A stretch of DNA of 64,000 nucleotides from Arbacia lixula (taxonomy: Eukaryota; Echinodermata; Echinoidea; Arbacioida; Arbaciidae). Both the position numbers and the translations under genes were made by a program. Below the pieces are notes generated by a model that worked only from the letters and a program-made list of their open reading frames with translations, was not told the DNA's origin and did not search any database. Of this stretch, positions 1 to 64,000 are shown one piece after another; the first letter of the stretch is position 1, and each line of letters opens with the position of its first letter. The stretch spans positions 8,202,265 through 8,266,264 of the forward strand of contig OZ022593.1 in NCBI GenBank assembly GCA_963669155.1. The letters are read 5' to 3'.

Positions 1-460
1 CACGTAGAGTGTCAATTAATGTAGTCACATGACAATAAATACAATGCTTAATAATCCATGGATATATCTTGGATAGTTTCAATCGTTACAGTAATTATAA
101 CCTACCTAAGCACCACTGATCGATTCGCCTATACTTTGATCTACTTGTTAATACTCTAAATACAAAGATCATCGATTGATCGATTTGTAGGGATTTCAAG
201 CTCAACCCCGCCTCCCCCCCCCCCCACCTAATAAAAAAGGGGCCCTTATCTTCTAAAGAGTTCCGATTGATTCGAACGCAAGTCCAGTCCCCTATTTCTA
301 ATGTACAGAGTTACTTTTGTATTAAATCGCAAGTCGAGTTGCGATCAGTCGTTACTCCTTATAAGACAAATCACTAATGTACCCATGAATTAAACTTTGG
401 GCATGCACTGTGTCAATTCATGTAATTACGTAGCAACAGATACAATGCGTAGTGCGTATT
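1..460. repeat. Diverged repeats at the left edge
   Basis: The first ~50 bases (gtcaattaatgtagtcacat...) recur in diverged form at 400-450 (gtcaattcatgtaattacgt...). Bases 269-368 (CAAGTCCAGTCCCC ... TTATAAGACAA) are a copy of an element found again at 35153-35278, where it is bounded by inverted CTTATAAGG-like ends. No gene is seen. Confidence 0.55.
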
Positions 461-708
461 GGCTGTTTCTATGTAAAAATCGTTACTATAATTGGAAATT
501 GCAGAAATATACGCAGAATCTTGTATACACTTCGCATTGGAACGTCAATACTGACGGCACTGAGTCTCAGCCGAGCTGTCGTCCTTTTTAGTCATGCAGC
601 AACAGGTCACGCTTGTGCCGTTACGCTAAACAGAAGGAATTTTGCGGTAGTTTTTAATCATGACATGTTTCCGGTTCCTTTTGACGATTGATAGGGGCTA
701 CCCTTCCC

Positions 709-761
<53 letters not shown>

Positions 762-765
762 CGCT

Positions 766-815
<50 letters not shown>

Positions 816-870
816 CCTTCTGGTTATCTTTCTGTTACTCCCCCCCCCCTTCTCTCTCTCTCTCTCTCTC
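709..870. repeat. (CT)n and (TA)n microsatellites
   Basis: A (CT)n run of about 50 bases is followed by a (TA)n run of about 45 bases, a C10 tract and another (CT)n. Open frames across it are low-complexity and are not genes. The following stretch to about 1,900 is AT-rich with nothing recognised. Confidence 0.9.
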
Positions 871-1904
871 TCATTCTCTTAACTTCTGCGTATCTTTCTA
901 AAAATTTTCCATGTGCCACATTTGACTCTATTAAAAAATAATACACACAAATCCCAATGCTACATTTTATCAGGCACAGATATCCTCCCTATCCATTCTA
1001 TATATTCTCCTCTATCTCCCCTCCCCTTGTCTTATTATTTTTCTTGCTTCTAATCATCCCCCCCCCCCACACCCACCCACCCTACCCGCTCACTCTCTCT
1101 ATTCGTCTATATGAGCCAGTGTACTTTCTCCGACATACTTTATACACATGAACAAGCAGAAAAAATTAATACCAAATTTTTACTCAGATCACCTAAAAGA
1201 AAGTAAAGTCTGTTTAGAAATTGACCTTATTATAAGTGCTTGAATCGGTACTTGCAGGTAATGAGAACTGATATGGAACACAGCAATATAAAAGTAATCT
1301 GATAATAGACAATACATTTAAATGGATATAAACATGAATAGAAAAAGTAAAACACGACATCATCAATTGAAAAGCGCCATGTGAGTATAAACAAAAAAAA
1401 AATGATTTATTCAAATTAATATTCAATTTCAAATATTTCCAACTGTCCTTATGTAGTATTTGGGTAAGGCTATCTGTTATGATAATAATGGAAAATACTT
1501 TCGACATCAATAGTATGGATAAAGCAGACATGCTTGCTGAAATCGCAGAGGGAACACTATTTCTGGAATGGTTCTGTAGGAAAACCGGTGATTAGGGGAA
1601 AAACGTTTGAACACAATTAATGTTTTAATGGTCCGAGATTGTGCTTTATTTAACTCGGAATGTGCTAATGACACATTTCGGCACCCTTGATACCATGAAA
1701 GGATCAGTTATTCGGACTGTGAAAACAGCATTAACCCTTTTTGTGCCAAATCATACAATTAAAGCTAAATCATGCGATTTAACATCTATAAAAAATAATC
1801 TTAGAAGGATATGTACCATAATATATCACCTTTTTAAAAATTAAAATAGTTTGGTTATTTTGAGATATAAAGGAAATCTGGTTTGTTGTGTTTTGTTATT
1901 GCAT

Positions 1905-2965
1905 TTTTACTTTTAAAGTTATTTTACACTTGCTGTGGCTTAATATTATAATATATGTTCTAATGTATCTAACAATAATTGACGGCGACAAAACTATCAA
2001 AAGGAAGCAAATTTCCTTACAAACTATTTATAGCTTAATAGAATTATATTTAGTTGCTTTTAGTTTGTTTTATATTCCACATACTAAGAATGTTGCTATA
2101 TGATTGGTCAAGAGTTTATCACGTGATAAAGCGTAGTTTTGCCCATCTGATCACCTGAGAAGAAAAGTTCGTTACATTCTGGGTGATAGTACATTTTGGT
2201 TTCGCTGATCTCTTCATTCCTCACAGTCCTAACGCGTGATCAATATTTTGAGAACGCGCGAAATAAAAGTGCGTTACACTCGGACTATCAATTCACTGAC
2301 GCGTCCTAACGCGCGTCCTGTGGCAGCGGCTCGGGGTTAGGTAGAGAAGTAAACATTACTTTTGTACGTCAAATTGTCTTTTTTGGTAAATATATTAGGT
2401 TTCAGATGTGGAATATAAAGCAAATAATCAACTTTTGGTTTCAGACAATGAAACGAACTACCACCTTCACCAACGTTGATTATTTGCTTACTATTACCAT
2501 TTGGTGAGATTGCAGGCCGTTGCACGTCCATTCAACTGTATAGTCTAGGAGCTAATACATGTACATGGAAAATTGGTTCGTTAATTAAATTGTTTAATAA
2601 ATTGTAAAGTTCAATCTCGTATCTTGTTATTTCATATTCACTTTTAATGCTATTTTACTTTTGCTGTGGCTTAATATTATATATTTTTTTAATATATCGA
2701 TTAAAAAATAATCAACTCCTGCAAAACAAAATTATCAAAACGAATCAAATTCCATCACAAACTATTCATAGCTTAATAGAATTATATTTAGTTGCTTTTA
2801 GTTTGTTCTTTTACCATTTAATTGAGATTGCAGGCCGTTGTACGTCCGTTCAACTGTATAGCCTAGAAGCTAATACATGTACACGTGTATGTGGAAAATT
2901 GTATCGTTCATTAAATTGTTTAGTAAATTGTAAAGTTCAAACTCGTAAAATTGCTTCATACATCG
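1905..2965. repeat. Tandem duplication, first copy split by an insertion
   Basis: The unit from the TTTTACTTTTGCTGTGGC-like start through TAGTTGCTTTTAGTTTG to GAGATTGCAGGCCGTTG and TAAATTGTAAAGTTCAA occurs twice, at about 1905-2635 and 2640-2965. The second copy is continuous. The first is interrupted by 2074-2491. The arms remain roughly 80-90% alike by eye. Confidence 0.8.
2074..2491. mobile_element. Short non-autonomous element with TA/TAT target duplication (copy A)
   Basis: The element of about 418 bp starts ATTCCACATACTAAGAATG and ends ...TATTTGCTTAC. It is flanked by TAT on both sides. The neighbouring tandem copy (2800-2830) shows the corresponding unoccupied site. A second copy with the same ends lies at 39387-40398. 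It contains internal inverted segments (ATGTGGAATATA facing its start; GCAAATAATCAAC facing GTTGATTATTTGC). It has no transposase-like frame. The class is unknown; a TA-specific DNA transposon derivative is possible. Confidence 0.75.
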
Positions 2966-4617
2966 GCACATAACTCTTTTCAGAAGCATTAATGCCGTAA
3001 AGTCCGCAGGACATTAAGTTCAATAAATTGCACCAGACAAGACGAAGACATGTATATATTCATTAGTTTTCCCGCTCAATAGGAAATTATTGACACCACT
3101 CCATTCTATATTTGGGTCCCTGGATAAATTGCGGTAATTAAATGGCCACTTACTGGAAAATCCCTGAATGTACTCGTCGACGCTCTATTATGTCTATTGT
3201 GCCCATGCCCAATTAAACTGCGCTTAAAGGTTAATTGGTATTACTTGTTATTACTTCAATTTCAATTCACGACACCGTATCCTGACTGGATTTCGGTCCT
3301 GATTCATAACTATCGCGCTGCTGTAACGTTCGTACCTACGTGGTCGCCACCGGCGACACTCTGGTCACGTGATGAAGAGCGTGCTATTCCCGCGGCGCCA
3401 GACGCTGCATGTAATATAACACCGATAACCCGCGATTACATGCTCATTTCTGCTCATTTCCATGAATTCGAGGAAGGTAATACAATTAGTAAATATAATT
3501 AGTGCATGTTATATGCCATTGTTTGTAAAGAGTTTGTTTTTATTCCCGGTTCTCCAAACTAATGCCCCACTCTCTCTCTCACTCTCTCTTTCTCTCTCCC
3601 ACCCGAATTAATCTCTATCCCTTTTTCTTTTCTCTTCCTCGTTAGCACCCACTTTCAAAGATGAACAGGAGCTGAGGATAGTCGTTATTCGGTTTCGGCG
3701 TATCAATAAGAAGTTAATCTGATATAAATGCAGTGGTGCAGAAAGCTCCAGTGCTCCTTTGATATTGCCCCAAGAAGGTTCGTGACGCAAATATTCATGA
3801 CTTAATTCGCATAATTGTAATAAGTGTAAACGTTAAGAAGAATACTGATTGAAATGTGAATGTTATCTGCCAGCTTGACAATATTTCTCTATTGAACAAA
3901 AATTTATATGCCGTATTACAAATATCATTTCTGGGCAAAAATGCAAGTCACTGAGAGGATCAATATATATATATTTATACATATAAAGTTTTTTTTTTAA
4001 TATACCGAGCAACTACTCATGATCGACAAAAAATTCAAACAGTGCTAGCCATTGTTATTAACAGATTCCTGAAATATTTCGACCCTACATCCATTGGAAA
4101 GAAATTCCACCTTAAATCATCCTCTTTATATAGCAACGTTGATTTTGAAGAACTCCTGTGTTTTTTATAAGGATTGTAAATGGAGAAGAGACAAATTGTA
4201 TTGACGTCATGTGAGAAACTATAAAGCACCGCGAACAAATTGGCAAAGCGATCGAGGCGATTGCTTGATTGGTGATTGATAGACAATTTATATCACAAAC
4301 TGTTGCGGCACTCAACTTCTACAAGAGAAAGAGAAATAAACGATTCAATTCATGTTTTCTTTTTTTTCGCTCAAAAGATATACATTAAGTGTACCAGGGG
4401 TGTAGAACAATTATACTACCGCAGGCGATGGTTCAAAGTATATTTTGAATGTCAGTCTGCATATGTCAATCAATAAAGGTTTGTCGCATTTACTGTAGAG
4501 AAAGATACAAAGACATCATAATAATGCCGTAAAAGGTGTGATGGGCAAACAGTACATAGGATAGTAGATATTCTGTCAGTTATTTTTGAACAGTTGTACC
4601 CGTCCCTGTATGCAAAT

Positions 4618-4674
4618 ACATACGATCCAGAATAAGGTCTTAATCTTTTCTGGACCTTATTCTTGATCGTATGT
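4618..4674. repeat. 22-bp stem hairpin
   Basis: ACATACGATCCAGAATAAGG at the left pairs with CCTTATTCTTGATCGTATGT at the right, with about one mismatch in 22 and a 13-nt loop. It could be a small foldback element remnant or a hairpin RNA; no transcription signal is visible. Confidence 0.7.
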
Positions 4675-6479
4675 ATCGCAAATTGTGTACATTGGTACTC
4701 ATCACTGCACATACAGTAATAGAGTAATTTTAGGCATGGCAGATGTCTACGCCACATTTGCATGTTGTACAAGGCAAAGACGTACGGATTGCTTCGGCAC
4801 ACACTATACCGAGGACTGTTGTAATTTTGTCAGTGACTGTATTAATAGTTGTATGCCTTCGTGTATCTAGTATCCTGTTCTCCTCATATTAATTGAATAC
4901 ATTATCCATGTTTGTGCGTTTGTATTGCAGACCGTGTTCACAGGTACTCACCAGTAGACATGATAGAGGGATTCACGGGCAACTAAAGTGAACATCAATT
5001 GGAACAGAAGTCGTGTTAAGTATCATCGGCAGATGTAAGATTTCATACACCCATGTGGAGACTTTAGCCAGACTTTAAATACGCGTGATGTAACTGCGTG
5101 TTTCGCCTTTGCTACGGAGGCATTCGTTTGTGTGTTGACATACGCTGAATGACTATTACCGATCACCGAACGGAACTGGGGCGTACTTTATGCCAAACAA
5201 TACCATTGTCTTCCATCAAGTGATTGACGTGAGGGTCATCCATGTGTATTTCATAGCTCCAGTTAAAGGTCAATATGAATTCAGCTTTGTGGTGAATGAG
5301 ATTGATGTATTCTTATATACCTCATCTTTATAATTATGTTACGTGAATGGTTGACAGTCATAAATTACATTTAACACTTTGGGACTACAACCGTATGTAA
5401 AATCAGATGATCTCCCCCCCCCCCCCTTCACATTGACTCCTTAAGCATTAATCAAGATACGGTCATGGTGTATTCAACTATTTACATTTTACTATTCCGA
5501 ATTGTCTCAACACAATACTGGCTACACATCGTGTAAAAAAAAATAAATGCTGAGAGGTTTGTTCAAAATACAATTGTAGATATATTCAAGGAGTGTATGT
5601 TGGACTCTTTTCCCCAGAATTCATTTCAACATTAAATTGTATTTGTTACATTTCATGAACGGTGGAGATGAGACTTATTACCTCGCATGCCTCTACATTC
5701 ATTTTGAAAAAGGTTTTAAAATCAAATTTGCATTATACGTTTTTGATACTAAGTTTAGGTCATTATCGAGCTTTCCAGGCAGTATAAAGTAGATTTAAGA
5801 GTTTCAATTCTCAAAAGTTTTTTTTTTTTTTTTGCAGAGTTTTTTACAAGTAGAGATTAAAATATATCATATCCATGAACTGATTTTTCTTGTTTTTCTT
5901 AATACCCCATGTACCTTTTTTTTAAAATTAGTAACATATCAGTTTTCCAGACCTATACTATTAAAAGACCGAATGCGACTCCTTGTTTTGCGCTAAATAC
6001 ATGAATGATAAAGGACTGGATTCCCACCTTGATTGTCAAAATTGATAACTTTGTCCCTGAATCAAACATGTTGATAGCAACACTTATGTGATGGTCCTAC
6101 TTGGGTTTGGACTCATAGAAAGACGTTGACAACAATTTAAAGGATTACATTTTACATGTAAGCAGATGCGAAGAAATGAGAAATTATAAATAAGCACAAA
6201 GAGGATGTTAATCGTTGCAGGTACTTAACTGTAGCAATAATAATTATGTTTTTTTCTGTCTAACTTACCAAAATCTGGAGATAGTGCAGCCAGCATGATC
6301 TGGAGTAATATCCCAAATAGATTGTATCCCGGACCCCGCATTACGCTGATCATCAAAAAGAGTCGTTAACAGTTATGAAACTTACACTCATCAGAATGCA
6401 TGAACAAGCGGGGAAAGGGTGAAAATACCGGGAAATGGCACAAAAGCCTCGAGGTCGTGACGTTTTGAGTATCTTATTT

Positions 6480-7250
6480 ACTAAACCTCATTCCGGATCG
6501 GTAGCTTCAGTAACTCCATGGTGACGCCACTAGTTTGAAAAGCTCAACCAACTCGATGGCCGTGTCAAAAGTGCAGGTTCCGCTCCGGGTACCTCGAGGC
6601 ATGTCAGCTTAATGATCTTAAAGTTGGATAAGCATGGAATGTCACACCTCAAAGACAATGAGAAACTCTTTGATTAACGTCGCAAATCGATCAAACTGTT
6701 GTCGAACTGAAATAGACCTGATAGCTGCGTTGGTGTTATCGGCCGTCGATCGAACACGCGGCCTTTATGCTGGGGCATACAAGAACTCACCCATACATTT
6801 CCGAATCGTAGCATTCTTTTGGATCGTTAGAAACAATTACATAGGCAGCATCAATTCGTATCCTGTCGAACCGTTGCACAAAGCGGCACGTGCAACGGGC
6901 TTGGGGAGACTTCCAGACGTAAACATGGGTAGTACTAGCAGTTGTGACAGGAGTACACACGAGTAACGTTTGTTCCCCTCCACAAGGTTTCGGCACTCTG
7001 TCAGGAGTAAAACCGAAGGATCATTTGTGCGGTTGCGACCGAAAGGAACAAATGTGTTTAACTTTGGCTTCCGGACCCTGCTTAAATGACTCAACCCACG
7101 CAACGACATGCCATGCTTTAGGAGAGAGTGTTCATTTTGATAATACTCCTCGTGTCAGTCTGAACAACTTTTACTTCTCCGCTGCCTGCCAGACGTTCTT
7201 ATATAATACTGCGCGCGCAGCAAAACGAACGAATCAGAACCCATGACCGT
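6480..7250. other. CpG-richer block with several short ORFs, unassigned
   Basis: CpG dinucleotides are clearly more frequent here than in the flanks (for example ATCGGCCGTCGATCG and ACACGCGGCC near 6740-6765). Open frames of 90-110 codons occur on both strands. None shows a domain that I recognise. It may be an unmethylated regulatory region or a decayed exon, with low certainty. Confidence 0.3.
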
Positions 7251-7269
7251 CAATTCAAGGGAATTCTTC

Positions 7270-9740
7270 AATGGCTAGTTAGGGAGGGAAATTAAGAGAG
7301 AGAGAGAGAGGGGGAAGCGAGAGAGCGAGGAAGAGGGAGAGAGATTAAATGGATCAAACAGAAAACATTAAAGGTCTCTCTTATATCACAAGCCTACCCA
7401 TTACACATCAATTCGCATTTCGGATGAACGAGTCAATGATGGAGAAATATCAGGTGAGAATAGGCAGAGTCACGTTGCATATAGATTTATTAGTCATGTT
7501 AGTATTCTATCTGAAGTGGGCTTAATGTTCCTCCAACCAGGCAGGACAGTACAACCTGCTGTCTTTTTATTATTATGGTATTCTTTATCGTATTCATTAA
7601 GATCATATGTAAATCATACATTTTCATACGCCATTATCTTTAAGTGGAATACATAACATACCGTTACAAAATACAAAGTACAATTAAATCACTTTAGTAA
7701 GCATTGAATGAAAATTATCGTTTAAAACTTTCCTTGTAAGCCTTGATTATGCAACATGATCCAAGGCTAAGGAAACCACTTTCTTTAATAAGTCCAGGGC
7801 ATCCCTAGTCCAAAAGTAAGTCGATCTAAATAACAGCAGGCAAAAGTCAATAAAATCAATAAATCAATAAGAACTGTGAAAAGATGTTAGGCAATGAATA
7901 CCTTGCAGATGAAATTGGAATCGAAGAATGTCAATGTTTACAAGATCAAAGGAGAAAGTGGGGCATTGAATCTGACACCAAAGCATCGTGAAAAGGATGT
8001 TAATTTGCTGCTATTGATTAGCGATCTTCGTAACATTATAACATTTATGCATTTAAATTTTCGTAGTCTTATTTTAGTTTTACTCTGACCTGTTAGAAAT
8101 GTTTACGAGATCGTTTTTGCTTTTATTGAGAGCAACTTAATGTTGGACCGAAATTGCCACTTAAGGTCTTGCTGGAAAGGATTTTTTTTATATAAAATCA
8201 TACTAAATTAACCTTGTTTATATATTTGAATCTAATTCATGCAATTTCTGGGTCTACCTTTGAATGATACATGCTCAGTGTGCTAAACCAAACATGTTTG
8301 AAGTCTTGCTGGAAATGAATCGTGTTCACGTTCGTCTATAAAACGTTCCGCTCAAGTTATGATAAGTATTTGTTTTAACAAATCAATCTTGCACATGTTT
8401 GTCTATAAAACGTTTCTCTCATGGTATGTAAGTGTTTGTTTCACCAAAACATGAATGTTGTTCGTGATTGTCTTTAAATCGGTCCTCTCTTGGAATGATA
8501 CACGTTTGTTTGTGTAACAGACCAAACACGACGTTGATTACTTCCGGCCTAATATTCCTTTGACCTAGGACTGGCTACACCATGTCGATTCCTCGTCTTC
8601 GTGTATTTCAGTAGGGGGATTCCCTTTGACAGCACGTGTCACCTGCTCATCACGACCTAGCTTGGCTGCAAGGCGGTTTGGGCATTCCTTAAACCAAACT
8701 ATTCAATCAAAGGGTCTGGATGTTGTAGACTAATAATTCTTAATTTCATATTCGGCTCCCACTGAGAAAAGATGAGAATGAAACAATCAATCGTCTAATA
8801 ATATTAGACATTAATTTTCAGCTTGGATCAGAAAATGTTAAAATAGCCTGAAAGCCAGGTTAATCCCGACCCACGTGATTCAGATTTTATGCGGGTTGGT
8901 CGCCAGCCGGTCAGCGTGATTAAAACCATGGACCCTCCCACGAATGCCAAAACAAAGTACATAATACATTTACCGCCATTAGTTTGACGCCAAATAGCCT
9001 AACCTCCAGGCTTTTGGGTATTTCTTATCTAAGCTTTTCGATGAAGGGATCTTGCTGCAGTAGGCTTATCATTCTCGACATCCTCCCTGGATCGGACAGA
9101 CTGGGAACAGAGAAGAATGATTGAGCGACTGGTCTTATGGCTATTAGACTCTATTTTTAGTTTGGAAGAAACGTGTTTAAAAGCCTGGAAGCCAGGCTAA
9201 CACTGGACTGGGACGTCTCAATGACGTTGTGGTCAACCTTCTCAAAGACTCGCTCCTATTCAGCAATTGGCGTCGGTACAACATGTGCATATGCATATAC
9301 ATGTGTATGACTGGCAACTGTTAATAGCTCTCGTAACTCGATTGGAGACGACTCGATTTTTAACTAGAGACAGTGACACGTCTTTAATGACCATCAAATT
9401 GGAGGGCCCCTGAGAACTTATTATAATAAAAGGGTTCTTTTTGTTTTATGGATAACCGCGAATTGATCCGTCATCAAACTGGCATATCTCTGTGACAAAC
9501 GCATTTTCTCCATATCAATTTATACCGTTATGCCCTGGCTACATCGGAGACTGTTGTCCTAGACCTTGGACCTATATATCTAAATGTTACATTAGTACGG
9601 ATCCATGATTTGTGTATCCGAGAGAGAACATTGAATAAACGAACATGCATCGACCACTGCCGTGCTAACAGTTCTCCGGCTTCATAATACATCATAAACG
9701 GGCTACTTTTGAATTAACCGGTGTAAGTGCCAATAACAGT
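7270..9740. other. Non-coding stretch with degenerate tandem repeats
   Basis: At 8225-8530 a unit of roughly 75-80 bases containing TGTCTATAAAACGTT and TGGAATGATACA/TGGTATGTAAG recurs about four times. A ~60-base segment at 8805-8865 (ending GCCTGAAAGCCAGGTTAA) recurs at 9147-9210 (GCCTGGAAGCCAGGCTAA). No coding region was recognised. Confidence 0.5.
9312..9350. repeat. Dispersed repeat fragment, inverted partner at 14720-14757
   Basis: The sequence around TCGTAACTCGATTGGAGAC is the near-exact reverse complement of the sequence around GTCTCCAATCGAGTTACG at 14724, with matching CAACTGTTA/CAACAGTTG ends. They are two copies of a short repeat in opposite orientation. Confidence 0.6.
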
Positions 9741-9749
9741 TGTCACCTT

Positions 9750-9870
9750 TCCCTCTCTCTCTCTCCATATCCCCCCCCCCCCCTCCCCTCCCTCTCTCTC
9801 TCACTCTCTCTCTCTCTTTCTCTCCCCTTCCTTTTTTGTCTCTCTTTCTCTCCCTCTTCTTTCTCTCTCT

Positions 9871-9926
<56 letters not shown>

Positions 9927-10052
9927 ATCTTTCTCTCCAAAATACACTCCCACGCGTATTCCCCTTCCTGTCTCTCACCCCGGCCCCCTCTCTCGTCCTC
10001 TCTCTTTCTGCCTGTCTGTATAATTATCTCTCTAGCTGACTCCCTCCCTCTC

Positions 10053-10119
<67 letters not shown>

Positions 10120-10120
10120 T
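9750..10120. repeat. (CT)n-rich microsatellite block
   Basis: Polypyrimidine sequence with long perfect CT runs at about 9880-9920 and 10045-10115 and a C13 tract near 9770. Long open frames across it (Ser/Leu on plus, Arg/Glu on minus) are composition artefacts. Confidence 0.95.
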
Positions 10121-10295
10121 CCCCGCCTCAAAGTACACCAACCCCGCTCCTTCTCAAACTTAGCAGCGCAAGTGAAGAGCGTGCCAGTCACCAGTTCTTC
10201 CTTCCGCCCGGCCCCTTGCCAGTCTTGTAACTGGTTCATACGTTCATGAATGAATCGACGTCACGATCAACAACAAGAAACAAAACGGGCAGATT

Positions 10296-10460
10296 CATTA
10301 AAGGGCACTCCAATGCAGAGATTTAGCTCTCTTACATCAAAGACAAATTCCAAATCAACATATGAAATAAGTGATTCTAAAATAATTCATATATCGCCAG
10401 GGAATTATTTTTAATATCACCTGTCAATCATTCTGTCAGCGAAGTAACGACGACGATATC
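10296..10460 (+). repeat. Dispersed repeat, partner at 21295-21455
   Basis: It starts AAAGGGCACTCC, followed by CTTACATCAAAGA and TATCGCCAGGGAATTATTTTTAATATCAC. The same order of blocks appears at 21295-21455 (AAAGGGCACCACC, CTTATATCAAAGA, TTGCTAGGGAATCATTTT). This supports a low-copy interspersed element. Confidence 0.6.
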
Positions 10461-10625
10461 AAATAACGATTCTCTCTTATCGATAGCAACTGCTATATAT
10501 CATTGTTTTTTCTCTTTGATATTTGTAAGTCATTATTTTGTGAACTGTATTGTAATATGAATTTAATTTGAGAGAAAACAATACACATCTTTGAATATAT
10601 ATAATTATATATATATATATGCAAT

Positions 10626-10730
10626 AATATAGTATAATATAATATAATATAATATAATATAATATAATATAATATAATATAATATAATATAATATAATAT
10701 AATATAATATAATATAATATAATATAATAT
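10626..10730. repeat. (TATAA)n pentanucleotide microsatellite
   Basis: About 20 nearly perfect copies of the ATAAT pentamer. Because five is not a multiple of three, it reads open in several frames as an Ile/Leu/Tyr periodic peptide, which I do not treat as a gene. Confidence 0.95.
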
Positions 10731-11029
10731 TTATCACAAAGCCCAGCAGCAGTTCTATTGCCCACGTGCTTGTTGCGATATATACTAAGGTACTAATGTA
10801 CTACGCAGTGGGTGGGTGGTCGTGTAAATAAAACTTGCATGCAGAGCCAATAGATATGACTGTGACTTTGACTGTGACTTGCAGCGGCTCGTAACCATTT
10901 TGGGTGCCAGAAAAAATGCTGCTCTGTGAGAGTTGTGTGTATTATTTGTGAATAAAATATACAGGTGACACACAAAGAGTTGATCGTCCACCAGGAGGTT
11001 ACAATAGGGCATGCGGATTCCACGTCACA

Positions 11030-11330
11030 GTAAGTGTCACAGAGTCACAGTCACAGTCACAATCACAGTCACAGCAACAGTCACAATCACAATCAGAGTC
11101 ACAGCAACAGTCACAATCACAGTCACAACAACAGTCACAATCACAATCACAGTCACAATCACAATCACAGTCACAATCACAGTCACAGCAACAGTTACAG
11201 TCGCAATCACAGCCACGGTCACAACAACAGTCACAATCACAATCACAGTAACAACATCATCCACATTCACAATCACAGTCACAGCAACAGTCACAGTCAC
11301 AATCACACTCACAGTTACAGTCACAGTCGT
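11030..11330. repeat. Hexanucleotide (CACAGT/CACAAT) array
   Basis: About 48 units of TCACAR/CAACAG-type hexamers. It reads open in several frames (Ser-His-Asn, Thr-Val-Thr-Ile, and on minus Val-Thr-Val-Ile). The 6-bp period explains the open frames. No initiation context, splice sites or homologous domain is present. Confidence 0.9.
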
Positions 11331-11479
11331 GGCAAATCCCATGTTATTAAGAGCGCCGGTGACGGTGAAAAAAACGAGGAAATCATCTACCACATAAAAT
11401 ATGTAGTTACGGCTTCAGGTTGTAGGGTGCGTGGACACCATACATGCAAGAACACATATGCCAATCACTGATAAGAAGA

Positions 11480-12302
11480 CTACGTCTGAAAACATAGACT
11501 AACCATTGTTCCCCTCCATACAGGACATACGCATCAGAAATGGAGTATTAGTCTCATGGTCCAGACTTAGTTGTTGTAGCAACGGTACATCAGAAAGAAG
11601 AATCAACCCACAGCCTATATTGTAGGCTACAAATATAATGGTGAAAGTTGTTCCGTTGCTCGTTGATAGTGAGGTTAGGTTTGGTGATTAAATGTTTTAC
11701 ATTATTTTGCACTTCCAATTACTGTACTTTCACTGCAATGACGGACTCGAAAGCGAGACTTATCTTTATGACGTAAAATTCATTATATTGAGATTTGTTA
11801 ATTAGCTTTAGTAAGGGTGTAGATTAATATCTTCGGCGTCGGTTTGTTTCATCTGCTTTTGCGGGGTAGATATTTCCATTAAGAGAAAAGCAAGGTGATA
11901 TTGCCAAAGGATTGCCAATTCCTATCTTTAGAAATATCTCAATCAAACTGGCAAAGGGGATTAGGCATGCGACCCGATCTAGATTCACGTACACTCAAAA
12001 ATAGCCCACGCTAAATCATTGTTGCATTAAATGATGAAATGGCTTAACCAGTCGTTTTTATTTAGTTGTTTGGTTGATTGAAATAAAAATCAAGAATAGA
12101 ACAATCAGAATAATTTACAGGTTATCATCACTCGAAAAGCAATAACAAATTAATGAAGTTTTGAAAGTTGCGATATGCGAATCAAATTGAAACGCTTGTC
12201 AATTGCTAAATTGGCCACGTCAGTTCTGGTGATGATAACTTATGAGATCACGTCGGTTGATATCAATCGTAACATTATTTGACCGCATCAGTAGAAAGTA
12301 TA
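11480..12302. other. Nothing recognised
   Basis: AT-rich sequence without long open frames, obvious repeats or RNA genes that I can identify. Confidence 0.5.
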
Positions 12303-12560
12303 CAGACGTAATGTCAGTTCATTTCAGTTCATTTTATTTTAGCATGGTGACCCACTTCAGCCAAAGGCTGTTTTTCAGGGGGGCCGTGTGTGATAAAACA
12401 TAACACATCATACATTTGAACATAATACATTACCAAAAGAACATATTAAAATATACAAACAAACAAAAAAAATTAAAAAAAATACATACTTAATCATTTT
12501 AAAAGAAAGAAAGAAGAAAAAACACATTGAAGAGAAAGAGTTTGATTTAATATTAGGAAA
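12303..12560 (-). mobile_element. Probable LINE 3' tail, 5'-truncated
   Basis: On the minus strand the sequence runs through GGCCCCCCTGAAAAACAGCC and TTTGGCTGAAGTGGGTCACC to AATAAAATGAACTGAAATGAACTGA. A hairpin-like GGCTGTTTTT/CAGCC motif followed by an AATGAACTG microsatellite tail is typical of CR1/Rex-like LINE 3' ends. No RT-coding sequence could be followed upstream. Confidence 0.45.
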
Positions 12561-12776
12561 TATATATCGCCACAAATGTGGCATCTGCAATGCCAGAACC
12601 TTGCGTTGGGCACACCACCGCGTGTATGCACTTATACACACACCGCGGGTGTATATATATATACATGTATATATGCCTTTCACATGTACGAATTCACGCA
12701 CCAACTCATGCTGTGACGCCGATATGGAAATGACCTAGAAATCATGTTTTTGCACGAACGAGACGGCAAAAATTAG

Positions 12777-12842
12777 ACCTAGGGTTAGGATCAGGGTTAG
12801 GTCTTCAATAGGTTTTACACATAGGGTTAGGTTTAGGGTCAG
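12777..12842. repeat. Telomere-like TTAGGG-related motifs
   Basis: Five irregular AGGGTTAGG-type motifs lie within 65 bases (TAGGGTTAGG, CAGGGTTAGG, TAGGGTTAGGTTTAGGG). They are imperfect and short. Confidence 0.4.
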
Positions 12843-12969
12843 GCGTAAGCTATACTGTCATATTTTATCAAATTCGTTGATCGGAAAGCACATTCGCGCG
12901 AAATTTTACGCCATCGGCTATAGAAAATAATTCGTGTACACTTTGTGACGACTGCGTTGCAATTACACA

Positions 12970-13198
12970 GGGGGGGGGGGGGGGAGTGACGTATTTTCTA
13001 CCTCGTATATTTGATCCTTGTCCAAACAATTGATAATAAATGTTCGGTTCATGATAATTATTTAAACCTAATAAATGTACTGTGGTCCAGTTCATAAAAA
13101 GGTCATTCCGTTATCCATCGTTTACTTAGCAATTTACCGCTGCAGTTCAGCGTGTTCACTGCCCTTCGGTTGATGGGGGGGGGGGGGGGGGGGGGGGG
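12970..13198. repeat. Two long poly-G tracts
   Basis: A G15 run at 12970-12984 and a G24 run at 13175-13198. Such runs can form quadruplexes and are prone to sequencing length errors. The sequence between is AT-rich. Confidence 0.9.
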
Positions 13199-13199
13199 T

Positions 13200-14960
13200 T
13201 CCGCCGGAAGAAAGCACTGCAATTCCAGATATGTATTTATATTTTCAAGACGGTGCATCGCTCCGCCAGAAACAACAAATCATGTGAGCAGACATATTGG
13301 GTTGTTTAATCCTGGATTCAGCCTGTTGGACATCTCAAGGCCAACCTTCCAGGAGTATAAATGAGGAATTTATTTCCAAAAGGAGGTAAATCCTCTTTGA
13401 AAACTATTGAGAAAATTCAGGTTTCTAAAATCTAACGTTGTAAAGGCGCCTATTGGAACCTGAACTTGGAATGTAATCATAGTTGATCTTGCTTCTTGAA
13501 TTCGCCTTTAATTATAATTCCACAAGAAGATTAGATGCTTCTGACTGTGCTAGTACCAATAACTCAGTTTTAACATGTTTAAAGAAAAATGGATTTAGCC
13601 TCTATTGGAAACAAGATGGGATGTGAGTGTATTAAATGTGTAGATACAGACTCGTAGCAAGGAAAAGATTTACTAGTCGTGCTTGTATAAGGGAAGTGCA
13701 GCCAAACATAAGCTGCTCTAAATAGACGCGGACAACTTTAACAAGAAGAGCGCAAAAAGTTTGAGTAAAATCAGACGATTAATAAGAAAGTTATGAATAT
13801 TTTAACATTGACATTTGGGGGAGTCTGGTAGTACTAGGTTGAATAAAGGTTGGACAGAGATATATGCTACGCTGATTTTAATTTTCGCCGACACTACTGC
13901 TAATCCGTGGTATTCAGATATTCTTTTCTGTTGCATTTTACCCTTTTACCCTTTCGGTGAGCCCATTAGCTAGCCCGTTAGATCATAAAGTTTTTAAGTT
14001 GCTGGGTGGAATTGTAAATCAATTAGGCAATTCCGTTATTAAAGAAGAATTAACATTAAAAGCTCCGACAGCCAAAATAGCCTAGTGAAAAGATTACTTG
14101 CTAATAAGGCTGTAGGCTACCAGTAACGTTTTAATGTTCATTAAATGAGACCTAATACAATAAATGAGACCGTATGACGTCAAGTGAAACACGGGGGCTT
14201 TACAATACAAATACTAGTTTGACGTCGGAAATCGATCAAAATTGTGCAATCGTGCGATATCTCAAATACCGCATCCACCGCGGAAGAATCTATTGCAATT
14301 CTTAGAATTTTGTTTCCAATCCCAACCCGTGACGTTCACATCCTAATGCCGCTCGTCGTATATGTTTTGACGCTGGCGAGTGGTTTTCCGTCGTGGCAAA
14401 GTACGAAAATATGTACAAGTTCCGTTCACACTAAAGCGGTATTCGGCTACTGCATGCCGTACTGGCACGTCTAATGAAGGGACAGTCCACACTGAATTTA
14501 ATTTGGTTTCAATAAAAGCAAAAACATGAAAGAAACAATTGTGGTTTGACGAAAATCCAGCAAAGGATAAGAAATTTATGCTCTTTTGAAATCCTAACAA
14601 TTTGTGGTGATCCATAAGATTAACAAACTTATTTATGGATATTGAATTAATGTGGAGTAAATTGAATTAAATATTTGACATTCATTAAATTAATGTCAGT
14701 GTCTCTAGTTTGAATTTGTATGGTCTCCAATCGAGTTACGGGAGCTTTCAACAGTTGCTAATCTTTGTTGCTAAATTGTGTATTTTCCAACGCCAATCGC
14801 TGAATGCAGGTCTTTGAAAAGTTGTACATGATGTGCTTGATTTCAGTCCAACCGTTTCCGGTCTGTCCGTGTGAATATGCCTTTTTCCTCTTCCGATAAG
14901 GCACGCATTTGTTGTTCTTTTCCTTTTTATCGATCTTGCCTTTCGTTTTCTTTTATTCTT
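13200..14960. other. Nothing recognised except a short dispersed repeat
   Basis: Mostly unique-looking AT-rich sequence. The segment 14720-14757 is the inverted partner of 9312-9350. Short frames at 14244-14474 and 14343-14615 show no domain. Confidence 0.5.
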
Positions 14961-15514
14961 CCTATGATGGTTACTCCTTCTCGTGTTGTTGATGTTCTTC
15001 TTCTTCGTTTCCTCCTCAACTTTTTTTTTTTTGTCTCCTTCTCATTCGACTTGGTTTCCTTCCTCTTTTCTTTGTCATTCTCCCTCTTTTTCTTTCTTTC
15101 TTTCTTGTTCTTTTTCTTTTTTACTTTTTCTTTTTTTTCTTTTTCTTCTTCTTCTTCTTCTTTTCCTTGCCTTCTTCTCATTCTTCTTCTTCTTCATCTT
15201 CTTCTTCTTCTTCTTCTTCTTCGTCGTCGTCGTCTTCTCCTTCTTCTTCTTTTTCTTCTTCTTCTTCTTCTTCTTCTTCTTCTTCTTCTTCTTCTCCTTC
15301 TTCTTCTTCGTCTTCTTCTTCTTCTTTTTCGCCTTCTTCTCATTCTTTGTCTTCTTCTTCTTCGTCGTCGTCGTCTTCTTCTTCTTCTTCTTCTTGTTCG
15401 CCTTCTCATGTTTTGTCTTCTTTTTCTTCTTCTCATTCTTTGTCTATTTCTATTTCTTCTTCTTCTTCTCCTTCTTCTTCTTCTTCTTCTTCTTCTTCTT
15501 CTTCTTCTTCTTCT

Positions 15515-15549
<35 letters not shown>

Positions 15550-15556
15550 TTCTTCC
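14960..15556. repeat. (TTC)n polypyrimidine block
   Basis: About 600 bases of TTC-type trinucleotide repeat with interspersed TCG and TCC. It reads as poly-Phe, poly-Ser or poly-Leu on plus and poly-Glu, poly-Lys or poly-Arg on minus. The long frames are artefacts of the repeat. Such polypurine/polypyrimidine tracts can form triplex DNA. Confidence 0.95.
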
Positions 15557-15910
15557 TCGTCATATTCGTAAGATGTTCTATTAGCCTTGCATCTAGCGCG
15601 ACGAAGGCTATACTCATTAATCAATTAGACTCAAATCGAGTCGGAAATTGGTATGTGAAACAATGCTCAACTTTAAAGTTCAGGGTTCACCCCCGCCAAG
15701 TAATTAAATTAAACTAATTACAACTTAAATAACGATATATCCGGCGTCGGTAGTTAACGGACTTCATGAAAGACTAAGAAGATATGGGTGAGGAAAATTA
15801 AAATAATTGCCGATTACGGAAGAAGACTAGACAATGTCACCATCGTGCAGCTCCCCAAAGAAGGGTGATTACTTTTGTCCTCTTGGATTAAAGCCTATAC
15901 AATTAACCCT

Positions 15911-15932
15911 ACGTAATTACGTAATTACGTAA
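15911..15932. promoter_or_regulatory. Overlapping TTACGTAA palindromes
   Basis: TACGTAATTACGTAATTACGTA holds two complete TTACGTAA-like octamers overlapping on a dyad. TTACGTAA is the consensus for PAR-bZIP/NFIL3 factors. Whether it is bound is unknown. Confidence 0.35.
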
Positions 15933-15939
15933 CAGAATT

Positions 15940-16181
15940 ATAGTGCTTCTATATATGCTTTATACGATCACTTGTTCAGATGATCATTTGGATTTTTCTT
16001 TCTCTTTCTTCTCTTATATGCGATCCTCTATCTTACTTCACTTTAGCCTTTCTATCTCTTCTCGTGCCCCCTCTTTTGTTCATCACCTCATTCTTGTTTC
16101 TTCTTCTTCTTCTTCTTCATTTGCTCTCCTCGACCTCATCTTCCCCCTCTATCTCCTCCACCATCACCGTCATCATCACCG

Positions 16182-16216
<35 letters not shown>

Positions 16217-16300
16217 TTGTTCTCACTCTGTACAATGACCACTCCTTTCCCCGATTACGTTACTCTCCTCTCACATGCCCCCCCCCCTCCCCCTCCTGAA
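15940..16300. repeat. Polypyrimidine and (CAT)n block
   Basis: CT/TTC-rich sequence followed by a (CAT)n run at about 16157-16215 and a C11 tract. Open frames across it are compositional. Confidence 0.85.
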
Positions 16301-16377
16301 GGCCCTCTTGTTCTTATAAGTTATACCTGTCCTCCTACCAACTGCGAACATACATTCTCCATCTCTGAAAAAGTTGT

Positions 16378-16500
16378 CCCATGATGCACAACGATATTTT
16401 TTCAGTCATGTCTGCTTCCGGTCTCATACACTAGTACACTAGATCGGACGCGAACATAATTTTGATAAAATCCGAATGTTGCTGCGCGGTGCATCATGGG
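16378..16500. mobile_element. Foldback MITE, CCCATGATGCA family (copy 1)
   Basis: Bounded by CCCATGATGCA and TGCATCATGGG inverted ends, with internal CAGTCATGTCTGCTTCC. Related copies are at 52261-52400 and 61875-62016. It is too short to encode a protein. Confidence 0.75.
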
Positions 16501-17423
16501 ACGGCTTTAACTTATATGAAGTGTGGAGAATTGCGGGCACACCGCGTAACTCGCGCGGACGAACGCACGAACGGACGGATGGACAGTATATCTAAATCCG
16601 TCCGTAAGAGCGATACTGGGAAACGGTTAAAACATGCCCACCAAAAAAACAAATCCATCATACAAGCTCCCGCTTTAAACCATAGGCAATTGCTACATTT
16701 ATTAGGTAAAATTCAATATAATGTTACATGCAGTCGTGTGTCTTCTTCTCTCGCCCGCAATGTCCTTTTTAAAGCAAAATATCTCATCAAGATGGTTCAA
16801 AGAAGATCACTTGACTCATCTCCGTCATCTACTCATCATTACTATGTTCATGGCAGGACAACGCCAACAAGATATTAGATGGTAACCAACTTTTCTACAT
16901 CCGAACAAGCCCGGGTGTAATACTCATACAACAGTACGATACATGCCTTTTCTTCCGCACCACAGGAAATCAATTTATTGCACTGTAAAAATGATCATAA
17001 TCACATACTCATTTTGATATTTTGATCACTATGCGCAAATTTAAAAAGACGATAACGTGGACTGAATGCGGAGTATGCATACTGAACGTATTTGATACAA
17101 TTTTGATCGGTAAAATTCTAACTCTCTTACAGATTTATAAAAAAAAAAAATGACGATTCTTCATTAGTCTTCACGCATGGCAAAAGAGGTTAAAGACCCA
17201 CGGGGAATCAGAAACGACAGTTAATATATTCATGATCTTCATCAATGTACATACCGTCAGGCTTCTTCAGTGACCACCTGTGCATCCCGATCATCTGTTT
17301 CGTTCTCTCCTTAACAATTTGACTCTTTGAAACATGGTGTAGTTAAGTAACCTGCGCATAAAGGCGACATTCTTACGAAGGCCTAAGACAGTATAGACAT
17401 TGCCTGTATATACAGTTTTCAAT

Positions 17424-17466
<43 letters not shown>

Positions 17467-18047
17467 ATGCTTGCAATAAATAAACAAAAACATTATCAAC
17501 AAAATCTTTAAAAATCCGCAGCTGGACAAATAGAAACAAAAATGTATGTTTGAAACACGACCAAGATGAACACTAAATCATTTAAATATTGCAACATTTC
17601 TTTAATATCTTATTTATTTGTTCACCGATTGTGAGCATCTTTCTGAGGGGTCCGTGACTGACATATTAACTCTCTTATTACCATTGACATGATGGTTTGT
17701 AGTAAGCCAATAGGGTTTTGAAGGTCCAGTAATGTAGGGGTTGCGTGATGGACAATTCAAAACGCTTGCTTTGCATTTTCAGACATATATAAAATCAACT
17801 TTGATAAACACGACCAAGAACGCGGAAGACGAATGAAATATATAATACTTTAAACAGATATAAACGTGATCAGGTGATACAAATGATATATCTAAACAAC
17901 ATTTCAATACATATACAGATAAACGAAATTATACAAAGCATCGGAAAAGAATTGTTACTACTTGCCATAATCCTTTTGAAATCCTAGCCAAAACAAAAAC
18001 GTGCAAATCGATAACGGTGGCTCAATATTACAATCATGGAATGTATG
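16501..18047. other. No recognised gene; (TA)n run
   Basis: A (TA)n microsatellite of about 32 bases lies at 17431-17462. The rest is AT-rich. An open frame at 16462-16878 starts inside the MITE and has no recognised domain. Confidence 0.5.
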
Positions 18048-18278
18048 TACACTGCATCTCAAAGGAATTGGCACGGTAAAGGAAATGGAAGAAAGGGAAG
18101 GAGCCGCAGTTTTAAACCGCGGTATATTTGGTTGATTTCAGCATGAAACATAATGCTTTAACCTAAAATGCATCGTGTTTCATGCTGAACTGGACAAAAT
18201 ATACCTCGGTTCAAAACCGCGGCTCCTTCCTTTTTCCCTTTCCCTTTACCGATACCAATTCCTTTGAGCTGTAGTGTA
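18048..18278. mobile_element. Foldback MITE, CTCAAAGGAATTGG family (copy 1)
   Basis: The ends TACACTGCATCTCAAAGGAA and TTCCTTTGAGCTGTAGTGTA are inverted. Inner arms GCCGCAGTTTTAAACCGCGG, TTTCAGCATGAAACATAATG and their complements make it an almost continuous ~110-bp stem. A second copy is at 48513-48747. Confidence 0.85.
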
Positions 18279-18800
18279 TATCTCCTTTGCATGCAATGAC
18301 AGATATATAACTCAAATGTGTCACATTAATGGCTTGGGTGCTGGATAGTATGGGATCTCTCAATGGGATTTGTGTGTGTTACCATGGTTACTGGTGCCAA
18401 AACGCACATCTGGTACATACAGATTTGATATGCATTTGGATGAAACAGGCTCATGCTTTGAGGCATGTACACGTTTCCATGTCCTTGACACGTTTCGTAC
18501 TCTTTAAAATTGGGCCTAGCTCACATCACCTGTTGACAAGAAGTTTTAAACTAACAATATACAGATTTAAGAAAATAAAAGAAGCAAGTCTGGGTTCACG
18601 CCCTTTAAAGTCTCAATCTCAGGTCTCAAGGGCAGCAATCTCGTCTACAGCTACATCAATTGTCATCAGTGGCGTATTCCCAAAGACAGTGAAGAAAGAA
18701 AAACAGGATATTGGTTCACTCTGAGTTAAACGAAGTCATATAATAATTTTAATACGCACATTATCTCTCTGATCTAAATATGTACAATACTTACAATCAC
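18279..18800. other. Dispersed repeat fragment; unassigned frame
   Basis: The TCTCAATGGGATTTGTGTG block near 18358 resembles sequences near 58968 (TCTATGGGATTTGTGTG) and 25657. A frame at 18329-18724 ends in a Lys/Ser-rich segment after a TACAG; I could not assign it. Confidence 0.4.
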
Positions 18801-19000
18801 NNNNNNNNNNNNNNNNNNNNNNNNNNNNNNNNNNNNNNNNNNNNNNNNNNNNNNNNNNNNNNNNNNNNNNNNNNNNNNNNNNNNNNNNNNNNNNNNNNNN
18901 NNNNNNNNNNNNNNNNNNNNNNNNNNNNNNNNNNNNNNNNNNNNNNNNNNNNNNNNNNNNNNNNNNNNNNNNNNNNNNNNNNNNNNNNNNNNNNNNNNNN
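18801..19000. other. Assembly gap (200 N)
   Basis: Exactly 200 undetermined bases, so the size is probably a placeholder. Continuity across it rests on scaffolding. Confidence 0.99.
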
Positions 19001-21294
19001 ACGCATTTAGCATTAGCATGTATGTACAGTGCGGTGACAACCACATATTTGAGATCGTTAAGGCATACAAAAATAAATATATTCACATAATGTAGGCAAA
19101 GCAACATATACTCTCTGCGTAGTCAATATACATAAACAGCAATGTATCCATGTTGTTAAAAATCACTTTTAAACATATAACATATGAACTTTTGAACATA
19201 GTTGTAGCAGAGTACAATAGAACAAGCACTTCAGGCGGCAGGCAAAGTAGTTTCATTTAAAATTAAGTATACAGACAGAATTAAAGGTGGGTATGGAGGG
19301 GGTGCGGGGAGGGGGTGGGAGGGGGTGGTATCCCCCTCCCTGCCCTACCGTCTATAGCTCTAACGTACAACACGAAAGAGGTTAAAGTATTCTGATACGA
19401 GGTGGCGCCTAGTATGGACCGTTAACCCTGTTAGACAAGCTGGTACTGCACGAACTGGAGGAGTTAGTCGCTGGTAAGGGGGTAGTTATGATAGAGTTCA
19501 CGGAACTCATATTCATGACAGGGTGGTTCTACAGCGACCACATATCCCATTCATATTTTGCTTGAGAATGGCTGGAAGATATCAACTGAAAATCAATAAT
19601 CAAATCGTTGCAATCAAGTAGTAATATTGACCGATTTAGTTGTCACGCTCACGTGCTTTCAAGAATACTAAGTTCATATAGATTATGTTGAGGCATTCAG
19701 CAGTGAAAGGAGCATCATATAAAATACAGTGCAGCGATTGCCTTGCAAATGTGCGTCCAAAAATCCCATTGCCGGACCCATGGCCAGCTTCATCTGACGC
19801 ACCGAGCGTAACTCTTCCTTATAATTAATAATTTCCTCCTCCTGGCTTTAATACACTTGACACACACCGTCCATTGATTCAATTCCGATATCGCTTGTCA
19901 CGTGATTTTTTACATAATGGGGGTGTGATCGATAGCTCTCTGGGTTACGGTTATCGTTTGTGATGGGTGTTCTCTCTAATCGATGACAACGCTCTGAACC
20001 TAGGTTACACCGGGCACTTGTTTAATATGCTGCCGTACAGTGAGCGCGCGGGATTGAGTTGCGCAGTATATGCCTTGACGATGTGATGAGATGGGGGAAA
20101 CGATGCGATTGTCATTTCCCGCGAGAGCTTTACGCCACCAAAACATTGTTTTTATCACATACTGGCGGCACCGGGTGCTTAGAGTCCATTATTAACAGAT
20201 GTCCGTTCCCTACGCAGCTTTGCAGAAACAACTTTGTACAGCACAAATTAATAAATGTCATAAGTCTAGCATGGAATGCATCCGACGCCAACACTCCACA
20301 CGGAATATTTTCCGGTTTTGTACCCTCTCTATCGTGTATAGTACTTGTCTTTTATCGACTTTTAATTCTCTTTCATCGATTCTTAATTCTCTCCCCCCCC
20401 CCCACACTCCTATTCTCCCACCACCCCACCCCACCCCAACTCATTCATGTGATCGCACATCCTAAATTCAACCAATCACGGAGGTAGGAGATCTCTTCTA
20501 CATCCATGATCCAAACTTCCCGATGTGATCGTAACAGCACATTTCTACCATTCGTTCCACGCATTCTACCAACGAGAACACGTAAGTACACTGACCTCAA
20601 AGTAATACTATGCCTTAGTTTCCCCAAGAAATAGGTTGCAGGGCTCTCTCTCTCTCTCTCTTTCTCTCTATCCCCACACAAACCACAGCGTGCACCATCG
20701 TGTGTGACGCAGCAAGCGTGCCCGAGAGTTGACCCCAGGCATTCCCGCATACTCGCCATAGACAGAGCCTCTTACACTTTGAATAAATGACCATGGATCA
20801 CTGGCCTTCGTGCTTACGACTGACGCATATAGGAGACACGGAAGATTAATACGTTGATATTACGCAACTTTCAGTCGAATTAAATCGATACTATTCATGT
20901 ACGACCTTTTATGCATATGTTGGGTAAAATTTTAGACGTTCGTTCTATAGCTGTGCAGGGACTGACAGGAAAGGGTATGGGGCGCGCTAATCAAACCATA
21001 GCGCTATGAGCTGCCTTTCTTTGCTTCTACATGTCCTTTTGTGTATTAATCGTCATAAAATTGGGGCTCGCATGTAGAGATACATGTAACTTCCCTTACT
21101 TCGCTTGCCTCAGTTCGAAATTGTATGGGGGGTTACGTTATATTAGTTTACAACGGCAATGTACCTTCCGTGTTTAACGATTAAACTCTGATTAAGAAAA
21201 AAAAAATGTCACCAATTTGAAAACTAAATTTATATTTGTTTTTCTTCTACATTTTTTTTTTGGAGGGGGGGGGGGGCTTGGTCATGGAAGAGTT
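19001..21294. other. No recognised gene
   Basis: A G-rich then C-rich hairpin-prone segment occurs at 19290-19345 (GGGAGGGGGTGGGAGGGGG followed by CCCCCTCCCTGCCC). The frame at 20059-20487 has no domain. A CT run lies at 20645-20670. Confidence 0.5.
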
Positions 21295-21455
21295 AAAGGG
21301 CACCACCGGGTAGAAATTTAACTATCTTATATCAAAGATATATCTAAAATGAACATACAACACAAGTTTGAGATCCTGAATGTATTTCTACATTGCTAGG
21401 GAATCATTTTAATATCACATTTTAATTGTTCTGTCCGATAACGATACCACCACAC
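21295..21455 (+). repeat. Dispersed repeat, partner of 10296-10460
   Basis: It shares the ordered blocks AAAGGGCACC, TATCAAAGA, GCTAGGGAATCATTTT and TAATTGTTCTGTC with the copy at 10296. Length is about 160 bases. Confidence 0.6.
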
Positions 21456-24090
21456 GCTACTCGAATCGATCGTAGCCCTTTCTTCAGGGCGGGGAGAGCA
21501 TGACAATTTCGAGCGAGCGCACAAAGCGATACTAACTACATGTATCGCGATAAATCGCTATAACGTACGCGTATTGATCTAGCGGACGCGCAAAACAAAT
21601 AGACGCGCGGAACATTGAGATAGCCGATGTTCCGTGCGATATATTAATTGCATTTTTCGCTAATTACAGAAACATATGAGACCCCGCAACAAGATGACTG
21701 ATATTCAATTCTAGTACCAAAACAACGAAGCAATGGTTTTGTAATGCCTGGAGGTCCTCTTTAAGTTTATAAAGAGGAAAGACCATTAGAGGTGAATACG
21801 TGGAAGGTACGCTCTGCTACGCTATCAGTGATTGATCACTCATTTAGCTCTTTGCGCCTTCTATGAGTTCTTGAGTCATGGATGAACGTAAAGCCCAATG
21901 GACATGGTCATCTGGTTTTGGGGGCCCGACAAAAGAGATAATCCTACGATAGATGAGGGCAATTTACACTTGCAAACAAAACACTTTCGAAAAAATCATC
22001 AGCGTAGAGTGTAAGTTGCTAGGCAACGTCCCCCAAACACAGCTCTCGAGTGTGACTTTTTCTCTCATTGTTTCTTAGAACGACAAAGCTAGTGTAAATT
22101 CTTGCACTCGAAAAAGCTCTCAACTTGGTGAAATGCATGCGTTCCGCACGTATTCCCATAACCTGGCGGACAGGTGGTTGGATAGTTGAAACACATTTTG
22201 AAAAAGAACACACCAAAAACAAATTATCTCACTCTTTTCTCCATCACTTTGAGATCGTTATCACGCCCTACCCTTCCTCACCTTCTCTTTCTATTTAACT
22301 AGAGTATAATATTCACCTATTATTAATGATTCATTTCAATGGGTGAAACTGACATTAGAGACCTGTAAATCAACATCGGACAAAACTTTACAAAAGTAAC
22401 AATGGGAAACAATTTGAGTACATATTGCAAATGTTATCTTGCAACCTCCGACTGTAGTCAATACCAGTTTACCGTGATAGTGAAATAATTTGAATTCCAA
22501 TGGCGTCTTTTCATGGTTCAATAATTGCTGATAAGGCTCCTTTAAAAGTTCAACAGTTCATATACCAAAGAGGAAATAAATTGTTCACTTTTTCATTAAT
22601 TTCAGCAATGTAGCAGCTGCATGTGCCTACCTTCATTTGCCCATTGGCGACTATGAACCTACATGACAGTACAGTTCAATGTCTTTGAGAGACTGTTTAC
22701 TTGATTACTTATCAACACTTTACCTGCTATGTGCGTATTTTTTCACCATTAATGTACACAAACGCCAGAGAGAATAAGTTGTCTGATAAGGAGTTAACAA
22801 TGAGGGCTAGTACTATAGTTAGGGATGACGCGTCCGGAGTCATGGTTAAACTGGTCCGCCGTAATCATTTTCGGCTGATGTTAGGATCGCGCGAGTTATC
22901 CTTAAACCTTACATTACCATATCTTGAAAACCCAATTGGCTTAAATCCAACATCTTCACGCGAATGGTAATGAGAGACTTCAAAGTGATGACGTCACGAA
23001 CAGAGGTTTAACACAAACCATGTACGCAATCTTGACTAACTTTATGGGACGTCAAATAAAACAACATGAAACACGATTGTGAATTCAATATAATTGATTT
23101 TGTCCTCGAAATCACTATGACATATTGAGTTTGTCCAACAATAATTTCAACGAATAAACTGAAATAACCCACCGTTGTGATTCTCTCATGAACATCAATA
23201 CTTTTGTGACAGCATCAGATTTATTTTGCACCACATAAAGTAAGTCTACGTTTATACGCGGTCTATAAAGTTAAACCACCGTTGAGAAAATTAATGGTCC
23301 ATTGAAATCAATCGAGACCCGCCCAACGACTATGCCATATCGACGAATCCAGTAATCATTAACTCTTCCGGATCTTATCTTTAATCTGTAAATCTTCTCC
23401 TTTGTTTAAATGCTCACCTGGAACAGACACACATATTTGTGATGATTTGCTGATCGTCCTCGTCCCTCAGACAAAAATGTAATCATGTAATCTGTTTTGC
23501 CCGATTCCCTTTGTCTTTTGGGGAGTTTCTCATTACGGTAATCGACTTTTATATATGATATATCCCCCCAAAAAGATTTTTTTTAATCGGGCCATTATGT
23601 GTTCTGCCTTAATCAGATTTTCCAGGAAACGGAAACGCGGATTGATGCGGTAGACAAATTCGTTTCCATAAATAACAATACGTCGGATTATGCTGGAATA
23701 TATACCAAGGCGACTCGCGAATACATGTGTTTACACTGATGAGGCTATCATGGGGTAATCGTAAGCCTAATCTTAAAAGTAGTGGTGGTTGAATGTATAT
23801 TCCTTAAATACCCTATCCAAGCGAGTCTGACAGACAGGATTAGATAATCAAATAACCTCACACTGTATTAATGGACGTTTAAGTACCATATTTTAAAGAA
23901 TAAAAGAAGAAATAACTCGTTTTTTATAGGAACAGATAAATCTGAGAAGCAGGGCTAAACAAGTTAAAAAAATTGAATAACTTCTAAGAGAGTTATAAAT
24001 GTTTTAATGATGCTAAGATTGCGATTTCGGGAACAAAATTGACAACTCAGTCACGAGTTACTAATTGTCCTAAAAATGTTTGTGCTCTGC
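21456..24090. other. No recognised gene; one dispersed repeat
   Basis: Bases 23190-23285 (CCGTTGTGATTCTCTCATGA, GACAGCATCAGATTTATTTT, then AGTAAGTCTAC) match 25388-25505 on the same strand and 52785-52870 on the opposite strand. The remainder is AT-rich with no domain-bearing frame. Confidence 0.5.
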
Positions 24091-24092
24091 TT

Positions 24093-24815
24093 CTCAGATT
24101 GGTGGTGTTGGTACTGGGGGTGGTATTGGTGTTGGTATTGGTGTTGGTGTTGGTGTTGGTGTTGGTGTTGGTGTTGGTGTTGGTGTTGGTGTTGGTGTTG
24201 GAATTACTGTTGGTGGTGTTGGTATTGGTATTGGGGGTGGTATTGGTATTTGAGGTGGTGGTGTTGGTATTGGTATTGAAGGTGGTGGTGGTATCGGTAT
24301 TGGAGGTGGTATTGGTATTGGGGGTGTTGTTGGTATTTAAGGTGGTGTTGGTATTTGAGGTGGTGTTGTTGGTGGTGCCATTGGTATTGGAGGTGATATT
24401 GGTATTGGGGTGGTATTGGTGTTGATATTGGAGGTGGTCTTAATATCAGAGGTGGTATTGGTATTGGGGGTGTTGTTGTTGTTATTGGCATCGAAGGTGA
24501 TATTGGTATTGGTATTGGAGGTGATATCGGTATTGGTACTGGTATTGGAGGTGGTATTGGTATTGGTATCGGAGGTGCTATTGGCATTGGAGGTGGCATT
24601 GGTACTGGTATTGGAGGTGATATTGGTATTGATTTTGGAGGTGGTGTTGGTATTGTATTGGAGGTGATATTGATATTGGCATTGGAGGTGGCATCGGTAT
24701 TGGTATCGGTATTGGAGGTGGTGTTGATATTGTATTGGAGGTAGTATTGGTATAGGTATTGGGGTGGGGGTGGTATTGGCATTGGGCGTGTTGTTCGTAT
24801 TGGAGGTGATATTGG
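24093..24815. repeat. GGTGTT/GGTATT minisatellite
   Basis: About 720 bases of 6-base GGTGTT, GGTATT and GGAGGT units. The minus-strand frame (24204-24782) encodes a Pro-Ile/Val periodic peptide (PPIPIP). The plus frames give Val-Leu or Trp-Cys-Tyr repeats. There is no start context, splice site or partner domain, so I treat it as non-coding. Confidence 0.9.
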
Positions 24816-26810
24816 TATTTTAAAAGTTTCAAAACAAGCAGTAATATCATAGAACCAGATCAGGTATCACTATAAGTGCTGGTGTTGGTTTTAAGCTTTG
24901 TAAAGTAGGAATCCTTGGATCCCTCCCCCTAAGTCCCTGTGGTTTGAAACCAAAGTCATCCTACAAGCATGATATTCTGTTTCTCCCTTGACACACATAC
25001 TTGGCGATGAAAGGGTGAATGTGGTTTTCCACGTGGCTACGCTGATCATGAGTCAGCAAACTGAAGGGTGAATGCACGCCCTTGAGGTTGGCTTTAAAAG
25101 CCTTGATTCACACTAAAAACAGGAAAATCAGAGAGGCAAAGCAATGGAAAATGGAAGAAAATGTGACAATTAAGATTGATGGCAAATTACACTTTCAACA
25201 ATTGTAACTCTGTTGTGACGCTATACTGTTGTGATGTTAATTAATATATGCAAGATGAGAATGCACTGCACTACATGGCCATACCATAGATGTTATCATC
25301 AGAGTACATTGCTGTTGCATGCCAAGTTTCATGACTTTGCTAAAAAGGACTACCCTAATTTTGAGTTTGTCCACATGATAGTCACACGGTGTTGTGATTC
25401 TTTTATGAAAATCAATGATTTTGTGACAACATCAGATGATTTATTTTGCACCCAAAGAATTAAACCTACACTTAGTACGTGGTCTAAGTCAAACCACCAT
25501 TGTGTATACAGGTCAATGTGTTGAAGATAGATGGGCAAATGTACCATATCTTAGCTTAAACATAAATCAAAGTATTGTGGACTTTATTAAAAAAAAAAAA
25601 AAAAAAAAAAACTCCTCTTCCCAGACATTATATTCCTGTGCCAGACACACTGACGCTCTGTGGGATTAGTGTGTATTGCAAATGGCAAAATGCACACACA
25701 GTACATGCAGATTGAAATGCACGTTACCAGTGCTACCAGTGTAAAAAATGTCTTCAGCGACTCTAAGCCTGTATTGCTACCTTGTTACTTATTTGCTCCA
25801 ATAAGAACAGTGCCTGGGCTCACTCTTTGCTCGGAACAATAAACATAACTCATGGGGGCTCAGGGTGATTTAGCCCCCAATATGCATACAAGAGCCCCCA
25901 AAAATACCCAAAGTGCCCCTGTGAAAAATTTAATTCTGTCATAGGGTGTAATGCATGCCATGGGTCACGATTTTCCTTTCCAAACATCATTCTTGAAAAA
26001 GAAAACTCCCATAGAAAATTTGAAATTTGTTGTGACCACAACCCCAGAATATACAACAATCCTCTTACCGATGAAGATTTATTGTTGAACTCCCAAAGAT
26101 ATGTTCTTGGGCAATCTAATTCTCAGAGCCAATGCCATCTGTTAGCGCTGCGCTAAGTATGCTGTGCGGAGAATAAATTCTAAGTTCAACAATGTCAATG
26201 CTCTGTGTCCAGTACAAAATGAGGGCCCAAGCTAGGAAGAAAAGAATTAGTTTTGTATTTTTCATGCATAGGGTCAGATATTGCTGATCTATGCTGAAGG
26301 ATGAGCTAACTTTAACCAATCACATGCCACTGTATCTGGTAGTGCAGAAGTTTTCCTGACACAGATGGAGTGCATCTCTGATTGATTTGTCTCTTCGACC
26401 CCCACCCCCACCCCCATCCCATCCCTTCCCACCTCTTCATCAGATTGAACATACCTTTTTGTGGGTATAGTGTGATCTAGCCCTTTAATTCTGTGACATT
26501 ACCTGTACTGTGCTAATGGTTCATGTTATCGTCACCTAATTTGTTTGCACTCTGGGGCAAACTTTTGGGGGTTCACCTTTTTGGCAACTTCCCAACACAA
26601 TCTTTGCGGTGTGCATTGTGCTTTGAGTAAATCCCCAACGATCAACAGCAAGAAGGAGGGGGAGGGATATCACAGGAGACATCAACATTAGGCTCGTTTA
26701 CACTCAAAATCCTGCAAAAGAAAATGATCTTTCATCCCACTATTAACACTGGTATTCCATAGGCGAGCATTAATGTCTCTCATCATACGAGTCTTACATT
26801 AGCTACTCAT
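24816..26810. other. No recognised gene; dispersed repeats
   Basis: A repeat copy at 25388-25505 is shared with 23190 and 52785. The segment around CATAGATGTTATCATCAGAG to CCAAGTTTCATGACTT at 25285-25345 resembles 49597-49655. Poly-A20 follows at 25590-25610. Nothing else was identified. Confidence 0.5.
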
Positions 26811-27225
26811 TCATTGACTTGCATTTCATTCAAACTATTGTTGGCATATGAGTGTTTTTACAATGTCATGCCAGCTTATTTGATTGAGTTGTTAAAACAG
26901 TACACGGCAAAAAGAAATCTTTGTTCTTATACGGAAGAACTGCTTGTTATTCAACCAGTCCCGATCTGGTCATATGGTGAAAGCAGTTTCACTTACACTG
27001 CCCCAACCTTGTGGAACAAACTCCCAGAACACTTTAAAAAAATTGATTCAATTGATGATTTGACGCTCACTTGAAAGATGCACATTTAACATCTAATGTA
27101 TGCATTTATGTGGAGACCCAGTACATCTTGTAGCCTGTATCTTGTACTTCTTTCTCTACTAAGCATAGGGACAAACTTAATCTCTACATCTTTGTGTTAT
27201 GCGCTTTATAAGAATGAATAATGCC
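26811..27225 (+). mobile_element. 5'-truncated LINE, reverse transcriptase C-terminus (CR1/L2-like)
   Basis: The frame 26814-27074 contains YNVMPAYLIELLKQYT, a middle segment ending YGESSFTYTAPTLWNKLPEH and a final F-K-I-D-S-I. This follows the layout of the C-terminal tail of CR1/L2/Jockey-type ORF2 (L..L.P.YL..LL ... APxLWNxLP ... SI..FK). It ends with a TGCGCTTTATAAGAATGAATAATG tail. It is only a remnant, so any activity is lost. Confidence 0.8.
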
Positions 27226-27231
27226 AAATAT

Positions 27232-27432
27232 GTTACTCATTGCGGATAAATGGCTACTGATAAACGTTTGTCTCGCAATGTAAGGTAAACGGAATCGAAA
27301 AGATCACGACGTTTCGTGCGCCGATGCAACACTTCAGCAGGTGTGATACAAAATTGTAGTAAGTAGGGGTTTAGATACCCTATGGTCAGTGCAGCGCACT
27401 AACTGAAATCTGCTCATAAATGGTCCAATACT
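27232..27432. repeat. Dispersed repeat, partner at 44441-44640
   Basis: TTACTCATTGCGGATAAATG, then GGTAAACGGAATCGAAAAGA, GACGTTTCGTGCGCCG and CTGCTCATAAATGGTCC occur in the same order at 44441, roughly 90% alike by eye. It begins within 10 bases of the LINE tail. Confidence 0.75.
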
Positions 27433-29470
27433 AATATATAAGAATCACTAATTATTTGCAGTATTAGTATCATTTACCCTGGATAAACATAATGTTGTTT
27501 CAAGCAAAGTTAGAAAATGTGCTCTCCAGTTTACAAGTGGGAATAGTTTCCTAGCAACTCTCATGTTATACGCCAGGGAATTAAAAAAAAAATTGTGATT
27601 TTTCGCTACAAATGTGACTGGCCCTCTTGCGATGATGAATTCCCTGGTGTCGAAAAGCCTCAGCCTTTGATCCCAAGTGACGTTTCCTGGTCGAGTGTTC
27701 CAGGACTTCACTCTGCCTGCCGTGGTTTGGACCACCCAGACTGTCGATCATTCCAGATGTCTTATCCTGCTAGCGGCTCCCCAATCATTTGTCTTCAACG
27801 ATGGCTTCCCTTGGCATTTCCCCAACGCTTTTCCCCTACAACACCTCAGCTCTCTCTGGATATGTTTTCCCCCTGCTCTCTCCCCTGCATCGTCCATCAA
27901 GTACCTCTGAATATGACACTCTGCACTATCAACATGGTGTTTTGTTATGCGAACACAATGTAAAAGGGACCCTTTGGAATTGTGTCCGCATAAGAAAAGA
28001 CCATACTTGTTCATAGTGCTGGGCTATATCTCATCTTGTATGGAAGCGCTTTGTGTCTGTCTTTGCCTTCTTTCTCAAATGGAAACCATCCTCACAAAAA
28101 TAATTGAATGATGAGTCCTTTTCCACTCTCCCCTGCATTCTTCTTAGTATATGACGCTCTAGGCTGAATCGCATCTTGTATGATCAGCGCTATGTATCTT
28201 CCACTGCCCTTGTCTCTCTACTGTTGGCATTTCCCGCAAAACCATGTGCAAAGCAATGAACATGTTACACCTCTATCCTCTTTCCTCTTCACCTTTCAAT
28301 CAAGTTTTCAAGAATATGACATCATAGGTTAAATTATGTCTATTACCGGTATCCTACTAATTTCTACCTTTGATGATGTCACAGGGGGAAACTTGAGTTG
28401 GAAGATATTTTGGAGGCGGGGCTTATCAGTGCTGAGAAAAAATATAGAAAAATGATTTTAAAATATAGGACACATATTTCCATTGAACAGTTTGTGACTT
28501 TGTTATATACATATTAAGTTGCATCAACAGAAGTCAACATATATTTTGATGACAGGGGCCCTTTAAAATATTCTGGCTCTTCCGGAAACATGAAGCCAGT
28601 ATATCACACTGTGAGATTGTTTGATTGTTCTTCCCTTTCTTTTATAACATGTGTGTTCATGTAAGACTTATGAAACTATTATCAAATATATTCATGATGC
28701 TTCTATATATCAAATTGTTGTATTGCCTTGTAACGATCTAAGCGCCCCTAGCAATTAAGCCATCCCAACAAAACATATAAAAAGATATCAACAAGGTGTT
28801 TCTTTATTCACTCCCCCCTTCATTCTTGCATTTCACAATATTAACATGTGGACTCCCAGGTTACCTCATGCCCATAGTTATAACACTGTTGAAACCTAGT
28901 TCCCAACCAGGGGTATGGGTTAAACCCCATCCCCCCCCCCCCCCACCCCACCCTCACCCATTCCTTCTCCTCTTATTCTTATAGACACGTGAACCATGTG
29001 TTTCCTCAAATCTGACTCAATCCTGAAAACACATCTTAAGTTATCATTGTGGATGTGCAAAGAAAAGAGCAGCATAAGTAAATTTACTCTCTGTACTGTG
29101 TATTTCTGTATAATCTGTTTCACTTGTTCGTATATACAGTTTATACATGAATGTTTTCATAAGAATTCAAAACAAAGAACTTGACATCTGATATTGAAAC
29201 TTCATTGATGTTCATGTTATTTTATGCATTTCACCTTATCCTGGTCAAAGCATCACATGCAAACTTTAATATATACTGTCACTTGAAAGAGCAGAGTTGA
29301 ATGAATTTGACATGAAATCAATGTTCACGAGCTGCGGCTTTATCCTGGTGTCATGGCAACTAGTCATAAAGAGAGCATGTCTCACATACTCGATGTGTAA
29401 TTCAGGCTGGCTTCCGAGGTCATGCTTCTTCAAAAGTGCAGGGAAAAGAGCATTCCAGTATTCTCGTGAT
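27433..29470. other. No recognised gene; degenerate repeats
   Basis: Related segments near 27870-28060 and 28125-28215 share CTCTCCCCTGCAT and CATCTTGTATG...AGCGCT. A C16 tract lies near 28929. Open frames at 27448-27735 (minus), 27595-27963 and 27748-28014 overlap on both strands and show no domain. Confidence 0.45.
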
Positions 29471-29633
29471 CTGGGGCCCATTTTATAAAAAGTTGCTATG
29501 ATAGCAACTCTTGCTGTAATGTCAACTACTATGACAACAGTGAAAACTCTGCTCCCTGATTGGCTCTTCCAATGAAAGTTGACATTCCAGCAAGAGTTGC
29601 TATCATAGCAACTTTTTATGAAATGGGCCCCAG
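29471..29633. mobile_element. Foldback MITE with GGGGCCCATTT ends
   Basis: The inverted arms CTGGGGCCCATTTTATAAAA and AAAGTTGCTATGATAGCAAC face GTTGCTATCATAGCAACTTT and ATGAAATGGGCCCCAG around a ~60-base centre. It is 163 bp and non-coding. Such GGGCCC..TTATAAAA foldbacks are common in marine deuterostome genomes (from memory). Confidence 0.85.
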
Positions 29634-29894
29634 ATATATCAGAACCTTTATGGGGCAGGGGTACTCTGAGCAGATTTTGAGTAATGCCATTATCCCATAC
29701 ATATTTGTGGCATTTTCTGATGCACGCATTCACGAAAACTTTGACGACAAATATATATACCAGTACACATTACTCATAACTTTCTGTACATCTGTATGTC
29801 GCCTGACTTAAAACTTTACACAGAGCGAGAAAATATGGTACTGTCTTAGATGAGGAATGTAAAGCGCCTTACAATAATCAAGGGCACTGGTACT
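29634..29894. other. Nothing recognised
   Basis: Short AT-rich spacer between the MITE and the minisatellite. Confidence 0.5.
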
Positions 29895-30555
29895 AGGTGC
29901 AATACTAGGTGCAATACCATCCCAGTCTAGCTATTTGTGCAAGCTTCAAGGATTATGGCTTCTAGTATCAAGTAATACCAGTACCAGATGCAATACCAGT
30001 AATTGGTGCAATACCAGTACCAGATGCAGTGCCAGGTGCAATACAGTACTAGGCGCACGACCAGTACCAGGTGCAATACCAGTACCAGGTGCAATACCAG
30101 TACCAGATGCAGTACCAGTTGCAATACCAGTACCAGATGCAGTACCAGTTGCAATACCAGTACCAGATGCAGTACCAGCTGCAATACCAGTACATGAACT
30201 AGGTGCACTGCCAGTAATACATGCAATACCAGTACCAGGTACAATACCAGTACCAGATGCAGTACCAGCTGCAATACCAGTACATGTACTAGGCGCACTA
30301 CCAGTAACACATGCAACACCAATACCAGGTACAATACCAGTAATATCTGCAATACCAGTACCAGATGCAGTACTAGGTGCAGTACCAGTACCAGGTGTAA
30401 TACCAGTAATACATGCAATACCAATACCAGGTACAATACCAGTACCACATGCAATACCATTACCATGCGCAATACCAGTACCAGGCTCAATACCAGAAAT
30501 ATGTGCAATACCAGTACCAGGTGCAATACCAGTACCACGTGCAATACCAGCTGTG
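29895..30555. repeat. GCAATACCAGTACCAGGT minisatellite
   Basis: About 35 variant units of 18-19 bases, alternating GCAATACCAGTACCAGAT and GCAGTACCAG types. It reads open on both strands (Ala-Ile-Pro-Val-Pro on plus, Val-Leu-His-Leu on minus), which is explained by the 18-base period. It may lie in or near the RUFY 3' UTR. Confidence 0.9.
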
Positions 30556-31019
30556 TGACCGATGGCAGTCTTTCTGTTGAATAATCCAGGGCTATGCGTG
30601 GCATATCACCACCTATTCCACTATATGCAACAGGTGTCATACACCAGTGTCTCATAGATAAACAAAAACGTTTCCACACCTTCCAGATCAGAAAATACTG
30701 GGTATTTTTCCTGATCTGAGAGGTGTGGATGTACCTAAGGAGGGCTCTTGGCTACCATTAGACGCTTACGATTAGACATGAGTTGCAATATAAGCAGCGT
30801 GAGGAATAATGTCAAGGTTTGCCTGGCATATCACCACATATTCCACTACAGCTGTAATACACCAGTATCTCTAATACATACAGGGTGCTCTAAGCTACCA
30901 TACATAAGGCGCTGGAAAAGAGATGAGAGCTGCTTGATAGACGGCATGGGGCAAGAATGGACTTCTTACACTACATATATCTTCTCTCTTTCTCTTTCTC
31001 TCTCTCTCTCTCTCCCGGC
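30556..31019. other. Presumed RUFY 3' flank/UTR with a small duplication
   Basis: The block GCATATCACCACCTATTCCACTA at 30601 recurs at 30827 with ACACCAGTRTCTC following, so a ~220-base duplication is likely. (CT)n occurs at 30988-31013. No poly(A) signal could be assigned confidently on the minus strand. Confidence 0.4.
30674..30728. repeat. Imperfect 55-bp hairpin
   Basis: CCACACCTTCCAGATCAG pairs with CTGATCTGAGAGGTGTGG around AAAATACTGGGTATTTTTC, whose AAAATAC/GTATTTT also pair. It would form a near-continuous stem if transcribed and lies within 350 bases of the RUFY stop codon. Confidence 0.65.
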
Positions 31020-31163
31020 TCATCTGGTGGTGGCCGAGTAGCGCTGGAGCAACTCGGTGTGACAGGTGTCGCAGACGCGGACCGGCTTGGCCGAGGAAGG
31101 CAGGGGCATCAGGTTGTCTGAGCAGGGCCCGCAGAAGATTCCCCCGCAGTTCCTGCAGTGATG
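31020..31163 (-). CDS. RUFY: RUFY exon 14 (FYVE second half, stop codon)
   Basis: The acceptor is CTCTGCAG|CATC and the stop codon is TGA at 31022-31020. It encodes [20 protein letters not shown] then [20 protein letters not shown] and RYSATTR. With the RRK of exon 13 it completes the basic R(R/K)HHCRxCG PI3P-binding patch, and it supplies CxxC pairs two to four and the VRVC signature. No FYVE residue appears to be missing. The 3' UTR and poly(A) site were not resolved. Confidence 0.96.
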
Positions 31164-34100
31164 CTGCAGAGGAATGAAAAAAAAATGTTTATTTGTGGGT
31201 TTGAAGTTTGACGTTTTGAAGTTTATTTATTATTTCTGACGACCCCTTTCGAGGTATGAGAAATACATAGTAACCTTTACAATACAATTTGTAATATACA
31301 CATATGTTTTCTTCCAGAAAAAGAAAAAAAAAGAAAGAAAAGAAAACAGTTTTGAAATACATGTACATGTAATAGTATTTGCAATATTTACCAGTATTCA
31401 CAGAAGCAATGTATTACATTTCATAACATAGGCCTATAAGAAATTTTGAAACAATTTATTTCTTAAATTTCACCATTATGACTTTAATGAACTTAGCAAG
31501 TTGTGATAAGAGTTGTGATCTCAACAATCGCTGTTTTAAGCAAAACAGCTCCACATTAAAGGAAGTGTTGCCCTTCTGTGGCACAAAAAAAAAATACAAT
31601 TATAAAAATATCACGAGCTGGACACTGACTTTAAGCTGAATTATACTGATGAGTAGATTTTCAGTCAATAGCCTAGAGGTGTGAGATTACAACAGAGCAC
31701 ATCGTTGTTTTCCATACCTTCATTACAAAAGTCTTAAACCTTTGCATGCACCACAGGAATAAAATATCATGTCCTTTTATTGAGCTAGTAAACTTAGTAG
31801 TAATGTCCTTTTAGTTAACTAGTAAACTTAGTAGTAATGCCCTTTTAGTGAACTATTAAACTTCATAGTAATGTCCTTTTAGTAAACTATTAAACTTCAT
31901 AGTAATGTCATTTTAGTGAACTATACTCAGGGGGAAAGAACACACAAGACTTTGATTGCCAGCAGCCCACTGGTATGCCTCCACCGTCCTGTGCAAACAC
32001 TGAAATATTGCCAAAATCTTGAATATTTAGTAAAATTTTCATATTCCTCTAATGCATGGAAAACTTGTTACTTGGCTATGAAATGCAACTCAATTGAGAG
32101 AGGCTTGAGATATATCATCATTGCCTCAAATTTGGTGATATTTGGTCAAATATTTCACAATCTATCACATGAACAGCAACATTTCACAGTTTGACCTTGA
32201 CCTGTGACCTTTCTGAACCACAAAAGAATCACTTACTTGTCATGTCATGTATCATCATCGTACTAAGTTTGATGAAATTCAGTATATTATTTCTCAAGTT
32301 ATCATGTAAAACACTATATCTTAGGATTTGACCCTGACTTTGACATGTGACCTTTGACCAATAATGACCCAAACTATGATCAGTTAAGTGTCCTCTAAAT
32401 ATATCATCATTGTACAAAGTTGGATAAATTTTGATCAATCACTTAAAGAGTTACCATTCAAAAAGGGAAATTTGACCTTGACCTATGACCTTTGGTGATG
32501 ACTGACCTTTCTCCTGGCCACTGAGAAGGCTGCCTCGCACATCATGCAGCTCTTGACGTCCTTGTCATCGGCCCAGACTCGTCCTTCTGCTGACTGAACC
32601 ACCTCCTTCATGTTGTCCATCCTCAGCTGGGACCTGAAGAGATCATTAAAAGAGATCGTAATAACCATCTGTTCATTTATCACCACATGACTACCACATC
32701 CACACACTCACCCAGCTTAGATATCATTTGTTTGTCTTCTCGTCACTTAATGACCGAGTTTGAATGCCACTCATCCTCATGATCATCACTATGACTATCA
32801 CCACCACTCACTAACTGGTGTATGATCCCGTCTCCACTTTTATCCTCATCATTATCACCGTAATCTTCTACATGACTATCACACCCAACTCAATCTCTGT
32901 CAAGGCCTTCTCCTGCTTATGGCACGTCTTTCCAACCTCCACTTTCATCATCATCATCATCATCATTATCAACGTCATCAACATCATCATCATCATCATC
33001 ATTATAGTCAACATTAACACTGTCAGCTCTGACTACTACACCATTTGTTCACTGAGTTTGGATCTCATCTCCACTAGGGCCTTCTCCTACTCTTCTGAAG
33101 CTCCACTTTCAACATCATCACCACTGTCATCAAAACCATCACCATCATCATCATCATCATCATCACCATTATCATCATCACCATTACTGCAACCATCACC
33201 ACTCACACACATAGTTTGGATCCCATCTCTGTCAGGGCCATCTTCTACACTTCCCAAGCTCCACTTTCTTCCTCATCATTCTCATCATTCTCATCATCAT
33301 CACCATTATCACCATGACTACCTCCATCACCATCATCATCACCATGACTACCTCCATCACCATCATCATCCCCATGACTACCTCCATCACCATCATCATC
33401 ACCATGACTACCTCCATCACCATCATTATCACCATGACTACCTCCATCACCATCATCATTGTCACTATCATCATCATCATCACCATAATCATTGTCACTA
33501 TCATCATCATCACCATGTCTACCATCACAACTCACTCGCTGAGTTTGGATCCCATTTCCGTCAGGGCCACCTCCTGTTCTTGACACGTCTTTCCGAGCTC
33601 CTCGTGCCTTCCTGTGAGCGCCACCAGCTCCTTGCGGAGTGTGACGACCTCCGAGACCTCCATCTTGAGCTGAGTCACCAGCGTCTTCTCTTGCTCAATC
33701 TCCCGCTGCAACGTGGCCCGCCACTCTCCCTCAACCTGCAAGTCAGCAGCTAGCTTGGAGCTGTGCATTATGGGAAGAAGAGAAGATGATTTGCTATTTT
33801 AATTCATTCATTACTATATTCATTTATTCATTCACATCTTCAAGCTAAACAATTGTGTGAAAAAGAGGAATATTGTATTTCATTGATAGAACTTCTTCTC
33901 CACATGCATGTTCGTAGCTAGCTTGGAGCTGGGGCATGATGGGAAAGAAGAGTGATGATTATATTCATATTCTTCTGAGCATCATGGGAAAAAGAAAATC
34001 ATTTTATTTAATTCCTGTAACGCCCCTCCGCCTACAGATATGCAGCTAGCTAGGAGCTGTGACATGATGGGGAAAAAGGAAAGGTTAACTTTTGTAATGC

Positions 34101-37100
34101 ATGTCCATTAGAATGGGAAAACGTGAAGATGAATGAATATCTTTATTCATTTATTATTATATATATTCATTTATTCCTTCACATCTTCAAGCTGAAGAAT
34201 TGTGGGGGGAAAAGGGAGTAAAGTATTTCATTTAAAGAACTCCTCTACCACCTTCGGGTCCGCAGCTAGCTTAGAGCTGGGGCATGATGGGAAAGAAGAA
34301 GGAACAATTATTATATTCATATTCCTCAGAAGCATCATGAGAAAAAGAGAATCAATCTATTTAATTCACGTAACGCCCCCTCCGTCCACATGTCCGCAGC
34401 AATCTTGGAGCTGAGGCATTATGGGAAAGACAAAGTTGATTTGATTTATTCAGCCATTTATTCATTTGTTTATTCACATCTCCAAGTTGGAGCCTCATCG
34501 GAAAAGGACAGTCATTTTATTCCATTCTGAAACGCCCTCCCCTCCACTCTCAGTTCCGCAACTATCTTGGAACTGGGGCATGATGGGAAAGAGGAAAGAT
34601 TATTTTATTCAAGTATATGCACATATTTCAACTAATTCATCTTGGGAAATTGTATTTTATTTAAATCATGTAGCACATCCACTGGTGCATGATTGTGAAA
34701 GGGAAAGAAGATTATTTGAATAAAATAATTTCATTTATAAAGCTATTCTTCTACATCAACGTAACATGCACAGGATCACTTTCTCAAACAAAGGGGATAC
34801 AGATAAAATGCAAATAGGCAGAAGGAACAACACAATTTAACATATATCAATAAATGTACAAGGCATAACTATGTTTTGTCATAAACCAGATAACAAAGAG
34901 AAAAAAATATATTGTAAATATCAGTATCAGTATATTTTTGTCCAATAATGATATTATGCAGAAATGGATAATAGGGATAGAAAGATGTATAAGAAGCCAA
35001 GACGCTTGTGAAAAAAATACAACAATCTTGCTATTTGATTTATCTGACAAAAGAAATAATCCTGTCCCAATAATAATAATAATAATTGATGTTAATTATA
35101 GTTTTTAATCATGATAATCATAACAGGAATGGAAGAAAAATACAAGGGCTTTGACTTATAAGGAATTGCGATTTATCTGAGTAACTTGCAAGTCCAATCC
35201 CCGATGTCTAATGTACAGAGTAACAATTGCGATCAATTGCAAGTCAGGTTGCAATCCATCGCAAACCTTTATAAGACAAGGACAAGGACAAGGACACAAA
35301 AATCTTGCATCCACATAATGGCGGAATCAACCAACAGTTGTCACTAGTGATTTATATATATTTACAACTTCACCCCAAAAAGAGTTTAACAAATTGAACA
35401 AACAAGTTCAATCTCAATCCACTAGTCTGAATAAATAAACACAAGTGTCTTGCCTCCAAATAATGTTGTAAGCTCGCTAAAACTGTCAGAAATAATATAT
35501 GCATTTACAACTTCTCCCCAGCATAATTGTTTTAATTGAAAAACAAACGAAGTTCAGTCTCATACCATTTTGCGTCTCTCTCCGCGATCTGCATTCCCAG
35601 CTTGCGCGCCGTTTCGGCCGCGGCTTGCGTTTGCTGCTGAGCCCCCCGAAGTCTGAACTCACGAACGAACGAATGCACAAGGGACGCAAGGGAAGCCACG
35701 CAGGGGGAGGGGCCAAGACAAGAGGATCGCCATGCCAACCAAGGATCGAGCAGCACATCAAGGGCCATACATTTGTGGTGGTGGTGGTGGTGGGAGGTTG
35801 GTAATATGCATATACAGAAAAAATAAGAAAGGGACAAAGGAGAAATCATAAATAAGAAATGATACAGCGATGAATGTGCACACATACAGACACGTAGAAC
35901 ATTGAGAGGCTAAGGGGTAGAAGAGGTAATGATTTAGGGCTGTAATCATGGCGGAACCGTTCTGCAGATATCCTTGAGTGTGGATTTTGTTTAATTTCAA
36001 CGATTTTAGCACATTGGTGTGATTCCTTTGTGGTACCCTGAAATCAAATGAGACTTGGACCCATGTTTATGGCAGAATGGTACCCCATCAATTACAGGGG
36101 TGTTTCACCAAGCTGTTCGTAAGCTACAAACGACTGTACACACGACTGGTGACCCCTTCTTGTCCTAAATGAGATTGGTTCCTGTTTTAACCTAGCGGGA
36201 GTGAGTTTCCAACAATCCTAATCAAATTTTACAAATTATGATTTTTGTATTAAGACGCTTGTCAACAACAAGAATTTTAATTCATGAAGATCAGATTTCA
36301 ACTTTAGCAGATGGGCATCAAAATCACTGATAATCTGATTTAGCAGAGGAAAGGGTAACCAGTCATGCGTAAAGATGTTCTTAGCTTAAGAACAGCTTGG
36401 TGAAACACCTCCTTGGTGTCGTTAGACCTCACCACTTTTCCCCCTTACTTTCAACATAACATCAGTCATTTTCACTGGATTTGTCTTTTTGTACCGGATG
36501 TTTTAATTCATTATTGGCTTTTGGAGAAGGCTACTATTTATCTTTGTCTGTCAGAAAACTTTAAACTGAGCCTGCATGCACAGCCAGCAAAATCTGTGAA
36601 TAAGACTAGCCATTGAATAAGAGCTGCCCAATGTTATTTCAGACTGACACATACTAGGCACTCACTGACAGTCAGCTCAATTTAGCCCTCAGCACAGCCT
36701 AGACCAATTATTGAAGAGATAACATGCCCTTCAGTATAAATAGTCTCAATTTGCAGACCTTGTGCCTCAACAGCCTGACAAATAGTGTAAGCCTCTCACT
36801 CCCATAGACAAAAAAATAGTGTTGCAATCGGCATGTGACTAGCATTGTTTGGTACTTTGAGGGTTAAATTCCTTCCAAAAAAATAGTGCACATACGTTTT
36901 CAATTATTGTAACTTACCATCAATGGTAACTATCATGAGGGCAGCACTAGGTACAATAATGAGAGCTCAATGGATGTTGCCATGGTAGTTACCATAGATG
37001 GTACAATAATTAAAAACCTAACATGGCTCAGGGCCATAGCTCAACAGCTATTGCAACTCACTTATGATTGTAACTTCGGCAAAACACCTACAATGCTCAG

Positions 37101-40100
37101 CCCTCATTGCAATTGTTGATAGTTACAATTATGATTACAGATCTTTATACAACATGCACAACATCATTTTTCCAAACATCACGCCTTGTGTGTATACGCC
37201 ATGTCTGGCAAAATTGGTAGCTCCAGCAAATGACTGATGCAAACATTCTTTGGTAACTATCGTCATGACAACACCGATCTACTGCATTACGATTATGTCA
37301 CAAGTGTCACAAAATTCAACACAAATGTAACATCGACCAAACACACTTTCCAAGACTTTATACATGATTTACTGCTGACTCCATTGGTCATGAACATGCC
37401 AGGAAAGAAACGAGAACCAACATCGCAAACTTGGACTGACGCCAAATCCTTGTAATGGGTGTGACTCAATTACCGTGTATCCTGGTTTGGAAGGTCTACA
37501 TACACAAGATAAGTTTGCTTGCTTACATATTGCATCCAACCTGCTTGTTTTTATCTCGGGCTTTTTTATCCCTACTCGTGCCTCTAGTGGATTATTCCAT
37601 CATTATTAATACACGCAACTCCATGAGAGGCTCGTTTCATCTGGCACACAACTGGTTGGTGGTTTGTCCCATCAAAGCGTGTATAATGGAACACAATGAT
37701 GTTGCCATCGCAAACATTACATCATGACACATCTAGATAACAGTGCCGGTTCAAATCCTCCTGGTTCCAAGCTTTTTTGTCCGACTTGTTTTTCATTCAT
37801 TTACAGGACGGAGCATGCTATCCTTACTAGTACTGGGTGTGAATATTAAGCTTGCTTCGTCGCTAACCGGTAAGCAATCGCTTGCAGGTTCAAATCCTCC
37901 TGATTGTAAGATTTTCGTACGACTTGTTTTTCATTCATTTACAGGACGAAGCAAGCTATCCTTACTAGTACTGGGTGTGATTATTAAGCGTGCTTCATCG
38001 CTGACCGGTAAGCAGTAGCTTGTAGGTTCAAATTCTCCTGATTCCAAGATTTTTGTAAGACTTGTTTTTCATTCATTTATAGGATGGAGCACGCTATCTT
38101 TTTACTACTGGGTGTTTGCCTAAAAAAAATTTTCAAGATAAATAACTCCTGTTTTATACCCGCATCATTGTACACCAAAAAAGTCCATCCTGAAGTCTTC
38201 TGACTTCTTTTTTCATTAATTTACAGGATGGAACACACTATCCTTACTACTGGGTGTATCCCTAATTTGTTTTTCTTTACTGAAATGACCCCACAAAGCA
38301 CTTTCACTAAAATCTAATCGTATCACAGTTCCACATAGGAAGGAGGGAGTCACATTTGAAGTATAATTAGGGTAGTACAGTCATGTAAAAGTGATGGATC
38401 CACTTTACATCCAGGAGGGGAAAATGGGTTCCAGGTAGGGGGTGATTTTGTGAATGAGCTTGACCCAGTACCGATATCATGAGTGGGCACGGAACACTAC
38501 CCAGGGAGTGGAGATAGTGCACATATTTGAGGGCGTGATATGATCCTATATCGCACGACAAGAGACATACCCTTATAAAATCACATTTTTACATATCCTA
38601 ATGTACACGTGTCTTTTCTAAACCACCTTGGAGCGTGAAATGTTTACATCCCTAAGCAGCCTCATCACATGATACATGATTCACAACACCATGGAGAATG
38701 CTCCAACACCTGACCTGAACTCCGTCTAAAAACAATCATCACCTGTTTAAAATATATCAATTTAATTGTATAATTTGATGTTTTCTATTCTTGTTTCATA
38801 ACACTGAGTGATGCAAGGCCATTAGCTTGAAAAGAGCTTAAATCTTCACAGTTTACTTGACTAACCTCTCCTCCAGCTGTTTGATTGTCTCAACCATTTG
38901 GTTAGTCTTCTCCTCCAGTCTTTCCACCAAATCCGATTTGTGACGCATGGTCTCTTCATTTCCCTATTGAATAAGAATAGTAACATAAGACGAAAATTAC
39001 TTTAATGCTATCTTTCTGCAGGGGTTGTCGAAAGTCAGGTACTGGTCCTGAAAAAAAATGTTGGGTGTAATACTTTGTGAAGAGTTTCATTCACGTCAAC
39101 TGTACAAAACAACAAATAGAAGCACTATTCAAAGCTATCCTCATAAAAACATACCATGCTCTATACTTATGTCCATACAATCATAATATGAACATCAGAA
39201 ATATTGACAAAACATACACACATATGTAAATGTTTACCTACATGTATTAAATGGAACAATAGCAGCTCAAGATCATCAGGAGAGACAAAAGTTGAAAGGG
39301 AACCATAATGTTTCTGCATTTATGTTCTTCCTCATGCAGAATTTCCACAAGCCTGGGCCATGTTGCATATATATATTTTCAATTATATTCCACATACTAA
39401 GAATGTTGCTATATGATTGGTCAAGAGTTGATCACGTGATGAAGCGTAGTTTTGCCCATCTGATCACCTGAGAAGTAAAGTTCATTACACTCTAGGTGAT
39501 AGTACTTTTCGGTTTTGCTGATCTCTTCACTCCTCACAGTCCTAACGCGTGATCAATGTTTTGAGTATGCGCGAAATAAAAGTGCGTTACACTCGGATTA
39601 TCAATTGTACCTCGGCACAGATGACGCCGTGGTGCGCAGTAATTATAAATTTGTGGTTATAGCGCGCTGCGCCGGGCGTGGGTACGTATGTACACGTACG
39701 TACACGTACACGTAGCCTATGTACAGTTCATGTTTACCATAGTCATGTTTCAATCAAAATGGCCCATTAATCAGCACATCAGCAACATGATTCAGGTAAG
39801 TGAACTTCATCCTGTACTATACCGTAATGTTGTTCGTAGCCCCCTCCCCCCTCCGATAACCAGAACATGGTCTAACATTAGATTTGACGATAGGCCTAAC
39901 GTTTGATTCTCGGTAGCCGCACCGACCCGAACGTTTTATTTCCAATGGCTTGGGCAAATCAACGGAAATTCAAGTTGCGCCTCGGCCGCAACACCACGAG
40001 AGTTCCCCTGGGGCGCTCAATGATTTTCCGCTTAAACGCAAAAAAGCAGCTGGAAAGGAATGTATCGTATACTGCAACAAATTTTGTCACCAGGTAGAGA

Positions 40101-43100
40101 GCATGCGCAGTAGTGCCAAGGGAGAAACCAAAAAGTATGATCATGTAGCCGCACCGACCCGAACGCTTTTGTACGTTAAATTGTCATTTTTAAGATACAT
40201 AGTTGGTTTCAGATGTGGAATATAAGGGAAATAATCAACTTTTGGTTTCAGATATTGAGATGAACTATCACTTTCTCGGCGATCTGAATGTATACGCTAA
40301 CTTTCCTCAGCTACGCTTCGGAAAGATAGCTACATCCAGATCGCCTCGGAAGTAACAGTTCGTCCCATCACCTTCACCAATGTTGATTATTTGATTACTA
40401 TTGTAACTAACAATGCATGGTAACTGCCATAGCATCAGCAGCAAAACTGAAAGCCCATTGGCTGCTACCATGGTAGTTACCATCAAGGGTAAATTACAAC
40501 AGTCCACAATATATATGCAACAGGGTCCTGATCACAAGGAATGTAGTGTATAAACCAATGATTTCACATACCGGTACAGATATTTTCACGGATGATGATT
40601 GCGATCGTCACCCTGGCAACTTCCTGCCAATATACATTTAACATTTCACACCAGCTCCTTACTGCATTAGTAAACACGACAACACAGATGAAACATACCG
40701 TTCTTTCACTGGTGTGTCCAACTACTTCAAAAAAGCATGCACAGCAAAACTAGTGTGAATACCTTTGAGCCGCATAATATATACTAAACTATGAAGCAAT
40801 ATTTTCGCTTGTTAGATTTGCAACCACACACTTATTTGCAAACATTTGTGAAAATAAAACCCTCACACAAACAGCTCAATTCAGTACCTGGATCTTCTTG
40901 TACAGATCGATGTTGATGGATTTGATGTCTTCCAGCTGTTTCCGTAGCGATATGATGGTGTCCTGCTTCTCGTGGATGTCTTTCTCCAGGAGGCGCATGG
41001 CCATCTCCATCTCCATCTTGAGGGAGATCTGGAGCTGCAGCTCCTGCTCTACGTCCTGCAGGAAGAAGGGGAGGAGCAGGAGAAAAAACATAATACGGGG
41101 GCTTAAAGACAGCTAGTCCCTTTTTCAGATCACCACAAAACCATCGAAACATTGGCAAAACATATAGAGAAGTGTTAGCAAGCTGGATATTCATAATTTG
41201 AAACTGATACGTAGTGTAAAATTCAAATAATGCACGTAAACAACATCTGATTAATAGTCTTTACCTCAGGCTCTCAGCAGTTTGTGTTGAAATATCTGCT
41301 TTATTGATTAATCAGTTTATTAAATTATAAAACGCATTATGAAAAAAAAATTGTTCTACATAAGGAGTCATTTCCAAATTTTGGTAATTACTCATGGATA
41401 TCACACATGCATAATAACCACATAGATACTGTAACAAAGACTAATACTTTTTTCGGAGTACGAAAAAAGTCGGTTTGAAATTTAACGGCTGAAATTTTTA
41501 CATACACAGAAAGCTTCAACATGCTATATTCTTAGAAATGGTCTTGAATCACACTTTCTTCAATTTACGATCGTGATAAACGATTTCAAATTTTAAGCTT
41601 GCAAAAGGGACGGACAATCTTTAATTGCTCTGAGTGAGCCCCCGTCTAATTCTGAGCAGGTATCCTCAGGCCCACATAAAAAATGTGTTGATGTTTACCC
41701 ATTGATCAGGGTTTTCTGTCTTTGTGAACCCTGGACCATGTTGCATGTGTTTTCCATTATTGTAACATAAAATCAATGGTAACTGTCATGGCAACAGCCA
41801 ATGAGCTCTTAGCATTGTTCCGGTTGCCATGGTAGATACTATTGATGGTAAGTTACAATAATTGGAAACCAATATGCAACATGACCCAGGTCTATTAAAG
41901 GTGTCAAAATTTGCCATTGAACTGCAGGAACCAAAGGAATGTGGCTTTATTGGGTTTTATAAGGTTGAATTTTTTTTATAGCCTGTCGTCATTTATTGTC
42001 TGAAAAACAGATTGTGCTTAATATCTGAGTGGAAAAAAGCCAGAAAAGCATGGTTTAAGTTGAGAGCGAGAGCAATGGTGGAACGTTGAAGAAAGTTTTA
42101 CACATGGGCAAGATCGATTGCTCTTGGGACGTATACTTCCGGTAAGAGTTTGGTACGTATTCAATTCATGCAACAGCGCACAGAATCTGTAGTTTCGACC
42201 CTCGTAACCCTCGTAATATTAAAATGGAAGGTTTGTTACATAGACAAAGGACTTGAAAAAAATACCACCAATCACTCAAAGCGATGTTTTTGCCTACCTC
42301 CATATTGATTGTGGATGGACTAGAGAAAGAATGAAACGACACAAGCAAGACGATGGCTATAGGATGTTCGTGAACCGGAAGTTCATATCCCAAGAATTAA
42401 CGGTAAAAAAATTAGAGCGCCACACGCGTTCAGATTCGGAGAGTTATATGCGAAAGGGAGAATTGTGAGCATTTTTCCTCACAGGTTTATCCCTCCCTCG
42501 AATAGGATATTAGATGGAGGTTCCAAGTACAGCAGAGCCACACTCTATACACGTTAACGCTTTGTGCGTTTACCCATAAACCCCCTATGTGTTGCATTAT
42601 TTTAGCCTGGTCAAGGTACTCCAATGAAAGGGTCTCATTCACATTCCTGCCATGAGTCATAAACTCTTCACAATGAACCTGACCATGGTATTGTTTGTGA
42701 GGAGGTTTTTTTTTTATTTTCTCCTCTCCTTTTTTTCAACGAACTCACTCTCTGGGTCTGCTGGAGGATGTCTTAATTTTTTTTGTTTACTTGTAAAGAT
42801 ACAATAACTCTCCAACATAGTGGTTTGGAAGAGAATGTATCAAGGAACCCCATCCGTAATAGGTCTGCGATCAATCGATTGGTATACACTAACTCACGTA
42901 GCACATAGGCACACTTCGGTGCATGCAATTGTTCGCAAAAAATGGGACAAAGCGGACAAGGGACATCTATAGGGAAATACGTAATTGTGCAAAAATGCGA
43001 ACGAAACACATTTACGGGTGTGCAAAAACGAAACACATGAAGAGGTTAAGACTCCAGGGTTACTCGTACTTGCATTCAACTCTTTGTTGCATGCTGTCAT

Positions 43101-45022
43101 GCTGTGACGGGTTGAATAGCCATCAGCCTTGTGTGTGGTGTTAAATGTCCATGCGAAGGTTCTGTTTCGGGGCTTTGTTAATGATTTTAATTCATAGGGT
43201 GTATTGATTCAAATTGACAAGTATTTCTTGTAGGTGAGTAGCACCCTAGTGAAAATGTTGTTGGTGATCTGTGCCACAAAAATTAACGCACAAAAATTAA
43301 AATTTTACAGTAAGGGATAGCGACCCTGGGCCCCAGTATAATTCTAAGTACGTGAGGGCTATGTTCACCATGTTCTTAGGAAATGTGTTGCGATTATTAA
43401 GTTGATGCAAAAAAGAGCCCCTATAGATTGCAAAAGAACTACTTTGAAAGTGACATTCCCCTCACAATCTGTAATGTACAGCATTTTTTACATGAACACT
43501 GGTCTTTCAGTATTGTATTGTATGTAAAGGGTTACTAAATTAGAAAAATAAGTTCCCACTAATCTATGTAAAATTATCAACTAAAAACAAATTTCACATT
43601 CCTTTGCCGCAATAAAGTCTCATTTTGACGAAAATTTGAAAAAACGCACGCTTCCAGTGACGTATGAGAAGTCAAAATGCCATAAATGCCAATGGCGTAA
43701 ATAAAATGATTTATTCACGCCATTCAAACAATACATTACCAATGGGAGCCCCAAAGCTTGTCTGAGGTTTGTCTGAGTAGCAACAACTAATAGATTCAAA
43801 GTGCATTCCATCCATTGAATATGAATGACAAGATACAGGTGAATGCAATAACGCGTTACTACACTGTTAGGGGGAAAGTTGTGAATACATTATGAAAATG
43901 GTCTATTGTTGACTTTCGTACAATCTACGGAATTTTGACTTCTCATACGTCACTGGAGGCGTGCGTTTTTTTTCAAATTTTTGTCAAAATGAGACTTTAT
44001 CACGGCAAACGAATGTAAAATTCGTTTTTAGTTGATAATTTTACATAGATTAGTGGGAACTTATTTCTCTAATTTAGTAACCCTATAAGTCTTGTCTGGA
44101 CATGTTTCTGAGTTGTTTCCTGTCAGAAGCTGATCTCAAGGGAGGGAGTACATGCTTATGTATTCTTCAAGAGAGACATTTCTAACAGAATGTAACAATA
44201 GCATATCTCTCCTGGTGGACAATGGTGCTTTGCATACATACATAATGTGAGCTTGGTGGTAACCATGGCTACATGACTTACTAGTCTCATCTGAGTCTCC
44301 TGCTGTAGTTTCTGCTTGGCTTCGCTGTACATCTCATTCAGCCCTGTTCTCGACGTGTTGTAGGTCTCCCGCTCAACGTCCATGTCAGCTCTAACCAACT
44401 GTAGATACAAATTCATATTTAACGAACAATAATCAAATAATTACTCATTGCAGATAAATGGCTACTGTTTTCTTTTGTCTCGCAATGAAAGGTAAACGGA
44501 ATTGAAAAAATCACGACGTTTCGTGCGCCGCTGCAACACTTCGTCAAGTGTGATACAAAATTGTAGTAAATAGGGGTTTAAATACCCATGGTCAGTGCAG
44601 TGCACTAACTGAAATCTGCTCATAAATGGTCCAAATTCATATTTAACAAACAATAAGTAGTAGTATTATACTTAGTACTTAGTATTGGACCATTTATGAG
44701 CATTTATGAGCATTTATGATCTTTTCAATTCCGTTTACCTTACATTGAGAGACAACTAATTATCAGTAGCCAACAATCAAATACTAATAATAATCAGCTT
44801 TTTATAGCACTTTCATAGTCCAAAATACCACCTAAAGCACTTATTTATTACCCTGGCTGTAGCCAAGCAGACAAGAATGTAGCACTTGAAGCTCGTTGAT
44901 TGAAACTGATCAGGAATACTATATTTCTGCCAGGTACCCATTTACTACACCTAGGTTAAGAGGGACAAACATGAGCAAAACATCTCATCCCAGGGATTCC
45001 CCCCTGCCTGGGCTCAAACCCA

Positions 45023-45070
<48 letters not shown>

Positions 45071-45662
45071 GAGTCAAGAGCTCCCATTACTATACCACAG
45101 TGCCTTTCCTGCAGTGAAACCTGTACATAAAGATAGCTTAAGAAGGACAAGAAGTGTGATCTCTATGAGATGGCGGTCTCTGTGTACAGGTTACTTGAGT
45201 ACAGGTTTTCAATGAGAAACATGTTTTTTTAAATGCAACTACATACGTGATCTTTATATACAGTTAAACCTGCTTTATATATTAAATTCACAGATTCAAT
45301 TGAATATCTTTTTAGTTTGAATATGTACTTAAAGACAGGGAATCCATGTTGCAAGCCCAAAATATAGACTTACTAAAAAAACAACAGCGAACAGAAGAAA
45401 ATATAGCTTCATAACTTCCCTTAGAAAATTCTAGTTTATGAACTGAACCTTGATTTGAAAAGTATTAATTGTTTCATTCCACCTACATTCATTGCTAGGT
45501 CATCCATAATCAAAGTCTAGTATCTGCAGAACATTGTCTTGACAATGGAATCATATTTAGAGTAGAAGAAGACACAAAAATTGAATTAAAATTGAATTGA
45601 ATTTAATTGAAATTTAATTCTTAACTCCAACATTCGTCTGCATCTATCTATTTACCTATCTC

Positions 45663-45725
<63 letters not shown>

Positions 45726-48700
45726 CTCCATACCTCTAGTTTTCTATCTGTGTGCTGCTTGAGCATGTTGTTCTCTGATTGCAGGATTTCATTCTCTGCT
45801 TGGATGCTCAGGATGTTGTTGTTGGCCATAGCGAGCTGATGAGGTGATTAGAACAAAAATATGCATTAACCCTCTCAGTACTAAAGGTGCATGACTTGAG
45901 TAATAAGTCAACAGGGTTTTCCTGGCTTGGTTCTGAGAGGAGAAACTGACTTAAGTTTCCGCAGATCGTAATAATCCTGTTTTCGTAGTATATTCAAAAC
46001 TTTCTCTCAAAGTGCGTAGTCACAAGATATTTCACTTACCTATATCTTGTACTTCAGTGTCAATGGGTGGAGCATACTCTGAATCGATTAGTTGTTGCCA
46101 GTCAGACAAACCTCAAACAAGCCAGCTTTGGGGTTACCGTTAGCAACGTATTGTTTGAACAACATGGATGAAATATGCAAACCTACCAATCAGAGCCTAG
46201 AGTTTGTACTGTACTGAAAATTTTCTCCATTTAAACTTTGATAACGGCTTCAGCCTCTTTTGTGAATTTGGTTGAATGAGTGGAAAGTACTTGTATTCTT
46301 CACAGAGTTGACTTGACTACTAATGTGAGCCTGGAGATCACAGATCTGCCAAGTCAGGTGGTTTAAACCTAGGTTAAATCTAACCCCCTTTTATATAAGG
46401 AATCAATAAGAATCTGGAGACAGCTGATCTGTTACATCATGCAATTTAAACCTAGGTTAAATTTAACTTCCCCCTTTAAAATTTTGAGCCAAGGAGTGGG
46501 GGGAAAGGTATGTGTCCCTTAATGGAGGTGTTGGAGTCCTCTCAACTCATACCGCGAAAATGGAGACCGCTCATCTGAAACATCAGGCAATTCAAACCTA
46601 GGTTAAATTTAACTGCAGAAACTGGAGACCGCTCATCTACGACATCAGGATATTTGAGCTTAGGTTAACTCTACCCCCCCCCCCCCTTTTTAAAATTTGA
46701 GTCAAGGAGTGATGATGAAACATACCTGTCCCTTCATGGAGGTGTTGGAATCCTCTAGAGTTTTAACACGAGACTGGAGACCGCTGATCTGCGACGTCAG
46801 ATGACGGTTGTGTTCCTCTAGGTAGTTCTTCTGATCCAACAACGTTGCCAGGTTAACATCAGTGGGTGCTCTACATACATGCGTCAATAAATAAACATGT
46901 AGCAAAATAGAGGTCTCATGTACTAGAGCGCCAGACCACACTCCCATTTAAACATATACATCTATCCAGGGAGAGAGAGTATGCTGAAAAAAAAGTGTTT
47001 AATATAGTCTTACATTTATATGCTTTCAATGCTTCCAGATGACCCCTTTTGTTAATTTCTCTAAAAAGGAATGAAATCTTGAATTACACATGTTCATCAA
47101 AACTTTATCATATATGAATACATTTTCAAAACTTCCCAGCAGGGAGTCAATCATTAAAACATAGTGCTTTGATGTGACACAGTATAAAGCATGTTGCAAC
47201 ACCTGTCCAATCCCAAGGAATTAATTTAGCATCATGGCAGCCAGTAAGGTGTACTCATTCAGCTAATTATAAACATCAGTGGTAATTACCATGGTAACAG
47301 GCGCAATAATGAAATCTCATTGGCTGTTGTTATAGTATTTCCATTGATGGTAAGTTACAATAATTGAAAACCTATATACAACATGGCCCAGGAGTGTGGA
47401 TGAAGTATTTTTCTGAAGGACACAAGTGCCATAGGTTGATTCGAAACTGGGATCTCAAGATCTTCAGTCACACTGATATTCTGTCAGGGCCATTATTTCC
47501 ATTTCTATTCTCAGTGTCCCACCCCTTTATTCTTACGTCGGTGCTCCAGACGTCCCTTCTACAGGCTTGTCCAGGTAGTTCCCGTCCTTGAAGTACATGC
47601 TGAAGTCGATGACGGAAGGCGCCGAGTCCAGGTCGTCGCCTTTCAGGCAAAAGTTGCAGTCGATGGCGTTGAGTCCGACAAGGAGACCAGCGATCACCAT
47701 GGCTTCCTCCTCCATGATCAGGGCTGTCGGCTCGTACCATTCACTGGATCAAATCAAATTGAAAACATTTCACTTCATCAGGAAGAATTTATGTTAGCTT
47801 ATCACTTACTGAATCATGCGCAATTCAAATCTTCACTTCATCAGGAAGAATTCATGCACATAACAGAGCTGAAAGCTCATACCATTTACTGAATCAAATC
47901 AAAATAATTTCACTTCATCAGGAAGAATTTATGTTAGCTTATCACATACTGAATCATGCGCAATTACAAATTCAAATCTTTTCACTTCATCAGGAAGAAT
48001 TCATGTACATAACAGAGCTGAAAGCTCATACCATTCACTGAATCAAATCAAATCAAAATAATTTCACTTCATCAGGAAGAATTGATGTACATTACAAAGC
48101 TGTTGGCTTGTACCATTCTCTGAATCAAATGAAATCACATTTAAATTATTTCAATTCATCAGGAAGAATTCATGTACACTACAGAGCTGTCAACTTGTAC
48201 CTTTCACTGTTAATCAAATCAAATGACATTAAATACATAACACTACTTCAGGAAAACTTACATTTTGTCAAAGAATATTTGATATAGAGTACTTACAGTC
48301 GATTGTGAGCTAAAATAATGACAAAGGTACAAATCATTCAAACCAGTCTATAGTTTTGTACATAATGCAAACATTATACAGCATTTCGTTCGATAAGTTC
48401 TAATACAGTATCTTCTTTAAATTTTCTGTGGTTTTCTTTTTTTTTTTCTTTTTGACCTGCAAAAGGGATACTCTGTCTTTGATGCAATGTATGTTTGCAA
48501 AGGTTTCAAGTGTACACTCCAGCTCAAGGGCATTGGCATAGGGAAAGGGAAAGGGAAGAATGGAAAGGATCCGAAGTTTTAAACCGCGGTATATTTTGTT
48601 CAGCTCAGCATGAAACATAATGCATTTTAGGCTAAAGCATCGTGTTTCATGCTGAACTAGACAAAATATACTGCGGTTTAAAACTGCGGCTCCTTTCCTG

Positions 48701-51700
48701 TCTTCCCTGTCCCATTCCCTATGCCAATTCCTTTGAGCTGTAGTGTACATCACATTGAGTAACAGCTTGTCTGGCATGCACAGAGTTAAAGGGAACATGA
48801 AGTCAGCATTCATAGGTAATCAGCATTCGCTGGCCATATTGCGGGTGTGCCGTGCAATGTGCGCATATACTGTGCGCATATACATGTACATCATGTGACA
48901 TTGTCCTCTGATCGAATAGATAAAGGTCACATGCCTGCGATCATTTCCCTACGGGCCTATTTGTCAAAAAAGAGTAATAACAAAATCATGAGAAAATAAT
49001 GTTATAAATGAGGCTATCCATACTTTTGTAACAAGTACTGCATCAAATTATTTTTTTGTCATCAAAATTTAAAGGGCAGCCTCTGGCTTGATATTTTTGT
49101 TGAAAGCCTTAAACTGAGTCTTCAAGCCAATTGTTTCAAAATATCAGGTATAAGACTTAAAAAATGCCACGTAAATCTCAGAAGGGTCATATTTTTGACC
49201 AACTGTGGCACTGCTGTGGACTAATAATGGTCACTCTTTATGTTCATATGAGCAAAGTTGCTCAAAGTAGAGTGATTTGGTGGGCTCCAATTTCTTGTGG
49301 GCTCAACCTCGCTCGTTCACTGTGCATGGTCTATACTCCTCCCTTTCAGTCCTACAGGCAATAAACCATGTTGTAACTTATATCACGGCTTGTTAATTAG
49401 AGAATTAACCTTGAGAGTGCTAGTTTATTTGCTGCTCTACAGGAATAGTGTGTATTCCTTGTGCAATGATGTATCAATGGTGTAAAAAGAGTTAAACACA
49501 GATTGTCCCTTTTTTAGGTCAAATGTCAAACATAAACATCAATAGTTCTTCACTTTTCCTGAAAATTTTCATGGAGCTGTGACTGTGAGATTTCACATAT
49601 GTTATCGTTAAGGTATACTGCTGATTCCTGCCAAGTTTTATGACTTAAGCAAACGGGACACCCTGTCTTTAATACTGAAAACATGTATTTCTCACCCCAG
49701 TAGATCTTTGGCTTCGATGATTGCCTTGAAGTAATCGGCCAGCTTCTTCTGCATCATGGCTAGTCTCAGCCAAGCCCTGCCTCTGCCTAGACTGGACCTA
49801 CATGGATGGAAAGATGAATGGAGGGATGGAGGGATGGAGGGATGGAGGGAGGGAGGGAGGGATGGAGGGAGGGATGGATGGGCGAATGGATTAATGGGTG
49901 GATGGATGGATGGATGGAGGGATGGAGGGAGGGAGGGAGGGATGGATGGGCGAATGGATGAATGGGTGGATGGATGGATGGGTGAATGGATGAATGGGTG
50001 GATGGATGGATGGATGGATGGATGGATGGATGGATGGGTGGGTGGATGGATGGATGGATGGATGGAGGGAGGGATGGATGGAAGGAGGGATGGATGGATG
50101 GATGAATGGATAAATAGAGTGAAAATGTGGCCAACTGCAAATTGCATTGTATTTCTGTAAAAGCTGCCAGATTTGAACCAAAAAACTCATTAAATTAGCA
50201 ATAATCTCCATATCATGACAAGATCATGACATCTACATCATCTGTCTTTATACATAGGATGCGCAGTTAGACACACATGCACATAACTCTGGAGTGGAAA
50301 AGGTGGCCAACTGCAAATTGCAATGTACTTTGTTGCTGTATGCAAGATTTGAACCCCAAAATTCATTAAATTAAAAGTAGATTATGCATATAACGACAAG
50401 ATAATGGACAGATACATCATCTGACTTTGTAATGACTTTGTGCATAGTTCGAGACACGTGCACAGACTGGCAAGTGGTGAAATGATCAACCTTCTGAGGA
50501 ATATATTTCAAGCTCATGAAAAATTTAATCACAGAGTGACATGCTTATAACTAATCATAAATGAGCATTCAATCGCAGGGGGCAGCTTGTGATGATATTA
50601 AAATTATCATTAAGTCAAGGTTAATGCGTCAAACGTGATAACAAACTTCACTTCCAATTAAAGTCTAATCTTGGTACGTGGAATGCATGGTGCGAAGGAA
50701 TGTATTACTTAGTAAATCGAGGCCTGCTTTACTGTAGCAACCATTTGCATAAAAAGACCACCTGTCTATAAAGGCCGTATTTGTTTCATCTCTAGAACAA
50801 TGCTTTTTGTCTACATCTGGGCCAAGTTGCATATACGTTTTCAATCATTGTAACTAAACATCAATGGTAGCTACCCTGGTAACAGGAGCAATAATGAGAG
50901 CTAATTGGCTGTTGCCATGGTAGTTTCCATTGTTGGTAAGTTACAATAATTGACATCATATGCAATTTGGCCCTGTACCATATCAAAATAACTTGTGCAT
51001 AAAGGCCACATGCTTATAAAGGCCACATTTCTGGTCTCCCTTGAATGGTCTTTCCAGACACGTCTCACCGTAATATTATGCACCTTCATCAACTAAGATG
51101 AATGTCTGCATTTCCCTCTGTACTAGTATCGGAATGAGAGTTAACTTTCTCAGTCCCATAGGCACACACATGAGTAAACAAACCAATGGGGTTTTAGGAG
51201 CTTGGTACCGATAGGGTTAATAATGAACAACATGAGAGATTCCTTGATGGAAGGGGCTTGCATGTAGAGGATACTTTAAGAGAACTTTCGTCCTACACCA
51301 TGTGTATTTTTGGAAACAACCCTTGGGTTTTTTCTCTTTAGCTGAAATACATCACCAGCTAACTCTTTCAATGCTATCGGCACATAATTGTGTAAACTCC
51401 AATCCTTTTTTTCTGGTTTGGTACTGCGAGGGTTTAGACCGTTCTGTTGCCCCTGTGCTCCTTAAGAACAATTCTTAATCAAGCATTCATTGGGTTTACA
51501 GGAATTTAATTACCTTCCAAAACTGAAAATATTTAAAATTGGCTATATAAAATACTTACTTAATTCCTGGAAGATTTCTGACACTATCAATGATCTCAGC
51601 AAAGTCTGGAAGGGTCTTTTCGACTGACTCGACGGCATTCCAGAAAGACCTCTTCTTCTCCAGGAATGTCTTCTTTCCTAAAAACACAAAGATTCAGCTC

Positions 51701-53511
51701 AACTTTTAAAAAAATACATTGTCACTCATCACAAAAACAATGTATGTGACATTTGTTATACACGAAACACAAATAATCTTCATACCCCTCTAGCACAAAC
51801 CTGTACAACAAAAAGAAGTATTTTTTATTTTGGACCAATACTTTGGAATGACTTACCATTATCAATGAAGCAATCCAATAGTGCAAATTATTTCAAATTC
51901 TTACTAAAATGGTACCTACCTTTGAAAAACATTCTTTACATTCTCCTTTATTCCCATTAATAAAATTGTAACCCCCTTTCTCCTTTTCCTCTTCTTTCCT
52001 TTCTCTTTACCAAGGTATATTTTGTATGCTTGTATTTCTTTGTATGTTTTGTTAAGTTATGTAGTTAACTGTGACTTGTGTGTTTATATGTGTAATGGGA
52101 CCATACCAACAAGCCTGTGTGCTTATTTTGGTTCCCCCACAAACTTGAAAATTTACAAGATTATGCAGTTTTTTACATCTTGTTTTTTAAAGGAATAAAC
52201 TGAATTGAATTGAATTGATTACAGCAGGCACATTCTTCATACTGCATAGGGGAAAGTCATCCAATACTGCACCACACAGCCACATTCCAAATGTTTTACA
52301 GTCATGTCCGTACGTTCGGTCTAGTGTGCTAGTGTATGAAACCAGAGGCAGACGTGACTGCAAAAATATCTGAATATTGTTGCGTGGTGCATGATACGAG
52401 AACTTTCACCTATATTTTGAAGTGGTATGGAAAAGTACATAGGCCAAAAAAGACAGACCATGTGCCTGGATAAAACGGTACAATACTAGTATTCTCAATC
52501 CAGAGACATACAGAGAACACGTGTACATTACAAAGAAAAGACCGAAAATTGATATAAACACAATATATACAAAGAAGACAAACATACATTGGGCATCATC
52601 TTAAAAGATACTTCATATCATGATTACTCAACGGTTAAACCATACATTTGTCATCCATCAACAAAGAATGTGTTCAATAAAAATTAAAGTCACCGATATA
52701 GATGTGAAAACAAAGAAAAAAATATTTTTTTTGTGCTTTTTTTATCAAGAAATATACACCACTGTTCAAGAGTACTAGGCCCGCATTCGGTGGATTAACT
52801 TTGACTGCATACTAAAAGTACACTTACTTTATGGGTGCAAAATAAATCATCTGATGCGGTCACAAAATCATATGTTTGTCTGACTTACTAAGGGTTAATC
52901 AAATGGCAAGAGAGAACTTTTCCCTCACCTTTGACTCCATGATTCATGACATGCTCCATGACAACGAAGAACTGCTGCAGCGGGACATACTCGTCGTCAA
53001 GGATACGGGCCTCTTCCATGGCAGATTCGATCAGAGTTTTGATGCACAGCTTGGCCACGTTGAGGAGGTTGGCTCTCTCGACGAGGACCGGGTTCTTGAT
53101 GACACTATCATCTGCAAGAACAAAATGTATATTTAGTAGATTGATGAGGGTGATGATGATGATGTGATGAGAAGGAGGAGGAGGAGGAGGAGGAGGAGGA
53201 TAAGAAAGATAAAAAATAACATTTAGGAGGTTGGCTCTCTCCACGAGGACCGGGTTCTTGATGACACTATCATCTGCAAGAACAAAATGTATATTTAGTA
53301 GATTGATGAGGGTGATGATGATGATGTGATGAGAAGGAGGAGGAGGAGGAGGAGGAGGAGGATAAGAAAGATAAAAAATAACATTTAGGAGGTTGGCTCT
53401 CTCGACGAGGACCGGGTTCTTGATGACACTACACTGTATCATCTGCAAGAACAAAATGCATATTTAGTAGATTGATGAGGGTGATGATGATGAGGAGGAG
53501 GATGATGAGGG

Positions 53512-53554
<43 letters not shown>

Positions 53555-53658
53555 AAGAAAGATAATAATGACATTAAGGAGGTTGGCTTTCTCGACGATG
53601 CTATCATTTGCAAGAACAGAATGCATAGAGTAGATTAAATGGTGATGATGATGATGGC

Positions 53659-53698
<40 letters not shown>

Positions 53699-53924
53699 TT
53701 GGTGATGTTGATGATGATGATAATGATGATGATGATTATGATGTGGATAAGAAAGATAACAATAACATTAAAGAGGTTGGCTCTCTCGACGAGGACCGGG
53801 TTCTTTATGATGCTATCATCTGCAAGAACAAAATACATATTTAGTACATTGATGAGGGTGATGATGATGATGATGATGATGATGAGGAGGAGGAGGAGGA
53901 GGAGGAGGAGGAGGAGGAGGATGT

Positions 53925-53963
<39 letters not shown>

Positions 53964-54234
53964 GGATGATGAGGATGATGAGGATGATGAGGATGATGAG
54001 GATGATGATGATGCGGATGATGATAAGAAAGATAACAATAACATTAAGGAGGTTGGACGAGGACGAGGACCAGGTTCTTTATGATGATATCATCTGCAAG
54101 AACAGGATGCATATAGTGGATTAAATGGTGATGATGATGATAAGGAAGATAACAATAACATTGAAGAGGTTGGTTCTCTCAATGAGGACCAGGTTAATAA
54201 TACTAGAACAGAATGCATACAGTAGATTAAATGG

Positions 54235-54298
<64 letters not shown>

Positions 54299-56138
54299 AA
54301 TAACAATGATGATAATAAGAGATAAAGCTAGAACATTGTGGAGGTTGACTCTTTCTTGACGAGGACCATGTTCTTTATGATGCTATCATTTCCAAGAACA
54401 AAATATGAAATAGTTTGAAGATGATGATAATGACAATAATGATACTAATGATGAGCATGACTGGGTTCTTTACGGTGCTATAATCTGCAAGAACAAAATA
54501 TGACACAGCTTGAAGATGACGATAATGATAATAATGATGAGCACAACATGTTTGATGTTTACCAGCTTACACGTCCATATAAAATTTAAATGAAATCCTT
54601 GGATAAATATATGGGAGGTATCAAGAGGCATCAGGATATATGTCATACATGTACGGAATCCTTTCCTTCCTTTATATTTCTCCTTTCTTTCTTTGTATTC
54701 CTATTCCTCCTTCTTTTCCTCTTCCCATTCCATTATCTTTCCTCTCCACTTCTTAATATTCATATTATTCATACTTTTACTCTTTCTCCGATACATATCT
54801 TTCTCCTCCACTTCTCTATCTTCGTATCCATCCTCCCATTCTCCTCTTCATCCTTCTCTTCCATTCTCTACATGTTTATCACAAGACTAACAACAAATTC
54901 AGTTATTAAAAACGAAAGCAAAACACATCATTCTGATTGTTGTGCCAATTTAAGGAGCAAAAGAGGCACATAAACATTTCCAGTGTGTTGACACTTTAAT
55001 GATTTACTGAGCATTTCACCTTTATTTCACATTTATGATTACAAACTTCATAAATGTCCCTAAAAGACAACAATAGGTTGATTTTGTTTGTGCAGCAATA
55101 TATACTAACATATCTTCGTTCATTAAATGCATCTGTTATGATGTGTTAAATTTGATATTATAGTAACAAACGCATTTGTGGTGGCTAGTCCCAAATGGAA
55201 ACAAGCTGATATATATATCAGGCAGTTCACAGCTTGCTATCTGCTTAAGATGTGAAGCCATAATCTCTTTACCAAATGTTTATTTTGATGTTAACGTTCA
55301 TGTTTTTAGTTTCAAAATATATCTATGCCATATAATCAAGCTTTTAGGATTATACATGTATTATCATACCTAAATAAACACTTTTTATAACTATATACAG
55401 AGTGTTTCTAGTGCACTATACTGTAGTGAAGGGTAGACAATTTAACATTTTGATTGGGGCAATTATTATAAGCAGTGTGATTTCAGTTCATGCTGTACAA
55501 CAATCGCACTGACACCACTCCTGTACATAATTAAGTCATTATGCATGGTAGAGTAAGGATTAAGGTATTTAAATATTGCTGCAGGCATCCAAGGCAAATA
55601 TGCAAAGCACATGAATCCTGTACATTCTCCCTCAATTGGAAATATTTGGGGGAATTTAGCGATTATGATGATATTTGTCAAACATATGGAAGCAGAGATA
55701 AGTTCCTGCTCGAACCACACACCCGCCCTATAGAGCTGCCATACACGTGCACATTTTATGCGCACATTAAGCATACAGGGAAGGAGGAGTATACAGCATG
55801 CATGTTTGATGGAGAGTTCCCCCCCTAGTTGGGCCCCATGCTGCTGATAGTGTGTGGCGACAGCTTGAACCCGGGAGTGTCAAGGGGCGCTTTTGATGTC
55901 TATTTGGGTCCTCTGACGAGAGTTAGGAGCAGGAAAAAGCACCCCCAAAAAGCCCAGGGACTGTTTATGTTACACGTGTGTTGAATGCCATCCTCTTGTA
56001 CATTTTGGCAGCATTTTGAATGTTTGTAAATTTTTCTATCCCTCATGCCTTTTTCTTAGTAATTTATTTTCTTTTTCTCTTTACACCTTTCTTTCTCTTT
56101 CTGCCTTTCTATCTATTTCTCTCTCCCTCTCTCTCTCA

Positions 56139-56179
<41 letters not shown>

Positions 56180-59100
56180 TCTATCCTATTTCTCTCCCAT
56201 TCTCTTTATCTCCCTTCACAATTCTGTCTCTTTCTATTGCTCCCCCCCCCAACCCTTCATCTCCTTTCCTTCTTCTCTCCTTTTTCCTTCCTCAGTCCAT
56301 ATCTCTGGCCGTATCGCTCTTTCTATCTCAATCTTGCTCTACTTCTGTAACTCCCTCTTTTCCCCTCTCTCTTGCTCTCTCATTACTCTTTCTATCTTAT
56401 CTCTTTCGATCCCTACCTTCTACCTTTCACTTTCTTCTTTCTTTCTTGTTTTGTTCTTCTTCCCCTCTCTCTCTTTCGTTCTTTTACTAACCTCTCCAAA
56501 ACATCTTATATTAACTACATGAAGTTCTAATTTGCATAGGATAGCTTATAACAAACCAGGAAAATAAGTTGGACAGGCATCAGGAGCCAATGACAATAAA
56601 TTATTCCCTTTACAATCCATTTATCCATTTATCCATTTATCCATATATTTTACATAATGTAGTGGCCTATGAACCAGCTTATCTCATTTGAGACATATAT
56701 CTCTAATGAGATTAGATTCTTCTAAGCTGTGAAGCATGCTTCAAAATTTAGATGAACTGAATACATTATTTTTTTCCTCTAACAATGTATGAGTCTCTTC
56801 CAAGTAAAAAAAAAAATGGGAGACAGCATGGGATAAAATTATTTCAATTATGCTCCAAAACCAATTCCACTTCAAACTGATAAGCTTTTATTAAGTGAAC
56901 ACTGAAACCTGCATGTGCAGGCTACAACATGAGCAAAATGTCAAAAGCCAATAGACCATTTTCGTTATGTATGCAAATTTTATCCACGTCGTTACAGTAC
57001 TATGCATTACAATGCATTAAGAATGGTAACCCCAAAGCTTGTCCGAGATTTGTCCGAGCAGCAACAACTATTAGATTAAGAGTGTGTTACATCTATTGAG
57101 AGTGAATCATGAAGTACAGGTGAATGTAACAACGCGTCACTAGACAATTAGGGGGGAAGTTGTGAATACATTATGAAAATGGCTCAATCCACTTCAAACT
57201 GCTCAGCCTAATGGAAAACCTGTACATAAAGACCACTCAATGAAAACATGAGATGCATTCTCTCTACGCAGGTGATCTGAATGCATTATTTGTTACTTTG
57301 ATATAGGTTTTAATGAGGAGCATTACTATAGGGGAACACAAGTGAGGAGTTCATAAACAGATGGAGGCTTGAGCAGGTTTTACTTGAGTAATGAGTGATT
57401 GAATCACAAATCCTCAAAATGTTTGGGCCAAACATTTTGAGGATTTAATCATTAATCACTCCATATGTGGATCACTTGAGGGCAAATAACTTTCAGCAAG
57501 CTTCTAAAATAGACAATACATGAATTTAAGACCATTGGCAAGAAGGTTGCTAACAATTACATTTTGAAGGCTTTTTTGCCTTCCCAGTACAGTATACGCC
57601 CTTTAACATTAGTCAAGTATTGATGCATGAACCTAGTCAGAAGGGACTAGCCCCTATATCTATGGGCAAATACAGACATTTTTTTTTTATTACAATGGAA
57701 TTCATTCCTGTAGTGCATATTGAGGAAGAGAAACAGAGATAGAGAGACAGATACTGTCAGGGAGAGGGAGACAGAGGGAGTATGCATGTAACATGTACTG
57801 TAAATAGAAATTATCTGAAGTAAGGAAAATGTGGAGAGTGACACAGAGACAGAGACAGAGTGACAGAGAGAAAAAGAGAGGCAGATACAGACAGAGAGAG
57901 GGAGACATAGGGGGTATGTGTGTAACATGCACTGGAAATAAAAATTATCTTAGGTAAGGATAATGAGAGCGACAGAGAGACAGAAACAGAAGGACACAGA
58001 AGGGACGTCTTCATTAACCCGATGTGGGCAAAATAGTGAGCTTGTTCCGATCGGGTTAGCTAGACAGATCACGAAATAGCAAGCTATTTGCATCTTCATT
58101 AGCCAGATCAGGCAAAATAGCGAGCTATTTGGTCGAGAAAATTTCCCAAGAAGTCTTGGGCTAGATGGAGCTAGCTCGAGCTAGTTCGAAGAGTCTTCAT
58201 TAGCCCGAAAATTTTCTGACCCCAGCACACATCAGCGCGCACGAGGCATTGTTTACGTTAGGTTTTTATACATGCATGAATGCGAGCTCACAACCGAAGC
58301 CACGCGGTTGTGGCCTATTCCCGCCGCACACTACGCTTATGCGAACATCGGGATAATTTATGCATCACGAGTTTCGAGCTTACGTATCGAGTTTCGAGCT
58401 AATGAACACGCGATTGCAACTTCAGGCTAGTTCCCCGGATCAGCAAAATAGCTCGCTATTTCGTCTGATTGGGCTCATGAAGACGCACCTATAGAGAGAG
58501 ATGGGAGGTATGAGTGTAACGTGTACCTAAAGTAAAATCATCTAAGGCAAGGGTAATGAGATATGACTTGCACAACATAATGAAAGATTCAAAGCCTCTT
58601 TCATGCACAACAAACAGTGTGTGAAAAGCAATTTCCTCTCCCAACTACTCCGTCTAATCCAGCTCTGCAAACTGCCAACCAAACACTGTTGACCGTTCAT
58701 ATTCTTGAAAGGGTACTCGACCAAACTACACGTAACTTAAAGGTAAATGTATCCCTTTTGCAGAATTTCTCACCATATTTGGTAAAAGCATTACATGAAT
58801 CAGACATATAACATGTGAGTCCAGTTTGTGATGCATGAAAATTAACAGTGACACTGAATTTCTATAATAATGCCTGAAAAAAAAACTACTTTGTAGCTAT
58901 TATCTCAGTCTCAGCTCTTCTTTTCCACATACAAATTAAACCTATGTGAGGCACACAAATTGCATCTCTATGGGATTTGTGTGTGTTACTGGTGAAAAAA
59001 TGCACACATAAAGTTAAGGTTGGGGTTGAGAGAGACATCTTCCACATCTGATCATACCTAATGAAAAATCGGACAAAACAATTACCTTTACACATTGTTG

Positions 59101-60386
59101 ATTGTATGAGATGCAGAGATTGTGATGTTAAATATGAACTTGTTGATATTAGTATAAGGGTTTACAGATAAAATACTATACTTTGAGGTGACACAACAAT
59201 ATGCCATATGCATCAAAATTAGCGATTGCTTGTGGTACCCCTTTGTTTGAATCCATTAACATGAAAATATTACAGATTTAAACTGGCTATCACAAGCAAT
59301 TGCCACTTGTTATGCATGTAAACATCCAAATAAGGCTGTTTGAAATGCTACAGTCAGATTAACCCCATTTATAGTCATGTTTCAATTCCTTTTTTCTGAG
59401 GGATACTCTTAACCTGAACATTCTTGATACATGTAATCAGCTCTTTAATGTTGATCTCCAATAGGGATGCATCAATTCTAATCTACAATCTTCTCTCATA
59501 AGAGAAATTACATCCGTCTCATCATCAACCCCCCTCCCCCCCCCCCCCCCCCCCCCGCGTCCGCCATGTCCATCCCCGATGATAATTATAATGTCTCCAT
59601 CTGCCTGAACTGATGATGTCACAGCATGATGGATGGGTTGCCATGGTAACCAGCCATTCCTGATCCCCCTGTATCCCCAATCAGGCCTGATATTCATTAT
59701 TGAGGGGTGCCCAGCCTGCTCCCTGCCTGTATATCCGATTGTCTGGGGACATAATTGATGAAGCCTCCGTCTCCCTCTGCCTCCCTCTGCCTCAGACGGA
59801 CGGAGGGACGGGAGGCCCCCACAATGCGAGGAATAGAGAGAGGGGGGTGAATGCATCGTTACATTTATTTTAGGTCTGTCTGTATGTTTGTGTGTTTGTA
59901 TGTTCATTTTCTTGTTCTCTCACACTCACTCTCTCTCTCTCACTCTCTCACTCTCTCTCTCTCTCTCTCTCTCACTCTCTCTCTTTCTCTCTCTCTCACT
60001 CTCTCTCTCTCTCAGTCTGAATCTCTAGCTCTCCTTTCCCTATTATCACTCTTCATTTTTATCCATCTCTCCAAAATTGTCTCCTTCTTCCTAATCTTTA
60101 CCTTCTTCTTCTCCCTCCTCTCCCTCCTCCGCCTCTTCTTCCTCTTCCTCCATATTTTCTCCTCCTCGTCCTCTCCTTCTCATCCTCCTTCTTTCTCTGC
60201 TTGTTATATATTGTCAGGAGACATAGTTAATAAAGCCTTTTTCCTTTTCCCTTGGATGAGAGGACTCAAGGATAAGAAGAATATAGTAGCATGATAGCTA
60301 GATAATTGCATCATTTGAATAGTTTAGGTATGTAAGTCTGTGCATTTGTCTTTCTTATCTTTTTTTTCTCTCTCTCTCTCTCTCTT

Positions 60387-60417
<31 letters not shown>

Positions 60418-60441
60418 ATTTCTCTCACTCTCTCTCTATCT

Positions 60442-60499
<58 letters not shown>

Positions 60500-63478
60500 C
60501 ATGGTGTGAATTACTTGTACTTGTTTTTCTTGTCAATTTCTTCTTCCACCTACTCTGCTCTTCTCTCTTTCTAGAATGCATTATCAAATTCAAAAATCAG
60601 TATGTTTGTCTGTGCATTAGTGCATATCACAACAGCAAGCTTCAATGCTGCCAATGACAAAAAAATGGACAGAAGGTAACGCAAGTCCTGCTTCAGTCAT
60701 GCTGAGAGTAGCGACCCAGTTCTCCTGATCACAGAAATACATGGTAAGGCAAAACCTACTGCTGGGAAAATAGAGACATGAAATATGGATTAAAGGAGCA
60801 GGGGTATTTGACAGTGATACAGAAAATCTCCTCCCACCCCTCCCTTCAAATAACAAGCCCTTCACCCCTCCCCCCCCCCCCCCCCCAACCTCCCACCCCT
60901 TCCACACACACACACACACAAACACACACTATCAGTCTGTTCCCATCCCAAAGTTAGAATGTGTCTCTGGAAAGGTCCAACATTTTGCCTACCAATAAAT
61001 CTGTACTGTTGATACATTCCATTTAGTCTTAGAAGTGTTTATCAACATCACTTCAATGTCCTCAATGTCACATTTGTCTTATGGACACTAGCCAATCAGA
61101 AAGACCATACTGCCATTCTGTGGGACTGTCTTGCAAAATATAGGAGAGTAATTTAAATCGTATTGACCCCTCTGCCAAAACCACGCAAAGATCATGTCCA
61201 ATCAAATCTTCCATTACAAAACTCTTTTTCATTCCATGCGCAATACCGTAGTGTTGTCTGCAGCTTAAAAATCTCTCCTTAGGGACACCGCAATGGTGTC
61301 TGCAACATAATAATCTCCATTTGGGAACACCACAGTGGTGCCAATATCCACATTCTTTAAATTTATTTTGCCAGAAAAAGGTAAAACACTGGATCATAGA
61401 AGACAATCCTGGATGTTCATTTACCATCACAACACGAAGCTTTGCCTGTATTCATTACATATTAGGAGCAATGACAATGACTCATAATAAACATCAGCAC
61501 TCACTACAAAGGAACAATCACACAAACACATATTAGAATTTCAAAGGGAAAGTTGAGTTAATGGGTGGGAGCTAATACTGCCCCAATCTGACAAAAATAA
61601 GCAACTCACAAAAGAGACTTTTCTTGTAAAAGAGCAAAATGTGTCTGTCACTTGCACTGGCATCAGTGCAATACCACATCATGTTAGACTATCTTGCAGC
61701 AAGATTAATATTTCTTGTCCAGATTTTGGCCGTATGTAGGGAATGCTGGGTACAATCTAAGAATACCAATAACCCAGATTTGAGTGATTGGTCACTTGCG
61801 TCTTATTGTCAGAGTAGGGCAGAATACTCAGCTCACAATCCTCCATACTGCATATGTAGTAGGGGGAAAGAATTCCCATAATGCACCATGCAGCGACATG
61901 CAAATTTTGTTTGCAGTCATGTCTGCTTCCAATTTCATACCTTAGTACACGAGAGAGTGGGAAGCAGGCATGACGAGGCAAGAAAACCCAAATGTGGCTG
62001 TGCAGTGCATCATGGGATGACTTTTTCCTTGTATGGGGATCAAAGAATTGTAATAAAAGTAAAATTGCAGTAAAAGAATTCAAGAGTGGGATTAGGAGTT
62101 TAATGCAATCATTACTGTCATCACAGTAATTCTAAGGTGTTCAAAAAAATTGACACTTTAATTTTAAACTTTAAATTACAACTCAAATAAAGCTGAAATT
62201 GACACATCATAAAGTCAAAGGATGTACATTTTTGTACAAGCAGGTTTTGTGACATTTCATTATTTCTTATTCTTGTGATAATCTGTGCAATATTCAATGA
62301 GATGTTCACTTTTAGACAAATTTGGTCCTCAAAATTTGTGTGTATCAGATAATCCATTCAGGACTCAACAATGACCATAAGTGGTTCAATTATCCAAAAA
62401 AATATACAACAACCTGGTGTTACGGAAAGTTTCACTATTTTCTAAATAGTATTTATTAGTACACTCTCACCATGGAGACATTCAAAGAACATTTAATGAC
62501 CATTGTATATCACACCTGTTAGTCTGCTAGAAACTGCCATCACAGTTTCATTAATAATGCATGATGCTCTCCAGAATTTGTGCATGCTCAGATGGGATAT
62601 TATAATAAAAAATGTACAACATCATTGATTCCTTTTTTACAGTACATTCTTAGTAAATAGCAGGCTTCAGAGCTTGCCAATGTGTTTACTTCCCATATCT
62701 CAATACCCATGGAAAGTATACTTTTTCGTAAAAAATGTCTTTCGTAGATTCGTACTACGGAGGAGGCTTCAGATCTTGCCAATGTGGTTACTATCCATAC
62801 CTCTATACTGAGAGAAAGAATATCTTTTTGTAAATGTATTTTTGTAGAATCTTACTAAATAGCAGGCTTCAAAGCTTGCAAATGGGTTACTGCCCATATC
62901 TCAATAGTGATTGAAAGTATACATTTTCATGAACAATGTCTTGTTGTAAATTCTTGCTAAAAAGCAGGCTTCAGAGTTTGACAATGGGTTACTACCCATA
63001 TCTTAATATCAGTGGAAAGTATACCTTTTTGTAAATAATGTCTTTTGTAGATTTTTATTAATAGCAAGATTCAGAGTAGTTACATGTACTACCCATACCT
63101 CGTCCTCAATACTGCTGAAAAGAATACCTTTTCATAAAAATATCTTTTGTAGATTCTTACTAAAAAGCAGGCTACTGAGCTTGCCAATGGATGACTGCTC
63201 ATATCTCAATATTGATGGAAAGTAGATCTTTTCGTGAATAACGTCTTTTGTAGATTCTTATTAAATAGTAGGCTTTGGAGCTTACCAATGTGGTTACTGC
63301 CCATACCTAAATATCAATGGAAAGTAAACCTTTTGTAAATAACGTCTTTATTCTTACCGTCATCAGCAGGAGATAGCAACTGTGGAGACATGTTGAGATC
63401 CCCAAGCTCTCTCAGACATAACCACTCCCCATCCACCGACACGCGAAAGTTACACAGGTACAGCGTTTCCGTCGTCAT
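31020..63478 (-). CDS. RUFY: RUFY family RUN and FYVE domain protein (14 coding exons, spliced)
   Basis: This is an endosomal/lysosomal adaptor of the RUFY1/2/3 family. Joining exons at 63478-63358, 53111-52929, 51677-51560, 49797-49696, 47743-47537, 46870-46726, 45835-45734, 44398-44282, 41055-40888, 38963-38866, 35652-35566, 33760-33536, 32633-32507 and 31163-31020 gives 1,944 nt, or 647 residues plus stop. All junctions are AG/GT and in phase. Residues about 1-40 resemble the RUFY3 N terminus, about 45-240 the RUN domain, about 245-570 a coiled coil, and about 577-640 a FYVE finger with the WxxD, RRKHHCRNCG and VRVC signatures and four CxxC pairs. Length is close to that of vertebrate RUFY2. 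Known of the family: FYVE binds PI3P, and RUN and the coiled coil bind Rab/Arl GTPases and motor adaptors. UTRs and promoter were not resolved. One copy is seen here; which vertebrate paralogue it is closest to cannot be decided by eye. Confidence 0.95.
31164..32506. repeat. RUFY intron 13: 34-bp array and TGACCT array
   Basis: A 34-base unit (ATGTCCTTTTAGTGAACTAT...) repeats about five times at 31769-31925. From about 32095 to 32506 a ~140-base unit recurs about three times, each copy carrying ATATATCATCAT, TTGATAAATT-like sequence and a TTGACCTTGACCTRTGACCT block. The last copy runs directly into the exon 13 donor. Confidence 0.8.
32507..32633 (-). CDS. RUFY: RUFY exon 13 (FYVE first half)
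   Basis: The acceptor is CTTCAG|GTCC and the donor AGAAAG|GTCAGT. It encodes [20 protein letters not shown] then [20 protein letters not shown] and RK. It includes the FYVE WxxD motif (WADD) and the first zinc-ligand pair CMMC. The donor abuts a tandem TGACCT-rich repeat that fills the next ~400 bases. Confidence 0.95.
32634..33535. repeat. RUFY intron 12: (CAT)n and CACCATGACTACCTC minisatellite
   Basis: CATCAT microsatellites run from 32945, and at 33306-33450 a 30-base unit (CACCATGACTACCTCCATCA...) is repeated five times. Long frames (His-His-His, Met-Val-Met-Met) are artefacts; one of them overlaps exon 12 in a different frame. Confidence 0.9.
33536..33760 (-). CDS. RUFY: RUFY exon 12 (coiled coil before FYVE)
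   Basis: The acceptor is GCACAG|CTCC and the donor AGCGA|GTGAGT. It encodes 74 codons including [20 protein letters not shown] and [16 protein letters not shown]. This is collinear with LETDLKIEKEWRQTLQ...HEQEQALQELGNKLSE of RUFY2. Five decayed copies of its first ~30 bases plus acceptor lie just upstream at 33.9-34.6 kb. Confidence 0.93.
33761..34620. repeat. RUFY intron 11: array of truncated exon 12 acceptor copies
   Basis: Sequences equivalent to the exon 12 start plus acceptor (GCAGCTAGCTTGGAGCTG then GGCATGATGGGAAAG on plus) recur at about 33903-33942, 34037-34072, 34256-34291, 34391-34424 and 34554-34588. The spacing is about 130-220 bases, and intervening TTCATTTATTCATTCACATC sequence is also repeated. 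Confidence 0.85.
34621..35565. other. Rest of RUFY intron 11
   Basis: AT-rich. It contains a dispersed foldback element at 35153-35278 with ACTTATAAGGAATTGCGAT and CGCAAACCTTTATAAG ends, which shares its interior with 269-368. No additional exon was recognised. Confidence 0.55.
35566..35652 (-). CDS. RUFY: RUFY exon 11 (coiled coil)
   Basis: The acceptor is GAACTTCAG|ACTT-like (AG at 35654-35653) and the donor AAATG|GTATGA. It encodes [20 protein letters not shown] then QIAERDAK and half a codon. The frame and split codons fit exons 10 and 12. This is the least conserved part of the coiled coil, and the RL-to-EW stretch is about 11 residues shorter than in human RUFY2. Confidence 0.85.
36099..36409. 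mobile_element. MITE with 27-bp terminal inverted repeats
   Basis: GGTGTTTCACCAAGCTGTTC at the left is the inverse of GAACAGCTTGGTGAAACACC at the right, and the match extends through GTAAGCT/AGCTTAA. It is 311 bp with no coding capacity. It lies in RUFY intron 10. Confidence 0.85.
36891..37032. mobile_element. MITE of the X-box/CCAAT family (copy 1)
   Basis: Inverted arms TTTTCAATTATTGTAACTTA / TGGTACAATAATTAAAAACC surround TCAATGGTAACTATCATG and GTTGCCATGGTAGTTACCAT. Related copies are at 39352-40530 (interrupted), 41729-41890, 47262-47392 and 50818-50975, several with a GGCCCAGG/CTGGGCC terminal motif. Confidence 0.8.
37745..38265. repeat. 139-bp tandem repeat with tRNA T-arm-like motif
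   Basis: Units begin at 37750, 37889 and 38027, with a degraded fourth near 38190. Each carries GGTTCAAATCCTCCTG, a TTTTTCATTCATTTACAGGA block, CTATCCTTACTAGTACTGGG and (in the first two) CGCTAACCGGTAAGCA. GGTTCAAATCC matches a pol III B-box (GGTTCRANTCC). Tandem amplification reads as a repeated peptide in one frame, which I do not consider a gene. Confidence 0.8.
38866..38963 (-). CDS. RUFY: RUFY exon 10 (coiled coil)
   Basis: The acceptor is TCAATAG|GGA and the donor GGAGAG|GTTAGT. It encodes [20 protein letters not shown] then [13 protein letters not shown]. This matches the [16 protein letters not shown] motif of RUFY2/3. Confidence 0.93.
39352..40530. mobile_element. X-box/CCAAT MITE (copy 2) split by a nested insertion
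   Basis: The left part 39352-39386 (CTGGGCCATGTTGCATAT to TTTTCAATTAT) and right part 40399-40530 (TATTGTAAC ... ATGCAACAGGGTCC) rejoin to the intact family order. The interruption is 39387-40398 and is flanked by TAT on both sides. Confidence 0.8.
39387..40398. mobile_element. Non-autonomous element (copy B, enlarged), nested in a MITE
   Basis: The first ~220 bases match 2074-2295 at over 90% by eye and the last ~230 match 2360-2491, but the centre (39608-40165) differs and is CpG-rich. Its ends and TA/TAT duplication are the same as copy A. The centre has a frame of about 90 residues from 39950 with a Lys/Cys-rich segment, and an ATG...CAG|GTAAGTG exon-like string at 39745-39800. I do not recognise the product. 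Confidence 0.75.
40888..41055 (-). CDS. RUFY: RUFY exon 9 (coiled coil, most conserved block)
   Basis: The acceptor is CCTGCAG|GAC and the donor TCCAG|GTACTG, phase 0, 56 codons. It encodes [20 protein letters not shown] then [20 protein letters not shown] and [16 protein letters not shown]. The [12 protein letters not shown] string is a diagnostic RUFY family sequence. Confidence 0.95.
41729..41890. mobile_element. MITE of the X-box/CCAAT family (copy 3)
   Basis: CCTGGACCATGTTGCATG and CAATATGCAACATGACCCAGG are inverted ends. Inside are TCAATGGTAACTGTCATGGC, AACAGCCAATGAGCTC and GGTTGCCATGGTAGAT. The orientation of the CCAAT/X-box core is opposite to the other copies. It lies in RUFY intron 8. 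Confidence 0.85.
42253..42468 (+). pseudogene. Small ORF resembling the N-terminal block of SWIM/YqaJ-type transposon-derived proteins
   Basis: This is a 71-residue frame antisense within RUFY intron 8. The segment [20 protein letters not shown] then [14 protein letters not shown] recalls the I..Y(L)..........T...(L/M)(K/R).(Y/H)K...(A/G)Y pattern that precedes SWIM or YqaJ-like domains in many invertebrate multicopy proteins (recollection, not a search). No downstream domain follows, so it is probably an isolated fragment or first exon. It could also be a chance frame. Confidence 0.3.
43529..44083. mobile_element. Foldback element with ~150-bp inverted arms
   Basis: The left arm 43529-43680 (GGGTTACTAAATTAGAAAAA ... 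AGTGACGTATGAGAAGTC) is inverted at 43930-44083 (GACTTCTCATACGTCACTGG ... CTCTAATTTAGTAACCC). The 250-base centre recurs alone at 57005-57182. It is 555 bp, non-coding, and lies in RUFY intron 8. Confidence 0.9.
44282..44398 (-). CDS. RUFY: RUFY exon 8 (coiled coil)
   Basis: The acceptor is TCTACAG|TTGG and the donor GACTA|GTAAGT, phase 0. It encodes 39 residues including [20 protein letters not shown] and LQQETQMRL. This corresponds to the SRQGLDEMYNEARRQL region of RUFY2. Confidence 0.93.
44441..44772. mobile_element. Foldback copy of the 27232 repeat
   Basis: Forward sequence 44441-44640 matches 27232-27432. The reverse-oriented segment 44682-44772 (TTGGACCATTTATGAGC ... TTCAATTCCGTTTACCTTAC ... 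ATTATCAGTAGCC) faces it, so the unit is an asymmetric foldback. GAGCATTTAT is triplicated in the right arm. Confidence 0.75.
44790..45110. mobile_element. SINE-like dispersed repeat with tRNA-like T-arm
   Basis: The order is TTTTTATAGCACTTTCATAG, then CCAGGTACCCATTTACTACACC, CTGGGCTCAAACCCAGGATC and finally AGTCAAGAGCTCCCATTACT ATACCAC. This is the order of a widespread invertebrate-deuterostome interspersed repeat (GGTACCCATTTAYACCTGGG ... GGGATTCGAACCCAGGA ... CACTATACCACC), by recollection. A (CT)n of about 45 bases has expanded inside it at 45023-45066. Confidence 0.6.
45119..45733. other. RUFY intron 7 remainder: (CT)n and AT-rich sequence
   Basis: A (CT)n microsatellite at 45663-45719 lies just 15 bases beyond the exon 7 donor. 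The rest is AT-rich with AATTGAATT-type runs at 45575-45615. Confidence 0.6.
45734..45835 (-). CDS. RUFY: RUFY exon 7 (coiled coil)
   Basis: The acceptor is CATCAG|CTCGC and the donor AGAG|GTATGG, phase 0 at both ends. It encodes 34 residues ([20 protein letters not shown] then [14 protein letters not shown]) with heptad-like spacing. It parallels [23 protein letters not shown] of human RUFY2. A (CT)n run of about 55 bases lies 15 bases below the donor. Confidence 0.93.
46325..46725. repeat. RUFY intron 6: degenerate copies of the exon 6 3' end
   Basis: GTGTCCCTTAATGGAGGTGT and GGAGTCCTCTC...GGAGACCGCTCATCTG at 46509-46585 copy the real exon 6 end (46726-46806). Shorter copies of the GGAGACCGCTGATCTGCGAC part lie at 46331-46361, 46415-46448 and 46618-46656. 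Each is separated by CCTAGGTTAAATTTAAC and C-rich sequence. Confidence 0.8.
46726..46870 (-). CDS. RUFY: RUFY exon 6 (coiled-coil start)
   Basis: The acceptor is TGTAG|AGCACCC and the donor ACAG|GTATGT. It encodes [20 protein letters not shown], matching the LDQKNYVEELNR block that follows the RUN domain in vertebrate RUFY proteins, and ends with an [10 protein letters not shown] coiled-coil segment. An alternative acceptor two bases downstream would break the frame with exon 5. Degenerate copies of the exon's 3' part occupy the downstream intron (46.33-46.66 kb). Confidence 0.93.
47262..47392. mobile_element. MITE of the X-box/CCAAT family (copy 4)
   Basis: It contains CATCAGTGGTAATTACCATG GTAACAGG, CTCATTGGCTGTTG and the terminal TAAGTTACAATAATTG ... 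ACATGGCCCAGG. The left terminus is eroded. It is in RUFY intron 5. Confidence 0.75.
47537..47743 (-). CDS. RUFY: RUFY exon 5 (end of RUN domain)
   Basis: The acceptor is ATCCAG|TGAA and the donor CCGAC|GTAAGA. It encodes [20 protein letters not shown] then [20 protein letters not shown] and [14 protein letters not shown]. This matches the C-terminal RUN helices and the linker (GEDLDS..IDFSMYLKD) of vertebrate RUFY2/3. It ends in GTSGAP and splits a Thr codon with exon 6. Four partial copies of the acceptor junction lie in the adjoining intron (47.87-48.23 kb). Confidence 0.95.
47744..48230. repeat. RUFY intron 4: array of truncated exon 5 acceptor copies
   Basis: CTCGTACCATTCACTGGATCAAATC at the real acceptor is echoed at 47874-47900, 48026-48055, 48107-48135 and 48190-48222. 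The alternating CACTTCATCAGGAAGAATT block recurs about six times, giving a composite ~70/140-base periodicity. Confidence 0.85.
48513..48747. mobile_element. Foldback MITE, CTCAAAGGAATTGG family (copy 2)
   Basis: It begins TACACTCCAGCTCAAGGGCATTGG and ends CCAATTCCTTTGAGCTGTAGTGTA, with TTTTAAACCGCGGTATATTTTG and CAGCATGAAACATAATGC arms. It is collinear with 18048-18278 and lies in RUFY intron 4. Confidence 0.85.
48748..49695. other. RUFY intron 4 remainder
   Basis: AT-rich. The TGTTATCGTTAAGGTATACTG ... CCAAGTTTTATGACTTAAGC segment at 49597-49655 is related to 25285-25345. No exon was seen. Confidence 0.5.
49696..49797 (-). CDS. RUFY: RUFY exon 4 (RUN domain core)
   Basis: The acceptor is ATGTAG|GTCC and the donor CTGGG|GTGAGA. 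It encodes [20 protein letters not shown] then [13 protein letters not shown]. The GR(G/A)RAWLRLA block is one of the most conserved parts of RUFY RUN domains. A (GGAT)n-like minisatellite begins only about 5 bases upstream of the acceptor, so the usual polypyrimidine tract is replaced by CATC-rich sequence on the coding strand. Confidence 0.95.
49803..50480. repeat. (GGAT)n minisatellite and ~180-bp tandem duplication
   Basis: Bases 49803-50112 are GGATGGATGGAGGG-type repeats starting 5 bases upstream of the exon 4 acceptor. Then GTGGCCAACTGCAAATTGCA...AGATTTGAACC...TTCATTAAATTA at about 50125 recurs at about 50303. The multi-frame His-Pro-Ser-Ile repeat peptides are artefacts. Confidence 0.9.
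50818..50975. mobile_element. MITE of the X-box/CCAAT family (copy 5)
   Basis: CTGGGCCAAGTTGCATATACG at the left and CATATGCAATTTGGCCCTG at the right are inverted. The core has ATCAATGGTAGCTACCCTGG TAACAGG and AATTGGCTGTTGCCATGG. This is the best-preserved copy, in RUFY intron 3. Confidence 0.85.
50976..51559. other. RUFY intron 3 remainder
   Basis: AT-rich, with no exon or element recognised. Confidence 0.5.
51560..51677 (-). CDS. RUFY: RUFY exon 3 (RUN domain)
   Basis: The acceptor is TTTTTAG|GA and the donor TTAA|GTAAGT. It encodes [20 protein letters not shown] followed by a segment ending in VRNLPGIK. This aligns with the RUFY RUN region that in vertebrates reads SFW/IWGPLELVEK and ends DLPGLK. 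The split codons (G|GA and AA|G) agree with exons 2 and 4. Confidence 0.95.
51760..52219 (+). mobile_element. 5'-truncated LINE with RT C-terminus and GAATT tail
   Basis: One plus-strand frame ending at the TAA at 51958-51960 reads [20 protein letters not shown] then [26 protein letters not shown]. This is the C-terminal pattern of non-LTR reverse transcriptases (N.....P......Y...S....GP.LWN.LP.......S...FK..LK). A ~240-base 3' UTR follows, ending GGAATAAACTGAATTGAATTGAATTG. It lies antisense in RUFY intron 2. Confidence 0.85.
52261..52400. mobile_element. Foldback MITE, CCCATGATGCA family (copy 2, degraded)
   Basis: It contains TACTGCACCACACAGCCACATT, ACAGTCATGTCCG, GACGTGACTGCAAAAATATC and GTTGCGTGGTGCATGATACG in the family order. 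It sits about 40 bases from the LINE tail. Confidence 0.65.
52785..52870 (-). repeat. Dispersed repeat, copies at 23190 and 25415
   Basis: On the minus strand the sequence GATTTTGTGACCGCATCAGA TGATTTATTTTGCACCCATAAAG matches the two plus-strand copies. Confidence 0.6.
52929..53111 (-). CDS. RUFY: RUFY exon 2 (start of RUN domain)
   Basis: The acceptor is CTTGCAG|AT and the donor AAAG|GTGAGG. It encodes 60 whole codons with the RUN hallmarks [20 protein letters not shown] and [18 protein letters not shown], nearly collinear with human RUFY2/3. On its 5' side the exon is followed by about eight decayed tandem copies of its own first ~55 bases (53.2-54.5 kb). The reading frame of the exon runs open into the first two of these copies. 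Confidence 0.95.
53112..54510. repeat. RUFY intron 1: array of about eight truncated exon 2 copies
   Basis: The plus-strand sequence GAGGTTGGCTCTCTCGACGA GGACCGGGTTCTTGATGA...ATCATCTGCAAGAACAAAAT (exon 2 start and acceptor) recurs at about 53226, 53389, 53577, 53772, 54047, 54163, 54339 and 54457, increasingly decayed. Each unit also carries an AGATTGATGAGGGTGATGATG and a GGAGGA/GATGAT microsatellite and ends AAGAAAGATAA...AACATT. Unit length is about 110-275 bases. Confidence 0.92.
54511..57004. other. RUFY intron 1: pyrimidine-rich and AT-rich sequence
   Basis: TTC/CTT-rich stretches occur at 54655-54870 and 56040-56480, including (CT)n at 56120-56180. An open frame of 95 residues at 55541-55828 has no domain that I recognise. 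Confidence 0.5.
57005..57182. repeat. Fragment of the 43529 foldback element
   Basis: AAGCTTGTCCGAGATTTGTC, AGCAACAACTATTAGATT, ACAGGTGAATGTAACAACGC and AAGTTGTGAATACATTATGA match the centre of 43529-44083 in order. Confidence 0.8.
57393..57465. repeat. Palindrome with an 18-bp perfect stem
   Basis: AATCCTCAAAATGTTTGG and CCAAACATTTTGAGGATT at 57409-57445 are exact inverses separated by one G. The outer AGTGATT/AATCACT arms extend it imperfectly to about 70 bases. Confidence 0.85.
57720..58003. repeat. GA-rich tandem duplication
   Basis: The GAGAGGGAGACAGAGGGAGTATG ... TGTAACATG ... AATAGAAATTATCTGAAGTAAGG unit (57755-57830) recurs at 57895-57962 and in part at 58498-58560. The copy after 58487 implies that the intervening MITE was inserted into this array. 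Confidence 0.65.
58005..58486. mobile_element. MITE with GTCTTCATTAGCCCGAT-like ends
   Basis: ACGTCTTCATTAACCCGAT at the left matches the inverse of ATTGGGCTCATGAAGACGC at the right. Sub-terminal AAAATAGCGAGCTATTT palindromes recur at 58087, 58118 and 58446. GTCTTCATTAGCCCGA also occurs internally near 58190. It is 482 bp with no coding capacity. Confidence 0.75.
58561..59430. other. RUFY intron 1: nothing recognised except a dispersed fragment
   Basis: TCTATGGGATTTGTGTGTGT near 58968 resembles 18362. No exon was recognised. Confidence 0.45.
59560..59830. promoter_or_regulatory. GC-rich, non-repetitive candidate regulatory element with RFX X-box
   Basis: It is flanked by a poly-C tract and a (CT)n block, yet itself is balanced in composition. 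It contains GGTTGCCATGGTAACC at 59636-59651, a full match to the RFX X-box GTNRCC(N)RGYAAC, and TGATGATGTCAC (CRE-like) about 20 bases earlier. It lies in the first intron, about 3.7 kb downstream of exon 1. No open frame looks protein-coding. Confidence 0.4.
59920..60500. repeat. (CT)n microsatellite blocks
   Basis: Perfect and interrupted CT runs at 59925-60015 and 60365-60500, with pyrimidine-rich sequence between. Open frames are artefacts. Confidence 0.95.
60660..61640. other. RUFY intron 1: poly-C, CA run and a ~38-bp repeat
   Basis: A C18 tract near 60868, (CA)n at 60903-60920 and three units of GGGACACCGCAATGGTGTC-type sequence at 61240-61345. No exon was recognised. Confidence 0.6.
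61875..62016. mobile_element. Foldback MITE, CCCATGATGCA family (copy 3)
   Basis: Ends CCCATAATGCACCATGCAGC and GGCTGTGCAGTGCATCATGGG are inverted, and the interior TGCAGTCATGTCTGCTTCCA matches 16408. Confidence 0.8.
62590..63350. repeat. ~105-bp tandem array abutting the exon 1 donor
   Basis: About seven copies of a unit with TTGTAGATTCTTACTAAATAGCAGGCTTCAGAGC, TGCCAATGTGGTTACTGCCC, ATATCTCAATAT and GGAAAGTATACCTTTTCGTA. The last copy runs into the real donor, where TTATTCTTACCGTCATCAGCAGG replaces the internal ATTCTTACTAAATAGCAGG, so each unit retains a donor-like GTAAGAAT on the minus strand. Confidence 0.85.
63358..63478 (-). CDS. RUFY: RUFY exon 1 (N-terminal, start codon)
   Basis: The exon encodes residues 1-40 plus one base (phase 1). 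It contains the segment [20 protein letters not shown], which closely parallels the N terminus of vertebrate RUFY3. The ATG at 63478 was chosen because it is the first in-frame ATG and has a purine at -3 (GCCATGA). The frame stays open upstream without another ATG, so a further 5' coding exon is not excluded. The donor is G|GTAAGA. The split codon G+AT is completed by exon 2, about 10.2 kb away. Confidence 0.85.
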
Positions 63479-64000
63479 GGCGATTTGTGTCTCTACAATC
63501 ACACTACAGCTTGTGCCTTTTAATTTGCTCTTTTTCAAGACGTATGTTCTTGTTCAGATTGTGTTCAGATTATTCATAGACATGAAGAATATTTGATGCA
63601 CTTAAAGAACGTCTTCAGGTGATGTGAGAATGTGGAAAGAAGTGTTCTGTAACTGCTTCTTTGCTTACTTTCCTTATCCGCAATATGTTCCTTGTTGACG
63701 AATAAACACTCAGCAGTTCAAGATATGTGATAGAGCGAATATCATTCCATATGCAATTTGTAAGAATTCTCTCTGAAATTACACAATATACTGGGAATCT
63801 TTCCACATATAGTACGTCTATAATTTGATTCCAGTCCGTTGTTCCGTTTTCACTAGATGCTACCATATGCAAACAATACCATGCAATTGACTCCTAGTAG
63901 AGCCCTCATGGTCCGAATAGAGAAATACTGATTTTAATCCTTGATAAAAAGCACAGATGAGTCTCTTTATCCACACTCAAGGGATGGCTAGATGGCAGGT
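63479..64000. other. RUFY 5' flank
   Basis: The region upstream of the start codon, presumably 5' UTR and promoter or the end of an upstream intron. I see no TATA box, CpG island or upstream exon that I can support. Confidence 0.4.

Follow-up and report, generated by a model that had tools for sequence, protein, structure and literature searches.

Tandem arrays at the exon edges of a RUFY-like gene are real. They begin inside the exon and extend into the adjoining intron, and they occur at five edges belonging to four exons: exons 2 and 5 carry one at the acceptor, exon 6 at the donor and exon 12 at both. The reading preferred here, held at a probability of roughly 0.85, is that these arrays are 'mirages', minisatellites founded by a tandem duplication straddling an exon/intron edge. 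The DNA letters show the anatomy of the arrays, the signature of one constrained junction beside neutral copies, and the fact that such arrays recur at other exons of the genome; the kind of mutation that founded them, and regular splicing at the junction left intact, are what we infer.

The sequence examined is a 64-kb window (positions 8202265-8266264) within an assembly of 606,990,701 bases and 590 contigs. Exons 2 to 14 of the gene (31027..53111, minus strand) are predicted, the thirteen having been placed from open frame, splice motifs and codon usage; ordered Pfam RUN and FYVE matches are the ground on which we infer that they join. Exon 1 was not found in the window. The RUN domain lies in exons 4 and 5 (Pfam E 5.2e-7 and 5.3e-9, respectively) and the FYVE finger in exon 14 (E 9.4e-15, above the Pfam curated cut-off), with a further FYVE match in exon 13 (E 1.1e-4) that is under that cut-off. 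A coiled coil is predicted between the RUN and FYVE parts, exons 6 and 12 being labelled as such, and the structure matches of exon 5 are rap2 interacting protein x and RUFY3. A RUN domain and a C-terminal FYVE finger in one predicted gene agree with a RUFY identity. After boundary refinement AG or GT is intact at all 25 functional internal edges. Rfam and tRNA scans returned nothing of use.

Arrays touching exons were located by self-comparison and Tandem Repeats Finder, and each edge was scored by aligning a 100-base probe centred on it to 1.5 kb on each side, with microsatellites masked; with the stop end added to the 25 splice edges, there were 26 probe points. Scores are 154 for the exon 2 acceptor, 94.5 for the exon 5 acceptor, 93 for the exon 6 donor (91 with refined boundaries), and 71 and 74 for the exon 12 acceptor and donor, against a maximum of 42.5 among shuffled probes (n=200). 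The exon 8 acceptor scores 46, or 52 in another scoring, and may carry one old copy (44365..44672, minus strand; 85% over about 78 bases), a weak case. The remaining 20 probe points score 35 or less (36.5 after boundary refinement), and refinement by up to 9 bases followed by rescoring returns the identical five edges. A preliminary description of this DNA held that exons 2, 5, 6 and 12 carry edge-straddling tandem copies, on the acceptor side of exons 2, 5 and 12 and the donor side of exon 6. Scores of 71 to 154, far above chance, bear this out on every side named; the claim was slightly understated, the exon 12 donor being hit as well, by an array (about 32679-33536) falling outside the interval 33536..54510 that had been given. 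Self-comparison, Tandem Repeats Finder and array-to-exon alignment, the checks proposed at that time, find that the arrays touch the exons and that the matches are better than random.

All five arrays and their exons are on the minus strand. Exon 2 (52929..53111), the start of the RUN region, is placed from open frame and splice motifs with AG and GT edges present; its acceptor array (53057..54539) has 8 copies of a unit that joins the end of the intron to at most about 55 bases of the exon, with TCC/TCA microsatellite between copies, and its youngest stretch has a 162-base period at 96% identity (Tandem Repeats Finder). Similarity to the exon ends after some 27 to 32 bases in the most distal copy and after some 55 in the others, so at least two exon-side breakpoints were used in this array. 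Exon 5 (47537..47743), the RUN domain end, whose edges were checked, has an acceptor array (47719..48270) of 6 copies; four of them include between 25 and 31 bases of the exon, and the other two are short. Exon 6 (46726..46870), placed from open frame and splice motifs, has a donor array (46254..46800) of 4 decayed copies, 2 of them without the donor stretch. Exon 12 (33536..33760), placed in the same way, is flanked on both sides: the acceptor array (33713..34639) comprises 5 copies in which an exon part is clear and 3 short ones, chosen by eye for alignment, and the donor array (32679..33611) comprises 6 copies, 5 from the copy listing and one chosen by eye, with ATG/GAT microsatellite between. 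Acceptor-like sites recognised by motif, the functional site counted, number 8 at exon 2, 7 at exon 5 and 8 at exon 12.

Outside the window, a RUN search of the assembly finds seven places, two of which (L003 and L007) are the window gene and one of which (L006) is a copy inside the array of another, L001; the RUN model recognises L006 as a separate match, with one stop. The four other RUN exons (L001, L002, L004 and L005) form a sample not chosen for arrays, and 2 of their 8 edges score high, the other six scoring 24 to 31; eight edges are too few to give a rate. The L001 acceptor scores 196, with a clean array (L001 1558-2300, minus strand) of 4 copies that are 81 to 93% identical and include about 103 exon bases. 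The L005 acceptor scores 85.5, with 2 copies (L005 1017-1497; 90 and 78%) that include a C-rich tract as well as 14 bases of the exon.

The copies can be compared with the functional exon by codon position. Two doubtful microsatellite rows aside, the comparison covers 29 copies from six arrays (L001 plus the five of the window), and mismatches number 70/492, 56/500 and 127/500 at positions 1, 2 and 3. The ratio of position 3 to positions 1 and 2 is 2.0, with a bootstrap over arrays of 1.7 to 2.3 that is rough because the copies are not independent; it is 1.91 with the two doubtful rows included (31 copies), and per array it runs from 1.4 (exon 6) to 2.4 (L001). A fixed exon altering solely at silent sites, compared with freely drifting copies, is expected to give a ratio of about 2, whereas translated copies should give a far higher excess at position 3. 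The signature is as expected for one constrained junction accompanied by freely decaying copies. Together with the intact AG and GT at the functional edges, it upholds the earlier proposal that the functional junction is preserved while copies decay; that the units straddle exon edges, also proposed, is upheld as well.

The same ratio, lacking the strong excess expected of translation, bears on whether the copies are in use, as alternative acceptors, decoys or exon extensions under selection, which is considered improbable. Acceptor AG is retained in 5/8 copies at exon 2, 6/6 at exon 5 and 7/8 at exon 12, and, judged by eye, in 3/4 at L001 and 2/2 at L005. The total of 23/28 might suggest use, but it matches drift, 21 being predicted at 13% change per base. 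At exon 12 the AG bases are kept in 15 of 16 cases compared with about 60% of other columns, a point in favour of use, although alignment is also best in the columns around the AG. Among the seven distal acceptor-like sites of exon 2 found by motif, the nearest would add 162 in-frame, stop-free bases and so could serve as an extension; against this, the second lies 331 bases off and is out of frame, though stop-free, and the remaining five hold 1 to 7 stops. In the amphioxus mirages, as far as the available part of that report goes, splicing is undisturbed (PMC3087553). Selected decoys in particular were set low after the AG/GT retention and codon-position tests. Donor GT is kept in just 3/10 copies (0/4 at exon 6 and 3/6 at exon 12), which counts against the mirage reading itself.

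Identity to the exon declines with distance at exon 2 (Spearman -0.95, n 8), exon 5 (-1, n 4) and exon 6 (-1, n 4), from identities typed by hand with rows lacking an exon part or purely microsatellite excluded. At exon 12 the gradient is absent (+0.5 for the acceptor and -0.05 for the donor, n 5 each), a second point against mirages. The gradient of decay away from the exon that had been described therefore holds at three exons and fails on both sides of the fourth. An assembly artefact, in the form of merged haplotypes or repeat stutter, could be invoked for the nearly identical exon 2 units beside the exon (162-base period, 96%), which in this one assembly suggest recent change at most. However, all other copies in the window are 8 to 26% different and carry indels, and the seven arrays, spread over three loci, resemble one another in behaviour, so that such an artefact is very improbable.

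A separate matter is whether exon edges are preferred sites. Tandem copies are dense here: 18% of positions in the gene body, and 10% of those in the window, have a copy nearby at a score of 60 or more. The exon map was shifted circularly and the edges hit were counted at four score thresholds. At threshold 60 the mean is 4.7 edges hit within the gene (P 0.54; 0.35 to 0.66 across thresholds) and 2.7 within the window (P 0.17; 0.11 to 0.25). With exons instead of edges as the unit of counting, P is 0.33 to 0.58 for the gene and 0.07 to 0.17 for the window. Given the density of arrays, five edges hit is unremarkable and not clearly above chance. The argument that four such exons in one gene exceed chance thus stands for each array taken singly and does not clearly stand for the number of edges. 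The shift test accepts an edge wherever it lies among the units of an array, whereas for an edge array it is enough that the founder straddle the edge. A model of randomly placed founder units expects 1.2 straddling arrays, compared with 5 of 8 seen (P 0.002). The eight arrays and their rough unit lengths were chosen by hand, with microsatellites and loose pairs (35340/35490, 30600/30810 and 32260) left out, and the gene had been flagged on account of its arrays, which makes this P too small.

These tests bear on two accounts of how the arrays arise. Dense minisatellite growth without preference, in which duplications occur anywhere in introns and some include an edge by chance, is somewhat favoured; a duplication that includes an edge would be tolerated because one whole junction remains. 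It draws on the array density just given and on five arrays that exist away from edges (31769-31924, 37744-38257, 50117-50464, 57735-58000 and 62642-63349), while the founder model, with its excess at edges, goes against it. A junction-anchored process, in which edges are preferred for tandem duplication and the functional junction repeatedly serves as the template for new copies, is a doubtful alternative. The founder count speaks for it, as do the 2 of 8 edges at RUN exons not selected for arrays and the decay gradient at exons 2, 5 and 6. The circular shifts speak against it, as do the flagging of the gene and the manual choice of arrays, and the count is inflated because a conserved partner keeps exon copies recognisable longer. 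As for the recurrent process suggested by the preliminary description, the five edges, the two further edges at RUN exons and the at least two breakpoints at exon 2 speak for recurrence; its anchoring to junctions does not follow, since shifted maps hit nearly the same number of edges.

The units of the edge-free arrays are about 102 bases (62642-63349), 138 (37744-38257), 134 (57735-58000) and 175 (50117-50464). At the exon 2 array, L001 and L005 many units are spaced by 138 to 169 bases, near that of the amphioxus globin mirages (150-160) and of the nucleosome; spacing is similar in edge-free arrays and may mean nothing. Some arrays touching no recognised edge could flank unrecognised exons, e.g. 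exon 1. The window also holds dispersed repeats at 18046-18282, 48511-48751, 41730-41890, 47270-47390 and 50817-50973, several of them self-complementary and with a MITE-like look.

On the mirage reading, the founding duplication would leave one whole junction joined to the rest of the exon, and splicing could still use that junction. Surplus copies would end up in the intron, decay freely there, and multiply through slippage or unequal exchange, aided by the microsatellite within units. The youngest copy at exons 2, 5 and 6 is the one closest to the exon, as if the functional end were budding new copies.

Arrays of this kind are already known, and those of the RUFY-like gene, judged by their layout, belong with the 'mirages' of amphioxus: tandem units contain the intron/exon boundary (at five window edges and two at other RUN exons), and one intact junction stands next to decayed or non-coding copies. 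The portion available of the amphioxus report (PMC3087553) describes mirages in Adh3 and in the globins BflGb6 and BflGb9, likewise crossing the boundary on the acceptor or donor side, with AG/GT surviving in many copies though not in every one, RT-PCR suggesting regular splicing, and somatic instability at Adh3. In lancelet PGBD5, 60 and 108 bp repeats are reported at splice sites, with Adh and troponin C cited alongside, in the part of that paper available (PMC3902484). Unit lengths of 150-160 and 157 bp in the amphioxus globins compare with about 162 at exon 2 here; copies here appear older, differing by up to 26%, whereas BflGb6 units are 81-100% identical, according to the same partial text (PMC3087553). 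Unlike in the amphioxus accounts, as far as their available text goes, a single gene here has five affected edges, and at least two further exons have arrays too; and while those accounts include data on splicing and instability, the present arrays are known from one assembly's sequence.

More distant relatives, again taken from partial text, include the Rogers model of intron gain as applied to potato RdRp (PMC4974935), which likewise involves intragenic tandem duplication copying splice signals but places a new intron inside coding sequence, whereas here existing introns lengthen; no new exon or intron was seen in the RUFY-like gene arrays. Internal tandem repeats of human paralogs (PMC2812944) are likewise intragenic minisatellite expansions able to alter gene structure, though apparently not defined by a unit straddling a splice junction. 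A literature search of titles and abstract starts, leaving most subscription journals uncovered, named no mirage outside amphioxus. Plasmodiophora (PMC6823432), considered as such a case, was set aside, as the accessible text concerns mitochondrial group II introns instead.

It is possible, though doubtful, that edges are preferred seeds of duplication genome-wide, with perhaps a fifth of edges bearing arrays through repeated budding from the functional junction. The two-to-one codon-position signature offers a simple test separating dead from used copies. In the amphioxus texts available, mirages are described one gene at a time; the five of the present gene and the two among four other RUN exons suggest that genome-wide counting is feasible. 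Such counts could address intron lengthening, the splice-site clutter tolerated by splicing, and exon edges as mutational hotspots. If the host is not a cephalochordate, intron growth through mirages would be more widespread than has been known.
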